From assembly GCF_900638555.1 (NCBI RefSeq), contig NZ_LR134525.1, forward strand, positions 1,364,001 through 1,428,000: 64,000 bases of DNA, read 5' to 3'. Source of the stretch: Neisseria meningitidis (GTDB lineage Bacteria; Pseudomonadota; Gammaproteobacteria; Burkholderiales; Neisseriaceae). The notes under the pieces are model-generated. The model made no database searches. It worked only from the letters and a program-made list of their open reading frames with translations, and was not told where the DNA came from. Each line of letters starts with the position of its first letter. Within the stretch, counting starts at the first letter, position 1. A program made the position numbers and the translations under genes. Shown here one piece after another: positions 1 through 64,000 of this stretch.

Positions 1-40
1 TGTCAAGGCTCTTATGGATAAGCAGGAGAAAACCGCATGA
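1..40 (+). CDS. 3' end of an upstream phage ORF (partial)
   Basis: One frame is open from the window edge to a TGA at 38-40 and reads VKALMDKQEKTA. The stop overlaps an ATG at 37 (ATGA), a normal junction in this compact prophage. Too little is present to name it; it could also be chance. Confidence 0.3.
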   Translation, partial: VKALMDKQEKTA

Positions 41-129
41 GAGCCGAAGACAGAGCAGAAACGGCGGGGGCGTGTGTGGGCGCGCCTTGCGCGCCGCAAA
101 CGGCCACGCCGTTGAATGCCCCCCCCTAG
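37..129 (+). CDS. Short ORF overlapping the rep start across a poly-C tract
   Basis: This 30-residue reading frame starts at an ATG preceded by a good ribosome binding site (AGGAG at 23-27) and ends at TAG 127-129, inside the first codons of the replication gene but in another frame. It reads through the C8 tract at 119-126. One extra C would fuse it in frame to the replication protein. It may therefore be the true, currently out-of-frame N-terminus of Rep rather than a separate gene. This is an inference from sequence only. Confidence 0.35.
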   Translation: MRAEDRAETAGACVGAPCAPQTATPLNAPP

Positions 130-1387
130 GCTAATAGGGGGGGAGCAAAAAAACCCTAATCTGCAGGGTGGGGAACAGCCCATAGAAATTCTTGAATCGC
201 ATCAAGTCGAATTTGAATATTTTTCTCAATACGTAACCGACGGTAAAGGCCGTCTGATAGAAATTCCGCTAAGACGCGGCAGGGAAGACGGTGCATTCAT
301 CGACCAGATCACATTTACGATACATGAGGAATCCATACCCAAAGTAACCCAAAAAGCCTATGTAACAGATGCCGAGTACCTCGCAAAGTACAGCGAATTG
401 CTGCAGGAAATTCTAGGTTTTGGCATCAGTGCCAAACTACCATACAAAGGCAAATTTTTCTATCAGTCCTGCTATCAGCTAGGCCCTACAAATGTCGAGT
501 ACGGCAAAGTCCACTACGGCGGCCAAAGAGAAACCATACTCGTAGAGCTGAACGGCACCGGCTGCACAGCAGCAAAACCCGGTTGGGAAAACAGGCTTTA
601 TGAATTTCTGCAAAAGTGTGTCCGGCCAAAAATAACAAGGGTTGACGTAGCACATGATTTTTTCAATGGAGAGTACACGCCCCAACACGCTTTAACCGAC
701 CACGATAACGGCTTTTTTGACTGCCATAACGTCCGCCCGAAAAGCGAATGCAAAGGAGTTGCTTGGAGACACGAAGACGGAAGCGGCAAAAGCTTCTATA
801 TCGGCAAACGCGGCAACGCCAAATACACCCGGATTTACGAAAAAGGCAAGCAGTTAGGCGATAAATCAAGCCCGTGGGTTCGATTTGAAACAGAGTTCAG
901 AAACGGAGATATAGAAGTCCCCATAGACATATTGATTCATGCCGGTTCGTATATTGGCGGAGCGTATCCCGTCTGTGAACAGATATTCAAATGCGAAGCC
1001 AAGCGCATGGATTCAACAGTTAAAGAGGTCAATCTCACGTTTGAACACAAACAATTCTACGCAAGGCAACAAGTCGGCAAATGGGTCAATTTTTTAAAAG
1101 ACATCGGTTGGACGGCCGAAGATATCGTCAAAGACCTAACCAAAGGCGTTGAAGGCTATCCCAAAGGTCTTCAGCCCGAAGAGTACGACAGTAGCAACGC
1201 CTGTGCTTTCTATATTCATGAAGAGCAAAAAGCCATAAACGCCCTGAATATCGAAGTCTTAGAGCTTGAATTAAATCAGGAAAAGCAATACGAGTATCCG
1301 CAAGATAGGCAGAAACAGCATGAGCGCGATTACGACAAAGAGCAGTATCAAATATCAGACCAGTTAGAAGACTGGAAATATCTATAA
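116..1387 (+). CDS. Phage replication initiation protein
   Basis: The 423-residue protein belongs to the phage/plasmid replication initiation factor family (Rep_trans-like) that nicks the double-stranded origin for rolling-circle replication of filamentous phage. The central part has the family's conserved aromatic and charged blocks, for example VDVAHDFFNGEY near residue 175 and FETEFRN near residue 258. The C-terminus is Glu/Gln-rich and probably flexible. The ATG at 116 has no visible ribosome binding site and lies at a CCCCCCCTA/TAGGGGGGG hairpin (120-143), so translation may instead begin at 37 in a length variant or depend on coupling. It is followed closely by the ssDNA-binding-like gene. 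Family assignment is firm; start choice is uncertain. Confidence 0.8.
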   Translation: MPPPRLIGGEQKNPNLQGGEQPIEILESHQVEFEYFSQYVTDGKGRLIEIPLRRGREDGAFIDQITFTIHEESIPKVTQKAYVTDAEYLAKYSELLQEILGFGISAKLPYKGKFFYQSCYQLGPTNVEYGKVHYGGQRETILVELNGTGCTAAKPGWENRLYEFLQKCVRPKITRVDVAHDFFNGEYTPQHALTDHDNGFFDCHNVRPKSECKGVAWRHEDGSGKSFYIGKRGNAKYTRIYEKGKQLGDKSSPWVRFETEFRNGDIEVPIDILIHAGSYIGGAYPVCEQIFKCEAKRMDSTVKEVNLTFEHKQFYARQQVGKWVNFLKDIGWTAEDIVKDLTKGVEGYPKGLQPEEYDSSNACAFYIHEEQKAINALNIEVLELELNQEKQYEYPQDRQKQHERDYDKEQYQISDQLEDWKYL

Positions 1388-1407
1388 ATCAAAGAAAGGA
1401 AATACCC

Positions 1408-1719
1408 ATGTTTGATCAATTACAAGTAACCACCTATCCCGCCACGCTCCTGGGCGCAAAACAGTTCAAAGGTGAGATTGACGGCAACAAAATCGATACC
1501 TGTACCGTACTGGTAGCCAGCCCCATGCCCGCCAACGGCAACAGCGTAGGTTTTACTGCTGCCAGCATGAAATTTGGAGAAAGCCACAATTTCGATCGGC
1601 TGAAAAACCTCAAATTCCCCTGCTCCGTAAATGTAACCGTCGCAATGGAATCTACCGGCAAAGGCTTAGTACCCAAGCTGCTTGATTTTGAAGTGAAAGG
1701 CGCGTCGACCAAAGCCTAA
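1408..1719 (+). CDS. Phage ssDNA-binding-like protein (gpV-like)
   Basis: The 103-residue protein follows the replication initiator by 20 bases and has a strong ribosome binding site (AAAGGA, 1395-1400). It has no membrane segment, a beta-rich profile and moderate basic content. In filamentous phage the gene after the initiator encodes the protein that coats ssDNA and switches replication to single strands, so that role is inferred from position and size. No catalytic motif is expected or seen. Confidence 0.6.
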   Translation: MFDQLQVTTYPATLLGAKQFKGEIDGNKIDTCTVLVASPMPANGNSVGFTAASMKFGESHNFDRLKNLKFPCSVNVTVAMESTGKGLVPKLLDFEVKGASTKA

Positions 1720-1736
1720 GGCAGAAAGTCCAGAAT

Positions 1737-1940
1737 ATGAGCAGGTATCAGCAAAAATTTATCGTTCAGGAACTGGAAAACTATGAATTCATCTTCCCCG
1801 ATCAGTTCGGCGATATTGGATTTACCCAAAATCTGAAAGAAGCCGGACAGTATGAAAATTATGAAGACGCATTCAATGCCGGATTAGAAGAGATTGGCGG
1901 ACATTTTCAGATTTTCAGCTTCTACATCAGAGAAGAATAA
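1737..1940 (+). CDS. Small acidic phage protein of unknown function
   Basis: The 67-residue protein begins 17 bases after the preceding stop. It is acidic, soluble, and rich in Glu, Phe and Tyr, with no signal peptide or membrane segment. It sits between the ssDNA-binding-like protein and the major coat protein. I do not recognise a family beyond its regular occurrence in this position of Neisseria filamentous prophages. Confidence 0.6.
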   Translation: MSRYQQKFIVQELENYEFIFPDQFGDIGFTQNLKEAGQYENYEDAFNAGLEEIGGHFQIFSFYIREE

Positions 1941-2022
1941 AAGTTAACAGGCTCGGCGGGCGGTCTGTAAAACCTTCACAAAGCCCGCGAAACCATTTTT
2001 TTAACCAACTAAGGAAAACATC

Positions 2023-2241
2023 ATGAAAATCATGAATAACCTGAAAAAATACGGCGCGAAAATCGCCGTTTTCGCAGCTGCTCCGTTAGCACTGGCAGCC
2101 AATACCTATGCAGCATTGCCCGAAACTGCAAAACAAGCATTAGAAGGCGCAAAAGCTGACGGTCTAGAAGCCGGTTGGATCGTTATCGGCGTATTCGCGG
2201 CACTGTTTGTGATCGCGATTGTGAAACGTGTAATGCGATAA
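2023..2241 (+). CDS. Major coat protein (pVIII-like)
   Basis: The 72-residue precursor has a basic start, a hydrophobic stretch and a signal peptidase site after residue 30 (TYA-ALPE). The mature product of about 42 residues has the classic pVIII layout: an amphipathic, partly acidic N-terminal half, a single membrane helix (WIVIGVFAALFVIAIV) and a basic C-terminus (KRVMR) that would contact packaged DNA. It has a good ribosome binding site (AAGGA, 2011-2015). It would sit in the inner membrane before extrusion and form the virion tube. Confidence 0.8.
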   Translation: MKIMNNLKKYGAKIAVFAAAPLALAANTYAALPETAKQALEGAKADGLEAGWIVIGVFAALFVIAIVKRVMR

Positions 2242-2251
2242 GGTCGGCAAA

Positions 2252-2527
2252 ATGTACTACCAAGTTGGAAATCAGTGTTTAGAGCAGAATCAGGCCGAAA
2301 ACGTCTATTTCAGCTTGGTAGTACCTAAAATAACTGAAGACGGGAAAATCATAAAACCCGAATACAACGGCAAAGATTGGAAAATAGACGGCCAAATCAT
2401 CAAGGCCGATTTACCTAAATGCGACCCGTCCGAAAACCTGAAAGACGGCATGTATATAGGCTGGCTGATTTTCGGAATCGTGGCGTCCGTCTATTTCGTA
2501 ACCGTGATTAAAAGGCTCTTGAGATGA
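2252..2527 (+). CDS. Phage small membrane protein
   Basis: This 91-residue protein has a soluble N-terminal part of about 65 residues with two Cys, and one C-terminal membrane helix (MYIGWLIFGIVASVYFVTVI) followed by a basic KRLLR tail very like that of the major coat protein. It has no N-terminal signal peptide. Its stop overlaps the start of the next tiny ORF. A structural or assembly role is inferred from position and from the coat-like tail. Confidence 0.6.
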   Translation: MYYQVGNQCLEQNQAENVYFSLVVPKITEDGKIIKPEYNGKDWKIDGQIIKADLPKCDPSENLKDGMYIGWLIFGIVASVYFVTVIKRLLR

Positions 2528-2595
2528 TGGATTTCTATTTCTATGTCGGTCTTTCCGTTCCGATCATCATTGCCGCCATCCTGTTCAAGGATTGA
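2524..2595 (+). CDS. Tiny pVII/pIX-like minor coat protein candidate
   Basis: A 23-residue frame starts at an ATG overlapping the stop of the preceding gene (ATGA, 2524-2527) and ends at TGA 2593-2595. It reads MMDFYFYVGLSVPIIIAAIL and then FKD. It is almost all membrane helix, the size and character of the pVII/pIX tip proteins of Ff phage, and lies where such genes occur. Function is inferred from size, topology and position; it is short enough to be missed by gene callers. Confidence 0.5.
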   Translation: MMDFYFYVGLSVPIIIAAILFKD

Positions 2596-2655
2596 TATTC
2601 AAAACGGTTAGGCAGATAATCCGACTTCCGAACAACAAAAAAGGAAGTTGGAATC

Positions 2656-2961
2656 ATGTTTATCACTGAAGCCCAGTTGGCACTTTATAAATACCAGCCG
2701 TCCAGCAAGTATTTTGGCAAAACAATGTCATCTACTTTCGCTAGTGAGCTTTTAGAATATTCAAAAGTAAATAAATTTATAATTCATGAAGCAATCCAAT
2801 GGTTTTTAAATATAAGGATTTCTAATAATATTTGGAAAATTTATTTTTCTGATGAGTCTGTTGCGTATATAAAAATTTTAGAATTACAGGATGATTCTAG
2901 TCGTGGAATTGAAATTAAAACGTTTGATTTTAATATTAATGCTGGGGATGTTTTCGGTTAA
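2656..2961 (+). CDS. AT-rich hypothetical protein overlapping tspB
   Basis: The 101-residue protein has a clear ribosome binding site (AAGGAAG, 2641-2647). It has no signal peptide or membrane segment and matches no family I know. Its base composition is much richer in A and T than the flanking phage genes. The last 71 bases overlap the start of tspB in another frame, which suggests translational coupling. It could be a recent acquisition by the phage, such as an immunity or host-takeover gene, but nothing in the sequence proves this. Confidence 0.5.
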   Translation: MFITEAQLALYKYQPSSKYFGKTMSSTFASELLEYSKVNKFIIHEAIQWFLNIRISNNIWKIYFSDESVAYIKILELQDDSSRGIEIKTFDFNINAGDVFG

Positions 2962-4417
2962 TTCTTATGCCGAACGTTTTAAATATCCCATTGGAAATTC
3001 AGATGTTAGATTGGATATTGATCATACAAAATCTGTAGTAACAGATTTTCGTGTTGATGGTCAGCGTTTTTCAGGTCGAATTATCGAACCTTCAATAATA
3101 GAACACGTGCCAACAGGTGCACGCTCTCTTGAAAAAATTCCTGTCAAAGTAACTGCATCAGTATCCCGCGCCGGAGTCTTGGCAGGCGTTGGCGCATTAG
3201 TCCGTCAAGGCGCAAAACTGGGTAAAAGGGCGGTTCCATATGTCGGAACCGCGCTCTTGGCCTATGACATCTACGAAACATTTAAAGACGAAATTAAAGA
3301 ACAAGGCTATCAATACGATCCCGAAACCGATAAATTTGTAAAAGGCTACGAATACAGTAATTGCATTTGGGAACACGCCGAAAACGGTATTAAAACCTAT
3401 GGCTGTTACGGCGTTGATAGTTCAATTATGCGTCTTATGTCAGATTACAGCAGATTTCCGGAAGTAAAAGAACTGATGGAGCATCAAATGGAAATTGTCG
3501 GGCGCAATTATTGGGAAATGGTACGCAAGAATAGGAATGATTCTTTTAGGAACTACAATTTTAGTCGTTGTTATTTCAACTGGAACGGCGGTAATTGCAA
3601 TATCGGTGAAGATATAAATGACGCAAGATCTTTCATCAATTTTTCCCTTATACGCAATCCGAAATACAAAGAAGAAATGGATGCCAAAAAGCTGGAAGAG
3701 ATTTTAGCCTTAAAAGTCGATGCCAATCCCGACAAATACATACAGGCAACCGGTTATCCCGGTTATTCCGAAAAAGTAGAAGTCGCACCCGGAACAAAAG
3801 TGAATATGGGGCCCGTCACGGACAGGAACGGGAATCCCGTTCAGGTTGTCGCAACATTCGGCAGGGATTCGCAAGGCAACACCACAGTGGATGTTCAAGT
3901 AATCCCGCGTCCCGACCTCACACCCGGAAGCGCAGAAGCACCTGAAACCAAGCCAAAGCCAGCGCCTACGCCCGAAACCAATCCAAAGGAAAAAGAAAAC
4001 CCGCGCGAAGAAGATCAAGACAATCCCAAACCCACGCCCACACCGGGCGAAACACCAAGCCCGAACGAAAGCCCAAAAGATCGGCGAGAAGAAAAGAAAC
4101 CAGACGGAAACGGCGGATTGCTCTGTGATCTCTTTCCTAAAATCCTAGCCTGTGCCGAAATGGGCGAACCTTCAGAAAACGATTTTGAAGGCATAGCCAT
4201 ACCCAAAGCCGTAAATGAAGAAACGTGGTCGCCCGATAACATGTTTCCGTCAAGCGGAGTTTGTCCGAAAGACAAAACATTCCACGTTTTCGGAAAAGCA
4301 TTTAGCGTAAGTTATCAGCCATTATGCACATTAATGGAAAACGTAAGATTCGCCGTAATTATCGGCTTTATCATCATGTCCGCATTTATCACATTCGGAT
4401 CATTGAGAAAGGAATAA
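2891..4417 (+). CDS. tspB: TspB, phage pIII-like surface/Ig-binding protein
   Basis: The 508-residue protein has an N-terminal signal peptide (cleavage after SYA at about residue 27), a Cys-containing middle domain, a long Pro/Lys/Glu-rich linker (about residues 345-400, PKPTPTPGETP-type), a second Cys-rich domain, and one C-terminal membrane helix (VRFAVIIGFIIMSAFI) ending FGSLRKE. This is the layout of a filamentous phage adsorption protein. The family is TspB, first described as a T-cell-stimulating protein and later reported to bind human IgG. The ATG at 2891 was chosen because it gives a proper signal peptide and has CAGG just upstream. The gene ends two bases before the pVI-like gene. 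Confidence 0.85.
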   Translation: MILVVELKLKRLILILMLGMFSVNSYAERFKYPIGNSDVRLDIDHTKSVVTDFRVDGQRFSGRIIEPSIIEHVPTGARSLEKIPVKVTASVSRAGVLAGVGALVRQGAKLGKRAVPYVGTALLAYDIYETFKDEIKEQGYQYDPETDKFVKGYEYSNCIWEHAENGIKTYGCYGVDSSIMRLMSDYSRFPEVKELMEHQMEIVGRNYWEMVRKNRNDSFRNYNFSRCYFNWNGGNCNIGEDINDARSFINFSLIRNPKYKEEMDAKKLEEILALKVDANPDKYIQATGYPGYSEKVEVAPGTKVNMGPVTDRNGNPVQVVATFGRDSQGNTTVDVQVIPRPDLTPGSAEAPETKPKPAPTPETNPKEKENPREEDQDNPKPTPTPGETPSPNESPKDRREEKKPDGNGGLLCDLFPKILACAEMGEPSENDFEGIAIPKAVNEETWSPDNMFPSSGVCPKDKTFHVFGKAFSVSYQPLCTLMENVRFAVIIGFIIMSAFITFGSLRKE

Positions 4418-4418
4418 A

Positions 4419-4706
4419 ATGCCGGCTGCTCTAATTCCATTAATTGCATTTCTGCTAAGAATGCTGATCGTTCGGATCATTATTGCAACAGGTCTGACAT
4501 TTGTATCGTTTGCGGGGTATTTGGTTGCGTTAAATAAATTCAAAGAATACTTTTTAAATGCGGCAAACTCCATGCCTGGAGACATTTATAACCTTCTACT
4601 GATAGGCGGATTCGGAACAGGTTTTAACTATCTTTTCGGCGCGTTCTCTTTTTGGGTAAGCATGAAAGCATTGAACAAACTGACAACGGTATTACCGAGG
4701 GGATAA
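4419..4706 (+). CDS. pVI-like minor coat protein (DUF2523)
   Basis: The 95-residue, very hydrophobic protein has about three membrane segments and few charges. It belongs to the DUF2523 family found between the adsorption protein and Zot in inoviruses, the position of Ff gene VI, whose product anchors pIII at the phage tip. It starts one base after the tspB stop and ends two bases before zot, so the three are probably translated as a unit. Confidence 0.75.
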   Translation: MPAALIPLIAFLLRMLIVRIIIATGLTFVSFAGYLVALNKFKEYFLNAANSMPGDIYNLLLIGGFGTGFNYLFGAFSFWVSMKALNKLTTVLPRG

Positions 4707-4708
4707 AA

Positions 4709-5767
4709 ATGATTTATCTGATTACCGGCAACATGGGAACCGGAAAAACATCAAAAGCAGTTTCAATGATTTTAAACAACGAAGACGGATTGTTTAAAAT
4801 GCAACTCGAAGACGGAACAGAAGTAGATCGGCCCTTATATTTTTGCCATATCGACGGACTAGACGCAAAAAAGTTCAACGCACACGAACTAACGGAAGAA
4901 CAAATCATGTCCGCGCCGCTAAGAGACATCATCCCTGATGGCGCGGTTCTGATAGTAGACGAAGCACACTATACCTATCCGGTAAGATCATCAGGCCGAG
5001 CCGTACCACCTTATATTCAAGAATTAACAGAATTAAGACATCACGGCCATACGGTTATAATGATGACACAACACCCGCAGCAGCTTGATATCTTCGTTAG
5101 AAACCTGATATCCAAGCACATCCATTTAGAAAGAAAAGCATTAGGAACAAAACAATATTCGTGGTACAAATGCGTAACCAGCTTAGAAAATCCCGCAGCC
5201 GTTTCAAATACAGAATCGAAGAACTTCACACCGCCCAAAGAAGCATTTAAATACTACAAATCATCAAGCCAGCACATCAAATTTAAGAAAAAAGTACCGT
5301 TGGCCGTTTGGGCTTTAATTCTGATAATCGGATTTATCGGCTGGAAAATCTATACAGTTTATGGAATATCACAAAAAGCCATAAATCCAGAACAGTTTGA
5401 AACAACATCACAAGTTTCAGCAGCATCAGAGACGATAAATCAAGAAGCAGATTTAAATACAGCAGCACAATCACAAAAAATCAATCAGGATTTGAAAGCA
5501 GACGATTTTATCCCGACGTTGGCCGAAAAACCCGAATCCAAACCGATTTACAACAACGTCCGCCAAGTCAAAACCTTTGAGCGCATAGCGGCCTGTATCG
5601 AAGGCGGAAAAACCGGCTGCACCTGCTACAGCGATCAAGCCACACCGCTGGAAGAAGTAACAAAAGAAATGTGCAAACAGTACGCAAGAAACGGCCTACC
5701 CTTTAATCCATACAAAGAACAGGACAACAGCGCAAACAACGCGCAAAAAGCCCCTACAACGTCCTAA
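4709..5767 (+). CDS. zot: Zot-family phage assembly ATPase (pI)
   Basis: The 352-residue protein has a Walker A loop at its N-terminus (GNMGTGKT, residues 6-13), a Walker B-like strand ending in Asp-Glu (VLIVDEAH, near residue 84), and a single membrane helix near residues 197-213 (LAVWALILIIGFIGWKI). This is the pI/Zot inner-membrane ATPase that drives phage extrusion. The ATG at 4709 is preferred over an upstream in-frame start at 4652 because it places the Walker A at the usual distance and follows a ribosome binding site (GAGGGG). The C-terminal periplasmic part holds a Cys cluster (CIEGGKTGCTC). The Zot name does not by itself mean a toxin. Confidence 0.88.
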   Translation: MIYLITGNMGTGKTSKAVSMILNNEDGLFKMQLEDGTEVDRPLYFCHIDGLDAKKFNAHELTEEQIMSAPLRDIIPDGAVLIVDEAHYTYPVRSSGRAVPPYIQELTELRHHGHTVIMMTQHPQQLDIFVRNLISKHIHLERKALGTKQYSWYKCVTSLENPAAVSNTESKNFTPPKEAFKYYKSSSQHIKFKKKVPLAVWALILIIGFIGWKIYTVYGISQKAINPEQFETTSQVSAASETINQEADLNTAAQSQKINQDLKADDFIPTLAEKPESKPIYNNVRQVKTFERIAACIEGGKTGCTCYSDQATPLEEVTKEMCKQYARNGLPFNPYKEQDNSANNAQKAPTTS

Positions 5768-5823
5768 GCGGGCGCGAAGTTCGAGCCGCAAAGCGGCGCG
5801 GTTGTCGGCGCAGCGAATTAAGA

Positions 5824-5845
5824 AAGGCCGCTGCATGGCGGCCTT
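5824..5845 (+). terminator. Hairpin after zot
   Basis: AAGGCCGC (5824-5831), loop TGCATG, GCGGCCTT (5838-5845), followed by CTAAT. A strong stem with a weak T tract; probably ends the phage structural operon. Confidence 0.55.
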
Positions 5846-5990
5846 CTAATCGTGGGTTATTGACTAAACAGCATGAACACGGCTAGAATAAACCGCGTAT
5901 CTACCGATACAGTCAAATGCAGTTTTCCGAGGCTAACGGTAATTCGCATTTTAAAATTTCCTGTAAAGTTTAAAACTTGGCAGGAATGCA

Positions 5991-6020
5991 AAAATCCCCT
6001 AGTTCGCGCTCGGGGATTTT
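5991..6020. terminator. Terminator-like hairpin AAAATCCCC/GGGGATTTT
   Basis: AAAATCCCC (5991-5999), a 12-base loop, GGGGATTTT (6012-6020). A- and T-runs at both ends of the stem would let it act in either direction. Confidence 0.5.
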
Positions 6021-6174
6021 GCTTATCCCCACCGCTCTACAAATTGTCATATCATCAAATCTAAGTCATATCAATCTACCTTTCCGCGCTTGCCGCGCCT
6101 GTTTGAGTTTCAGAAACCTTTCCCAGCCCTTCAGGACGGAGGAGCTAGGGCGGGGGAAAATATCTAGCGGAATT

Positions 6175-6393
6175 GTTTTTTTTTACTGCTTTCAGTCCGG
6201 TTTTCGCTGAGGTATGGGGGTGCGTTTGACAGAGAACGGCCGATAAAAAGGTGCAAGGGGGAAGTTTTGTAAAGATTTGGAGTGTTTTTTTCCAAATCTT
6301 TATGAATACCCCCTTGCACCTTTTTATCGGTTGTTCTCCAATCGCACACAAACCCCATACCGGCGAAAACCGGACTGAAAGCAGTAAAAAAAC
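6175..6393. repeat. About 219-bp imperfect palindrome in the phage non-coding region
   Basis: The outer arms are a T-run followed by ACTGCTTTCAGTCCGGTTTT (6185-6204) and its inverse ending in an A-run near 6393. The middle arms contain GATAAAAAGGTGCAAGGGGG (6242-6261) and its near-inverse CCCCCTTGCACCTTTTTATC (6309-6328). The innermost stem is AAAGATTTGG (6271-6280) with CCAAATCTTT (6292-6301). Nothing here codes convincingly. In filamentous phage a long non-coding hairpin is usually the replication origin or packaging signal, which is the likeliest role. Confidence 0.75.
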
Positions 6394-6450
6394 ACAATGC
6401 AGCGGGTCGCAACAGAAATTTTTAAATAAACCAGCAAATACAAAAAATTA

Positions 6451-6627
6451 ATTCATACGATTCTGATATACTTCAAACGTCTCGGAATAGCTAACCGACG
6501 ACAAAGCCGCCGAACCTGATTACTTCCTAATCGCAAGATTGAAAGAAAGATAAGGACGGCGGTTTTCTTATGTTTGAAATTGAGAAACATCAAAGGCATT
6601 AAAGCCTGAATCGTAAGGAAAATTAAC
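6451..6627 (+). ncRNA. Structured non-coding segment before PivNM; possible bridge-RNA-like RNA
   Basis: The 177 bases before the recombinase start have nested complementarity: outer ACGATTC (6457-6463) with GAATCGT (6608-6614), inner AAAGCCGCCG (6503-6512) with CGGCGGTTTT (6557-6566, one G-U pair), and a small hairpin AGGC-ATTAAA-GCCT (6594-6607). No convincing ORF is present. IS110-family elements are known to encode a guide (bridge) RNA in the non-coding end next to the recombinase, so that role is proposed here by analogy. It could instead be a leader or replication structure. Confidence 0.35.
6488..6498 (+). repeat. 11-bp direct repeat TAGCTAACCGA, copy 1
   Basis: An identical copy lies at 7591-7601, just after the pivNM stop, so the pair brackets the recombinase gene and the structured part of its leader. 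Confidence 0.5.
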
Positions 6628-7593
6628 ATGAGAAACGCAGTAGGATTAGACATATCCGCAAAAACATTTGATGTCGTTACCATAATCAACGGCGAAACCG
6701 ATTACAGAAAATTCAGCAACGATGAACAAGGCTGCAAAAACCTGAAAGAATGGATATCGGCAAAAAGAGAAAAAGACATATACGTATGCATGGAAGCAAC
6801 AGGAAACTACTACGAACAGGCCGCAGACTGCTTGGCCGAAGAATACCACGTATCAGTAATAAACCCGCTAAAAATCAAAGCCTATGCACAAAAGCGATTC
6901 AGCAGAGTCAAAAACGACAAACAAGACGCAAAATTAATCGCAGAGTTTTGCCAAACAGCATTAATAGAAGAGCTGCCAAAGAGAGAAAAACCGACTGAAC
7001 AGCAATACAGCTTGAAAAGACTGCTATCACTTCAAAGCCAACTTTTAGAACAACAGACATCGCAAAAAAATAGAATCAAAGCAGCAAAAGATTCATTTGT
7101 ACAGAAAATACATGAAAAACAGCTAAAAGAACTTGAAAACCATCTAAATGCAGTAAAAAAGAAAATCGACCAAACAATCAAATCAGACAAAAAAATGAAA
7201 GAGCTGACAAAACGGTTAGAGACAATACCGTCAGTAGGCAAAACAACAGCCATATCGCTAATGAGCTACCTTATTAACAGCACATTCGAAAACGCAAAGC
7301 AGTTTACAGCCTATGCCGGATTAAATCCGCATCAAAACATATCAGGGACAAGCGTCAACAAAAAAAGCAAAATGACCAAATACGGAAACCGAAGAATACG
7401 CGGATCCCTGTTCATGGCCGCATTAGTCGCATTCAAAAACAACTACTTTCCAGCATTCACAAACAGGCTGAAAAAAGCCAAAAAGCCCAAAATGCTGATC
7501 ATCGGCGCATTGATGAGAAAAATTTTAGTCGTTGCATTTAATCTTTATAAAACAGAAACCGACTTCGATAAAACACGTTATCAGACGGCTTAG
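6628..7593 (+). CDS. PivNM, IS110-family DEDD recombinase (phage)
   Basis: The 321-residue protein has the RuvC-like DEDD set of the Piv/IS110 family: Asp in GLDISAKTFDV (residue 8), Glu in CMEATGNYYE (about residue 55), and the Asp pair in NDKQDAKLI (about residues 95-98). The C-terminal transposase_20 domain includes IPSVGKTTA and YAGLNPHQNISGTSVNKKSK with the conserved Ser. Homologues travel with MDA/Nf prophages and are thought to insert them at dRS3 repeats. The start follows AAGGA at a good distance. The frame is intact, so the enzyme is probably active. The upstream structured segment and the flanking 11-bp repeats may belong to the same unit. Confidence 0.88.
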   Translation: MRNAVGLDISAKTFDVVTIINGETDYRKFSNDEQGCKNLKEWISAKREKDIYVCMEATGNYYEQAADCLAEEYHVSVINPLKIKAYAQKRFSRVKNDKQDAKLIAEFCQTALIEELPKREKPTEQQYSLKRLLSLQSQLLEQQTSQKNRIKAAKDSFVQKIHEKQLKELENHLNAVKKKIDQTIKSDKKMKELTKRLETIPSVGKTTAISLMSYLINSTFENAKQFTAYAGLNPHQNISGTSVNKKSKMTKYGNRRIRGSLFMAALVAFKNNYFPAFTNRLKKAKKPKMLIIGALMRKILVVAFNLYKTETDFDKTRYQTA

Positions 7594-7601
7594 CTAACCG
7601 A
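7591..7601 (+). repeat. 11-bp direct repeat TAGCTAACCGA, copy 2
   Basis: Identical to 6488-6498. It starts in the last codons of pivNM (TAG is the stop) and may be a recombinase binding or end sequence. Confidence 0.5.
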
Positions 7602-7618
7602 ACTGATAAAAATAGCAA

Positions 7619-7642
7619 AAGCGGATTGTAAAAAATCCGCTT
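7619..7642 (+). terminator. Terminator after pivNM
   Basis: AAGCGGATT (7619-7627), loop GTAAAA, AATCCGCTT (7634-7642), followed by GGATTTTT. Confidence 0.75.
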
Positions 7643-8239
7643 GGATTTTTGTATTCCGAAAAAATGCAAAACTAAATAACCAATGAAAACAACAAGATAA
7701 TAAATTTACAATTTATTTTGTTTGAATAATCAAGAAACATCTTTATTAAGAGGCACAAGGGATTGGGAAGGCTGTCTTGGAGATAAGCACTGATGTTCTA
7801 GGCAAACCCCTCCATCTTAAAGTTAAAACAACCACAGGCAGCCTGGAAATGATCTATGATCTATGCCCATACAAGGACATTCTAGATAGTTTTCCTTGTT
7901 GCTTCGTGTATCACACAAGATAGAATTGGCACTCTACTCTTTCCTTAAAAAACCGTCAAGAATGGTTATCAATTTTTTTAAACTTATTCAAAACAATATT
8001 CTTATATACATCTCAAACCCGCTGAAATAAAGCAAAGTGGTGGTTCATAGATGGCAATACCGATTTCAAAGCAGCCTGCACTTTGACAACACACGAGAAA
8101 TACGGGAAGGACAGGGCATCAGCATATATTTCAGCCCGAAGCCGTTTCATTCGTTTAAAAAACTGCTTTTTTCACAATTTACCTTTACAAAGCCTATACG
8201 TATCCTTACAATTTGTTTTGCTGTTTTTGGTATATTTTT
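7643..8239. other. Gene-free AT-rich stretch with decayed coding
   Basis: No intact gene is seen. Parts of the plus strand still look codon-like: 7755-7910 reads GIGKAVLEISTDVLGKPLHL and onward with one stop, and a frame after 8030 reads WWFIDGNTDFKAACTLTTHE. These look like remnants of lost genes that I cannot name. The right part of the prophage attachment site may also lie here. Confidence 0.4.
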
Positions 8240-8941
8240 GGGGCTGTACTAGATTAGCAGATATGTTACCCTCGAAATATGAAGATAACGCACTGCAAAT
8301 TAAAGAAAAAAGTACAAAAAGAACTGCTCCGTTTTTTTGTACTCGAAGTTACCGCCCGTTCCGCTGCCGATATTTTGGGTATCCATCCCAATTCGGCAGT
8401 ACTGTTCTACCGTAAAATCCGCACGGTTATCAACCATCATTTGGCCTTGGCTGCCGATGAGGTTTTTGAGGGCTCTGTCGAGCCGGACGAAAGCGATTTC
8501 GGCGGACGGCGTAAAGGCAGACGCGGTCGCGGTGCGGCAGGAAAAGTGGTTGTCTTCGGCATTCTGAAACGCAACGGACGGGTCTATACCGTTGTGGTGG
8601 ATAATGCCAAGTCTGAAACGTTACTCCCTGTCATCAAAAAGAAAATCATGCCGGACAGCATTGTTTATACCAATAGTCTGAGCAGCTGCGACAAGTTGGA
8701 CGTGAGCGGTTTTATCCATTACCGCATCAACCATTCCAAGGAGTTTGCAGACCGTCAAAACCACATTAACGGCATTGAGAATTTTTGGAATCAGGCAAAA
8801 CGTGTCTTGCGAAAATACAATGGAATCGATCGTAAATCTTTCCCGCTGTTCTTGAAAGAATGCGAATTTCGATTTAACTTCGGCACACCGTCTCAACAGC
8901 TTAAAATCCTGTGGGATTTAGGGCTAATCTAGTACAGCCCC
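8240..8941 (+). mobile_element. IS1016-like element (IS1595 family)
   Basis: Perfect 19-bp terminal inverted repeats bound the element: GGGGCTGTACTAGATTAGC (8240-8258) and its inverse (8923-8941). One transposase gene fills it. No matching target duplication is visible (ATATTTTT on the left, TTAGATTT on the right), which suggests rearrangement after insertion. Confidence 0.85.
8279..8932 (+). CDS. IS1016 transposase (ISXO2-like), probably inactive
   Basis: The 217-residue protein has the IS1595-family ISXO2-like DDE domain: VEPDESDFGG (about residue 66), a second block VYTNSLSSCDKLDVSG, and HINGIENFWNQAKR with the Glu. The second block normally carries a catalytic Asp (YTDSLSSYDKL in the family as I recall it); here it is Asn. 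The frame is otherwise full length, so the element looks structurally whole but catalytically dead. The stop lies inside the right terminal repeat. Confidence 0.85.
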   Translation: MKITHCKLKKKVQKELLRFFVLEVTARSAADILGIHPNSAVLFYRKIRTVINHHLALAADEVFEGSVEPDESDFGGRRKGRRGRGAAGKVVVFGILKRNGRVYTVVVDNAKSETLLPVIKKKIMPDSIVYTNSLSSCDKLDVSGFIHYRINHSKEFADRQNHINGIENFWNQAKRVLRKYNGIDRKSFPLFLKECEFRFNFGTPSQQLKILWDLGLI

Positions 8942-8942
8942 T

Positions 8943-8960
8943 TAGATTTAATTCACTATA
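8943..8960. repeat. Half-CREE remnant beside IS1016
   Basis: TAGATTTAATTCACTATA closely matches the CREE right end (AAATTTAATCCACTATA). It begins two bases after the IS1016 end, so the IS or a deletion removed the rest of a Correia element. Confidence 0.5.
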
Positions 8961-9437
8961 CCTGCGTAATGGTATCGGGTACTCATCATCAACCTGCCTT
9001 GCATTCGGTTGTGTTGTCCGGCAACTGTCCGGTTGTGTCGATGGGTTGCCCTGCCGCTCCCTGTGCTGCGCAACGGTTGTGTGCCTTGGGTGGGCGCGGG
9101 TGGCGGCCGGGCGGTTTGTTGCTATGATACGGGAGTTCCGATATACAAGGGTGGGCTTCAGCCCACCAATCAACGACCGAAAAAGAAAAAACGTTGGGCT
9201 GAAGCCCACTCTACGCAATTACGCAACTGTTATCGTGGGGATGACGGGATTTTAGGTTTTTGTTTTTCTGTTTTTGCGGGAAGGATGGGTTTTAGGTTGC
9301 GGTCATTTATCGGAAAAGCAGAAATCGCTCCGCCGTCATTCCCGCGAAAGCGGGAATCTGAACACGTCCGTAGGGAAACCTATATCCCGTCATTCCCACG
9401 AAAGTGGGAATCTAGAACCTCTGAATTTTCAGACAAC
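8961..9437. repeat. Intergenic repeat mosaic with dRS3 (NIME-like)
   Basis: No gene is supported. The stretch has an inverted pair around 9152-9204 (GTGGGCTTCAGCCCA and its inverse) and two dRS3 units (ATTCCCGCGAAAGCGGGAAT at 9338-9357; ATTCCCACGAAAGTGGGAAT at 9392-9411). From about 9284 it repeats the block seen twice at 10518-11165, so it is the end of an earlier copy of that array, cut by the IS30-family element. Confidence 0.7.
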
Positions 9438-10517
9438 CTTGGATTCGGATTTCAAGTGCAACACTAGTGTATTAGTGGTTGGAACAGATTCAAGAATAAA
9501 ACACTTGGCGTTTCGTAGCCAAATGTTTTTCTTGGTCGGTGGTTCAACTCATCTTGAACCCTGCGTATCTCCCGATCACTGATGTTACGGAAATCGGTTT
9601 GTTTGGGGAAGTATTGCCGGATGAGTCCGTTGGTGTTCTCATTCAGCCCTTTCTCCCAAGAATGGTAAGGGCGACAAAAATAAGTCTCCGCTTTCAATGC
9701 TTTGGTTATTTTGGTGTGTTGGTAGAACTCTTTGCCGTTATCCATGGTAATGGTGTGCACCCTGTCTTTATGTGCCTTTAATGCCCTAACAGCTGCCCGG
9801 GCAGTGTCTTCGGCTTTGAGGCTATCCAATTTGCAGATGATGGTGTAGCGGGTAACGCGTTCGACCAAGGTCAATAATGCGCTTTTCTGTCCTTTGCCGA
9901 CAATGGTGTCGGCTTCCCAATCGCCGATACGGGATTTCTGGTCGACGATAGCGGGTCGGTTTTCTATGCCGACACGGTTGGGTACTTTGCCTCTGGTCCA
10001 TGTGCTGCCGTAGCGTTTGCGGTAGGGTTTGCTGCATATTCTGAGATGTTGCCACAACGTGCTGCCGTTGCTTTTGTCTTGGCGAAGGTAGCGGTAAATG
10101 GTGCTGTGGTGGAGCGTGATCTGGTGGTGTTTGCACAGGTAGGCGCATACTTGTTCGGGACTGAGTTTGCGGCGGATAAGGGTGTCGATGTGCTGAATCA
10201 GCTGCGAATCGAGCTTATAGGGTTGTCGCTTACGCTGTTTGATAGTCCGGCTTTGCCGCTGGGCTTTTTCGGCGCTGTATTGCTGCCCTTGGGTGCGGTG
10301 CCGTCTGATTTCGCGGCTGATGGTGCTTTTGTGGCGGTTCAGCTGTTTGGCGATTTCGGTGACGGTGCAGTGGCGAAACAGGTATTGGATGTGGTATCGT
10401 TCGCCTTGGGTCAGTTGCGTGTAGCTCATGGCAATCTTTCTTGCAGGAAAGGTCGTATGCTACCGCATACTGGCCTTTTTCTGTTAGGGAAAGTTGCACT
10501 TCAAATGCGAATCCGCC
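9438..10517 (-). mobile_element. IS1655-like element (IS30 family)
   Basis: The ends share inverted repeats: GGATTCGGATTTCAAGTGCA (9441-9460) on the left, and on the right the inverse of GGATTCGCATTTGAAGTGCA, ending at 10514. The flanks AAC on the left and AAC on the right fit a 3-bp target duplication if the element runs 9438-10517. The insertion splits a NIME sequence (cagacAACCTTTGAAT) whose uninterrupted copy is at 10865-10880. Confidence 0.85.
9464..10429 (-). CDS. IS30-family transposase (IS1655-like)
   Basis: The 321-residue protein has the IS30 layout: an N-terminal helix-turn-helix (TVTEIAKQLNRHKSTISREI, about residues 22-41), then a DDE domain with GDWEADTIVG, ITMDNGKEF and the Glu in SWEKGLNENTNGLIRQYFPK. 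All catalytic residues appear present and the frame is complete, so it may still be active. It would bind the terminal inverted repeats and move the element by copy-out/paste-in. Confidence 0.9.
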   Translation of the reverse strand: MSYTQLTQGERYHIQYLFRHCTVTEIAKQLNRHKSTISREIRRHRTQGQQYSAEKAQRQSRTIKQRKRQPYKLDSQLIQHIDTLIRRKLSPEQVCAYLCKHHQITLHHSTIYRYLRQDKSNGSTLWQHLRICSKPYRKRYGSTWTRGKVPNRVGIENRPAIVDQKSRIGDWEADTIVGKGQKSALLTLVERVTRYTIICKLDSLKAEDTARAAVRALKAHKDRVHTITMDNGKEFYQHTKITKALKAETYFCRPYHSWEKGLNENTNGLIRQYFPKQTDFRNISDREIRRVQDELNHRPRKTFGYETPSVLFLNLFQPLIH

Positions 10518-11169
10518 AACCTTTGAATATTGCCGCCGTCCCGCGTTCTAGATTCCCGCCTGCGCGGGAATGACGATTCATCAGTTTCCCGAAACGCCCG
10601 AAAAACCGAAACCGAGCAAACCGGATTCCCGCCTGCGCGGGAATGACGATTTATAAGTTTCCCGAAACGCCCAAAAAAACCGAAATCCGACAGGCGGGAT
10701 TTTTGCTTTCGTGGGGATGACGGGATTTTAAGTTACGGTCATTTATCGGAAAAGTAGAAATCGCTCCGCCGTCATTCCCGCGAAAGCGGGAATCTGAACA
10801 CGTCCGTAGGGAAACCTATATCCCGTCATTCCCACGAAAGTGGGAATCTAGAACCTCTGAATTTTCAGACAACCTTTGAATATTGCCGCCGTCCCGCGTT
10901 CTAGATTCCCGCCTGCGCGGGAATGACGATTCATCAGTTTCCCGAAACGCCCGAAAAACCGAAACCGAGCAAACCGGATTCCCGCCTGCGCGGGAATGAC
11001 GATTTATAAGTTTCCCGAAACGCCCAAAAAAACCGAAATCCGACAGGCGGGATTTTTGCTTTCATGGGGATGACGGGATTTTAAGTTACGGTCATTTATC
11101 GGAAAAGTAGAAATCGCTCCGCCGTCATTCCAGCGAAGGCGGGAATCTGAACACGTCCGCACGGAAACC
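10518..11169. repeat. 353-bp tandem NIME/dRS3 duplication
   Basis: A block beginning AACCTTTGAATATTGCCGCC at 10518 repeats at 10871 (period 353 bp) with only a few base differences. Each copy holds four dRS3 units (10552, 10625, 10774, 10828; then 10905, 10978 and a degenerate one at 11127, the last being lost). The second copy is cut short by the CREE at 11170. No gene is present. dRS3 units are the reported integration sites of Nf phages. Confidence 0.8.
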
Positions 11170-11275
11170 TATAGTGGATTAACAAAAATCAGGACAAGGC
11201 GACGAAACCGCAGACAGTACAGATAGTACGGCAAGGCGAGGCAACGCCGTACTGGTTTAAATTTAATCCACTATA
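11170..11275. repeat. Correia element (CREE), 106 bp
   Basis: TATAGTGGATTAAC end at 11170 and TTAATCCACTATA end at 11275. The right end plus the next base gives TATAAT (11272-11277), a possible promoter -10 toward the C39-like pseudogene. Confidence 0.95.
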
Positions 11276-11845
11276 ATCCTGTTGCTTATGGAAAAATCAA
11301 AGTGCAGAGTTGGAAAGAAAGGCGCGATTTCAATATTGTAAAGCAGGATTTGGATTTTTCCTGCGGGGCGGCTTCGGTGGCGACGGCTTTTGAACAATTT
11401 TCACGGGCAAAAGCTGACGGAAGAGGACGTGTTGAAAAAGCTGGATAAGGAGCAGATGCGCGCGTCGTTTGAGGATATGCGGCGCATCATGCCTGATTTG
11501 GGTTTTGAGGCGAAAGGCTATGCCCTGTCTTTCGAGCAGCTTGCACAGTTGCAAATCCCCGTCATCGTGTATCTGAAATACCGCAAGGATGATCATTTCT
11601 CGGTATTGCGCGGTATAGACGGCAATACGGTTTTGCTTGCCGACCCGTCGCTGGGTCATGTTTCGATGAGCAGGGCGCAGTTTTTGGATGCTTGGCAAAC
11701 CCGTGAGGGAAATTTGGCAGGTAAGATTTTGGCGGTTGTGCCGAAAGGGAGGGATGCCGGCGGGGATAAGGCGTTTTTCACACGCAGTCCGAAACGTCAG
11801 ACGGAGTTTGCGGTCGGACAGGTAAAATGGTGGCGTGCTTATTGA
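11276..11845 (+). pseudogene. Broken C39-peptidase-like protein gene
   Basis: The conceptual product has the C39 start block QDLDFSCGAASVAT (catalytic Cys), the His of DDHFSVLRGI and the Asp of LLADPSLGHVS, so it is a papain-like C39 domain as found in bacteriocin-processing proteins. Two lesions kill it. The 5' end with any signal peptide is replaced by the CREE/NIME, leaving no proper start. An extra G in GACGGCTTTTG near 11386 shifts the frame; without it the reading would be VATLLNNFHGQKLTEED. The rest (11390-11845) is open. Its function before decay is unknown. Confidence 0.75.
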
Positions 11846-11852
11846 AATTTCG

Positions 11853-11900
11853 ACAAAGGTCGTCTGAAAACCGAAAATATGGTTTTCAGACGACCTTTGT
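11853..11900. terminator. Long hairpin of inverted AG-mucDUS-type sequences
   Basis: ACAAAGGTCGTCTGAAAACC (11853-11872) pairs with its exact inverse (11881-11900). The core AGGTCGTCTGAA is the uptake-sequence dialect linked to N. mucosa-type species, not the usual ATGCCGTCTGAA. Confidence 0.7.
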
Positions 11901-11974
11901 TGTATTTGGTAACTATATGTTCCCGTTGTATAATTACGGATTTGCAATTCAATAATAAATACACAGGAACCGCC

Positions 11975-13636
11975 ATGACAGAATCCATCACCCGCGACAG
12001 TATGCAATACGATGTCGTGATTGTCGGCGCAGGCCCGTCGGGTTTGTCCGCCGCCATCAAACTCAAGCAGCTTGCCGAAAAAAACGGGCGCGAAATCAGC
12101 GTTTGCGTGGTGGAGAAAGGTTCGGAGGCGGGCGCGCATTCGCTGGCGGGCGCGGTCATTGACCCGATTGCGCTGAATGAGTTGATTCCCGACTGGAAAG
12201 AAAAAGGCGCGCCGCTGACGCGCACGGTAACGCAGGACAAGGTGTTGTTCCTGACGGAGAAAAAAGCGTTCAATCTGCCCATTACCCCCAATTTCGACAA
12301 TCACGGCAACTACATCGTCAGCTTGGGCGAAATCGTGCGCTGGTTGGCGGAGCAGGCGGAAAATATGGGCGTGGAAATCTATCCTGGCTTTGCCGCTGCC
12401 GAAGTGCTGTATCACGAAGACGGTTCGGTCAAAGGCATTGCGACCGGCAATATGGGCGTGGGCAAAAACGGCGAGCTGACCGATTCATTCCAGCCCGGCA
12501 TGGAGCTTTGGGCACAGCAAACCCTGTTTGCCGAAGGTTGCCGAGGTTCGCTTTCCAAGCAAATCATCGAACGCTTCAAACTCGACCAAAACAGCCAGCC
12601 GCAAACTTACGGCTTGGGCATTAAAGAAGTTTGGGAAGTGCCGTCCGAACAGCATCAGCCCGGTTTGGTGATGCACAGCGCAGGCTGGCCGCTGGACAGC
12701 AAAACCTACGGCGGCGCGTTTGTTTACCATTTCGACGACAACAAAGTCGCCGTCGGCTTCGTGGTCGGTTTGGACTATCAAAATCCTTATCTGTCGCCGT
12801 TTGAAGAGTTCCAACGTTTCAAAACCCATCCCGAAATCCGCAAAACCTTTGAAGGCGGCCGCCGCATCGCTTACGGCGCGCGTTCGCTGATTGAAGGCGG
12901 TTTGCAAAGTTTGCCGAAGCTCTCGTTCAAAGGCGGCGTTTTGGTCGGCGATGCGGCGGGTTTCCTCAATATGCCGCGCATCAAAGGCATTCATACCGCG
13001 ATGAAATCCGCCATGCTCGCCGCCGAAGCCGTGTTCCCCTTGTTGGAAAACCTTGAAGAAGTGGAAAACTTCGACAGCGGCAAAGAGGCGGCGGATTATC
13101 AGCAACGTTTTGAACAAAGCTGGCTGTATCAAGAGCTTTACGCCGCGCGCAATGTCCGTCCGTCATTCAAATGGGGCGTTTACCTCGGCTCGCTTTATAC
13201 CGGTATCGACCAGATGATTTTCAGAGGCAAAGCCCCGTGGACCTTGAAACATCACGGTAAAGACAACGAGCAGCTCAAAAAAGCTGCCGCGTGCACACCG
13301 ATTGATTATCCGAAACCCGACGGCGTGTTGACCTTCGACCGCTTGAGCAGCGTCTTCCTTGCCAATCTTGCGCACGAAGAAAACCAGCCCGACCATTTGG
13401 TGCTGAACAATCCGCAAACGATGATAGACGTGAACTACAAAGAATACGCCTCGCCCGAAACGCGCTATTGTCCGGCGGGTGTGTATGAAATCGTCGAAGA
13501 AAACGGCAGCCCGCGCCTGCAAATCAACGCGGCAAACTGCGTGCACTGCAAAACCTGCGACATCAAAGACCCGACGCAAAACATCACTTGGATTTGTCCC
13601 GAAGGCGCGAGCGGGCCGAATTACGGCGGGATGTGA
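11975..13636 (+). CDS. etfD: Electron transfer flavoprotein-ubiquinone oxidoreductase
   Basis: The 553-residue protein carries the FAD dinucleotide loop VVIVGAGPSGLSAAI near residue 14, the VGDAAGFLNMPRIKGIH block around residue 330, and a C-terminal ferredoxin-like 4Fe-4S region (CVHCKTCDIKDPTQNITWIC). It passes electrons from ETF to the quinone pool at the inner membrane. Length is normal for the family. The ATG at 11975 is used because it sits 13 residues before the FAD domain and follows CAGGA; an upstream in-frame start at 11879 runs into the hairpin. The gene is monocistronic and ends at a bidirectional terminator. Confidence 0.95.
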   Translation: MTESITRDSMQYDVVIVGAGPSGLSAAIKLKQLAEKNGREISVCVVEKGSEAGAHSLAGAVIDPIALNELIPDWKEKGAPLTRTVTQDKVLFLTEKKAFNLPITPNFDNHGNYIVSLGEIVRWLAEQAENMGVEIYPGFAAAEVLYHEDGSVKGIATGNMGVGKNGELTDSFQPGMELWAQQTLFAEGCRGSLSKQIIERFKLDQNSQPQTYGLGIKEVWEVPSEQHQPGLVMHSAGWPLDSKTYGGAFVYHFDDNKVAVGFVVGLDYQNPYLSPFEEFQRFKTHPEIRKTFEGGRRIAYGARSLIEGGLQSLPKLSFKGGVLVGDAAGFLNMPRIKGIHTAMKSAMLAAEAVFPLLENLEEVENFDSGKEAADYQQRFEQSWLYQELYAARNVRPSFKWGVYLGSLYTGIDQMIFRGKAPWTLKHHGKDNEQLKKAAACTPIDYPKPDGVLTFDRLSSVFLANLAHEENQPDHLVLNNPQTMIDVNYKEYASPETRYCPAGVYEIVEENGSPRLQINAANCVHCKTCDIKDPTQNITWICPEGASGPNYGGM

Positions 13637-13677
13637 AGGTTCTTTCCTGCCGACACTATACCGAACAAGAAAAGAAA

Positions 13678-13714
13678 AACCGACCGAAACTCGTTTTTAA
13701 AGTTTCGGCCGGTT
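13678..13714. terminator. Bidirectional terminator between etfD and nosL
   Basis: AACCGACCGAAACT (13678-13691) pairs with AGTTTCGGCCGGTT (13701-13714), followed by T-runs on both strands. Confidence 0.85.
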
Positions 13715-13723
13715 TTTTCAATA

Positions 13724-14218
13724 TTATTTGAAAATATAGGTATCAGGCATATCGTCGAAACCGACAACCTTACCGCCTTTATCCTTTGCAAATTTCTCAG
13801 CCTGCTCTTTGTTGCCGAACGGCAGCGCGTCTTCCGCACCCATACCGCCGATAAAGCCGCTGTCGATGACGTAAAAGGCTTTTTTCGCATCCATCCACTC
13901 CGTGTCGGCATTGGGATTCGTCCAATCGGTAACATTGCCCATATCGGTAACGTAAATCACGCGGATGCCTTTAGGCTCTTCGGGCAGCTTGGTATAGCCG
14001 AACATCTGCTTGATGGTGGAGAACCAAACGGGCTGATCGGGTTTGCCGTTCAAGAAAATCTGGGCTTTGGGGCCGTTGTGTTCGGTCAGGTTCATACTGC
14101 AATAGTGTCCGACCGAACGGTCGCTAATCTGCCGGGGTAAAGGCGGCGGTCCCTCTTCCGCCTGCCGGCAGGCACTTAAGGCGGAAACGGCAACAATTGC
14201 CAACAGGGTTTTTTTCAT
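13724..14218 (-). CDS. nosL: NosL, copper lipoprotein of the nos operon
   Basis: The 164-residue protein has a lipoprotein signal ending LSAC (Cys17) and the NosL-family core with GHYCSMNLTEHNGPKAQIFL, which holds the Cys-x-Met copper motif. NosL delivers Cu(I) to nitrous oxide reductase. The gene is intact, yet its partner nosZ is absent from the window and the other nos genes are broken, so it may be a relic or serve another copper role. Its ATG overlaps the stop of the nosY remnant, preserving the original operon coupling. Confidence 0.9.
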   Translation of the reverse strand: MKKTLLAIVAVSALSACRQAEEGPPPLPRQISDRSVGHYCSMNLTEHNGPKAQIFLNGKPDQPVWFSTIKQMFGYTKLPEEPKGIRVIYVTDMGNVTDWTNPNADTEWMDAKKAFYVIDSGFIGGMGAEDALPFGNKEQAEKFAKDKGGKVVGFDDMPDTYIFK

Positions 14219-14341
14219 ATTTGTCGCTTTCTAAAAATTCCGGCTGCCAAAACAAGCGGAATGATAACCCATAAAACCTGAGCGGTCAGCAAAACGGGGA
14301 CGGTCAGGCTGATTTGTCCGCTCAAACCCGCCATACCCGCA
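14215..14341 (-). pseudogene. nosY: nosY 3' remnant
   Basis: On the minus strand this reads [20 protein letters not shown], then a hydrophobic helix, ending AGIFRKRQI and a stop that overlaps the nosL start. It is the last membrane segment of the NosY permease. The rest of nosY and the end of nosF have been deleted at the CREE. Confidence 0.75.
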
Positions 14342-14448
14342 TATAGTGGATTAAATTTAAATCAGGACAAGGCAACGAAGCCGCAGACAGTACAAATAGT
14401 ACGGCAAGGCGAGGTAACGCCGTACTGGTTTAAATTTAATCCACGATA
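14342..14448. repeat. Correia element (CREE) at the nosF-nosY deletion
   Basis: Ends are TATAGTGGATTAA at 14342 and TTAATCCACGATA at 14448 (one mismatch). It occupies the scar where the C-terminal part of nosF and most of nosY are missing. Confidence 0.95.
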
Positions 14449-15056
14449 ATGCGGTCGGCGTGTCCGTCCAACTCGGCAAGGGCGTGGGTGCTGAGCAATA
14501 CGGTCGCGCCGCGCCCGTTGAGTTCGCGCACGACTTCGTAAAACATTTGCCTTGATGCAGGGTCGAGGCCGGTTGTCGGTTCGTCAAACAGCAGGACTTT
14601 GGGCTCGCCCAGCAGGGCTTGTGCCAAGGCAAGGCGTTGGCGCATCCCTTTCGAGTAGGTGCCGACGCGGCGGTGTGCCGCCTGTGAAATGCCGACGCGC
14701 TCGAGCAGCCCCCTGTTCTGGGTGAGCGGCTGTTTTTTAAGTTTGGCGTAAAAGTCCAGCGTTTCGATGCCGGTCAGCGAAGGGTGCAACGCAACGGTTT
14801 CGGGCAGGTAGCCGATTTGGCTGCGAAGCCGCGCCCCCGCTTTGCTGCCGGTACGTTCGCCCAAAAGCATCACTTCGCCTTCGGTCGGGGTAATCAGACC
14901 GAGTATCAGCTTCATAATGGTGGACTTGCCCGCACCGTTGTGTCCGGCAAGTCCGACGCTTTCTCCGGCCTTCAAAACCAAATCGACTTGGTTGACGGCT
15001 TTTTGCGCGCCGAAGCGTTTGGTTACCTTCCTCAATTCGACATGATGTGTGGTCAT
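14436..15056 (-). pseudogene. nosF: Truncated nosF ABC ATPase
   Basis: The 206-residue frame contains Walker A (GHNGAGKST), the signature YSKGMRQRLALAQAL, Walker B (VLLFDEPTTGLDP) and the switch His (LSTHAL), then stops inside the CREE end (RIIVD and stop). Full-length NosF is about 300 residues, so about a third is missing, as is its permease NosY. The ATPase core is present but it cannot form the normal transporter. The ATG at 15056 is preferred; an upstream in-frame start lies in an uptake sequence. Confidence 0.85.
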
Positions 15057-15074
15057 GGTTGTTCCTTTTGTGTT

Positions 15075-15108
15075 TTCAGACGGCATTTGAATCCGGATGC
15101 CGTCTGAA
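15075..15108. terminator. Inverted DUS pair between nosD and nosF
   Basis: TTCAGACGGCAT (15075-15086) and ATGCCGTCTGAA (15097-15108) form a hairpin. Confidence 0.75.
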
Positions 15109-15113
15109 GCAGA

Positions 15114-16349
15114 CTAGTTCAAAGAACCGTTTTCCGCCCTGCCCCATTCCAACTGCCGCGTTTCGACTTCTTTGAGCAGCCCGTCCTTCATCGCCTGATA
15201 ACGGGTTTGAATTTTGGGGGCATAAGGCTTCATCAGCGGTTTGCTGTCCACCACGCCGCCAGGCAAAACGGCGGGAAATTGCGCCTGCGCCCATTTGACG
15301 ATGCTGATTGCGGGACTGTTCATCAAGAGGCGCGATACGGGTGCGCGCCAGATGATTTGGTCGATGATGCCGTTGGGACGGTACGCGCTGTCTCCGAAGC
15401 CGTCGCCGTTCAAATCGAACGCGCTGTTGTCGCTCCAATAGTTGCCGTGTCCGCCCTCGCTCCAGTCGAGAAAGCGCGTGCTGACGTATTTGACCTGGCT
15501 TTCGTTGTTGATAAAGGAATTGTCGTGCAGGGACGTGCCTTCGATGGCGGCGGTAAAGTGTATGCCGATTTGGCAGTTTTCAAAATGATTGGCGGACAGT
15601 TTATCGTAGTTGGCATTGTAGGCAAAAACGCACTTGCCCGCTTTGTTGATAATGTTGTCGTGAATATCGGAATAGTTGACATAGTTGAGCATGATGCCTT
15701 GGTCGCGGCTGCCGACGGCGATATTGTCAAACACTTTGAGCCGCTCGGAAAACATCAGCACATAGCCCATATTGTTGCCCACGGAAATATTGCCGCTGAT
15801 TTCGCTGTCGTTGGTGTACATATAGTGGACGGCGAAACGCAAATCGCTGAAGCGGTTGTTTTTATAGGTGTTGTGCGTGCTGGTATTGGAAAAAATGCCG
15901 TCCCGCCCTTTGGAAATATCGTTGCCGACGACCTGCGCGCCGGGCGCGTTCCAAACGGTAACGCCATTGCCGCGCTCGTTCACGCGCAAAGTCGCGTCGC
16001 CGACGATTTTATTCTCCCGCACCATCGCATCGGCAGAACCATGCAGATAGACGCCGACCGAATTATCCAAAATATTATTGTGTTCAATCAGGGCGCGCGG
16101 GGCAGTTTCTTCGAGATAAATACCGGCATCCATTGCGGGCAGGCTCATACCGGAACGGGTAACGGTCAGGTTGCGGAGCGTTACGTCCGGCGCGTGTACG
16201 GCTATGGTACGCCCGCTCCTGTCTCCTTCGATGGTTGCAGAACGGTCGGCAGGCCCTTCAATCGTAATCGGTTTGTCGATGTGAAGTTTGGTTTGATATA
16301 CGCCGGAAGCCAGTTTGAGCGTATCGCCCGCCCGGGCGCGGGCAAATGC
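15114..16349 (-). pseudogene. nosD: 5'-truncated nosD
   Basis: The frame encodes the right-handed beta-helix (carbohydrate-binding/periplasmic copper protein, NosD family) from ARARAGDTLKLASGVYQTKL onward, with repeated N-x-I/F-x-x-N turns and a WSDNSAFDLNGDGFGDSAYR block. It lacks its own start codon and signal peptide. It joins nosR sequence at about 16350 in a different frame, with a TGA just upstream. NosD supports maturation of the CuZ centre of nitrous oxide reductase. An internal ATG at 16148 could give a cytoplasmic fragment, but this is unlikely to work. Confidence 0.8.
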
Positions 16350-16723
16350 GGGATACCGATCAGCATAATCGACTCATGGTGATCAACCAATTTCGCTCCG
16401 GCTATCGTACCGTCTTTAGCCAACGCCATCAGCGTATCAATCGGTTTGCTCGAATAACCGCGCGTATTGACCGCATCGGTCGTGATATAGACCAAGCCCA
16501 ACTGCTCATCGCCTTTGTAAACGCGGGCAACCATAGGCTTACCTTCCGGCTTGCTGTAACGGTCCGCACCCGGAACAATTTCCGAAGGCTGTATTTTCGC
16601 CAGAAAATCAGGCAGACGCTCCGCATAAGCGGGCAGTGCCGCCGTCAAAAAGACAAAGGCGGCAAAAAACGCCGTTATCCGCGCCCGAAACGCGGACATA
16701 CGTTTGATTGAAAAACAGGACAT
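16350..16723 (-). pseudogene. nosR: nosR N-terminal fragment
   Basis: The product has a signal peptide (cleavage after PAYA) and the beginning of the NosR periplasmic FMN-binding domain (ARVYKGDEQLGLVYITTDAV, GYSSKPIDTLMALAKDG, VDHHESIMLIGIP). It then runs out of frame into nosD sequence. NosR is normally over 700 residues with membrane and Fe-S domains; these, all of nosZ, and the start of nosD are gone in one deletion. The start at 16723 is tentative; 16699 is another candidate. Confidence 0.85.
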
Positions 16724-16753
16724 GACTATCCCCGATATACCGATACTCTTTAA

Positions 16754-16802
16754 TATTGATATTATATGAATCATCTATCGGCGATTTTTTGATGCAAATC
16801 AA
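16754..16802 (-). promoter_or_regulatory. FNR-dependent promoter upstream of nosR
   Basis: A perfect FNR palindrome TTGATGCAAATCAA lies at 16789-16802. On the minus strand a perfect TATAAT (16766-16761) follows, placing the FNR centre 41.5 bases upstream of a start at about 16754, the classic class II spacing. This is the oxygen-responsive promoter expected for nos genes and appears intact. Confidence 0.8.
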
Positions 16803-16839
16803 ATTTACAAATCTTAAAACCAATCCGCATACGGGATAA

Positions 16840-16945
16840 TATAGTGGATTAAATTTAAACCAGTACAGCGTTGCCTCGCCTTGCCGTACTATCTGTACTG
16901 TCTGCGGCTTTGTCGCCTTGTCCTGATTTTTGTTAATCCACTATA
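16840..16945. repeat. Correia element (CREE), 106 bp
   Basis: TATAGTGGATTAAATTTAAA at 16840 to TTAATCCACTATA ending at 16945, just upstream of the nosR promoter. Confidence 0.95.
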
Positions 16946-17003
16946 CTTTGTGATTACATCGATATAATGTGGGATTTCACGATGTTGCCGGCCTGCACAA
17001 AAA

Positions 17004-17032
17004 ATGCCGTCTGAAACCCCTTCAGACGGCAT
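17004..17032. terminator. Inverted DUS terminator after hemA
   Basis: ATGCCGTCTGAA (17004-17015) and TTCAGACGGCAT (17021-17032); T-run on the minus strand. Confidence 0.85.
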
Positions 17033-17049
17033 CCTTTTCCGGCGCACCG

Positions 17050-18297
17050 TTATTTGTCCAAATGATAAATCTGCGCGACGGCGTGAACCAAATCTTTATC
17101 TTCTTCCCCCGCCTTATTCAAGGTTTGGGTCGGCGAATGCAGCAGCTTGTTGGTCAGTTGGATCGACAGCCTTTCCAAAACCTCTTCTGCCGTTGCGCCT
17201 TTGGCAAGCTGTTTCATCGCATTTTCCAAGACCTGTTTGCGCGCTTTCTCTCCCTCATCCCTCAATGCCCTGATTAACGGGACACTCTGCCTGCCCTGCT
17301 GCTGCCTGACAAATTCGGCAACCTTCTCGGACACCAGCGTTTCGGCGGCGGCGGCGGCCTTCTGCCTTGCCTCCTTGCCGCTTTGGACGATATTGACCAT
17401 ATCGTCCACCGTATAAAGATAGGCATCGTTCAAATCTCCGACTTCCGCCTCAATGTCTCGCGGCACGGCCAAGTCAAGCATAAACAACGGCATACTCTGC
17501 CTTTGTTTCAATGCGCGCTCCACCATACCTTTGCCGACAATGGGCAACTGGCTTGCCGTTGAAGAAACCACCACGTCGTACTCATGCAAAATGGCAGGCA
17601 GATCGGACAGCAGGCACGGTTCGGCGTTGACACCGAGCTTGTCGCACAACTCCTGTGCACGCGCCAGCGTCCGGTTGGCAACCGTCATCAGCCGGGGACT
17701 TTTGGCGGCAAAATAAGTGGCAACCAGCTCAATCATCTCACCCGCACCGATAAACAAGACATTCAAATCGCCGATGTCGGGGAAAATCTGCTCTGCCAAC
17801 TTGACGGAAGCGGAAGCCATGGAAACCGAGTTTTCGCCGACGGCAGTATCGGTACGGACCTCTTTAGCAACAGAAAAGGTTTTTTGGAACAGGGCATTGA
17901 GTTTCTTACCCATACTTTCCTGCTCTTGAGCAACCCTGACCGCATCCTTAATCTGTCCTAAAATCTGCGGCTCGCCCAACACCATCGAATCCAAGCCGCA
18001 GGCGACGCGGAAAGCATGGCGCACAGTCTCCTGCATCCCCAAAGTATAAAGGTAGGGGCTGATTTCTTCTATGGGAAGGCTGTGATAGTCTGCGAGCCAA
18101 CGGATGATTTCTTCCGAATCACCTACACAGTAAAGCTCGGTACGGTTGCAGGTAGAAAGGATTACCGCCTCCGTTGCCGCATTGCTTCGGGCAAGATTGC
18201 GGACGGCTTCGGGCAGGCAGGCCGCGGCAAACGCCAGCTTTTCCCGTATGCTTAAAGGTGCGGTTTGATGATTGAGTCCGACAGCGGTAAGTTGCAT
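17050..18297 (-). CDS. hemA: Glutamyl-tRNA reductase
   Basis: The 415-residue enzyme reduces glutamyl-tRNA to glutamate-1-semialdehyde, the first step of C5-pathway tetrapyrrole synthesis. The catalytic Cys50 is in VILSTCNRTELY. GLNHQTAPLSIREKLAF is the usual start block, VLFIGAGEMIELVA (about residue 185) is the NADPH loop, and the C-terminal helical dimerisation part is present. Length is normal. It stands alone between gcvH and the nos remnants and ends at a DUS hairpin. The later pathway gene hemC is elsewhere in the window. Confidence 0.97.
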   Translation of the reverse strand: MQLTAVGLNHQTAPLSIREKLAFAAACLPEAVRNLARSNAATEAVILSTCNRTELYCVGDSEEIIRWLADYHSLPIEEISPYLYTLGMQETVRHAFRVACGLDSMVLGEPQILGQIKDAVRVAQEQESMGKKLNALFQKTFSVAKEVRTDTAVGENSVSMASASVKLAEQIFPDIGDLNVLFIGAGEMIELVATYFAAKSPRLMTVANRTLARAQELCDKLGVNAEPCLLSDLPAILHEYDVVVSSTASQLPIVGKGMVERALKQRQSMPLFMLDLAVPRDIEAEVGDLNDAYLYTVDDMVNIVQSGKEARQKAAAAAETLVSEKVAEFVRQQQGRQSVPLIRALRDEGEKARKQVLENAMKQLAKGATAEEVLERLSIQLTNKLLHSPTQTLNKAGEEDKDLVHAVAQIYHLDK

Positions 18298-18365
18298 GAA
18301 AAAATCGGTAAAGATGAATATAGACCGTTATTATAGCCTAACTGCTTCCTTAAAACACGGACAAA

Positions 18366-18410
18366 AAACTGCACCTCCGACCGCAAAAATGCCGTCTGAA
18401 GGTGCAGTTT
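18366..18410 (-). terminator. Terminator after gcvH
   Basis: AAACTGCACCT (18366-18376) pairs with AGGTGCAGTTT (18400-18410) around a loop containing a DUS; on the minus strand it is followed by a T-run. Confidence 0.75.
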
Positions 18411-18448
18411 CCGTTTGTCCGGCGGTTGCCATCGGGCAGCCGGGCGGT

Positions 18449-18835
18449 TTAATCCACTTCGCCCGCGTATTGTTCGGCAGTCAGCAGAACGTCGTAATCG
18501 GCAACGTTTGCCGGTTTGAGTTTGAAGAACCAGCCTGCACCGTAAGGATCGCTGTTGGCAGTTTCCGGAGCGCTTGGCAAATCTTCGTTGACGGCAACGA
18601 CTTCACCTGCAATCGGTGCGTACACGTCGGACGCGGCTTTTACAGACTCAACCACACCGGCTTGTTCTTCGGCGGCAAGGTTTGCGCCGACTTCAGGCAG
18701 CTCGACAAACACGATGTCGCCCAACAGCTCTTGCGCGTGGTGGGTAATACCGACGGTGATGATACCGTCTTCTTCAAGGCGCAGCCATTCGTGGCTGGCA
18801 ACGTATTTCAGTTCTGCCGGGATGTTGCTGCTCAT
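18449..18835 (-). CDS. gcvH: Glycine cleavage system H protein
   Basis: The 128-residue carrier shuttles the methylamine group on a lipoyl arm between the P and T proteins. The lipoylation site is Lys66 in [14 protein letters not shown]. The family blocks [10 protein letters not shown] and WFFKLKPAN are present. The ATG at 18835 is used since an upstream in-frame ATG falls in a DUS. gcvT lies upstream on the same strand but is separated by its own terminator, so the two genes are probably expressed separately. gcvP is not in the window. Confidence 0.97.
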
Positions 18836-18956
18836 GGTTTGATACTCCATTGATAGGGGGTTATTTTCAGACGGCATCTGCATGAATCAATATCCACAGA
18901 TGCCTTGTTCAATGCTTTCTACAAACGTCCGTATCGGACGACAATTAAAACCTGCT

Positions 18957-18991
18957 TTCAGACGGCATATGAAATGAAAATGCCGTCTGAA
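18957..18991 (-). terminator. Inverted DUS terminator after gcvT
   Basis: TTCAGACGGCAT (18957-18968) and ATGCCGTCTGAA (18980-18991). Confidence 0.75.
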
Positions 18992-18997
18992 CCGATA

Positions 18998-20098
18998 TTA
19001 ATCAAACTGTTTTTGACCGTTGCGGACGAACGGCAGCTTCAGTACGCGCACGTCCGCTTCCTTGCCGCGAATCAGCACTTTGGCGGTATCGCCGTCAAAA
19101 TCTTTCGGTACGCGGGCGATGGCGATGGATTGTTTCAGACTTGGAGAGAATACGCCGCTGGTGGTTTCGCCTTTGCCTTTGTCGGTCAACACTTCCATAT
19201 GCGCGCGCAGGATGCCGCCTTTGCCGAGCAGCAAACCGACCTGTTTGACGGCAACGCCTTTTTCTTTCAATGCCAACAAGGCAGCTTTGCCGACAAAATC
19301 GCGGCTTTCGTCTTTCAAATCAACGGTCCAACCCATGCCTGCTTCGAGCGGGCTGGTATCGTCGTCCATATCGTTGCCGTAGAGGTTCATGCCGGCTTCC
19401 ATGCGCAGGGTGTCGCGCGCGCCGAGACCGCAAGGTTGTACGCCTGCTGCTTGCAGGGCTTTGAAGAATGCGACGGCTTCGGTGCCGGGCAGGATGACTT
19501 CGACGCCGTCTTCGCCGGTGTAGCCGGTGCGGGCGACAAACCAGTCGTTGCCCAAATCCGCGCCTTGGAACGGTTTGAGGTTATGGACGACATCTGCCCA
19601 TTCGGGTTTGACGGTCAGGAGTTTTTCAATGGCTTTAGGGCCTTGTACGGCGAGCATGCCGAGGTCGTAGCGCGGATTGAAGGAAACACCGAACTCTTGT
19701 CCGACTTTGTGGAATTGTGCCGTATCTTTTTCGCGAGTCGCGCCGTTGGACACGATGCGGTATTGGGTTTCGGCTTCATTGGTGCGGTAAACGATCAAGT
19801 CGTCAATCACGCCGCCGTTGTCGTTGAGCAAAGCGGAATAAAGGGCTTTGCCGACAAAAGCGAGCTTGGCGACATCGTTGGCAATCAATTTGCGGAAAAA
19901 GGCTTTGGCATTTGCGCCTGCTACGTCGGTAACAAGCATATGGGATACGTCAAACATACCTGCGTCGGTGCGCACGGCTTCGTGTTCGGCGATTTGCGAA
20001 CCATAATGGATGGGCAGCTCCCAGCCGGCAAAATCTACCAGCTTCGCGCCTGCATCTTGATGGGCTTGATGAAATGGGGTGGTTTTCAGAGTAATCAT
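18998..20098 (-). CDS. gcvT: Aminomethyltransferase (glycine cleavage T protein)
   Basis: The 366-residue enzyme transfers the methylene group from the lipoyl arm of GcvH to tetrahydrofolate, releasing ammonia. It has the family start [20 protein letters not shown], the folate-site blocks MFDVSHM and [12 protein letters not shown], and [15 protein letters not shown]. The start at 20098 is preceded by a tandem glycine riboswitch, so expression should rise with glycine. The upstream in-frame start at 20134 lies within the riboswitch expression platform and is rejected. Confidence 0.97.
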
Positions 20099-20134
20099 TC
20101 TCAAGTTTCTCCGGATTTTTTGTTCAGATGCCAC

Positions 20135-20152
20135 CCGCGCACCTGTGCGCGG
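20135..20152 (-). promoter_or_regulatory. Expression-platform hairpin of the glycine riboswitch
   Basis: CCGCGCAC (20135-20142) pairs with GTGCGCGG (20145-20152) with a 2-base loop. It lies between aptamer 2 and the gcvT ribosome binding site (GGAG near 20112) and is not followed by a T-run, so it may control translation rather than termination. Confidence 0.5.
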
Positions 20153-20157
20153 ATGAC

Positions 20158-20404
20158 CCTATCTGTCCTTGAACCTGAGATTTTCGGCCGTATCCGCATG
20201 ATGGCAAACCAGTCTGCTCACTGCTTTGCGCGGTTGTCTGAATGGTGGTTCAGACGGCCTTCTCCCCTTCGGTGGACGTTATTCCAACGCCGCTCTCCAG
20301 ATTGTTTGTTTCAATGTGCAGTCCCTGATACCTGAGCGATTTAAGGGTGTCTGCGCCTTCGGTGGTTACATTGTAGTTGGGTGTAACACTCTCCTGCACA
20401 TTTC
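20158..20404 (-). ncRNA. Tandem glycine riboswitch upstream of gcvT
   Basis: On the minus strand aptamer 1 (about 20403-20313) is closed by AATGTGCAG/CTGCACATT and contains AGGAGAG, CCACCGAAGGCGCAGA and CGCTCAGGTATCAGGGACTG. Aptamer 2 (about 20303-20158) contains CTGGAGAGCGG, CCACCGAAGGGG and AAAATCTCAGGTTCAAGGAC. These are the conserved cores of the glycine riboswitch. P3 of aptamer 2 is enlarged and includes a hairpin built on an uptake sequence (AGGCCGTCTGAA, 20260-20249). The position ahead of gcvT fits glycine-activated expression. Confidence 0.92.
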
Positions 20405-20609
20405 CCGATTATGTCTTGAATCGGCGGTTTGGGCAAGCCGTCTTAAAAGAGATGCAAACCGACCGCCTCTGTTTTCACATGATTTTCCGAAAACAAAATT
20501 TGTCCCGGATGACGGTATAACTTTTTATATGTTAATATGGTCTCCATCTGTGCGGATTGCCGCAAACATACGGACAGACAATCCGAATTCCTTAAAACGG
20601 AACGCAAAT
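20405..20609. other. Divergent intergenic region between gcvT riboswitch and lrp
   Basis: Holds the start of the gcvT leader transcript on the minus strand and the lrp promoter on the plus strand. An AT-rich segment near 20518-20540 (ATAACTTTTTATATGTTAATATGG) could supply -10 elements, but no pair of hexamers is convincing. Confidence 0.4.
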
Positions 20610-21092
20610 ATGCCCCAACTCACTTTAGACAAAACCGATATTAAAATCTTACAGGTTCTCCAGGAAAACGGCAGGCTGACCAATGTCGAACTGTCCGAAC
20701 GTGTCGCACTTTCGCCTTCTCCGTGCCTGCGCCGTCTAAAGCAGTTGGAAGATGCCGGCATCGTCCGCCAATATGCCGCGCTGCTGTCTCCGGAATCCGT
20801 CAACCTGGGGCTTCAGGCATTTATCCGCGTTTCCATCCGCAAAGCAAAAGACGCGCGGGAAGACTTTGCCGCATCGGTCCGAAAATGGCCGGAAGTCTTG
20901 AGCTGCTTCGCCCTGACAGGGGAAACCGACTACCTGCTTCAGGCGTTTTTTACCGATATGAACGCGTTTTCCCATTTTGTTTTGGATACGCTCCTGTCCC
21001 ACCACGGCGTACAAGATGCACAATCGAGCTTTGTTTTAAAAGAAATCAAACAAACCACCTCCCTGCCGCTCAACCACCTGCTGAAGGAATAG
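20610..21092 (+). CDS. lrp: Lrp/AsnC-family transcriptional regulator
   Basis: The 160-residue protein starts with the Lrp helix-turn-helix (LDKTDIKILQVLQENGRLTN, then SERVALSPSPCLRRLKQLE, residues about 5-50) and continues with the RAM ligand-binding domain (LGLQAFIRVSI, GETDYLLQAFF). Such proteins form octamers and sense amino acids such as leucine or methionine. The ATG at 20610 is chosen because it begins the domain; the longer open frame from 20226 overlaps the gcvT riboswitch. It is divergent from gcvT, and Lrp controls gcv genes in enterobacteria, so a local regulatory link is possible. Confidence 0.92.
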   Translation: MPQLTLDKTDIKILQVLQENGRLTNVELSERVALSPSPCLRRLKQLEDAGIVRQYAALLSPESVNLGLQAFIRVSIRKAKDAREDFAASVRKWPEVLSCFALTGETDYLLQAFFTDMNAFSHFVLDTLLSHHGVQDAQSSFVLKEIKQTTSLPLNHLLKE

Positions 21093-21138
21093 TGCCCTTC
21101 CCGATTTTCCCGCACGTGCAATCTGCAAACACATTTAC

Positions 21139-21744
21139 ATGACAATAATGAATATCAATACTTCCGAAAATAAAGATGCTGTTGCCGAACACACCGGACA
21201 ATGGTTGGAAAAAGCCGTCATCGGTCTGAACCTGTGTCCCTTTGCCAAAGCCCCCCACGTTAAAAACCTTGTCCGCATCGCAATCAGCGAAGCCAAACAC
21301 CTTGACAGTTTTTTGGAAGACTTGGACGAAGAACTGCAGCGACTGGGCAATACACCCGCCACCGAACTGGAAACTACCCTGCTGGTTCACCCGACCCTAT
21401 TCCCCGATTTCGACGTATTCAACGATATGCTCGACATTGCCGATGCCGCCGTTGTCGAAAACGGCTTGGAAGGCATCATCCAAATCGCCCCGTTTCATCC
21501 CGATTTCCAATTTGAAGGCACGGATTCAGACGACATCGGCAACTACACCAACCGTTCTCCCTATCCGACGCTGCACCTCATCCGCGAAGACAGCATTGCC
21601 AAAGCCGCACAAGCCTTTCCCGACGCTTCGGCAATATTCGAACGCAATATCGCCCTGCTGGAAAAAATGGGACATGAGGGCTGGGCAAAACTCGGTATCA
21701 CATCCTGCCCTTATCCGCACAATAAGAAAAATATTTCAAAATGA
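21139..21744 (+). CDS. DUF1415 family protein
   Basis: The 201-residue protein carries the DUF1415 signature near its N-terminus (VIGLNLCPFAKAPHVKNLVR) with a conserved Cys, and later blocks VHPTLFPDFDVFND and FHPDFQFEG and a C-terminal ITSCPYPHN. It is soluble. The biochemical role of the family is unknown. Its stop overlaps the start of the next gene (ATGA), so the two are probably cotranslated. An in-frame ATG at 21148 is an alternative start. Confidence 0.85.
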   Translation: MTIMNINTSENKDAVAEHTGQWLEKAVIGLNLCPFAKAPHVKNLVRIAISEAKHLDSFLEDLDEELQRLGNTPATELETTLLVHPTLFPDFDVFNDMLDIADAAVVENGLEGIIQIAPFHPDFQFEGTDSDDIGNYTNRSPYPTLHLIREDSIAKAAQAFPDASAIFERNIALLEKMGHEGWAKLGITSCPYPHNKKNISK

Positions 21745-22100
21745 TACGTTATCTTTTAATTGCCTGCGGCTGCATTTCCCTGCTGTTGGGTATCATCGGC
21801 ATTTTTTTGCCGCTGTTGCCGACCACGCCGTTCGTACTGCTCTCCGCCGCCTGCTGGGCAAAGGCATCCCCGCGCTTTCACCGCTGGCTGCACCGGCACC
21901 GCTATTTCGGTCCGATGGTTCATAACTGGGAACAAAACGGCGCAGTGCCGCGCAAAGCCAAAATATTCGCCATCAGTATGATGACCGCATCCTGCCTGAT
22001 AATGTTTTGGCAGTTTCCCCAACGCTGGTGGGTCGGGGCGGTTTCATCGGTTTTTTGTTCCCTTGTCGCCATATGGATGTGGCGCAGGCCCGAATCTTGA
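21741..22100 (+). CDS. DUF454/YbaN-like inner membrane protein
   Basis: The 119-residue protein has three to four membrane segments and the DUF454 pattern GIIGIFLPLLPTTPFVLLSA followed by CWAKASPRFHRWL and HNWEQNGAVPRKAK. It is an inner membrane protein of unknown function. It overlaps the preceding DUF1415 gene by four bases. Confidence 0.88.
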   Translation: MIRYLLIACGCISLLLGIIGIFLPLLPTTPFVLLSAACWAKASPRFHRWLHRHRYFGPMVHNWEQNGAVPRKAKIFAISMMTASCLIMFWQFPQRWWVGAVSSVFCSLVAIWMWRRPES

Positions 22101-22457
22101 ATGCCGTACTGAAAGGGATAAGGGCAAACAAACGGGGGGCAAACCTGTTTCATTGCAAATATATGTTAAAATAAATTCATTTTTCGTTTTCGATAGATTA
22201 TTTATTAAAGACATATATTTATTTGTTTTAAATAAAATTATTTATCAAAAAGAACATATATTCCCAAGCACAGCAATCCGCCTTCCCGCCGCCTTCCGGT
22301 TTGGGAAACTGGTTTATCCTGATTATTTACTTTACAATCAATCGGAAAACTTTTTTCAAAAACAAACAGGCAGCACAGTCCGCCTATGTCCGGGCGGCAC
22401 GGTGCCTGTATCACTCCCACGCGCCGCGCAAGGCAGTGCTTGAATCGAGGAAACACG
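22101..22457. other. AT-rich intergenic region before nhaD
   Basis: No gene or named repeat is seen. The part 22160-22262 is strongly AT-rich and could hold promoters for the antiporter gene. Confidence 0.5.
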
Positions 22458-23879
22458 ATGCGCCACCTACCCCTGTTTTCACTAATGCTTTTCCCCGCAT
22501 CGGTTTACGCCGCAGATTTGGACGGCGCAAACCTAAACCTGCTGTGGAGCCTGCCCTTTGCCCTGATTTTGCTGTCTATCGCATTGGGTCCCTTGTTTTT
22601 TTCGCATACCTGGCATCACCATTACGGCAAAATTACCGCCTTTTGGACATTGCTCTTCCTCATTCCGTTCAGTTTGGTTTTTGGCGCGTCCGCCGGTATC
22701 CATACCGTCGCACACGCACTCGTTGAAGAATACATCCCTTTCATCCTGCTGCTGCTTGCCCTGTACACCATTTCAGGCGGCATTTTGGTTTGGGGCGACT
22801 TGAACGGCACACCCAAGCTCAACACCGCCCTGCTTGCCGTCGGTACGGCACTTGCCTCTATCATGGGAACGACCGGCGCAGCAATGCTGATGATTCGTCC
22901 GCTGCTGAAAGCCAACCAAAACCGTACCCGCCGCGTGCACATCGTCATCTTCTTCATTTTCCTGGTTGCAAACATCGGCGGCGGTCTGACCCCTTTGGGC
23001 GACCCCCCACTCTTCCTCGGCTTCCTCAAAGGCGTAGATTTCATGTGGACGGTCAAACATATGTTCGCCCCCGTCCTGATCAGCACCGCTGTCCTGTTGA
23101 CCGCCTTCTATTTCATCGACAACCGTTTCTTCAAACAGGAAAGCATTGCACAAGATACGCCGGCACAACAGGAAAAACCCGAAAAAATCGCCATCTTCGG
23201 CAAATGGAACTTCCTCCTGCTTTCGGGCGTGGTCGGCGCGGTTCTAATGTCCGGCCTTTGGAAACCCGAACACCCGGGATTTGAAATCCTCGGCAGCCGT
23301 TACGCCCTGCAAAACCTCGTCCGCGATGTCATCCTGATTGCATTGACCGCCGTATCTATGGCAATCACGCCCAAACAAGTCCGCGCAGGCAACGAATTCA
23401 ACTTTGAACCCATCGCCGAAGTGGGCAAACTCTTCCTCGGCATCTTCATCACCATCTTTCCCGTCCTGAGCATTCTGAAAGCAGGCGAGGCAGGCGCGCT
23501 GGGCGGGGTGGTATCGCTGGTTCACGATACGGCAGGTCATCCGATTAATGTGATGTATTTTTGGATGAGCGGCATATTGTCGGCATTCTTGGATAACGCG
23601 CCCACTTATCTCGTTTTTTTCAATATGGCGGGCGGCGATGCCCAAGCCTTGATGACGGGTTCCCTGTTTCATTCGCTGCTGGCGGTTTCTATGGGTTCGG
23701 TATTCATGGGCGCACTGACCTACATCGGCAACGCACCGAACTTCATGGTCAAGGCCATTGCCGAACAGCGCGGCGTACCGATGCCGACTTTCTTCGGCTA
23801 TATGATGTGGTCGGTCGCCTTCCTGACACCCGTCTTCATCGTACATACCCTTATCTTTTTCGTTTTCAAACTGCTGTAA
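22458..23879 (+). CDS. nhaD: NhaD-type sodium:proton antiporter
   Basis: The 473-residue membrane protein has an apparent signal-like N-terminus (ending VYAADL), about twelve membrane segments and the NhaD/ArsB ion-transporter superfamily motifs GTTGAAMLMIRPLLKAN, NIGGGLTPLGDPPLFLGFL and FLDNAPTYLVFFN. It would exchange sodium for protons across the inner membrane, which fits a cell using the neighbouring sodium-pumping Nqr complex. The start at 22458 follows GAGGAAAC. It is monocistronic and ends at a DUS hairpin. Confidence 0.88.
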   Translation: MRHLPLFSLMLFPASVYAADLDGANLNLLWSLPFALILLSIALGPLFFSHTWHHHYGKITAFWTLLFLIPFSLVFGASAGIHTVAHALVEEYIPFILLLLALYTISGGILVWGDLNGTPKLNTALLAVGTALASIMGTTGAAMLMIRPLLKANQNRTRRVHIVIFFIFLVANIGGGLTPLGDPPLFLGFLKGVDFMWTVKHMFAPVLISTAVLLTAFYFIDNRFFKQESIAQDTPAQQEKPEKIAIFGKWNFLLLSGVVGAVLMSGLWKPEHPGFEILGSRYALQNLVRDVILIALTAVSMAITPKQVRAGNEFNFEPIAEVGKLFLGIFITIFPVLSILKAGEAGALGGVVSLVHDTAGHPINVMYFWMSGILSAFLDNAPTYLVFFNMAGGDAQALMTGSLFHSLLAVSMGSVFMGALTYIGNAPNFMVKAIAEQRGVPMPTFFGYMMWSVAFLTPVFIVHTLIFFVFKLL

Positions 23880-23884
23880 ACGCT

Positions 23885-23910
23885 ATGCCGTCTGAACATT
23901 CAGACGGCAT
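23885..23910 (+). terminator. Inverted DUS terminator after nhaD
   Basis: ATGCCGTCTGAA (23885-23896), CA, TTCAGACGGCAT (23899-23910), then TTTTAA. Confidence 0.88.
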
Positions 23911-23955
23911 TTTAAATTCCGGCATAATCAAATCAATATCCCCCCTTCCGACAAT

Positions 23956-24061
23956 TATAGTGGATTAACAAAAATCAGGACAAGGCGACGAAGCCGCAGA
24001 CAGTACAAATAGTACGGCAAGGCGAGGCAACGCCGTACTGGTTTAAATTTAATCCACTATA
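23956..24061. repeat. Correia element (CREE) upstream of nqrA
   Basis: TATAGTGGATTAAC at 23956 to TTAATCCACTATA ending at 24061, about 165 bases before nqrA. Its right end reads TATAAA across the junction and might contribute a promoter. Confidence 0.95.
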
Positions 24062-24226
24062 AAAACAGCTTCCGCAAGGAAAAAAGCAGCAAATCTGACA
24101 AACAGGTACAATTCCTGATAGAATCTAACACTTTGCTACATTAATTTATTCAATGCTTTTGATGCCACGCGACACGGTATCAAAACACGCCGTTTTTACC
24201 TTAACCATCACAAGTAATGCAAATAT

Positions 24227-25570
24227 ATGATTAAAATCAAAAAAGGTCTAAACCTGCCCATCGCGGGCAGACCGGAGCAAGTCATTTATGACGGGCCCGT
24301 CATTACCGAAGTCGCGTTGCTTGGCGAAGAATATGCCGGTATGCGCCCCTCGATGAAAGTCAAGGAAGGCGATGCCGTCAAAAAAGGCCAAGTGCTGTTT
24401 GAAGACAAAAAGAATCCGGGCGTGGTGTTTACCGCGCCGGTTTCAGGCAAAATCGCCGCCATCCATCGCGGCGAAAAGCGCGTACTTCAGTCGGTCGTGA
24501 TTGCCGTTGAAGGCAACGACGAAATCGAGTTCGAACGCTACGCGCCCGAAGCGTTGGCAAACTTAAGCGGCGAAGAAGTGCGCCGCAATCTGATCCAATC
24601 CGGTTTGTGGACTGCGCTGCGTACCCGTCCGTTCAGCAAAATCCCTGCCGTCGATGCCGAGCCGTTCGCCATCTTCGTCAATGCGATGGACACCAATCCG
24701 CTGGCGGCAGACCCTGTGGTTGTGATCAAAGAAGCCGCCGAGGATTTCAGACGAGGTTTGCTGGTATTGAGCCGTTTGACCGAGCGTAAAATCCATGTGT
24801 GTAAGGCAGCTGGCGCAGACGTGCCGTCTGAAAATGCTGCCAACATCGAAACACATGAATTCGGCGGCCCGCATCCGGCCGGTTTGAGTGGCACGCACAT
24901 TCATTTCATTGAGCCGGTCGGTGCAAACAAAACCGTTTGGACCATCAATTATCAAGATGTAATTGCCATCGGACGTTTGTTTGCAACAGGCCGTCTGAAC
25001 ACCGAGCGCGTGATTGCTTTGGGTGGTTCTCAAGTCAACAAACCACGCCTCTTGCGTACCGTTTTGGGTGCGAAAGTATCGCAAATTACTGCGGGCGAAT
25101 TGGTTGACGCAGACAACCGCGTGATTTCCGGTTCGGTATTGAACGGCGCGATTACACAAGGCGCGCACGATTATTTGGGACGCTACCACAATCAGATTTC
25201 CGTTATCGAAGAAGGCCGCAGCAAAGAGCTGTTCGGCTGGGTTGCGCCGCAGCCGGACAAATACTCCATCACGCGTACGACCCTCGGCCATTTCCTGAAA
25301 AACAAACTCTTCAAGTTCACGACAGCCGTCAACGGTGGCGACCGCGCCATGGTGCCGATTGGTACTTACGAGCGCGTAATGCCGCTAGACATCCTGCCTA
25401 CCCTGCTTTTGCGCGATTTAATCGTCGGCGATACCGACAGCGCGCAAGCATTGGGTTGCTTGGAATTGGACGAAGAAGACCTCGCTTTGTGCAGCTTCGT
25501 CTGCCCGGGCAAATACGAATACGGCCCGCTGTTGCGTAAGGTGCTGGAAACCATTGAGAAGGAAGGCTGA
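24227..25570 (+). CDS. nqrA: Na+-NQR subunit A
   Basis: The 447-residue soluble subunit opens the nqr operon. It starts [17 protein letters not shown], as in other NqrA proteins, and has the biotinyl/lipoyl-like hammerhead ([18 protein letters not shown]) and a conserved C-terminal Cys block ([20 protein letters not shown]). It is part of the cytoplasmic face of the Na+-pumping NADH:quinone oxidoreductase and is associated with quinone binding. nqrB follows after two bases. Confidence 0.97.
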
Positions 25571-25572
25571 TT

Positions 25573-26805
25573 ATGGGCTTGAAACATTTTCTGGAAAAAA
25601 TCGAACCGCACTTCCTGCCGGGCGGCAAACATGAAAAATGGTATGCCCTCTACGAAGCTGCGGCGACGATTTTCTATACATCCGGTGCGGTAACGCGCAA
25701 AGCGGCACACGTCCGCGATGCGCTCGACTCCAAACGCATGATGATTTTGGTGTGGCTGGCTTTGTTCCCTGCCATGTTCTACGGTATGTACAACGTCGGC
25801 GCACAGGCATTCGGTGCGTTAACGCCCGATTTGCTGCAACAAAGCATCGCCAACGACTGGCATTACGCCCTTGCCAACGCTTTGGGCATCAATATGTCGT
25901 CTGAAGCGGGCGTGTTGGGCAAAATGCTGTTCGGCGCGATTTACTTCCTGCCGATTTACGCGACCGTATTTATTGTCGGCGGTTTCTGGGAAGTTTTGTT
26001 CGCCACCGTGCGCAAACATGAAATCAACGAAGGTTTCTTTGTTACCTCGATTCTGTTTGCCTTAATCGTTCCGCCCACGCTGCCGCTGTGGCAGGCAGCT
26101 TTGGGTATTTCTTTCGGCGTTGTGGTTGCGAAAGAAGTATTCGGCGGTACAGGTAAAAACTTCATGAACCCTGCGCTGGCAGGCCGTGCCTTCCTGTTCT
26201 TCGCCTACCCTGCCAACTTGAGCGGCGATGCGGTTTGGACGGCGGTTGACGGCTATTCCGGCGCAACCGCGCTGGCGCAATGGGCGGCACACGGTGCAGA
26301 CGGCCTGAAAAACGCCATAACCGGTCAAACCATCACTTGGATGGATGCGTTTATCGGCAAACTGCCCGGCTCCATCGGCGAAGTCTCCACTTTGGCACTC
26401 TTAATCGGCGGCGCGTTTATCGTGTTTGCCCGCATCGCTTCTTGGCGCATTATTGCCGGCGTGATGATCGGTATGATTGCCATGTCTTCGCTGTTCAACT
26501 TCATCGGTTCGGACACCAACGCTATGTTTGCTATGCCTTGGTACTGGCATTTGGTCGTCGGCGGCTTCGCCATCGGTATGCTGTTTATGGCGACCGACCC
26601 CGTTTCCGCTTCCTTTACCAATGTCGGCAAATGGTGGTACGGCGCACTGATCGGTGTGATGTGCGTATTAATCCGCGTGGTCAATCCGGCTTACCCCGAA
26701 GGCATGATGTTGGCGATTCTGTTTGCCAACCTGTTTGCCCCGATTTTCGACTATTTCGTCGCACAAGCGAACATCAAACGCAGAAAGGCGCGCAGCAATG
26801 GCTAA
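25573..26805 (+). CDS. nqrB: Na+-NQR subunit B
   Basis: The 410-residue membrane subunit has about ten helices. Thr232 in GYSGATAL is the expected covalent FMN attachment site, and [17 protein letters not shown] precedes it. NqrB is the core of the sodium channel and binds riboflavin and quinone. The gene overlaps nqrC by eight bases, showing tight translational coupling. Confidence 0.97.
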
Positions 26806-27574
26806 GAAATTCGATAAAGACAGCTTCAGCGGCACGCTGATTGTCGTGTTGGCGGTCAGCCTGATTTGCTCGGTCATCGTTGCCGGTGCGGTCGTCGGCT
26901 TGAAACCCATCCAAGAGAAACAAAAACTCCAAGACAAACAAGGCTATATCTTGAGCGTAGCCGGTTTGATGGATAAGGACACCGACATCGGTAAAACTTT
27001 TGCCGAGCGTATCGAGCAACGCGTGGTCGATTTGGCGACCGGCGAATATGTGAAAGACGCGCCGAAAGACTTCAGTGCGCGCATCGCAGGCAAAGACCCC
27101 GCGCAAAGCATCCGCATCAAACCCGAAGACGATTTGGCAGGCATCAAAAGCCGTGCCAAATACACCGAGGTTTACTTGGTAAAAGGTGAAGACGGCAAAA
27201 TCGGCCAAATCATCCTGCCTATGCACGGTAACGGTTTGTGGTCGGTCATGTACGGCTTTGTCGCCATCCAACCCGACGGCAACACCATCAACGGCATTAC
27301 CTACTACGAGCAAGGCGAAACCCCGGGCTTAGGCGGCGAAATCGGCAATCCTTTGTGGCAGCAAAAATTCGTCGGCAAAAAACTGTTTGACGGACAAGGC
27401 AAACTCGCCCTGCACGTCGGCAAAGGCGCGGGTTCGGACAAAGAACACGGCGTAGATGCCCTCTCCGGCGCGTCGCTGACATCCAAAGGCGTACAAGGTT
27501 CGTTCGCCTACTGGTTCGGCGAAAACGGCTATATCCCCTACCTGAACAAATTGAAATCAGCAGGAGCGCAATAA
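26798..27574 (+). CDS. nqrC: Na+-NQR subunit C
   Basis: The 258-residue subunit has one N-terminal membrane anchor ([20 protein letters not shown]) and a periplasmic FMN-binding domain. The flavinylation motif reads [12 protein letters not shown], with Ser226 where many NqrC proteins have the FMN-bearing Thr (SGAT). ApbE, encoded downstream, would attach the FMN. The start at 26798 is chosen over an upstream one at 26723 that lies within nqrB. The stop overlaps the nqrD start by one base. Confidence 0.95.
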
Positions 27575-28200
27575 TGGCTGATATGAAACGCTTGAAACAT
27601 TTGATGTTTTCACCCTTTATCGACAACAACCCGATTGCCTTGCAGGTTTTGGGTATTTGTTCGGCTTTGGCGGTTACCACCAAACTTCAGACGGCCATCG
27701 TGATGGGTATTTCCGTAGCTTTGGTAACCGGTTTTTCCAGCTTCTTCATTTCGCTGGTACGCAACTACATCCCCAACAGCATCCGCATCATCGTGCAAAT
27801 GGCGATTATCGCGTCGCTGGTTACGCTGGTCGACCAACTCTTGCAGGCATTTGCCTACGAATTGTCCAAACAGCTTTCCGTATTCGTCGGTCTGATTATT
27901 ACCAACTGTATCGTGATGGGCCGCGCCGAAGCATTTGCGATGAAAGAGCCGCCGCTGGAAAGCCTGATCGACGGCATCGGCAACGGCGCGGGCTACGGGA
28001 TGATGCTGCTTGTCGTCGCCACCGTCCGCGAACTGATTGGCTCGGGCAAACTCTTGGGCTACACCGTTTTCCAAACCGTGCAGGACGGCGGCTGGTATCA
28101 GACCAACGGCTTGTTCCTGCTCGCCCCCAGCGCGTTCTTCATCATCGGCTTTTTGATTTGGGGACTGCGTACCTGGAAACCCGAACAGGCGGAGGAATAA
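27574..28200 (+). CDS. nqrD: Na+-NQR subunit D
   Basis: The 208-residue membrane subunit has six predicted helices and the NqrD/RnfE pattern with the conserved Cys in [17 protein letters not shown] Cys here and its partner in NqrE coordinate an intramembrane 2Fe-2S centre. It lies three bases before nqrE. Confidence 0.97.
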
Positions 28201-28203
28201 GCT

Positions 28204-28797
28204 ATGGAACACTATTTGAGCCTCTTTATCAAATCCGTCTTCATCGAAAATATGGCGCTATCCTTCTTTTTGGGTATGTGTACGTTTTTGGCGGTATCCA
28301 AAAAAGTATCCACCGCATTCGGTTTGGGTGTGGCGGTGATTTTCGTACTCGGACTGTCCGTCCCCGCCAACCAATTGGTTTACTCGCTGCTCAAAGACGG
28401 CGCGATTGTCGAAGGCGTGGATTTGACCTTTTTGAAATTCATCACCTTCATCGGCGTGATTGCCGCTTTGGTGCAGATTTTGGAAATGTTCTTGGATAAA
28501 TTCGTCCCCGCCCTCTATAACGCGCTGGGCATCTACCTGCCGCTGATTACCGTAAACTGCGCGATTTTCGGTGCCGTATCGTTTATGGCGCAGCGCGAAT
28601 ACGGCTTCGGCGAATCCGTCGTGTACGGCTTCGGTGCGGGCTTGGGCTGGATGTTGGCGATTGTCGCTTTGGCGGGCATTACCGAAAAAATGAAATATTC
28701 GGACGCTCCCAAAGGCCTCAAAGGCTTGGGCATTACCTTTATCGCCGCCGGCCTGATGGCGATGGCGTTTATGTCGTTCTCTGGCATCCAGTTATAA
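28204..28797 (+). CDS. nqrE: Na+-NQR subunit E
   Basis: The 197-residue membrane subunit is the inverted-topology partner of NqrD, with six helices, Cys in [13 protein letters not shown] and the conserved [19 protein letters not shown]. It helps hold the intramembrane Fe-S centre and carries electrons across the membrane. nqrF follows after 13 bases. Confidence 0.97.
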
Positions 28798-28810
28798 GAA
28801 AGGGATCGGT

Positions 28811-30028
28811 ATGGAGATTATTTTAGGTATCGTGATGTTTACCGTCATCGTTTTGGTTTTGGCACTGATGATTCTGTTTGCCAAATCCAAACTGGTCAGC
28901 GAAGGCGACATCACCATCAAAGTCAACGGCGAAAAAGAGCTGACGATGCCCGCCGGCGGCAAACTCTTGGGCGCGCTTGCCAACGAAGGCATCTTTATCC
29001 CCTCCGCCTGCGGCGGGGGCGGTTCGTGCGGACAATGCCGCGTCGTCGTAAAAAGCGGCGGCGGCGACATCCTGCCGACCGAGCTGTCCCACATCAGCAA
29101 ACGCGAAGCACGCGAAGGCTGCCGTCTGTCGTGCCAAGTCAACGTCAAAACCGACATGGACATCGAAGTCCCCGAAGAAGTGTTCGGCGTGAAAAAATGG
29201 GAATGCACCGTCATCTCCAACGATAACAAAGCCACGTTCATTAAAGAACTCAAGCTTGCCATTCCCGAAGGCGAAGAAGTCCCCTTCCGCGCCGGCGGCT
29301 ACATTCAAATTGAAGCCCCGCCGCACACCGTTGCCTACAAAGACTTCGACATTCCCGAGGAATACCACGAAGACTGGGACAAATACAATTTGTGGCAATA
29401 CGTTTCCAAAGTGGACGAGCCGATTTTGCGTGCCTACTCTATGGCTTCGTATCCTGAAGAAAAAGGCATCATTATGCTGAACGTGCGTATCGCCACGCCG
29501 CCCCCGCGCGTACCTGATGCGCCTCCGGGACAAATGTCGTCCTACATCTGGTCGCTCAAACCCGGCGACAAAGTTACGATTTCCGGCCCGTTCGGCGAAT
29601 TTTTCGCCAAAGACACCGATGCCGAAATGGTATTTATCGGCGGCGGTGCGGGTATGGCTCCGATGCGTTCCCACATTTTCGACCAGTTGAAACGTTTGAA
29701 CTCCAAACGTAAGATTACCTTTTGGTACGGCGCACGTTCCAAACGCGAGATGTTCTATGTCGAAGACTTCGACCAACTCGCAGCAGAATTCCCGAACTTC
29801 ACGTGGCACGTCGCCCTGTCCGACCCGCTGCCGGAAGACAACTGGGACGGCTACACGGGCTTCATCCACAACGTGGTTTACGAAAACCATCTGAAAAACC
29901 ACGAAGCACCGGAAGACTGCGAATTTTATATGTGCGGTCCGCCAATCATGAACCAGTCCGTGATCAAAATGCTCAAAGACTTGGGCGTGGAAGACGAAAA
30001 CATCCTCTTGGATGATTTCGGCGGTTGA
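28811..30028 (+). CDS. nqrF: Na+-NQR subunit F (NADH dehydrogenase)
   Basis: The 405-residue subunit takes electrons from NADH. It has an N-terminal membrane helix, a plant-type ferredoxin domain with Cys in [16 protein letters not shown] and GCRLSCQV (residues about 60-110), the FAD site RAYSMASYP, and the NADH site [16 protein letters not shown], ending [12 protein letters not shown] strong terminator follows, and apbE starts about 150 bases later. Confidence 0.98.
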
Positions 30029-30050
30029 GTATTCGGCTTCAAATACAAAA

Positions 30051-30078
30051 GGAAGAAACCTCGGTTTCTTCCTTTTTC
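30051..30078 (+). terminator. Terminator after nqrF
   Basis: GGAAGAAACC (30051-30060), TC, GGTTTCTTCC (30063-30072), then TTTTTC. An imperfect DUS hairpin (about 30080-30119) follows directly. Confidence 0.9.
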
Positions 30079-30180
30079 TATGCCGATGCCATCCGAACAC
30101 CCTTCAGACGGCATCGGCATAGAAACATACCGGCCGTTTTGCGATATAATTCAAACCATTTGCCAAAACCGTCAAACACT

Positions 30181-31236
30181 ATGCCGTCTGAAACACGCCT
30201 GCCGAACTTTATCCGCACCTTGATATTTGCCCTGAGTTTTATCTTCCTGAACGCCTGTTCGGAACAAACCGCGCAAACCGTTACCCTGCAAGGTGAAACG
30301 ATGGGCACGACCTATACCGTCAAATACCTTTCAAATAATCGGGACAAACTCCCCTCACCTGCCGAAATACAAAAGCGCATCGATGACGCGCTTAAAGAAG
30401 TCAACCGGCAGATGTCCACCTATCAGCCCGACTCCGAAATCAGCCGGTTCAACCAACACACAGCCGGCAAGCCCCTCCGCATTTCAAGCGACTTCGCACA
30501 CGTTACTGCCGAAGCCGTCCACCTGAACCGCCTGACACACGGCGCGCTGGACGTAACCGTCGGCCCCTTGGTCAACCTTTGGGGATTCGGCCCCGACAAA
30601 TCCGTTACCCGTGAACCGTCGCCGGAACAAATCAAACAAGCAGCATCTTATACGGGCATAGACAAAATCATTTTGAAACAAGGCAAAGATTACGCTTCCT
30701 TGAGCAAAACCCACCCCAAGGCCTATTTGGATTTATCTTCGATTGCCAAAGGCTTCGGCGTTGATAAAGTTGCGGGCGAACTGGAAAAATACGGCATTCA
30801 AAATTATCTGGTCGAAATCGGCGGCGAGTTGCACGGCAAAGGCAAAAACGCGCGCGGCGAACCTTGGCGCATCGGCATCGAACAGCCCAACATCGTCCAA
30901 GGCGGCAATACGCAGATTATCGTCCCGCTGAACAACCGTTCGCTTGCCACTTCCGGCGATTACCGTATTTTCCACGTCGATAAAAGCGGCAAACGCCTCT
31001 CCCATATCATTAATCCGAACAACAAACGACCCATCAGTCACAACCTCGCCTCCATCAGCGTGGTCGCAGACAGTGCGATGACGGCGGACGGCTTGTCCAC
31101 AGGATTATTCGTATTGGGCGAAACCGAAGCCTTAAAGCTGGCAGAGCGCGAAAAACTCGCTGTTTTCCTGATTGTCAGGGATAAAGGCGGCTACCGCACC
31201 GCCATGTCTTCCGAATTTGAAAAACTGCTCCGCTAA
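30181..31236 (+). CDS. apbE: FAD:protein FMN transferase (ApbE)
   Basis: The 351-residue lipoprotein has a signal ending FLNAC and the ApbE core: GETMGTTYTVKY, SRFNQHT, DLSSIAKGFGVDKVA, EIGGELHGKGKN, and the metal-binding end DSAMTADGLSTGLFVLG. It attaches FMN covalently to NqrB and NqrC in the periplasm, which explains its place in this cluster. The start codon is itself part of an uptake sequence (ATGCCGTCTGAA, giving MPSE). It is kept as the true start because the next possible Met would cut the signal peptide. Confidence 0.95.
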   Translation: MPSETRLPNFIRTLIFALSFIFLNACSEQTAQTVTLQGETMGTTYTVKYLSNNRDKLPSPAEIQKRIDDALKEVNRQMSTYQPDSEISRFNQHTAGKPLRISSDFAHVTAEAVHLNRLTHGALDVTVGPLVNLWGFGPDKSVTREPSPEQIKQAASYTGIDKIILKQGKDYASLSKTHPKAYLDLSSIAKGFGVDKVAGELEKYGIQNYLVEIGGELHGKGKNARGEPWRIGIEQPNIVQGGNTQIIVPLNNRSLATSGDYRIFHVDKSGKRLSHIINPNNKRPISHNLASISVVADSAMTADGLSTGLFVLGETEALKLAEREKLAVFLIVRDKGGYRTAMSSEFEKLLR

Positions 31237-31261
31237 ACATACAAACCGATTAGGAAACACC

Positions 31262-31477
31262 ATGAAAACCCTGCTCCTTACCTTCGGCATCTTCCTGACC
31301 GTCATCATCGGTATGGCGGTCGGCTATATTTTCTCCAAACGCAGCATCAAAGGCAGTTGCGGCGGCATTACTGCCTTGGGTATGAAAAAAATGTGCGACT
31401 GCGACACACCTTGCGACACCCTGCAAAAGAAACTGGATGAAGAAAAACAGGCAGGCGGCATACGGGTTGACCGTTAA
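31262..31477 (+). CDS. nqrM: NqrM, Na+-NQR maturation protein
   Basis: The 71-residue protein has one N-terminal membrane helix (LLLTFGIFLTVIIGMAVGYIF) and four Cys in SIKGSCGGITALGMKKMCDC and TPCD, the DUF539/NqrM pattern. NqrM is needed to deliver iron to the NqrD/E Fe-S centre. It follows apbE by 25 bases, completing the Nqr structural and maturation cluster. The upstream in-frame start at 31172 lies within apbE and is rejected. Confidence 0.93.
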   Translation: MKTLLLTFGIFLTVIIGMAVGYIFSKRSIKGSCGGITALGMKKMCDCDTPCDTLQKKLDEEKQAGGIRVDR

Positions 31478-31489
31478 CGCCGAAACAAA

Positions 31490-31527
31490 ATGCCGTCTGA
31501 AGCCCGACAGGCGGGTTCAGACGGCAT
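31490..31527. terminator. Inverted DUS terminator after nqrM
   Basis: ATGCCGTCTGAA (31490-31501) and TTCAGACGGCAT (31516-31527). Confidence 0.8.
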
Positions 31528-31600
31528 TGCCGCTTTACTTCGATCGGTTTATACGCAAAACGCGCTTCAGGAAATAAATCAGATTATTCCCCAGACGCCT

Positions 31601-32179
31601 TCAGGCTTCCTTCTGTGCCACCGTAACCATAGCCGGGCGCAACACGCGGTCGGACAGCGTATAACCCTTCTTCATCACGCCCACCACGGTATTGGGTTCC
31701 TGTTCGCTTGCCACCGCCTGCATCGCCTGATGGATATTCGGATCGAGCTTATCGCCCGCTTTAGGATTGATTTCCTTGATTTGCGTAGCATCAAATGCTT
31801 TCTGCAACTCGTTCAAAGTCATCTGCACGCCCATTTTCAGCGCATCGAAATTGCCGCTCTGATCCAAAAGCGCCATTTCCAGATAATCCTTGACCGGCAG
31901 CATTTCCACGGCAAACTTCTGTCCGGCGAACTTGTGCGTATCCGCAATTTCCTGCTGGTGGCGGCGGCGCAGGTTTTGCTCGTTTGCCAAAGCGCGCAGC
32001 TGCTCGTCTTTCAACTGCGCTTCCAGCTCGGCAATCCGCGCCTGCAAATCCTCATAAGCCGGCTCTGCGGCAGCCTGTTCCTGCACACCGTCCGCATTTC
32101 CTACTGTCTCGACGGTTTCCACCGCCTCCACATTTTCAACCGCTTCTTCACTGTTTTGCTGCTGTGTCTGTTCGCTCAT
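31601..32179 (-). CDS. grpE: GrpE, DnaK nucleotide exchange factor
   Basis: The 192-residue co-chaperone has an acidic, low-complexity N-terminus (Glu/Val/Ala-rich), a long helix (LQARIAELEAQLKDEQLRAL) and the family block YLEMALLDQSGNFDALKMGV, with the C-terminal beta domain NTVVGVMKKGYTLSDRVLRP. It releases ADP from DnaK, which is encoded about 5.4 kb away on the other strand. A sigma32-like promoter lies upstream at 32232-32260. Confidence 0.96.
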   Translation of the reverse strand: MSEQTQQQNSEEAVENVEAVETVETVGNADGVQEQAAAEPAYEDLQARIAELEAQLKDEQLRALANEQNLRRRHQQEIADTHKFAGQKFAVEMLPVKDYLEMALLDQSGNFDALKMGVQMTLNELQKAFDATQIKEINPKAGDKLDPNIHQAMQAVASEQEPNTVVGVMKKGYTLSDRVLRPAMVTVAQKEA

Positions 32180-32231
32180 ATCGTATCCCTTAAAACAAAT
32201 TGGAAATCAAAATCCAGTTATTACCCGCGCA

Positions 32232-32260
32232 AGATAAGGACATTTTCAAGAAACTTCAAG
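32232..32260 (-). promoter_or_regulatory. Sigma32-like heat-shock promoter for grpE
   Basis: On the minus strand CTTGAAG (32260-32254), 14 bases, CCTTATCT (32239-32232); compare the consensus CTTGAAA and CCCCATNT. Spacing equals that at dnaK. Confidence 0.7.
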
Positions 32261-32362
32261 CAAAGGCAGAGAATTTCAAATTCATTTTCAAATCCCCTAC
32301 CGAAAAAATAATATAGACGGTAAGATACTGCCGACCATATCGATTTTCAAACGTCATCACTC

Positions 32363-33181
32363 ATGAAAAAAGACCATTTAAACACAACCGGTTTCGACCT
32401 CTGGCACACCATCCGCGAAGAAACCGCGGCCGCGGTCTCCGCCGAACCGATGCTGGCAAGTTTTTTGCACCAAACCGTGTTGCGCCACGAGTCCCTCGGC
32501 TCCGTCCTTGCCTACCACCTTTCCAGCAAACTCGGCAGCCCGATTATGGACGTGCGCGCGCTGTTTGAAATCTACCAGCAGGCGTTGGGCAGCGACACCC
32601 AAATCGGCAAATGCGTCGAAGCAGACTTAAAAGCCATCTACGAACGCGATCCCGCCTGCGACGAATATTCGCTGCCGCTTTTATATTTCAAAGGCTTCCA
32701 CGCGATTCAGGCACACCGCATCAACCATCGGCTGTATCTCGACGGGCGCAAAACGCTGGCGTATTTCCTGCAAAACCGTATGTCCGAAGTATTCGGCGTG
32801 GACATCCATCCCGCCGCCCGTTTCGGATACGGGCTGATGCTCGACCACGCCACCGGCTTTGTTGCCGGCGAAACCGCCGTGTTGGGCAACAATATTTCGA
32901 TTTTGCACGGCGTAACGCTCGGCGGTTCGGGCAAAGAAGGCGGCGACCGCCACCCTAAAATCGGCGACGGCGTGATGATCGGCGCAAACGCCTCGATATT
33001 GGGCAATATCCGCATCGGCAGCAATGCCAAAATCGGGGCGGGCAGCGTCGTGGTTTCAGACGTGCCGCCGTCCATCACGGTTGTCGGCGTACCCGCCAAA
33101 CCCGTGGCGCGATCGCTCAAAACACCGTCGGCGGATATGGATCAAAATATCCAGTTTACCGAAATCGACTTTATGATTTGA
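32363..33181 (+). CDS. cysE: Serine O-acetyltransferase
   Basis: The 272-residue enzyme makes O-acetylserine, the first committed step of cysteine synthesis. It has the N-terminal helical SATase domain (ETAAAVSAEPMLASFLHQTV) and a C-terminal left-handed beta-helix of hexapeptide repeats (DIHPAARFGYGLMLDH, AVLGNNISILHGVTLGG, ANASILGNIRIGSNAKIGAG). The catalytic His and Asp are in LDHATGFV. It stands alone, with a DUS hairpin after it. Confidence 0.97.
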   Translation: MKKDHLNTTGFDLWHTIREETAAAVSAEPMLASFLHQTVLRHESLGSVLAYHLSSKLGSPIMDVRALFEIYQQALGSDTQIGKCVEADLKAIYERDPACDEYSLPLLYFKGFHAIQAHRINHRLYLDGRKTLAYFLQNRMSEVFGVDIHPAARFGYGLMLDHATGFVAGETAVLGNNISILHGVTLGGSGKEGGDRHPKIGDGVMIGANASILGNIRIGSNAKIGAGSVVVSDVPPSITVVGVPAKPVARSLKTPSADMDQNIQFTEIDFMI

Positions 33182-33193
33182 ATATCCGCACCA

Positions 33194-33230
33194 ATGCCGT
33201 CTGAAACGCCAAACGGGCTTCAGACGACAT
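33194..33230 (+). terminator. Inverted DUS hairpin after cysE
   Basis: ATGCCGTCTGAA (33194-33205) and TTCAGACGACAT (33219-33230, one mismatch). Confidence 0.7.
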
Positions 33231-33333
33231 TGCCCGCTTCAAGCCTGCGCCTTGATATGCCGCCGATGTCGGCACTTGCCAGTCGGACAAAATGCCTTTT
33301 ATTCGATACACCCGATTCCCACGCAACCGGAAA

Positions 33334-33488
33334 TATAGTGGATTAACAAAAATCAGGACAAGGCGACGAAGCCGCAGACAGTACGGATAGTACGGAATCG
33401 ATTCACTTGGTGCTTCAGCACCTTAGAGAATCGTTCTCTTTGAGCTAAGGCGAGGCAACGCCGTACTGGTTTTTGTTAATCCACTATA
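33334..33488. repeat. Long-form Correia element (CREE, 155 bp)
   Basis: TATAGTGGATTAAC at 33334 to TTAATCCACTATA ending at 33488. It has the extra internal segment (about 33395-33448, GATTCACTTGGTGCTTCAGC and onward) typical of the long form that carries an IHF site. Otherwise 33231-33537 holds no gene. Confidence 0.95.
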
Positions 33489-33537
33489 ACCGATTTCCTT
33501 ATAAACGGGCGGAGTCGGGCGATGATTCGGACAAAGC

Positions 33538-35049
33538 CTATTTCAAAAGCAAAATCAGCAGCAAAACAACCGCAATCACAGCCAGCCACAGGCTTTGCCG
33601 CTGCTGCACTTTGACCAAATGGATATAGGCATCACGCATTTCCTGCTGGCGGTTTTCATCAATCAACGCACTGATTTTGCGCGGCAATGAAGGAATGATT
33701 TGCGCCCAGTCGGGGGCTTCGTTTTTGAGGTTGCGCCAAAGGGCTTTAGGGCCGACCTGCCCGTTCATCCATTTCACCAAAAACGGTTTGGCGGTTTTCC
33801 ACAAGTCCAAATCGGGATCGAGCTGGCGGCCCAAGCCTTCGATGTTGAGCAGCGTTTTTTGCAGCAGCACAAGCTGCGGTTGGATTTCGACATTGAAGCG
33901 GCGGCTGACTTCAAACAGGCGCATCAGCACCAAGCCGAAGGAAATCTGCGAAATCGGTTTGTTGAACACCGGTTCGCACACGGCGCGGACGGCGGCTTCC
34001 AATTCTTCCGCACGCGTGTCGGCAGGCACCCAGCCCGATTCGATGTGGGCGGTGGCGACGCGCCGGTAATCGCGGTTGAAAAAGGCGAGGAAATTGATGG
34101 CGAGATAACGTTTGTCGTAATCGGTCAGCGTGCCGACGATGCCGAAATCGAGGGCGATGTAGCGGTTGTCGGCGGCAACCAAAATATTGCCGGGGTGCAT
34201 ATCCGCGTGGAAAAAGCCGTCGCGGAAGACCTGCGTGAAAAAGATTTCCACGCCGTAATCGGCGAGTTTGTGCAAATCGATGCCGTCTGCTTTGAGTTTG
34301 GCGATGTCGGCAACCGGCGTACCGTCCATCCATTCAATCGTCAGCACGTCGCTGGTGCAGTAGTCGTAAAACACCTTGGGCACAATCAGCATATTGCTGT
34401 TGTGGAAATTGCGCCCGAGCTGTCCGGCATTGGCGGCTTCGCGCATCAAATCCAACTCGTCGTGCAGGTATTTGTCGAACTCCGCCACCACTTCGAGCGG
34501 CTTCAGACGCCTGCCGTCTGAAAACAAGCGTTCGACCCAGGCCGCGCCGAAACGCATCAGCGACAAATCCTGTTCGATAAGGGGCAAAAGGTTGGGGCGC
34601 AAAACTTTAACCGCCACTCGTTCGCCCGAATGCAGGCGGGCTTTGTGTACTTGGGCGATGGACGCGCTGGCGATGGGCTCGGTTTCAAATTCCGCATACA
34701 GCTTTTCGATGGACTGACCCAACGATTTTTCGATTTGTTCACGCGAAAGCCGCGCGTCAAAAGGCGGCACTTTGTCTTGCAGCTTTGCCAGTTCGACGGC
34801 GTAATCGTGCGGAATCAAATCGGGGCGTGTGGACAAAACCTGCCCGAACTTGATGAAAATCGGCCCCAGGCTTTCCAAGGCAAGGCGCAGACGGACGGCA
34901 GGCGGTTCGTTTTTCAATTTGGACGACTGCGGCATCATTTTCAGCAGAGCGCATATCCAACCGCTACCCATCAGCGAAGCACACAGACCTGCCAGCCGAT
35001 AGCGGTAAAAAGTCCCGACAATGACCGTCAGGCGTTTCAACCATTTCAT
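33538..35049 (-). CDS. ubiB: UbiB, ABC1/ADCK atypical kinase for ubiquinone synthesis
   Basis: The 503-residue protein has the UbiB KxGQ motif ([17 protein letters not shown], about residue 70), the Ala-rich loop [13 protein letters not shown], the invariant Lys in [22 protein letters not shown] and [10 protein letters not shown], and two C-terminal membrane helices ([18 protein letters not shown]). It supports ubiquinone biosynthesis at the membrane. The ATG at 35049 is used; an upstream in-frame start at 35121 lies in the next gene. Nqr and Etf-QO in this window both need ubiquinone. Confidence 0.95.
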
Positions 35050-35083
35050 ATATAAAATCCCGAATACAGCATTTATCGGACAA

Positions 35084-35548
35084 TCAAAAAATCTTACCGA
35101 GCAGATAGCCCAAAAAGGCAATCAGCAGCCCGAAAAGCAGCGGTTTGATATTGCGGGTCGGCAGTTCGGGTTGCGAAGGTGCGGAAATATCATCTTCCCG
35201 CCCGCCATGAAGTTCAAGATATTCGGGCATTTCCCCATCCGCGCCCTCTCCTTCGCCCTCACCTTCCTCCGGCGGCACGACCGTTTCTAACTCCATATAT
35301 CTCCGGGTAATAATATCCAAACCCAAATAGCTGAAATAATCATGCAACTCTTCCCGTTTCGCCCAAGTGCATTTTTCCTCAACCAGCACTTGAGGTTTGG
35401 AATCGAGCGATTCGATCAATCCTTCCGCCTTTTCCTCGCCGAGATTCTCCTTAAGGCACTCCCGGATAAGCCCGCGATCCACTTGGGGCGGGTAAGAAAC
35501 ATATACATCGTACAAATCGTTTCGGTAATCTTTACTCATCTCAATCAT
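35084..35548 (-). CDS. Hypothetical tail-anchored protein
   Basis: The 154-residue protein has a soluble N-terminal domain that resembles the SPI-like/DUF2007 type by length only, an acidic Gly-Glu repeat ([13 protein letters not shown], near residues 94-106), and one C-terminal membrane helix ([21 protein letters not shown]). I do not recognise its function. It lies 34 bases upstream of ubiB on the same strand and is probably cotranscribed with it. An in-frame ATG at 35539 is an equally good start. Confidence 0.75.
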
Positions 35549-35665
35549 AAGGGAACAAATACGCCTGATACCGTTCCGCCCGTTCCTTTCGGGAAACCCG
35601 ATTCATCTTCAAACAATCGGATTATATGTGAATTCATCCCGATAATATATTTTCTAAAAGTAAAA

Positions 35666-35691
35666 ATGCCGTCTGAACGTTCAGACGGCAT
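35666..35691 (-). terminator. Inverted DUS terminator after erpA
   Basis: ATGCCGTCTGAA (35666-35677), CG, TTCAGACGGCAT (35680-35691); T-run on the minus strand. Confidence 0.88.
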
Positions 35692-35707
35692 CACACAAAC
35701 CAAGCGG

Positions 35708-36046
35708 TCATACGGAAAACGACGATCCGCAACCGCAGGTTGTTTCCGCATTCGGATTGCGGATGACGAATTGCGAACCCTGCAAACTTTCCGTATAGTC
35801 GATTTCCGCACCGACCAGATATTGATAGCTCATCGGATCGACCAAAAAGACCAAACCGTTTTTCTCAATTTCAAAATCGTCGTCGTTTTTGATTTCGTCA
35901 AAAGTAAATCCGTACTGGAAACCCGAACAGCCGCCGCCATTGACAAAAACCCGCAATTTCAAATCGGGATTGTTTTCTTCGGCAATCAAATCGGCAACTT
36001 TGGCACAGCAGCTGTCAGTAAAAATAATAGGGCTTTCATCCGACAT
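35708..36046 (-). CDS. erpA: Iron-sulfur cluster insertion protein ErpA
   Basis: The 112-residue A-type carrier has the three conserved Cys: [11 protein letters not shown], and CGCGSSFSV at the end. It receives 4Fe-4S clusters and passes them to apo-enzymes. The length and the N-terminal [16 protein letters not shown] fit ErpA. The start at 36046 is preferred over an upstream in-frame start at 36199, which is inside the repressor gene. Confidence 0.93.
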
Positions 36047-36177
36047 GGTGTGATTCCTTAATATAATATTTTCTGCATTCTCTCTCAAACCCCCTTTAAA
36101 GGCAAGCAGGCTTCGCCTTTGAAAAAGGAATTGTTCCAATAGATAAGTTTGACCGCCTGCAATTTCAAGCCCCAAAC

Positions 36178-36864
36178 TCAAATCGTCCTGCCGAACCACT
36201 CGACACGCCCGATAATCTCCACATCATCGGTCAAATCGTTCAAATTGATTTCAAAAGCAGGATAAGCCTCGTTTGCAGAAATCACATTGATAATCCCGCC
36301 CGGTACAATCTGTAAACGTTTAACCAGCAGATTTTCATTAATCCGCAACACATACAGACCGTCCCTCGGCGTATTTTCACCATGATTGACCAAAATCGAA
36401 TCGCCGTCATTCAAAACCCCCTCCATAGAATCCCCCTTGACGGAAATTACAGACAGGTTTTTCGTATCGCGGGTAACATAATTCTCAATCCAATGCCGTC
36501 TGAACGCCATTGTAAATACCGGTTCCTCATGATCGACAAACTGCCCGTATCCCGCAGCCGCCCGAATATCATATCTCGGCACAAAGACAAACTCGTCCGT
36601 ATCAACTTCATTGCCCAAGGTATCGTAAGCAAGGGATTTTTTTGGGGCTTCATCCGGAAACGGATTACCCTCCCCGGTCAGCAGCCAATCGATACTACAC
36701 CCCTTCAACTGCTTGATTTTTTTTAATGTTTCAGACTTCGGCAGACCGCCTTCATTCCATATCCTGCTGAAGCCCGCAATCGTCATTTCAATATCGGATG
36801 CGATTTTTGCCTGCTTCGCTTCGCTTTTCCATAAAAAAACCAGTCTGTCTTTAAAGGTTTCCAT
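36178..36864 (-). CDS. S24-family (CI/LexA-like) repressor
   Basis: The 228-residue protein has an N-terminal helix-turn-helix (residues about 15-50, [20 protein letters not shown]) and a C-terminal S24 peptidase fold with the catalytic Ser in [17 protein letters not shown] and Lys in [11 protein letters not shown]. Such proteins are phage repressors that self-cleave on DNA damage or use the fold to dimerise. An Ala-Gly cleavage-type pair appears in [10 protein letters not shown]. No phage genes surround it, so it looks like an orphan or domesticated regulator. It is divergent from a small secreted protein gene. Confidence 0.88.
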
Positions 36865-36966
36865 AAATATCCTTCCGCTCCCCTTCATTCAATCATCTAA
36901 AGTAAACATGAAATATATTTTACCTTAGCTATCCCAAAAACGGAACAACTATGATAAACTAAATTT

Positions 36967-36999
36967 AAATTATGATTTTTCTTACTCAATACATAATTT
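36967..36999. promoter_or_regulatory. Candidate operator between the S24 repressor and the secreted protein gene
   Basis: AAATTATG (36967-36974) and its inverse CATAATTT (36992-36999) with a 17-base spacer lie in the AT-rich divergent region. This is a plausible repressor site but unproven. Confidence 0.3.
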
Positions 37000-37049
37000 T
37001 TAAGATTTTCCATAGGTTTAATCCTGAGTTGACAGAAAAAGGATAGAAA

Positions 37050-37322
37050 ATGAAGAAAACCGGCAAATATCTTATCTATGCTGCGGCATTTACCGCATTC
37101 TGCTTTGCCTTCCAAGAAAACCGTTCTGAAGCCAAACAGCCTGACATCACTTTATCCGCATCCCTGTGCGAAAAATTCAACATACTGAACGCCAAAGATA
37201 TGGATGCAGAACAAGTCTCCCTTTCCAAAGAATGCGACATCATCGAGTCTTCACACGACTGGGAAAAAGAGTACGGCAACTTGAACGAACAGGAAATGCT
37301 CGCCGGCATCGTCTATGAATAA
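37050..37322 (+). CDS. Small secreted/periplasmic protein of unknown function
   Basis: The 90-residue protein has a signal peptide-like start (MKKTGKYLIYAAAFTAFCFA) followed by a short acidic mature part with two Cys (SLCEKF, KECDII) that could form a disulfide. I recognise no family. A ribosome binding site AAAGGA precedes it. It lies divergent from the S24 repressor and upstream of dnaK. Confidence 0.65.
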   Translation: MKKTGKYLIYAAAFTAFCFAFQENRSEAKQPDITLSASLCEKFNILNAKDMDAEQVSLSKECDIIESSHDWEKEYGNLNEQEMLAGIVYE

Positions 37323-37432
37323 ACCTGCCTGCCATTTGAAATATTATGCTTAAATGCATTGGAGCCAAATGTATTAAATCAAATATAAAACCAATATATT
37401 CATAAAGTTATATACTTATAGCCATGCTGTAG

Positions 37433-37461
37433 CTTGAAACAGCCCGCCGCCCGCCCTATTT
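37433..37461 (+). promoter_or_regulatory. Sigma32-like heat-shock promoter for dnaK
   Basis: CTTGAAA (37433-37439), 14 bases, CCCTATTT (37454-37461). The -35 matches the sigma32 consensus exactly and the -10 differs from CCCCATNT by one base. Confidence 0.85.
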
Positions 37462-37529
37462 ACAGCCCATCGGGACAAAATGTTCCAACATATTTCTCAA
37501 AATAAGCAAAATCAAATAGGATTATCCAC

Positions 37530-39458
<1,929 letters not shown>

Positions 39459-39473
39459 TTAATGCCGTCTGAA

Positions 39474-39501
39474 AAAACGCGAACCATTCGGTTCGCGTTT
39501 T
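39474..39501 (+). terminator. Terminator after dnaK
   Basis: AAAACGCGAACC (39474-39485), ATTC, GGTTCGCGTTTT (39490-39501), more T. A DUS lies just before it. Confidence 0.92.
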
Positions 39502-39610
39502 TTTCAATTGCGACAAAAGACCATAGCATAACAGAGTTTCCAAGTTTATCTACCGTAATATTCCCAAGCCCAAGTTCCAACTGTTGTATCGGTTCTCTGG
39601 AAATTTTTTA

Positions 39611-39766
39611 TATAGTGGATTAAATTTAAACCAGTACAGCGTTGCCTCGCCTTAGCTCAAAGAGAACGATTCTCTAAGGTGCTGAAGCACCAAGTGAATC
39701 GGTTCCGTACTATCTGTACTGTCTGCGGCTTCGTCGCCTTGTCCTGATTTTTGTTAATCCACTATA
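39611..39766. repeat. Long-form Correia element (CREE, 156 bp)
   Basis: TATAGTGGATTAAATTTAAA at 39611 to TTAATCCACTATA ending at 39766, with the internal segment containing GAGAACGATTCTCTAAGGTG. Confidence 0.95.
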
Positions 39767-40185
39767 AAGACCGTTGGGCATCTGCAGCCGTCATTCCCGC
39801 GCAGGCGGGAATCTAGTCTGTTCGGTTTCAGTTATTTTCGATAAATGCCTGTTGCTTTTCATTTCTAGATTCACACTTTCGCGGGAATGACGAATTTTAG
39901 GTTTCTGATTTTGGTTTTCTGTCCTTGTGGGAATGACGGGATGTAGGTTCGTAGGAATGACGTGGTGCAGGTTTCCGTGCGGATGGATTCGTCATTCCCG
40001 CGCAGGCGGGAATCTGGAATTTCAATGCCTCAAGAATTTATCGGAAAAAACCAAAACCCTTCCGTCATCATTCCCGCAAAAGCGGGAATCTAGAAATGAA
40101 AAGCAACAGGAATTTATCGGAAATGACCGAAACTGAACGGACTGGATTCCCGCTTTTGCGGGAATGACGGCGACAGGGTTGCTGT
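39767..40185. repeat. dRS3-rich intergenic repeat block
   Basis: No gene. dRS3 units occur at 39793-39812, 39994-40013, 40070-40089 and 40146-40165, separated by NIME-like sequence with motifs such as AATTTATCGGAAA. A broken unit is near 39880. Confidence 0.8.
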
Positions 40186-40340
40186 TATAGTGGATGAACA
40201 AAAACCGGTACGGCGTTGTCTCGCCTTAGCTCGAAGAGAACGATTCTCTAAGGTGCTGAAGCACCAAGTGAATCGGTTCCGTACTATCTGTACTGTCTGC
40301 GGCTTCGTCGTCTTGTCCTGATTTTTGTTAATTCACTATA
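40186..40340. repeat. Long-form Correia element (CREE, 155 bp) abutting IS110 remnant
   Basis: TATAGTGGATGAAC at 40186 to TTAATTCACTATA ending at 40340. Nearly identical to the copy at 39611-39766, in the same orientation. Its end runs straight into the 5'-truncated IS110-type frame. Confidence 0.9.
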
Positions 40341-40459
40341 TCGACATCGCCAAACGAAACTTCGTCATCGCCGTTTCGTCTTTGTCTAAAACCAAAACCG
40401 AAACCAACAACCCCAAAGGTATCGCCCATACTATCGAATACCTTAAAAAACACAAGGTC

Positions 40460-41577
40460 GAGACCTTTGCAAAATTCCCCAAAATCCCCTAAATTCCCAC
40501 CAAGCCATTTAGGGGATTTTCCATGAGCACCTTCTTCCGGCAAACCGCACAAGCCATGATTGCCAAACACATCGACCGTTTCCCGCTATTGAAGTTGGAC
40601 CAGGTGATTGATTGGCAGCCGATCGAACAATACCTGAACCGTCAAAAAAACCGTTACCTTAGAGACCACCGCGGCCGTCCCGCCTACCCTCTGCTGTCCA
40701 TGTTCAAAGCCGTCCTGCTCGGACAATGGCACAGCCTCTCCGATCCCGAACTCGAACACAGCCTCATCACCCGCATCGATTTCAACCTGTTTTGCCGTTT
40801 CGACGAACTGATCATCCCCGATTACAGTACCTTATGCCGCTACCGCAACTGGCTGGCGCAAGACGACACCCTGTCCGAATTACTCAAACTGATTAACTGC
40901 CAACTGACCGAAAAAGGCCTAAAAATAGAGAAAGCATCCGCCGCCGTCGTTGATGCCACCATTATCCAGACCGCCGGCAGCAAACAGCGTCAGGCCATAG
41001 AAGTTGACGAAGAAGGACAAATCAGCGGTCAAACCACACCGAGTAAGGACAGCGATGCCCGTTGGATCAAGAAAAACGGCCTCTACAAACTCGGTTACAA
41101 ACAACATACCCGTACCGATGTGGAAGGCTATATCGAGAAACTGTACATCACTCCCACCAATGCCCATGAATGCACACACCTGTCGCCGTTGTTGGAAGGA
41201 CTGCCCAAAGGTACGACCGTCTATGCCGACAAAGGCTATGACAGTGCGGAAAACCGGCAACATCTGGAAGAACATCAGTTGCAGGACGGCATTATGCGCA
41301 AAGCCTGCCGCAACCGTCCGCTGTCGGAAACGCAAACCAAACGCGACCGGTATTTGTCGAAGACCCGTGGCGATGTGTTTGAACCTGTTGAAAGCCGCCA
41401 ACAGGCTAAGTGCGCCTGCTGCCGCCTAAAAGGCGGCTCGGATGCCTGATTATCGGGTATCCGGGGAGGATTCAGGGGGTATTTGGGTAGAATTAGGAGG
41501 TATTTGGGGCGAAAACAGCCGAAAACCTATGTTTGGGTTTCGGCTGTCGGGAGGGAAAGGAATTTTGCAAAGGTCTC
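40460..41577 (+). mobile_element. IS1106-like element (IS5 family)
   Basis: Inverted ends GAGACCTTTGCAAAATTCC (40460-40478) and the exact inverse (41559-41577). AGGTC flanks it on both sides (40455-40459 and 41578-41582), a 5-bp direct repeat consistent with target duplication in the IS110-type gene. Confidence 0.9.
40523..41449 (+). pseudogene. IS1106-type transposase with an internal deletion
   Basis: The frame starts normally (MSTFFRQTAQAMIAKHIDRF) and carries the first two DDE residues (VVDATI, VYADKGYDS). After RYLSKTR it jumps to the final part of the gene in another frame (the original end MCLNLLKAANRLSAPAAA is readable in the +3 frame). The missing segment, about 100 bp, should carry the catalytic Glu (VVEQSFG-type block). 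The predicted product is therefore inactive. Confidence 0.82.
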
Positions 41578-42451
41578 AGGTCGCCCTCGTCGTGACGGAA
41601 AGTACCGGCGGTCTCGAAATCCCCGCCGCCAAAGCCATCCGCCGAGCAGGCATAGCCGTGATTATCGCCAACCCGCGTCAGACGCATCAGTTTGCCCAAT
41701 CGCAGCCGCTGACCAAAACCGACGCCAAAGATGCCAAAATGCCCGCCTTCTTCGCACAGATGACGGCACAGAAAGAAGATTCGCAAACCATGCCCTACCA
41801 ACCGCCCACCGAAGCGGAAGAAGTGTTGGAAGCCTTGGTTAACCGCCGCAACCAACCGGCGGATATGCGGACTGCCGAGAAAAACCGTCTGCATCAGGTT
41901 CACGAAACGCAAGTCGGAAGCGTCAAACAACTGATTGCCCATTTTGACCGGCTGATTGACGAATTGGACAAACAAATCGACGACCACACCCACACGCATT
42001 TTGACGGCAAAGCCCAAGTGGCAGAACAAATCAAAGGCATCGGTTCGATAACGACGGCTACGCTGATGGCGATGCTGCCTGAGTTGGGGCGGCTGTCGCA
42101 CAAACGGATAGCGAGTTTGGTCGGCATTGCCCCGCACCCGAGGGAGAGCGGGGAAACCAAATTCAAAAGCCGCTGCTTTGGCGGAAGGTCTGCGGTGCTT
42201 AAGGCACTGTATATGGCTACCGTGGCAGCGACACGTTTTGAACCGCTTATTCGGGATTTCTACCAACGCCTGCCGTCCGAGGGTAAGCCGTATAAGGTTG
42301 CCGTTACGGCATGTATGCGTAAACTGCTGACGATATCGAATGCCCGGATGCGTGATTATTTTGCCGAAAACGATACCGCCGAAAACGGTATCCGGACGGC
42401 TTGATTTGAGTTTTGGTATTTTTGCCCGACGGGGTGAAAAATACTGTTGCT

Positions 42452-43525
42452 ATGCGCCCGTTTTGCGTCGGCGCGACAGTGCTTGCCATACTCGGCGCGT
42501 TGGTGTTTTTCATCAGCCCCGGTGTCGTCGTCCTGCACCGCCAAATCTTCTTAGAACTCATGCTGCCTGCAGCATATGGTGGTTTCCTGACTGCGGCTTT
42601 GTTGGACTGGACGGGTTTTTCGGGCAACCTGAAACCTGCCACTACTTTGATGGCGGTGTTGTTGCTTGTTGCGGCTGTTTTATTGCCGTTTTTACCGCAA
42701 CTTGCCGCATTCTTTGTAGCGGCTTATTGGCTGGTTTTATTGCTGTTCTGCGCTTGGTTGATTTGGCTGGCCCGCAACACGGATAACTTCGCCCTGCTGA
42801 TGCTGCTTGCCGCGTTCACCGTTTTTCAGACGGCATACGCGGCAACCGGCGACTTGAACCTGTTGCGCGCGCAAGTGCATTTAAATATGGCTGCGGTGAT
42901 GTTTGTTTCCATACGTGTGAGTGTTTTGCTGGGCGCGGAAGCCCTTAAAGAATGCCGTCTGAAAGACCCCGTATTCATCCCCAACATCGTCTATAAAAAC
43001 ATCGCCATCACCTTCCTGCTGCTGCACACCGCCGCCGAACTTTGGCTGCCTGCGCAAACCGCCGGTTTTACCGCGCTTGCCGTCGGTTTCATCCTGCTCG
43101 CCAAGCTGCGCGAACTGCACCATCACGAACTCCTGCGCAAACACTACGTCCGCACTTATTACCTGCTCCAGCTTTTTGCCGCCGCAGGCTATTTGTGGAC
43201 AGGTGCGGCGAAACTGCAAAACCTGCCCGCCTCCGCGCCCCTGCACCTGATTACCCTCGGCGACATGATGGGCGGCGTGATGATGGTGTGGCTGACCGCC
43301 GGACTGTGGCACAGCGGCTTTACCAAGCTCGACTACCCGAAACTCTGCCTCATCGCCGTCCTCCTGCTCTTTATGGCTGCCGTCTCGCGTGCTTTCTTGA
43401 TGAACGTGAATCCAATATTCTTCATCACCGTCCCCGCGATTCTGACCGCCGTCGTGTTCACGCTTTATCTTTTCACGTTTGTTCCGATTTTTCGGGCGAA
43501 TGCGTTTACGGGCGACCCGGAATAA
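42452..43525 (+). CDS. nnrS: NnrS-like heme-copper membrane protein
   Basis: The 357-residue, twelve-helix membrane protein matches the NnrS family (MRPFCVGATVLAILGALVFF at the start, HLNMAAVMFVSIRVSVLLG, and HLITLGDMMGGVMMVW). NnrS proteins are heme- and copper-containing and linked to nitric oxide/denitrification stress. The usual N-terminus has a few more residues before RPF, and the IS110 remnant ends only 47 bases upstream, so the 5' end may have been trimmed. TTG at 42413 is an in-frame alternative start. Confidence 0.78.
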   Translation: MRPFCVGATVLAILGALVFFISPGVVVLHRQIFLELMLPAAYGGFLTAALLDWTGFSGNLKPATTLMAVLLLVAAVLLPFLPQLAAFFVAAYWLVLLLFCAWLIWLARNTDNFALLMLLAAFTVFQTAYAATGDLNLLRAQVHLNMAAVMFVSIRVSVLLGAEALKECRLKDPVFIPNIVYKNIAITFLLLHTAAELWLPAQTAGFTALAVGFILLAKLRELHHHELLRKHYVRTYYLLQLFAAAGYLWTGAAKLQNLPASAPLHLITLGDMMGGVMMVWLTAGLWHSGFTKLDYPKLCLIAVLLLFMAAVSRAFLMNVNPIFFITVPAILTAVVFTLYLFTFVPIFRANAFTGDPE

Positions 43526-43527
43526 AA

Positions 43528-43556
43528 ATGCCGTCTGAAACGGTTTCAGACGGCAT
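43528..43556. terminator. Inverted DUS terminator between nnrS and priA
   Basis: ATGCCGTCTGAA (43528-43539) and TTCAGACGGCAT (43545-43556); serves both convergent genes. Confidence 0.85.
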
Positions 43557-43570
43557 CGTATTGCCGATAA

Positions 43571-45760
<2,190 letters not shown>

Positions 45761-45898
45761 ACAGGCAGGCAAATCATTTTTTTGCGTATTTTAACAGGCG
45801 GAAGCTATTTTCAGACGATAAATTGAGCCTAGGCGCAATGCAGGCGCAACAGAGATTTGATACAATTCCGCTTTTCCAACACGCGCAATCATCTTTAT

Positions 45899-46681
45899 AT
45901 GAAAACCAAGTTAATCAAAATCTTGACCCCCTTTACCGTCCTCCCGCTGCTGGCTTGCGGGCAAACGCCCGTTTCCAATGCCAACGCCGAACCCGCCGTC
46001 AAAGCCGAGTCCGCCGGCAAATCCGTTGCCGCCTCTTTGAAAGCGCGTTTGGAAAAAACCTATTCCGCCCAAGATTTGAAAGTGTTGAGCGTCAGCGAAA
46101 CACCGGTCAAAGGCATTTACGAAGTCGTCGTCAGCGGCAGGCAGATTATCTACACCGATGCCGAAGGCGGCTATATGTTCGTCGGCGAACTCATCAACAT
46201 CGACACGCGCAAAAACCTGACCGAAGAACGCGCCGCCGATTTGAACAAAATCGACTTCGCCTCCCTGCCTTTGGACAAAGCCATCAAAGAAGTGCGCGGC
46301 AACGGCAAGCTGAAAGTCGCCGTCTTCTCCGACCCCGATTGTCCGTTCTGCAAACGCTTGGAACACGAGTTTGAAAAAATGACCGACGTGACGGTTTACA
46401 GCTTTATGATGCCCATTGCCGGCCTGCACCCCGATGCCGCGCGCAAGGCGCAAATCTTATGGTGTCAGCCCGACCGCGCCAAAGCGTGGACGGATTGGAT
46501 GCGTAAAGGCAAATTCCCGGTCGGCGGCAGCATCTGCGACAATCCCGTCGCGGAAACCACTTCCTTGGGCGAACAATTCGGCTTCAACGGCACGCCGACC
46601 CTCGTCTTCCCCAACGGGCGCAGCCAAAGCGGCTACAGCCCGATGCCCCAACTGGAGGAAATCATCCGCAAAAATCAATAA
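45899..46681 (+). CDS. dsbC: DsbC-type disulfide isomerase (probable lipoprotein)
   Basis: The 260-residue protein has an N-terminal signal ending LPLLAC, a lipobox, so it may be lipid-anchored rather than free in the periplasm. It has the DsbC dimerisation domain (about residues 45-120) and a thioredoxin fold with CPFC (DPDCPFCKRLEHEFEKM, about residue 152) and the cis-Pro loop FNGTPTLVFPNG. It reshuffles wrong disulfides. Start at 45899 follows the AT-rich leader; an upstream in-frame alternative at 45857 lacks the signal context. Confidence 0.92.
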   Translation: MKTKLIKILTPFTVLPLLACGQTPVSNANAEPAVKAESAGKSVAASLKARLEKTYSAQDLKVLSVSETPVKGIYEVVVSGRQIIYTDAEGGYMFVGELINIDTRKNLTEERAADLNKIDFASLPLDKAIKEVRGNGKLKVAVFSDPDCPFCKRLEHEFEKMTDVTVYSFMMPIAGLHPDAARKAQILWCQPDRAKAWTDWMRKGKFPVGGSICDNPVAETTSLGEQFGFNGTPTLVFPNGRSQSGYSPMPQLEEIIRKNQ

Positions 46682-46691
46682 TCCATCCGCA

Positions 46692-46721
46692 AAAAAGGCT
46701 TGGAAAATTCCAAGCCTTTTT
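46692..46721 (+). terminator. Terminator after dsbC
   Basis: AAAAAGGCTTGGAA pairs with TTCCAAGCCTTTTT around AA, within 46690-46722. Confidence 0.9.
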
Positions 46722-46722
46722 T

Positions 46723-46954
46723 GCGGGAAATGCCGCCTGAAAACCAATCCGCCCTGAAAGTTAGCAAGCCAACAAACACATCCTAACCCATTGAATGATT
46801 GAAAATAATAAATTGAACAATACGAAGCCCCGCCGCCGTCATTCCCACGCAAGTGGGAATCTAGAACGTAGAATCTAAGAAACCGTTTTGTCCGATAAGT
46901 TTCTGCTCCAAAATGACCGGTCCGGCAGCTTCAAACGGCATCTTTGTGCCAACC
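46723..46954. repeat. Intergenic repeat remnants with a dRS3 unit
   Basis: Contains ATTCCCACGCAAGTGGGAAT (dRS3, 46841-46860) and NIME-like sequence up to the macB end. No gene. Confidence 0.7.
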
Positions 46955-48889
46955 TCAATCCTGCGCCAATGCGTCTATCGGATTGAGTTTGGCTGCTTTA
47001 TTGGCAGGCATAAAGCCGAACGCGATGCCGATTCCGGTCGAGCAGGCGACCGCCCCGATAACGGATGCCGCCGAAATGTCCATCGGGAAGTCGGTTACAA
47101 AATGATTGAACACGAGGCTGACGGCGGCGGACAAACCCACGCCGACCAAACCGCCGATGACGCAGATTAACACCGCCTCAATCAAAAACTGCTGCAAAAT
47201 ATTGCCGCGCCGCGCGCCGATTGCCATCCGTATGCCGATTTCTTTGGTGCGCTCGGTAACGGACACCAGCATGATGTTCATCACGCCGATGCCGCCGACT
47301 ACCAATGAAATCAGGGCGATGGAGGAAATCAGCAGCTTCATCGTACCGGTGGTGCTTTCGACTATCTGCCTGATGCTGTCGCTGTTGTTCATGAAGAAAT
47401 CTTCCGTGCCGTGCCGCGCTTTGAGCAGATCGGTCAGCCCTTTTTCGGCAACCTGGGTATTGGCATTGTCTTTGATTTTGACGGTGATGGAGTTGGTGTG
47501 GCTCTCGCCTGTGATTTGGTGCATCACCGTCGTATAGGGCGACCAAAGCATCAGCACGTCGGAATTGCCGAAAGCGTTTTCGTCTTTTTTCATCACGCCG
47601 ATGACGGTCAAGGGGCGTTTCCTGAACAAAATGGTTTTACCCAACGGATCCGAGTCCGCAAAGAGTTTGTCTTTGACATTTTGGTCGATGACGACGACCT
47701 GCGCGTCTTCTTTCACATCGTTTTCGTCAAACAGCCGCCCCGTTTCCAGCTTCAGTCCGCGCACGTCGAAATATTGTTCGCCCACGCCGTACAAAGAAGC
47801 GGTCAGGTCGGTATTGCGGTAAGTCAGCGTGCCGCCGCTCGAAGTCATGGGCGTGGCGGAAGCAACGTAGCTTTGTTTGGCGATGATTTTTGCGTCGTCT
47901 ATGGTCAGGGTTTTAATCCTGCCGCTGCGCCTGTCGCCGAAGCCGCGCCCCGGGAAGATGCTGATGGTGTTCGTCCCTATCGAACTGATGTCTTCAAGGA
48001 TTTTTTTCTGCGAACCGTTGCCCAATGCGACGACGGAAACCACCGACGCGATGCCGATGATGATGCCGAGCATCGTCAGAAGCGAACGCATTTTGTGCGC
48101 CAATACTGCTTGCACCGACATTCTGAAGGCTTCGACAAACTGGTCGTAATAAAACGACCACGAGGCTTTTTCCCGAATCCTCCCGACATTGCTTGCGGGG
48201 ATTTCGGGATTTTTCGAGGTGTCGGAAATGATTTCGCCGTCCCGGATTTCGATGACGCGGTTGGCATTGGCGGCGATGCCGGGGTCGTGCGTGACCATAA
48301 TGACGGTATGCCCGGCTTCGTGCAGCTTATGGATGATTTCCATCACGTTTTTGCCGCTGGCGGTATCGAGCGCGCCGGTCGGCTCGTCGGCGAAGATGAT
48401 TTCTCCGCCGTTCATCAGGGCGCGGGCGATGGAGACGCGCTGCTGCTGTCCGCCCGAGAGTTCGCCGGGCTTGTTGCCCTCTTTGCTTGCCAAACCCAAA
48501 TCCTGCAAGAGTTTGTCCGCCCGCGCGGAACGCTCTTTGCCGCCCGCGCCCATATAGACGGCTGGCAGCGCGACGTTATCCCTTGCGGTCAGCGAGCTTA
48601 AGAGGTTGTAGCGTTGGAAGATGAAACCGAAGCGTTCGCGGCGCAATGCCGCCAGCTCGTCAGGCTGCATTTTGGCAGTTTCGATGCCGTCGATTCGGTA
48701 CGAACCGGAACCGGCGGTATCCAAACAGCCGAGTATGTTCATCAGCGTGGACTTGCCCGAACCGGACTGCCCGATGATGGCGACAAAATCGCCCTTCTCT
48801 ATCGACAGGCTGATGTCTTTCAAAATATGGACGCGGTTCTCGCCGCTGCCGAAATAGCGGTTGATGTTTTTACATTCGATCAAGCTCAT
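46955..48889 (-). CDS. macB: MacB macrolide/peptide efflux ABC transporter
   Basis: The 644-residue protein fuses an ABC ATPase (Walker A IGQSGSGKSTLMNI, signature LSGGQQQRVSIARAL, Walker B IIFADEPTGALD) to a MacB-type membrane domain with four helices and a large periplasmic loop (from about residue 270). With MacA it exports macrolides and other substrates through an outer membrane channel (MtrE in Neisseria). It follows macA on the same strand with an intervening DUS hairpin. Confidence 0.96.
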   Translation of the reverse strand: MSLIECKNINRYFGSGENRVHILKDISLSIEKGDFVAIIGQSGSGKSTLMNILGCLDTAGSGSYRIDGIETAKMQPDELAALRRERFGFIFQRYNLLSSLTARDNVALPAVYMGAGGKERSARADKLLQDLGLASKEGNKPGELSGGQQQRVSIARALMNGGEIIFADEPTGALDTASGKNVMEIIHKLHEAGHTVIMVTHDPGIAANANRVIEIRDGEIISDTSKNPEIPASNVGRIREKASWSFYYDQFVEAFRMSVQAVLAHKMRSLLTMLGIIIGIASVVSVVALGNGSQKKILEDISSIGTNTISIFPGRGFGDRRSGRIKTLTIDDAKIIAKQSYVASATPMTSSGGTLTYRNTDLTASLYGVGEQYFDVRGLKLETGRLFDENDVKEDAQVVVIDQNVKDKLFADSDPLGKTILFRKRPLTVIGVMKKDENAFGNSDVLMLWSPYTTVMHQITGESHTNSITVKIKDNANTQVAEKGLTDLLKARHGTEDFFMNNSDSIRQIVESTTGTMKLLISSIALISLVVGGIGVMNIMLVSVTERTKEIGIRMAIGARRGNILQQFLIEAVLICVIGGLVGVGLSAAVSLVFNHFVTDFPMDISAASVIGAVACSTGIGIAFGFMPANKAAKLNPIDALAQD

Positions 48890-48911
48890 AATATTCCGTA
48901 AATCAATAACA

Positions 48912-48947
48912 AATGCCGTCTGAAACCGTTTCCGTGTTCAGACGGCA
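48912..48947 (-). terminator. Inverted DUS hairpin between macA and macB
   Basis: ATGCCGTCTGAA near 48913 and TTCAGACGGCAT ending near 48948. It may attenuate macB relative to macA. Confidence 0.7.
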
Positions 48948-48954
48948 TATTCGT

Positions 48955-50133
48955 TTATCGGCGCGGCTGGCCGCCTAGGGCGCGTTCGCCGCTTTCCTGC
49001 TGCTCGGCGGCGGTTATTTCGGAGATGACCACTTTGTCCCCCTCTTTCAACCCGCTTTTTACTTCGGTATTCATACTGTCTCTCATACCGGTCCGGATTT
49101 CGCGTTCCGCCGCCTTGCCGTCCGCACCCAACACGCGCACAAACGCCTTGCCGCCGCGATTTTTCACGGTCAGCGACGGAATAATCAGCACATTTTTCAC
49201 GCCGTCGATTTCAACCGTATTCTGCGTCGTCATCCCCGTGGCGAGTTTGCCGTCCGGATTCGGCACAAACGAACGGGCATAATAGTAGACCGCATTGGAA
49301 GCCGTATCCGTACTGCTGTTGTAGCCGCCCGACGACATCGTGGTCAGCCCGGGGTCGACGCTGTCGAGCTTCGCCTTAATCGGCGTATCCGGTTCGGACA
49401 AAATCGTAAACGAAATATCCTGCCCCGCCTTCACCTTGGTAATATCGCCCTCGGCAATCTGCATTTTGTTCAACATCATATCCAGATTCGCCAATTGGAC
49501 AATCGTCGGCGTAGACTGCGCCGCGTTCACAGTCTGCCCCTCTTCCACGAGAATCGCCACCACCGTGCCGTCCATCGTCGCGGTAATGCGCGTGTAGCCC
49601 AATTCCGACTCGGCGGTATTGATGGAAATTTTGCTCTGTCTGATTAGAGCCTTCAGCTCGGCAACATTGGCTTTGGCGGCGGCAAGCGCATCCTGCGCGC
49701 TTTCCAAATCTTCTTTAGAGGTCGCATCATCCTTCCACAACGCCGCCTGACGCTTATATTTCTTCTCCGCGCTGCCCAATGCAATCTGTGCCGACACCAG
49801 CTTCGCCTGATACGTTTCCAACTTGGATTTTTCCGTATTGAGCGTATTGGTCTGCGAGGTCGAATTGATTTCCGCAATCAAATCGCCCTTTTTAACCTGT
49901 TGCCCGAGTTTGACATAAAGTTTCTTAATCTGCCCCGATGCCTGCGCGCCGACCGATACCAGGTTGGACGGCGAAATCTCCCCTGTTGCAGAAACCGTCC
50001 GGCTGATGTCGCCGCGCCTGACCGTTTCCGTAATATAAGCAGCCTGCGGCTCGGGCTTCAGATAAGACCATCCGCCCCAAACCGCTGCCGCCGCGACCGC
50101 CGCAACAGCCGCCCATTTCATCATTTTTGCCAT
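48955..50133 (-). CDS. macA: MacA periplasmic efflux adaptor
   Basis: The 392-residue membrane fusion protein has an N-terminal membrane anchor (WAAVAAVAAAAVWGGW), lipoyl halves (VSVGAQASGQIKKLYVKLGQ and ATMDGTVVAILVEEGQTVNA), a long coiled-coil hairpin (TLNTEKSKLETYQAKLVSAQ onward) and C-terminal beta-barrel and proximal domains. It links MacB to the outer membrane channel. Its promoter has a weak -10 (TAGAAT). Confidence 0.95.
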   Translation of the reverse strand: MAKMMKWAAVAAVAAAAVWGGWSYLKPEPQAAYITETVRRGDISRTVSATGEISPSNLVSVGAQASGQIKKLYVKLGQQVKKGDLIAEINSTSQTNTLNTEKSKLETYQAKLVSAQIALGSAEKKYKRQAALWKDDATSKEDLESAQDALAAAKANVAELKALIRQSKISINTAESELGYTRITATMDGTVVAILVEEGQTVNAAQSTPTIVQLANLDMMLNKMQIAEGDITKVKAGQDISFTILSEPDTPIKAKLDSVDPGLTTMSSGGYNSSTDTASNAVYYYARSFVPNPDGKLATGMTTQNTVEIDGVKNVLIIPSLTVKNRGGKAFVRVLGADGKAAEREIRTGMRDSMNTEVKSGLKEGDKVVISEITAAEQQESGERALGGQPRR

Positions 50134-50177
50134 GTTTTCAATTCTCTGTATGCGTCAATCCCATAAATCGGAAGCGG

Positions 50178-50206
50178 ATTCTACCGCAAGTCCCTGCCCC
50201 ATCCAA
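50178..50206 (-). promoter_or_regulatory. macA promoter with TAGAAT -10
   Basis: On the minus strand TTGGAT (50206-50201), a 17-base spacer, TAGAAT (50183-50178). A G at this position of the -10 is reported in gonococcus to lower macAB expression. Confidence 0.7.
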
Positions 50207-50358
50207 GGCGGCAAACTGCCGACAATAAAAATAACCATTTGTTTTAAATGGCTTATACAATCTGCTTTCCCGAAAATTTCAATCCGTTTACATATTCCGC
50301 CATTTCCGATACGGCGTTATAATGCCGTCGACCGATAAACAAATGGAAACACATTGCT

Positions 50359-50748
50359 ATGAAAAACGTTCAAAAAGGCTTTACGCTGCTCGAGCTGATG
50401 ATTGCCGTCGCCATCCTCGGCATCCTGACGCTCATCACCTACCCTTCCTATAAAACCTACATCCGGCGCGTCCGCCTGTCGGAAGTCAGGACGACCCTGC
50501 TGCACAACGCGCAGACCATGGAACGTTACTACCGCCAAAAAGGGAGGTTTGACAACTACGACAAAAACAAACTGAAACAAAACAAATATTTCAACATTAC
50601 CTTAAGCGAAGTCAGCCCCGACCATTTTACCCTTAAGGCAACGCCCAATCCCACCACCAACGACGGCGAAACCTGCGTCGTTACGCTCAACGACGGCGGT
50701 ACCATTGCCGCTTCCGATACAAACCAATCCTGCCCCGGCTTCGACTAA
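50359..50748 (+). CDS. pilV: PilV, minor type IV pilin
   Basis: The 129-residue prepilin has a short leader with the PilD site (QKGFTLLELMIAVAI, cleaved after Gly), the conserved Glu+5, a long N-terminal helix and a C-terminal disulfide pair (ETCVVTL ... QSCPGFD). Its sequence and its place beside adhP and macA match meningococcal PilV, a minor pilin that affects adhesion and dampens transformation. A strong hairpin follows. Confidence 0.88.
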   Translation: MKNVQKGFTLLELMIAVAILGILTLITYPSYKTYIRRVRLSEVRTTLLHNAQTMERYYRQKGRFDNYDKNKLKQNKYFNITLSEVSPDHFTLKATPNPTTNDGETCVVTLNDGGTIAASDTNQSCPGFD

Positions 50749-50767
50749 TCCTCCGCCGAAGCCCGCA

Positions 50768-50820
50768 AACCCGTAAAGATGCCGTCTGGACACAGCTTCA
50801 GACGGTATCTTTACGGGTTT
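50768..50820 (+). terminator. Terminator after pilV (extended DUS hairpin)
   Basis: A 22-bp stem with one mismatch: AAACCCGTAAAGATGCCGTC (50768-50787) and its near-inverse ending at 50820. Confidence 0.88.
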
Positions 50821-51030
50821 GCCGTCCGGTTTTTCAAACTTGAAACCTGCCGCCCCTCATCCGGCAACCGCCCCGATGCCGCGCCTTTCCAAGCTGTTAT
50901 AATATAACATATAATCTATATTTTTCAACAACATACCACTTGACCTGTGAGATGCGGAAGCGTATGCTTACCCTTATATCGGACAACATTCCGTTTACAG
51001 GTTTTTTTGCCGTAACTAAGGAGCGCAATC

Positions 51031-52077
51031 ATGAAAATGCAGGCAGTTGTTGTGAATAAAAATGTAGCGGGCGATGTGGAAATAGTCGAACGCGAGGTTC
51101 GCCCGTTGAAATACGGCGAGGCGTTGGTCGAAGTCGAATATTGCGGCGTGTGCCACACCGACCTGCACGTTGCGGCAGGCGACTACGGCGAAAAACCGGG
51201 CCGCGTGCTGGGACACGAGGGCATCGGTTTGGTTAAAGAAGTTGCCGACGGTGTGAAAAATCTGAAAGTCGGCGACCGCGTCAGCATCGCCTGGCTGTTC
51301 CAAAGCTGCGGCTCGTGCGAATACTGCAATACCGGCCGCGAAACCCTGTGCCGTTCCGTATTGAACGCGGGCTACACCGCCGACGGCGGTATGGCGACCC
51401 ACTGCATCGTCAATGCGGATTATGCGGTCAAAGTCCCCGACGGTCTCGACCCCGCCCAAGCGTCCAGCATCACTTGTGCCGGCGTGACCACTTATAAAGC
51501 CATTAAAGTTTCCAGTGTTCGTCCGGGACAGTGGATTGCCATCTACGGCGCGGGCGGTTTGGGCAACTTGGGGGTCCAATACGCGAAAAAAGTATTCGGC
51601 GCGCACGTTGTCGCCATCGACATCAACGACGACAAACTGGCGTTTGCCAAAGAAAGCGGCGCGGATTTGGTTGTCAACGCCGCCAAAGAAGACGCTGCCA
51701 AAGTGATTCAGGAAAAAACCGGCGGCGCACACGCTGCGGTCGTAACCGCCGTATCTGCTGCCGCATTCAACTCTGCCGTGAATTGCGTCCGCGCGGGCGG
51801 ACGTGTGGTTGCCATCGGGCTGCCGCCGGAATCGATGGATTTGTCCATCCCGCGTTTGGTTTTGGACGGCATCGAAGTGGTCGGCTCTTTGGTCGGCACG
51901 CGCAAAGATTTGGAAGAAGCCTTCCAATTCGGCGCGGAAGGTTTGGTTGTGCCGAAAGTCGAGTTGCGTGCTTTGGATGAAGCGCCTGCCATCTTCCAAG
52001 AAATGCGCGAAGGTAAAATTACCGGCCGTATGGTAATCGATATGAAAAAAGAATGCGGCTGCGGCCATCACCACTGA
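51031..52077 (+). CDS. adhP: Zinc-dependent alcohol dehydrogenase AdhP
   Basis: The 348-residue medium-chain dehydrogenase has the catalytic zinc ligands ([18 protein letters not shown]), the structural zinc Cys set ([16 protein letters not shown]) and the NAD loop ([18 protein letters not shown]). It oxidises primary alcohols such as ethanol. The C-terminus ends [10 protein letters not shown], a metal-binding-looking tail not needed by the fold. Start follows AAGGAG. Confidence 0.95.
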
Positions 52078-52101
52078 TTTGACGTGGCGATACACATCGA
52101 A

Positions 52102-52135
52102 ATGCCGTCTGAACGCTGTTCAGACGGCATTTTTT
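52102..52135 (+). terminator. Inverted DUS terminator after adhP
   Basis: ATGCCGTCTGAA (52102-52113), CGCTG, TTCAGACGGCAT (52119-52130), then TTTTT. Confidence 0.9.
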
Positions 52136-52241
52136 ATGGATTTGGATTTGATTTTAATCCGTTCTGTTTGAAATGCCGTCTGAAAACCCGTATCGCAACA
52201 CGTCATTAAGAACGGCAAGATTCAACCGTTCTGCAACCCGT

Positions 52242-55200
52242 TTAGACGGATTCCGCCATTTCCAACGCCTGTTTGATGTCCACGGCAACGACGCGCGACA
52301 CGCCTTTTTCCTGCATGGTTACGCCGACCAGCTGCTCCGCCATTTCCATGGTCAGGCGGTTGTGGGAGATGTAGAGGAACTGGGTTTGCGCCGACATTTC
52401 TTTGACCAGGTTGCAGAAACGCGAGGTGTTGGCATCGTCCAGCGGGGCATCGACTTCGTCCAGAAGGCAGAAGGGGGCGGGGTTGAGGCTGAACAGGGCG
52501 AACACGAGGCTCATGGCGGTGAGGGCTTTTTCGCCGCCGGAGAGGAGGTGGATGGTGCTGTTTTTCTTGCCGGGCGGACGCGCCATGATGGATACGCCTG
52601 CGGTCAGGAGGTCGTCGCCTATCATTTTGAGGGTGGCTTCGCCGCCGCCGAACAGGGTGGGGAAGAAGGTTTGGACTTTGCCGTTGACGGCGTCGAAGGT
52701 TTCTTTGAAACGCGCTTTGGTTTTGTCGTCGATTTGGGCGATGGCTTCTTCCAAAAGGGTGATGGCTGCCTGCACGTCTTCGCTTTGGCTGCGGTAGTAG
52801 CCGTCGCGTTCGCGCGCTTCTTCGAGTTCTTGCAGGGCGGCGAGGTTGACCGCGCCGAGTGCTTCGATTTGTTGCGAAAGGCTGCCGATGCTGCTGTTCA
52901 ATACTTTCGGCGATTCTTTCGCCAACGCTTCGAGCGCGTCCAAATCGGCGGCGCGTTCGGTCAGGTTTTGATGGTAGCGTTTGGCGTTGATCAGGGCTTC
53001 CTGCTGCTGCAACAGGGCGGTTTGGGTGGCGGCCTGAAGCTTCGGCAGCTTGGTTTGCAGGGTTTGTACGCGGGCGTATTGTTCCCTACCCTGCTCCTGA
53101 ATCTGCGCGAGTTTCTCCTGTACGACAATATATTCTTCGTCCAAACTCTGTACGGCTTCGCTCAACTCTTCGAGCTTGATGTGCTGCTCGTCGTTTTGGA
53201 ACTCGGTTTCATAGGCGAGGGCAAGCTCTTGCTGGCGTTCCTGCCAATCGAAGGTTTGTTGTTCAAGCTGGGCAATTTGCTGTTGGTAGTTTTGTTTTTG
53301 CTGGTTGAGCTTGTGGACGGCGACTTCGGCCAGCCCGTATTGGCGGTTGGCTTCCAACAGGGCAAGCTGCGCCTGTTTCAGACGGCCTTGCTGCTCTTGG
53401 CGGCTGTGTGCGGTGGTCTGCTGTTGGTGTTCGAGTTCGGCGGCGGCTTCCTGCAAAGTAGCGATGTCGTCTGAAAGCCCGTCGGACGTGTGTTGCAACA
53501 CGGTCTGCTCTTCCGCCAACTGCGCCAGTTCGCGCTCGATGTGTTCGCGGCGGATTTGCCCTTGGTTGGTACGCGCTAAGAGTTCGGCGGCGCGTTGCTG
53601 TGCTTGACTGTATTGGCGCGTGTGCTGCTGTTGCTGCTGCATCAGGTTTTTATGTTGCACTTCAGACGAGCGCACGGCGGCTTCCGCCTGTTTGAACGCG
53701 GCTTCGGCGGCGGAAAGTTCGGGGGCGAGGTTTTCCAGTTCGGACGCGATGCCGTCGAGGCGCGCTTTTTGGGCAATCAGGCTTTCCTGCGCGGGTTTGG
53801 CATAGAGCAGGACGCTGACTTTATCGACCTGATGACCTTCGGGCGTGAGCCAGATTTGGTGTGCGCCCAAATCGTTTTGATGCGCGAGGGCATAGCTCAA
53901 ATCGGGCGCACACAATACGCCGTCGAGCCAGTGGTGCAATGCCGTCTGAAACGGCGGCTGCGCTTGGATTTGGTTCAGCAATGCCTGTACGGGCAGGGAT
54001 TTTTTGATGCCGCCTGAGAGGTCGTCTGAAAGCCATGCCGCCTGCCCCTGCGGCAAAGGCTCGGGCGGCACGAAACCTTGCGGCACGGCGCGGGCGTGCA
54101 GGCGTTCGGCAAGAATGACGGACAAGGCGTGCTGCCACTCGGCGGGCGCGGTGATGTGTTGCCACAGTTGCGGCGCGGCGGCGTGGTCGGTTGCCTGCCA
54201 GAAATCGGCGGCTTCCTGCTGTTGCGACAGGATTTGCGACAACGCCTGCTGCTGCGCCTGCAAGGTAATGTGTTGCTGCTTCAGGCTTTGGAAGCGGCTC
54301 GATGCCGTCTGAAACGCCTCGCGGGCGGCGTGTAGAGCTTCTTCGGCGGCGATGATTTGTTCTTCGTAATGCTCTTGCCGGTTTTGCAACAAGGCGGCGG
54401 CTTCCTGCGCGGCGGCGGTTTCGGCTTCGTCGGGCAGGTTCAGGGCTTGGTTTTCCTGTTTCAGACGGCCTTTGTGCTCTTCGTGCCCGGCAATCGTTTG
54501 TCCGGTATGGGCAAGCTGCTGCTGTTTCAACGCCAGTTCGCGGCGGATGCGGTTTGCCTCGTCCTGCTGGGTTTGGAAGGCGGCGTTGAGCGCGGTTTGG
54601 GCTTCTTCCAATTCGGGCAGACGCTCTTCGTGTTCGGCAACCTGCATCGCCCATTCCGCCAATTCGGTTTGCTTTTCTTCGGTCTGCGACTCGTTTTCTT
54701 CCAGCTTGACGCGGATTTGCTGCTGCTCTTGATGGATGCGTTGCATCTGCGCCTGCGCCGCCTGCTTGTCGCGTTCGATGCGTTGGTGCAGGTTTTGCTG
54801 ATGGCGGATTTGTTCTTCCAAACGGGCAATCTGCTCGCGCAACACGCCGCGTTTGTTGCCCAGTTCGTGTACCGCCTGCTGCTGCGACTGTTCGGCGGTC
54901 TGCAATGCGTGTACTTCGTCGTTTAACGCCTGAACCTGCGCGGCGGTTTCGTCCTGCTGCGCCTGCAAAGACTGATGCTGCGCGGTCGCCTTGTCGGCGG
55001 CGGCAAGCGATTGCTGCCATTGGGCGTAATCGAGCAAATCCTGCTGTTGGTTCAACTGCGCGGTCAGGGATTTGTAGCGTTCGGCGGTTTCCGCCTGTTT
55101 TTCCAGCTTTTCCACCTGACGCGCCAACTCGTTCTGCAAATCACCCAAACGCTGCAAATGCTCGCGCGTGTCTTTCAGACGGCCTTCCGTCTCCTTGCGG

Positions 55201-55727
55201 CGTTCCTTATATTTGGACACGCCCGCCGCCTCCTCGATATAGGCGCGCAACTCCTCCGGCCGCGCTTCGATGATGCGCGAAATCATCCCCTGCTCGATAA
55301 CGGCATAACCGCGCGCGCCCACGCCAGTACCCAAAAACAAATCGGTAATGTCGCGGCGGCGCACGGTCTGATTATTGATGAAATAAGTCGATTCGCCCTG
55401 ACGCGTCAACTGCCGCTTGATGCTCACCTCGGCATACTGCCCCCACGCCCCCTGCAAACTGTGGTCGCTGTTGTCAAACACCAGCTCCACCGAAGCCCTC
55501 GGCGCAGGACGGCGCGTCGCCGCACCGTTAAAAATCACGTCCTGCATACTCTCGCCGCGAAGCTGCTTCGCCGAAGCCTCACCCAACACCCAGCGCACCG
55601 CGTCAATCACATTCGACTTGCCGCAGCCGTTCGGCCCGATAACCGCGACAAGCTGCCCCGGCACATGAATCGTGGTCGGGTCGGTAAAAGATTTGAAGCC
55701 GGAGAGTTTGATATGGGTCAGGCGCAT
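52242..55727 (-). CDS. smc: SMC chromosome condensation protein
   Basis: The 1161-residue ATPase has Walker A at the start (GPNGCGKSN, residues 31-39), two very long coiled-coil arms rich in Gln, Glu and Ala around a hinge (about residues 500-640), the signature LLSGGEKALTAMSLVFALF and Walker B FCLLDEVDAPLDDAN near the end. It forms the bacterial condensin with ScpA/ScpB, which are not in the window. The high Gln content of the arms produces many false antisense reading frames. Confidence 0.97.
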   Translation of the reverse strand: MRLTHIKLSGFKSFTDPTTIHVPGQLVAVIGPNGCGKSNVIDAVRWVLGEASAKQLRGESMQDVIFNGAATRRPAPRASVELVFDNSDHSLQGAWGQYAEVSIKRQLTRQGESTYFINNQTVRRRDITDLFLGTGVGARGYAVIEQGMISRIIEARPEELRAYIEEAAGVSKYKERRKETEGRLKDTREHLQRLGDLQNELARQVEKLEKQAETAERYKSLTAQLNQQQDLLDYAQWQQSLAAADKATAQHQSLQAQQDETAAQVQALNDEVHALQTAEQSQQQAVHELGNKRGVLREQIARLEEQIRHQQNLHQRIERDKQAAQAQMQRIHQEQQQIRVKLEENESQTEEKQTELAEWAMQVAEHEERLPELEEAQTALNAAFQTQQDEANRIRRELALKQQQLAHTGQTIAGHEEHKGRLKQENQALNLPDEAETAAAQEAAALLQNRQEHYEEQIIAAEEALHAAREAFQTASSRFQSLKQQHITLQAQQQALSQILSQQQEAADFWQATDHAAAPQLWQHITAPAEWQHALSVILAERLHARAVPQGFVPPEPLPQGQAAWLSDDLSGGIKKSLPVQALLNQIQAQPPFQTALHHWLDGVLCAPDLSYALAHQNDLGAHQIWLTPEGHQVDKVSVLLYAKPAQESLIAQKARLDGIASELENLAPELSAAEAAFKQAEAAVRSSEVQHKNLMQQQQQHTRQYSQAQQRAAELLARTNQGQIRREHIERELAQLAEEQTVLQHTSDGLSDDIATLQEAAAELEHQQQTTAHSRQEQQGRLKQAQLALLEANRQYGLAEVAVHKLNQQKQNYQQQIAQLEQQTFDWQERQQELALAYETEFQNDEQHIKLEELSEAVQSLDEEYIVVQEKLAQIQEQGREQYARVQTLQTKLPKLQAATQTALLQQQEALINAKRYHQNLTERAADLDALEALAKESPKVLNSSIGSLSQQIEALGAVNLAALQELEEARERDGYYRSQSEDVQAAITLLEEAIAQIDDKTKARFKETFDAVNGKVQTFFPTLFGGGEATLKMIGDDLLTAGVSIMARPPGKKNSTIHLLSGGEKALTAMSLVFALFSLNPAPFCLLDEVDAPLDDANTSRFCNLVKEMSAQTQFLYISHNRLTMEMAEQLVGVTMQEKGVSRVVAVDIKQALEMAESV

Positions 55728-55826
55728 AATGGTCGGAAAAAATAAAAAAGAAGCGTATTTTAACGGAAATCCCGCCGCACCACCCCATATCTTGCCGGCA
55801 AAACCTTACCGCATCCCGCACCCTCG

Positions 55827-55853
55827 ATGCCGTCTGAAGCCTTCAGACGGCAT
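55827..55853. terminator. Inverted DUS hairpin upstream of lpxH
   Basis: ATGCCGTCTGAA (55827-55838) and TTCAGACGGCAT (55842-55853), followed by TTTTTAA. Confidence 0.8.
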
Positions 55854-55976
55854 TTTTAACGCGCCCGAACCCCGATTCCGCCAACGCCCGATGCTTGGCG
55901 CGGCATTTGCCGTATTGCCCCGCCGCCGGGCGCGTTATAATCCGCCACGACATCCGCCCGATTTGGAAACCTGCCT

Positions 55977-56699
55977 ATGAAACCCGCCTATTTCATCTCC
56001 GACCTGCATTTGAGCGAAAAGCACCCCGAACTGACCGCGCTGTTGCTGCGTTTTTTACGTTCTTCCGCCGCCGGGCAGGCGCGGGCGGTTTATATTTTGG
56101 GCGATTTGTTTGATTTCTGGGTGGGCGATGACGAAGTTTCCGAATTGAATACTTCGGTTGCGCGTGAAATCAGGAAATTGTCCGACAAAGGCGTTGCCGT
56201 GTTCTTCGTCAGGGGCAACCGCGATTTCCTGATTGGGCGGGATTTTTGCCGACAGGCGGGTATGACGCTGCTGCCGGATTACTCGGTTTTGGACTTGTTC
56301 GGCTGCAAAACCCTCATCTGCCACGGCGACACTCTGTGTACGGATGACAGGGCATACCTGCGTTTCCGCCGCATCGTGCATTGCAGGCGGCTGCAAAAAC
56401 TGTTCCTAATGCTGCCCCTGAAGTGGCGCACGCGCCTTGCCGCCAAAATCAGGCGTGTCAGCAAAATGGAAAAACAGGTCAAGCCCGCCGATATTATGGA
56501 TGCCAATGCCGCCTTTACCGCGCGGCAGGTGCGCGCCTTCGGTGCGGAAAGGCTGATACACGGGCACACCCACCGCGAGCATATCCATCACGAAAACAGC
56601 TTTACCCGCATCGTTTTGGGCGACTGGCATAACGACTATGCTTCAATCCTCCGCGTGGACGGGGACGGCGCGGTATTCGTGCCGCTGGAAAAATGCTGA
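55977..56699 (+). CDS. lpxH: UDP-2,3-diacylglucosamine diphosphatase LpxH
   Basis: The 240-residue enzyme has the calcineurin-like metallophosphatase motifs in order: FISDLHLS (residues 7-14), LGDLFDFWVGDD, RGNRDFLIG, CHGDTLCTDD and HGHTHREHIH. It hydrolyses UDP-2,3-diacylglucosamine to lipid X in lipid A synthesis at the inner membrane surface. It stands alone between smc (opposite strand) and lctP. Confidence 0.96.
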   Translation: MKPAYFISDLHLSEKHPELTALLLRFLRSSAAGQARAVYILGDLFDFWVGDDEVSELNTSVAREIRKLSDKGVAVFFVRGNRDFLIGRDFCRQAGMTLLPDYSVLDLFGCKTLICHGDTLCTDDRAYLRFRRIVHCRRLQKLFLMLPLKWRTRLAAKIRRVSKMEKQVKPADIMDANAAFTARQVRAFGAERLIHGHTHREHIHHENSFTRIVLGDWHNDYASILRVDGDGAVFVPLEKC

Positions 56700-56813
56700 A
56701 AATGCCGTCTGAAGCCTTTCGGGCGGCTTTTTTTACACGCCCCTTTCCCACACTCCCTCCGCCGCATCATCACCATCCTTAACCCGCATTAATAGCCATT
56801 ATCGATAAAATGC

Positions 56814-56842
56814 TTGACCGATTACATAAGATTACGTAAAGT
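56814..56842 (+). promoter_or_regulatory. lctP promoter
   Basis: TTGACC (56814-56819), a 17-base spacer, TAAAGT (56837-56842). The predicted start is near 56849, just upstream of the operator. Confidence 0.65.
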
Positions 56843-56857
56843 GTGCAAACGCATAAC

Positions 56858-56874
56858 AATTGGTCTTACCAATT
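56858..56874. promoter_or_regulatory. GntR/FadR-type operator upstream of lctP
   Basis: AATTGGTCTTACCAATT is a perfect 7+7 palindrome of the TTGGT-N3-ACCAA type bound by LldR/PdhR-like regulators. GdhR, a GntR-family protein, is reported to repress lctP in gonococcus, so it is the likely binder. The site lies about 10 bases downstream of the predicted start. Confidence 0.75.
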
Positions 56875-56967
56875 TATCTTTTAACCAAAATATCGGGTGT
56901 ACGGGATTTGAACGTCTTTCCAAACCTCGACGCGCCTTATGATGCAAATGCCTAAAAAGGATTCGTT

Positions 56968-58554
56968 ATGGCACTTTTCCTCAGCATATTCCCCATCGTC
57001 CTGCTGATTTGGCTGATGGTGAAAAAAAACAGTATGCCCTCCTACGTCGCGCTGCCGATTACCGCAGTGCTGATTTACGCCATCAAACTTTTCTACTTCG
57101 ACGATGCGGGCATGCTGCTCAACGCCACCGCCGCTTCCGGCCTCGTCAAAACGCTCACGCCGATTACCGTGATTTTCGGCGCGATTATGTTCAACCGTAT
57201 GATGGAAACCACGGGCTGCATCGATGTCATCCGCAAATGGCTGGCGACCATCAGCCCCAACCCCGTAGCGCAACTGATGATTATCGGCTGGGCTTTTGCC
57301 TTTATGATTGAAGGCGCATCCGGCTTCGGCACGCCTGCCGCGATTGCCGCGCCGATTCTGATGAGCTTGGGCTTCAACCCGTTGAAAGTGGCGATTTTCA
57401 CTTTGGTGATGAACTCCGTCCCCGTCTCTTTCGGCGCGGTCGGTACGCCGACCTGGTTCGGTTTCGCACCGCTGAACCTGAGTGCCGAAGACATCCTCGC
57501 CATCGGCAGGCAGACCGGCGTAATGCACTTCTTCGCAGGTTTCGTCATCCCCGTCATCGGCTTGGGCTTCATCGTACCTTGGTCTGAAATCCGCAAAAAC
57601 TTGGGCTTCGTCGCCATTGCCGTCTTCTCCTGCACCATTCCTTATGTCGCATTGGCGATGGTCAACGAAGAATTCCCGTCGCTCGTCGCCGGCGCGATCG
57701 GCCTGATGGTGTCCGTATTCGCCGCCAACCAAGGCTGGGGCTTGAGCAAAGACCACGCCAAAGACCCGAATGCCGAAAAAGTGCCGTTCGCCCAAGTCGC
57801 CAAAGCACTCGCCCCTTTGGGTATGCTGATCGGCATGCTGGTGGTTACGCGCATCAAACAGCTCGGCATCAAAGGCATTTTGACCAGCAAAGAAGAATGG
57901 TTCAGCTTCCAACTGCCGTTTGATTTGTCCAAAATCACCGTCAGCGACTCCCTGACGATTACTTTCGGCAATATTTTCGGACAAGATGTCAGCGCGTCTT
58001 ACCAAACGCTGTACGTCCCGGCTTGGATTCCGTTTGTGCTGACCGTTTGGATTTGCATCCTGCTGTATAAAACCAAATTCAAAGATGCCTGGACGATTTA
58101 TTCCGTAACTTTCAATCAAACCAAAAAACCGCTGCTTGCCCTGATGGGCGCGCTGATTATGGTTCAGCTGATGCTGGTCGGCGGCGACAATTCGATGGTG
58201 AAAATCATCGGTAAGGAATTTGCCGCAATGGCGGGCGAACACTGGGTTTATTTCTCGCCGTATCTGGGCGCGATCGGTGCGTTCTTCTCCGGTTCCAACA
58301 CCGTGTCCAACCTGACCTTCGGCCCGATTCAGCAGCAAATCGCCTTGGATACCGGCCTGTCCGTTACCCTGATTCTGGCGTTGCAGTCCGTCGGCGGCGC
58401 GATGGGCAATATGGTGTGCCTCAACAACATCATCGCCGTATGTACCGTATTGGATGTGAAAAATTCCGAAGGTGCGATTATCAAGAAAACCGTTATCCCG
58501 ATGGCGATTTACGGCGTGATTGCCGTCGTCGCGGCAATGATTTTCTTCCTCTAG
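56968..58554 (+). CDS. lctP: L-lactate permease LctP
   Basis: The 528-residue inner membrane transporter has about thirteen helices and LctP-family blocks (WAFAFMIEGASGFGTPAAIA, MNSVPVSFGAVGTPTWFG, FSGSNTVSNLTFGPIQQQIA). It imports lactate, a key carbon source and virulence determinant for meningococcus. It is preceded by a promoter and a GntR-type operator and is monocistronic. A 607-codon reading frame on the opposite strand is an artefact of its composition. Confidence 0.96.
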   Translation: MALFLSIFPIVLLIWLMVKKNSMPSYVALPITAVLIYAIKLFYFDDAGMLLNATAASGLVKTLTPITVIFGAIMFNRMMETTGCIDVIRKWLATISPNPVAQLMIIGWAFAFMIEGASGFGTPAAIAAPILMSLGFNPLKVAIFTLVMNSVPVSFGAVGTPTWFGFAPLNLSAEDILAIGRQTGVMHFFAGFVIPVIGLGFIVPWSEIRKNLGFVAIAVFSCTIPYVALAMVNEEFPSLVAGAIGLMVSVFAANQGWGLSKDHAKDPNAEKVPFAQVAKALAPLGMLIGMLVVTRIKQLGIKGILTSKEEWFSFQLPFDLSKITVSDSLTITFGNIFGQDVSASYQTLYVPAWIPFVLTVWICILLYKTKFKDAWTIYSVTFNQTKKPLLALMGALIMVQLMLVGGDNSMVKIIGKEFAAMAGEHWVYFSPYLGAIGAFFSGSNTVSNLTFGPIQQQIALDTGLSVTLILALQSVGGAMGNMVCLNNIIAVCTVLDVKNSEGAIIKKTVIPMAIYGVIAVVAAMIFFL

Positions 58555-58668
58555 GCGAAACGCCACCATCCATAGCGGCAGCACGCGGGGAACGGAAACC
58601 GCCGTTCCCCGTCTGGGCGGCGCATCGGGCAGAATCTCGGTGCCGGAACAGCCCGCCCCGCCAAACAA

Positions 58669-58709
58669 ATGCCGTCTGAAACCGGAAAAGGCTTCAGACG
58701 GCATTTTTC
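58669..58709. terminator. Inverted DUS terminator after lctP
   Basis: ATGCCGTCTGAA (58669-58680) and TTCAGACGGCAT (58693-58704), then TTTTT. Confidence 0.85.
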
Positions 58710-58721
58710 CGCCGTTTGCAT

Positions 58722-58925
58722 TCAGGCGTAATGATGATGCGGCATCTTTCCGTCAAGGCGGTAGCGCGTGCCGCAATACGGGCAGGCAACGCTGCCCGAT
58801 TCTCCTTCGCCCAAAGGCAAAAACACTCTCGGATGCCCGTTCCACTGCTCGTTGTCGGGTCCCGAGCAATACAGCGGCAGATTTTCCGGCAACACGGAAA
58901 TTTCCTGCAGATTCAGATTGTCCAT
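58722..58925 (-). CDS. Zinc-finger (CHCC) protein
   Basis: The 67-residue protein has the CHCC zinc-ribbon pattern: Cys in PLYCSG, His in GHPRVFLPL and the CPYCGTRYRL pair. Relatives occur beside respiratory complex I and in proteobacteria as small Zn proteins of unclear function. It ends MPHHHYA. It is close to, and convergent with, lctP through a shared DUS hairpin. Confidence 0.85.
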   Translation of the reverse strand: MDNLNLQEISVLPENLPLYCSGPDNEQWNGHPRVFLPLGEGESGSVACPYCGTRYRLDGKMPHHHYA

Positions 58926-59040
58926 TTGATTTTCCTTTGCGTGGTTGGCGTGCGCCCATTTTACGCCATCGGCAGGCTAAAGGATATTTTCGGCGCAAAG
59001 CCGCAATCCGCTATAATCCCCACTTTTCAGACGGCATACC

Positions 59041-59538
59041 ATGACTGAGCTTACCCTTCCGGAAGACATCCGCCAACAAGAACCATCCGTTCTGCTCTAT
59101 ACCCTCGTTTCCGCCTACCTCGAACACACCGCCCAAACCGGCGACGAATCCCTCTCCTGCCTGTCCGACGACCAGCACACGCTGACCGCATTCTGCTACC
59201 TCGACAGCCAAGTCGAAGAAGGCGGCTTCGTGCAACTCATCGCCTCCGGTTACGGCGAATATATTTTCCGCAACCCGCTTGCCGACAGCCTGCGCCGCTG
59301 GAAAATCAAAGCCGTGCCGAAAGTCTTGGACAAAGCCAAAGCCCTCTACGAACAACACGGCAAAACCATCGAAACGCTCGCCGACGGAGGCGCAGACATC
59401 GAATCCCTGCGCAAACAGTTCCCCGACTTTGAAGAATGGGACGGCGCATACTACGAAGCCGCCGAACAAGACCTGCCCCTGCTTGCAGAACACATACAGT
59501 CAAACTGGGAAACCTTCGCCCATATCGGGCAGGCGTGA
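59041..59538 (+). CDS. dmp19: DMP19, DNA-mimic protein
   Basis: The 165-residue, strongly acidic protein matches the DMP19 family (DUF4375), with YTLVSAYLEHTAQTGDESLS, QVEEGGFVQLIASGYGEYIF and FPDFEEWDGAYYEAAEQDLP. Neisseria DMP19 is reported to mimic DNA and bind the transcription factor NHTF, lifting its repression. Its acidic surface is the basis of the mimicry. The neighbours (lctP upstream, tyrB downstream) match the known meningococcal locus. A DUS lies just before the start. Confidence 0.9.
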   Translation: MTELTLPEDIRQQEPSVLLYTLVSAYLEHTAQTGDESLSCLSDDQHTLTAFCYLDSQVEEGGFVQLIASGYGEYIFRNPLADSLRRWKIKAVPKVLDKAKALYEQHGKTIETLADGGADIESLRKQFPDFEEWDGAYYEAAEQDLPLLAEHIQSNWETFAHIGQA

Positions 59539-59619
59539 TTGCGTCTGTTTCCAGCCCGTGTAAAACAGCGTAAAATCGGCAAACCCGAATGACCTTCCGT
59601 CCCCATCAAGGAGCAAGCT

Positions 59620-60813
59620 ATGTTCTTCAAGCACATCGAAGCCGCCCCCGCCGATCCGATTCTCGGTTTGGGCGAAGCGTTCAAAGCCGAAACCCGCCCC
59701 GAAAAAGTCAACCTCGGCATCGGCGTTTATAAAGACGCATCCGGCGCGACACCCCTCGTCAAAGCCGTCAAAGAAGCCGAAAAACGCCTGTTGGAAAGCG
59801 AAACCACCAAAAACTACCTCACCATCGACGGCGTTGCCGACTACAACGCGCAAACCCAAATCCTGCTGTTCGGCAAAGACCACGAAATCATCGCCAGCCG
59901 TCGCGCCAAAACAGCGCAAAGCCTCGGCGGTACGGGCGCATTGCGTATTGCGGCCGAGTTTGCCAAACGCCAGTTGAACGCGCAAACCATCTGGATTTCC
60001 AATCCGACTTGGCCCAACCACAACGCCATCGCCAAAGCGGTCGGTATCCAAGACAAACCTTATCGTTACTATGATGCCGCCAAACACGGTTTGGATTGGG
60101 ACGGCATGATTGAGGACTTGAGCCAAGCGCAAAAAGGCGACATCGTCCTGCTGCACGGCTGCTGCCACAATCCTACCGGCATCGACCCTACGCCCGAACA
60201 ATGGGAAACTTTGGCAAAACTTTCTGCCGAAAAAGGCTGGTTGCCGCTGTTTGACTTTGCCTACCAAGGCTTCGGCAATGGTTTGGAAGAAGATGCCTAC
60301 GGCTTGCGCGTGTTCTTGAAACACAATACAGAATTGCTGATTGCCAGCTCTTATTCCAAAAACTTCGGTATGTACAACGAGCGCGTCGGCGCGTTCACTT
60401 TGGTGGCCGAAGATGAAGAAACAGCAGCCCGCGCCCACAGCCAAGTCAAAACCATCATCCGTACCTTGTATTCCAACCCGGCTTCACACGGTGCGAACAC
60501 CATTGCGCTGGTGTTGAAAAATGATGATTTGAAAGCACAATGGATTGCCGAACTCGATGAAATGCGCGGCCGCATCAAAGCCATGCGCCAAAAATTTGTC
60601 GGGTTGCTCAAAGCCAAAGGTGCAAGCCAAAACTTTGATTTCATTATCAAACAAAACGGTATGTTCTCTTTCAGCGGCTTGACTCCCGAACAAGTCGACC
60701 GCCTGAAAAACGAGTTTGCCATTTATGCCGTCCGCTCCGGCCGCATCAACGTCGCCGGCATTACCGACAACAACATCGATTATCTGTGCGAAAGCATCGT
60801 GAAAGTACTGTAA
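59620..60813 (+). CDS. tyrB: Aromatic-amino-acid/aspartate aminotransferase
   Basis: The 397-residue PLP enzyme belongs to the class I aminotransferases, with Lys247 in [14 protein letters not shown] as the PLP Schiff base, [13 protein letters not shown] and [11 protein letters not shown]. It catalyses the last step of tyrosine and phenylalanine synthesis and overlaps in substrate with AspC, so tyrB versus aspC is not certain. A good ribosome binding site (AAGGAG) precedes the ATG. Confidence 0.93.
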
Positions 60814-60832
60814 AAAGCACAGCCATATGAAA

Positions 60833-60875
60833 ATGCCGTCCGAACCTTAACCAGTTCAGACGGCATCTGTTTTTT
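60833..60875 (+). terminator. DUS-type terminator after tyrB
   Basis: ATGCCGTCCGAA (60833-60844, one base off) and TTCAGACGGCAT (60855-60866), then TGTTTTTT. Confidence 0.85.
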
Positions 60876-61216
60876 GTTAAAAAACAATAAACTATAACAA
60901 TTTCAAACAAGCTAAAAACATCTATAAAATCAACCAAATATGATGAACTCAAATAAAAAATACGAATATCATCATTCTCAAATTCAAAATTTGAACGCCA
61001 CAGTATTATCCGAAGCCACAAAAACCTTTCCGCCATCATTCCCGCGCAGGCGGGAATCCGGGAATCCAATGCTGCAAGAATTGATTAGAAACAACTGAAA
61101 CCGAGCAAACTGGATTCCCGCCTGCGCGGGAATGACGAAATAAGGCGAGTGAAACTGATGAAACAAATTGATTAAAAACAATAACTTATATTATTTTATT
61201 TAAATTTTCGATAAAA
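60876..61216. repeat. AT-rich gap with an inverted pair of dRS3 units
   Basis: No gene. dRS3 units at 61038-61057 and 61114-61133 lie in opposite-looking context with NIME sequence between. The rest is AT-rich. Confidence 0.7.
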
Positions 61217-62152
61217 TCAATTTTCCGTATTCAATACTGCTCCAATCAATTCCCGCGCACCGTCGTCCGCCAATTTCTTAGCGACAGCGCGTCCGAGCGC
61301 GTCGGCATATTCGGCAGGGGCTTGCGCGTCCGCCCGCAACACAACCGAACCGTCGGGGTGTCCGACCAAGCCGCGCAAGGTCAGCAAGCCGTTTTCTTCC
61401 GTGCAATATGCGGCCAAAGGCACTTGGCAGCTTCCGCCCAAAGCGCGTGCGAGGGCGCGTTCGGCGGTAACGCAGGCATTGGTAACACCGTGGTTCAAGG
61501 GTTTCAAAACTTCATACAAATCTTCGCGGTGCGCGGCAATTTCGATACCCAATGCGCCTTGTCCGGCGGCAGGCAGGCTGTCGGATTCCGACAAAATCAT
61601 GCGGATGCGTCCGTCCAATTTCAGACGCTGCAAACCGGCGGCAGCCAAGATAATTGCGTCGTATTCGCCGTTATCGAGTTTGGACAAACGGGTTTGCACA
61701 TTGCCGCGCAAAGGTTTGATAAGCAAATGCGGATAGCGCGCACGCAACTGGGCTTCGCGGCGCAGGCTGGATGTGCCGACAACCGCGCCTTCGGGCATTT
61801 CTTCCAAACGCGCGTATTGGTTGGACACAAACGCGTCAAACGGATTGGCGCGTTCGCCGATGGCCGCAAGCGCGAAACCTTCAGGCAAATCCATCGGTAC
61901 GTCTTTAATCGAATGCACCGCCAAATCGGCGCGCCCGTCATATAAAGCCTGTTCCAACTCTTTGACAAACAAGCCTTTACCGCCGACTTTTGACAAAGTT
62001 TTGTCCAAAATCTGATCGCCGCGCGTGGTCATGCCCAAAATCTCGACTTCGCAATCGGGATACAGAGCCTTCAGACGGCCTTGGATATGCTTTGCCTGCC
62101 ACATAGCAAGCAGGCTTTCGCGGCTGGCGATGACGAGTTTTTTCGGGTTCAT
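61217..62152 (-). CDS. hemC: Porphobilinogen deaminase
   Basis: The 311-residue enzyme joins four porphobilinogens into hydroxymethylbilane. Cys242 in [13 protein letters not shown] carries the dipyrromethane cofactor. Substrate-site blocks [26 protein letters not shown] and [16 protein letters not shown] are present. Start at 62152 gives the standard N-terminus. It complements hemA elsewhere in the window. Confidence 0.97.
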
Positions 62153-62270
62153 GTTCAATGCGTTCAAAGAATGGAAACGGCGTAAAGTCTATCATATTTT
62201 GAACGTTTCTTCAGACGGTATGCCGTGGTCTATGTTATATTTACGCCCACAAAACACGAAACCCGCCACA

Positions 62271-62786
62271 ATGAAACGCGCCAAAAAATACCCTTTCTTA
62301 ACGTTGCAGCGGCAACGTTTCCATTTGAACTTTGAAAACGCCTCTTCCGCCGCCGACATCCCCGCCGAACGTGATTTCTACCGCTGGGCGTGGTCTGCCT
62401 TGAAAAATGAATACCGCCGCGCCGACATCAGCCTGATTCTTCTGGACGAAGAAGAAGCCCGAGCCTACAACCGCGACTACCGCGGCAAAGATTACGCCAC
62501 CAATGTATTGAGTTTCGCGCTCAACGAAGGCGAAATCCTGCCCTGCCAAGTTTCGGAAAAACTGTACGGCGATTTGATTATCTGCCCGCAAGTCGTTTTA
62601 AAAGAAGCCGCCGAACAGGGCAAAACGCCCGAACGGCATTTTGCCCACCTGACCATACACGGTACTTTACACCTGATGGGCTACGACCACATCGAAGACA
62701 ATGAAACCGAAATAATGGAAGCCGAAGAAATCCGCCTGATGCGGGCGGCAGGCTTCCCCAACCCCTACCAAGAGGACGAATATTAA
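62271..62786 (+). CDS. ybeY: Endoribonuclease YbeY (rRNA maturation)
   Basis: The 171-residue metalloprotein has the YbeY zinc motif HLTIHGTLHLMGYDH and the DYRGKDYATNVLSFALNEGE block. It processes 16S rRNA ends and takes part in ribosome quality control. The ATG at 62271 is chosen because earlier in-frame sequence overlaps hemC. corC starts one base after its stop, so the two are cotranscribed. Confidence 0.95.
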   Translation: MKRAKKYPFLTLQRQRFHLNFENASSAADIPAERDFYRWAWSALKNEYRRADISLILLDEEEARAYNRDYRGKDYATNVLSFALNEGEILPCQVSEKLYGDLIICPQVVLKEAAEQGKTPERHFAHLTIHGTLHLMGYDHIEDNETEIMEAEEIRLMRAAGFPNPYQEDEY

Positions 62787-62787
62787 A

Positions 62788-63612
62788 ATGGACGGTACGC
62801 AGTCGAAACCCAAGTTTTTCGAACGCCTGATCTCCCGACTTGCCGGCGAGCCCGACTCCGCCGAAGACGTATTGACCCTGCTGCGCCAAGCGCACGAGCA
62901 GGAAGTTTTTGATGCGGATACGCTTTTAAGGTTGGAAAAAGTCCTCGATTTTTCCGATTTGGAAGTGCGCGATGCCATGATTACGCGCAGCCGTATGAAC
63001 GTTTTAAAAGAAAACGACAGCATCGAGCGCATCACCGCCTACGTCATCGATACCGCCCATTCGCGCTTCCCCGTCATCGGCGAAGACAAAGACGAAGTTT
63101 TGGGCATTTTGCACGCCAAAGACCTGCTCAAATATATGTTCAACCCCGAGCAGTTCCACCTGAAATCCGTCTTGCGCCCTGCCGTTTTCGTTCCCGAAGG
63201 CAAATCTTTGACCGCCCTTTTAAAAGAGTTCCGCGAACAGCGCAACCACATGGCGATTGTTATCGACGAATACGGCGGCACGTCGGGTTTGGTCACCTTT
63301 GAAGACATCATCGAGCAAATCGTCGGCGAAATCGAAGATGAGTTTGACGAAGACGACAGTGCCGATAATATCCACGCCGTTTCTTCCGAACGCTGGCGCA
63401 TCCACGCGGCTACCGAAATCGAAGACATCAATACCTTCTTCGGCACAGAATACAGCAGCGAAGAAGCCGATACCATCGGCGGCCTGGTCATTCAAGAGTT
63501 AGGGCATCTGCCCGTACGCGGCGAAAAAGTCCTTATCGGCGGTTTGCAGTTCACCGTCGCCCGCGCCGACAACCGCCGCCTGCACACGCTGATGGCGACC
63601 CGCGTGAAGTAA
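62788..63612 (+). CDS. corC: CorC/HlyC-family CBS-domain transporter accessory protein
   Basis: The 274-residue protein has two CBS domains (about residues 70-190, RDAMITRSRMNVL and VIDEYGGTSGLVTFEDIIEQ) and the CorC_HlyC C-terminal domain (GGLVIQELGHLPVRGEKV). CorC works in Mg2+/Co2+ export. The ybeY-corC pairing is widely conserved. Confidence 0.93.
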   Translation: MDGTQSKPKFFERLISRLAGEPDSAEDVLTLLRQAHEQEVFDADTLLRLEKVLDFSDLEVRDAMITRSRMNVLKENDSIERITAYVIDTAHSRFPVIGEDKDEVLGILHAKDLLKYMFNPEQFHLKSVLRPAVFVPEGKSLTALLKEFREQRNHMAIVIDEYGGTSGLVTFEDIIEQIVGEIEDEFDEDDSADNIHAVSSERWRIHAATEIEDINTFFGTEYSSEEADTIGGLVIQELGHLPVRGEKVLIGGLQFTVARADNRRLHTLMATRVK

Positions 63613-63691
63613 GCACTGCCGTTTCTGCACAGTTTAGGATGACGGTACGGGCGTTTTCTGTTTCAATCCGCCCCATCCGCCAAACATAAAA

Positions 63692-63727
63692 ATGCCGTCT
63701 GAAACCGTTGCAAGTTTCAGACGGCAT
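63692..63727. terminator. Inverted DUS terminator between corC and nhaC
   Basis: ATGCCGTCTGAA (63692-63703) and TTCAGACGGCAT (63716-63727). Confidence 0.85.
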
Positions 63728-63740
63728 TTCGCTTATCCGC

Positions 63741-64000
63741 TTATTTTTTGCTCAAAGTCAGCCCCGTCCAACCGAATAACAGGGTCAAAGCCAAACTCAA
63801 ATAGCAGAAAAAGGCATACGGCAGATATTCCCAAACCGGCACGCCCAGCGCGTGGCTGATGAACACGCCGCATACGCTCCACGGTACGAGCGGGTTAATC
63901 ACCGTCCCCGCATCTTCGAGCGTCCGAGACAGGTTGCGCGAATGCAGACCGAGCTTATCGTAAACGGGTTTGAACGTTTCACCCGACAACAAAATACTCA
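63741..64000 (-). CDS. nhaC: NhaC-type Na+/H+ antiporter, C-terminal part (partial)
   Basis: The frame runs off the right edge; at least 83 residues are visible, with SRTLEDAGTVINPLVPWSVC, a membrane pair (FISHALGVPVWEYLPYAFFC and SLALTLLFGWTGLTL) and a short basic end (LSKK). This matches the end of NhaC-family sodium:proton antiporters. The true start lies beyond the window. Confidence 0.8.
   Translation of the reverse strand, partial: SILLSGETFKPVYDKLGLHSRNLSRTLEDAGTVINPLVPWSVCGVFISHALGVPVWEYLPYAFFCYLSLALTLLFGWTGLTLSKK

Follow-up and report, generated by a model that had tools for sequence, protein, structure and literature searches.

Window positions 6479-6617 (the window being the whole stretch of 64,000 nucleotides analysed here, G000:C1:1364001-1428000 of a 2.19 Mb genome) encode, with a probability that we put at roughly 0.9 from sequence comparison, a phage-owned bridge RNA of the IS110 group that guides the integration of a filamentous phage by its recombinase PivNM. 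A bridge-RNA-like guide directing phage integration had been suggested in a preliminary description of this DNA, and the suggestion is now strongly supported by the structure, by the covariation of its stems and by guide-DNA matches that vary together; the guide role in particular draws its support from the fact that the guides change together with the DNA with which they should pair. At a level only slightly lower, we consider it likely that a whole group of filamentous phages, comprising Neisseria Nf-type phages and oral inoviruses, lysogenises by RNA-guided recombination, with guides settled on dispersed repeats of the host. On the same reading, held with like confidence, the phage genome is cargo within an IS110 element, and the guides are short and evolvable, being directed at dRS3 in two lineages and at DUS terminators in others.

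The prophage and its recombinase

Window bases 1-7742 belong to a filamentous prophage of 8.0 kb and make up its right part; its left end lies at L037:3242, 259 bp before window base 1, and its right end at window position 7741. Its genes run in the order Rep_trans, TspB and a Zot ATPase (Pfam), the Zot match being the single one in the whole genome, followed by the non-coding stretch and then pivNM. The right end (7733-7742, forward strand) consists of the left donor AGAAACAT and the core CT at 7741-7742, with chromosome beyond, and only about 140 bases lie between it and pivNM. The left end begins with CTTATATATT, as defined by relatives. The left flank shares 14 bases with the RNA; this match was considered as the left end and rejected, relatives placing the start of the end at CTTATATATT, and it falls on the target side, in a chromosomal imperfect tandem repeat CTAATTACTTC-CTAATCACTTC.

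The pivNM gene (6628-7593, forward strand) encodes an IS110-group recombinase of 321 amino acids, recognised by Pfam, by alignment to solved relatives and by its invariant residues. PivNM matches DEDD_Tnp_IS110 and Transposase_20 in Pfam, and among solved chains it has only two matches, ISCro4 (E 8.3e-52) and IS621 (E 2.8e-49), the latter being the proven reference bridge-RNA recombinase (excerpts of PMC11208158 and PMC11208160). D8, E56, D97, D100 and S239 of PivNM are unchanged in 12 of 12 aligned proteins and coincide in the alignment with the motifs of IS621, whose catalytic residues are numbered D11, E60, D102, D105 and S241 (excerpt of PMC11208158). The Pfam matches, the IS621 alignment and the invariance in 12 proteins bear out the earlier statement that PivNM carries all DEDD residues and the C-terminal serine domain.

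The genome is that of a Neisseria, probably N. meningitidis, to judge by the TspB family name, the uptake repeats and a 97% identical pivNM in a Neisseria viridiae record. Further PivNM-like genes, 27-28% identical and with no linked Zot prophage, lie at window 41442-42404 and at G000:C1:998566-999438 and G000:C1:96346-96801. Another genome (G018) has 31 PivNM-like matches, mostly in two families about 33% and 30% identical, which are presumably free-standing IS110 elements. A near-identical copy of the phage (L046) has an apparent in-frame stop in pivNM, read by eye, and an RNA identical over the compared stretch, and at G000:C1:504035-504064 (L063), 30 bases that match the phage left end at 93% are probably the remnant of an earlier insertion. 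Upstream of the RNA, a near-perfect and very long hairpin at 6185-6385 (DNA fold -87.9 kcal/mol, z -19.2) may be a phage packaging signal, a terminator or an origin element.

Structure and conservation of the RNA

The three complementary pairings first reported in 6451-6627 are all present: an outer arm in which 6457-6463 (ACGATTC) pairs with 6608-6614 (GAATCGT), a stem in which 6503-6512 (AAAGCCGCCG) pairs with 6557-6566 (CGGCGGTTTT) through one G-U, and a hairpin at 6594-6607 (AGGCATTAAAGCCT). Folded as RNA, 6451-6627 reaches -51.2 kcal/mol (z = -5.51), and 0 of 200 dinucleotide shuffles were as stable. The parallel statement that this stretch has no ORF needs qualifying, as an ORF of 66 aa terminates at 6451 and another, of 78 aa, occupies 6453-6689 on the minus strand. 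Among the Rfam matches for window 1-12000, ten in number and all sub-threshold, none exceeded the gathering score and none fell at 6451-6627; five of them are spurious matches of miRNA models to the long hairpin at 6215-6357.

Covariation of the stems across relatives had been named as a check on the guide proposal, and it is present. An alignment of ten distinct RNAs from relatives (177 columns) yielded 34 pairs with RNAalifold; in 16 of them, one or more sequences keep the pair although both bases have changed. Scored on the structure derived from this same alignment, which favours that structure, 92.1% of cells are paired (shuffles, 75.8%) and the covariation score is 0.434 (shuffles, 0.163), 0 of 500 shuffles being as good on either count; two of the five covariation measures are weaker, namely the both-side-changed pairs (16 versus 12.0 in shuffles, 3/500) and the further pair types (28 versus 24.2, 34/500). 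When the partner is slid by 1-3 columns, the covariation score falls to 0.041-0.093.

The conserved parts, all on the forward strand, are a 5' stem-loop at 6479-6502 with a conserved loop AATAGCTA (helix 1, both-side changes in 6 of 9 pairs); a target-binding loop at 6504-6565, closed by the stem 6504-6512/6557-6565 (helix 2, 6 of 13 pairs) and bearing an apical hairpin at 6529-6540 (helix 3, all cells paired, 2 of 4 pairs changed on both sides); and the apical hairpin of the donor loop at 6595-6606 (helix 5 region, 2 of 4 pairs). The fold, the covariation and a covariance model, R1, support a predicted bridge RNA whose minimal extent, from the 5' stem-loop to the right donor guide, is 6479-6617 on the forward strand. 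The outer arm does not survive as a part of it: only three of nine RNAs have six or more bases there that can pair (8 nt in the window, 9 nt in L012 and 6 nt in L076), in differing registers. This arm may lie outside the RNA because its 5' half falls just before a candidate extended -10 box at 6465-6473 (TGATATACT, forward strand), picked out by eye, from which transcription would start near 6479-6480. No -35 box was seen by eye for this box, and a consensus promoter scan gave four sites (3.7 expected by chance), with 6465-6473 not among them.

A covariance model across relatives, likewise called for at the outset, places the RNA directly before a transposase, by coordinates, in 23 of 26 chosen sources at E <= 0.001, some of these sources being loci used to build R1 or near copies of them. 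R1 is weak in L126 (0.037), and extra weak places occur in L053 (0.013) and L125 (0.43). Across 46 genomes of the genus, R1 found 24 places in 12 genomes; the window's genome has one, at window 6470-6626, where the window is itself part of the training set. The weak match in L053 (9793-9967, E 0.013) precedes one of the PivNM-like genes of G018. R1 had no match in two Thermus phages with an IS110 transposase, phiOH16 and Zuza27 (L155, L156), which may use a more diverged RNA.

Guide segments and their DNA partners

The left donor guide, AGAAACATC (6583-6591, forward strand), has the same sequence as 7733-7741 in the right end of the phage, and the right donor guide, AATCGTAAG (6609-6617, forward strand), resembles A157-G165 of IS621. 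In IS621 the left donor guide is the top-strand sequence left of the donor, that is, the right end of the element (excerpt of PMC11208158). Pairing of the donor loop with the joined ends, a feature by which bridge RNAs are recognised, was found for both the left and the right donor guide. Read by eye, right donor guides with UAAG go with ends in CTTA and those with CAAG with ends in CTTG in 6 of 6 RNAs (the window and five phages). The pairing of a loop with the phage attP, which the preliminary description had put forward for examination, was followed in 14 circular phages, the core being set by the left-end motif alone, without the RNA; the motif was present in 11. Eight bases before the core and its C were then sought in the 110 bases that immediately precede the transposase, and the own RNA reached 8.1 of 9 against 6.6 for re-dealt partners, 0 of 100000 shuffles being as good, with four pairs of close relatives among the 11 phages. 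In L042 and L043 the best donor match lies 107 bases before the gene and not at about 45. The donor guide occurs in several variants, each with a matching phage end: AGTAGTATC, AATATCATC, AATACCATC, ACTATCATC, AACAGTATC and AACACTATC. CT stands at the ends read of phages and prophages.

In the target loop, the left target guide sits directly 5' of the apical hairpin and the right target guide follows the hairpin. We read 81 elements with 54 distinct RNAs and named a donor 7-9-mer for 37; 31 insertions entered the right-target test and were reduced by identity to 18 non-redundant RNAs, leaving out L087 and L139 (the stretch read was not the RNA) and L092, L116, L117 and L120 (repeats of kept rows). 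With Watson-Crick pairs counted outward from the core, the right target guide forms 7.2 pairs with its own target against 3.8 with foreign ones, and 0 of 100000 shuffles were as good, in sets that were partly hand-chosen, among related phages whose prophage right ends were located via the donor-guide match. No foreign target fits as well as the own one in 8 of the 18 RNAs, one or two do so in 9, and 7 of 17 do so in the window.

Individual cases convey the range of these guides: GUGGGGGAG goes with target CTCCCCCAT in L113, AUGGGAAAG with CTTTCCCAA in L126, GGGUUAG with CTAACCC in L008 and UCGCGCAG with CTGCGCGG in L069. Read by eye outside the test, GUUGCAAAG and CTTTGCAAAA form 8 pairs in L059, and GUACUUGAG and CTCAAGGTT form 6 in L060. 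In a separate reading of 24 RNA loci, the right end was located in 12, the others being mostly minus-strand loci that were read on the opposite strand; within one genome (G020), the RNA variants GUACCAAAG, GUCCCAAAG and GUAGAAAAG go there with the right targets CTTTGGTTG, CTTTGGT (two sites) and CTTTTCTTT. The right target of L083 pairs in only 3 positions. For the left target guide, 15 elements whose left end could be read were picked by hand, and the own fit there lies above all 100000 shuffles; with one element per class (9 classes), it is 5.9 of 8 against 4.9, with 40 of 100000 shuffles as good. L046, L073, L081, L084 and L121 were excluded here as having an RNA the same as or near that of a used row (L119 is represented by L115), and L075, L090, L105 and L123 were also excluded; by eye, the left-target fit is poor in L073 and partial in L046. 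Pairing between the target loop and the insertion site, a further feature of bridge RNAs, is thus found for the phage group.

Dispersed host repeats are prominent among these targets. When sequences were scanned for a dRS3 abutting the left end of the phage, five contigs came up, with a matching prophage in L069 and L072; L068 and L071 had no recombinase match and were set aside as chance matches. In L069, which we infer to be Nf1 itself, and in L072, CT is preceded by the left target ATTCCCGC; the right dRS3 half CTGCGCGGGAAT is present too in L069, and the contig of L072 ends short of the right target. Nf1 inserts into dRS3 of the type ATTCCCRCCTRCGCGGRAAK (excerpt of PMC3898611). In a second lineage, the left target ATTCCCGC recurs in 8 of 14 loci (L096, L098, L099, L102, L103, L109, L111 and L127), with right targets, where read, of CTGCGCGGG (seven loci) and CTACGCGGG (L109). 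In other prophages the left junction is formed by TTCAGACGGC, with which an uptake-sequence inverted repeat ends, followed by CT (L055-L058, L060, L064, L065, L114 and L119, with left ends at L114:933 and L119:2459). ACGGC stands at the left target guide in 6 of 6 DUS-site RNAs of the left-target test (L009-L012, L114 and L115), and 8 of 10 DUS-site Neisseria elements have a Zot-type start, judged by eye from the ORFs shown (L057 and L059 have none in view). TTCAGACGGCCTTT has 51 copies in the window's genome, its reversed control 0; the DUS core is GCCGTCTGAA (excerpt of PMC3898611). At the right ends of L079 and L084, the guide UGAUGACGAG matches the right target CTCGTCATTCCCGC, which lies on the margin of a dRS3-like repeat, a third way for a guide of this group to meet repeat DNA. 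RNA-directed insertion into a dispersed host repeat, as initially envisaged for the window's phage, is supported for related phages, in two dRS3 lineages and several phages in DUS terminators. The site of the window prophage is not a dRS3; the guides of the dRS3 phages resemble dRS3, whereas those of the window do not.

The window prophage has a site of another kind. Its left target guide CTGATTACTTC (6516-6526, forward strand) pairs in 11 of 11 positions (9 Watson-Crick, 2 G-U) with CTAATCACTTC at the left junction, where the chromosome reads CTAATTACTTC-CTAATCACTTC; the guide pairs with the second unit and resembles the first too. The right target guide GAAAGAAAG (6541-6549, forward strand) was assigned from the group test of right targets, and the window's own right target CTTTATTAAG fits it in four bases only in this register, the scored best match of 7 pairs, 5 of them Watson-Crick, lying in another register. 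In L073, whose RNA is the same, the right target CTTTCTTGTT pairs in 7 of 7 positions. The poor fit in the window may stem from a later rearrangement on the right side or be a tolerated mismatch. An empty site matched to the guides would continue CTAATCACTT-CT-TTATTAAG, and a site fitting the window RNA would be close to GATTACTT-CT-TTCTTTC. The empty site of the window prophage was found in 0 of 46 genus genomes, searched with a 23-base junction pattern at up to 2 mismatches, and this prophage may therefore have a target duplication.

The integration model and its rivals

Under the bridge-RNA reading, transcription from a promoter near 6465-6473 would give an RNA of about 140 nt, and PivNM is predicted to bind it. 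The RNA would need a promoter of its own because it adjoins pivNM, about 6.7 kb from the left end; with the left end at that distance, the joined ends cannot supply this promoter, which is where the phage would differ from insertion sequences. The donor loop would pair with attP, made up of right end, CT and left end in the circular form of the phage, and the target loop with a chromosomal site around CT, and PivNM would join the two CT cores by serine/DEDD chemistry of the IS621 type, presumably in dependence on the RNA, leaving a prophage without target duplication. The phage would then be an IS110 element whose left end has been stretched by the phage genome as cargo, and differing guide segments would take the phages of the group to different sites: dRS3, DUS terminators and others.

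The most serious competitor, though an unlikely one, accepts a real bridge RNA in the group and regards that of this prophage as a relic, the prophage having arrived or moved by homologous recombination or transformation. In its favour, DNA uptake and recombination come readily to Neisseria, the right target of the window prophage is a poor fit, and the empty site was not found in the 46 genomes searched; against this, the left target pairs in 11 of 11 positions, the guides, structure and catalytic residues are intact, and the same RNA in L073 has a right target pairing 7 of 7. We give still less weight to the structured leader being a cis-regulatory 5' region of pivNM, an attenuator or translational switch, with PivNM reading its sites by protein-DNA contacts. 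Such a region would also directly precede pivNM and fold stably, but it leaves unexplained the identity of a loop to the phage end, the complementarity to the insertion site and the joint variation of the two.

Least probable of all are two further explanations. The view that relatedness, chance or row selection produced the guide matches gains some plausibility from the partly hand-chosen sets, the kinship of the phages and the use of the donor guide in finding right ends; yet shuffles that re-deal partners while keeping the sequences never or almost never reach the observed fit, and identical RNAs with different sites, like near-identical RNAs with different guides, behave as expected. Equally improbable is integration of the window's phage at dRS3, as first supposed for it. 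Related Nf1/MDA-type phages do sit in dRS3, both in the literature (excerpt of PMC3898611) and in loci examined here, but no dRS3 was found at either end of the window prophage, and its guides GAUUACUUC and GAAAGAAAG are unlike dRS3 whereas those of dRS3 phages are alike. We accordingly rejected dRS3 as the target of this prophage. Perfect copies in L037 lie only at window 9338-9357 and 9392-9411, flanked by IS1595-type and IS30-like genes; they are not part of the prophage ends, being situated about 1.6 kb past the right one.

Relation to known systems

Phages usually integrate through integrases that read DNA directly, by hijacking Xer or by Mu-type transposition; here, it is probably an RNA that determines where the phage inserts. 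If so, this would explain how filamentous phages of Neisseria that are related to one another, and have related recombinases, can differ in the repeats that they use (dRS3, DUS terminators), and a change of site would be possible through a few changes in the guides. It would further mean that an IS110 element tolerates about 7 kb of cargo between its end and its guide RNA, and that temperate phages already use programmable RNA-guided integration. In literature in PMC, preprints excluded, a bridge RNA or seekRNA for phage integration was not found among the matches listed. Excerpts of PMC11187229, PMC11437467, PMC11209303, PMC12045711, PMC9778887, PMC12819557, PMC3454330 and PMC9238386 describe no RNA guide for phage integration; the word 'phage' is absent from that of PMC11187229, and that of PMC12045711 raises, as a speculation, help for phage integrases from TIGR-TasA systems. 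Priority is uncertain because this scope excludes preprints, covers the matches listed and includes Kawai 2005 only as cited.

Integration of the Nf1/MDA phages by their own transposase was reportedly proposed by Kawai in 2005. These Neisseria phages with PivNM/Irg are of the same kind as the one studied here; they differ in having dRS3 as their target, with no RNA invoked in the excerpt of PMC3898611, whereas the window prophage has another target. Filamentous phages of Thermus and Acinetobacter are alike in carrying an IS110 transposase at one end, and no RNA is described for them in excerpts of PMC11437467 and PMC11209303. The Piv DNA invertase of Moraxella belongs to the same wider protein family and shares the SG motif (excerpt of PMC11187229), but it inverts a chromosomal segment and is not a phage integrase. 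Closer in mechanism are the seekRNA systems of IS1111/IS110 elements such as ISEc11 and ISEc21, in which the non-coding end by the transposase yields a target-guiding RNA (excerpt of PMC11187229). They resemble the present system in that an RNA from the non-coding end beside the transposase guides target choice; they are insertion sequences with no phage, and in the IS1111 group the RNA lies downstream of the gene, in the right end, whereas here it lies upstream of pivNM.

The closest likeness is to IS621 and ISCro4, which share with the phage system the recombinase family, the catalytic residues, a CT at the ends read and an RNA upstream of the gene, comprising a 5' stem-loop, a target loop (LTG, hairpin, RTG) and a donor loop (LDG, hairpin, RDG). 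A recombinase with DEDD and Transposase_20 domains and an upstream RNA in this three-part order, by which IS110 bridge-RNA systems are recognised, are both found here. Unlike IS621, the core dinucleotide is often unmatched on the left-guide side here, as judged by eye, and the right target guide pairs with 7-9 bases in most of our RNAs against 4 in IS621 (excerpt of PMC11208158). The element here is a filamentous phage, and about 6.7 kb of phage genome, rather than a short left end, lies between the left end and the RNA. This distant left end is a difference of anatomy and not of core function.
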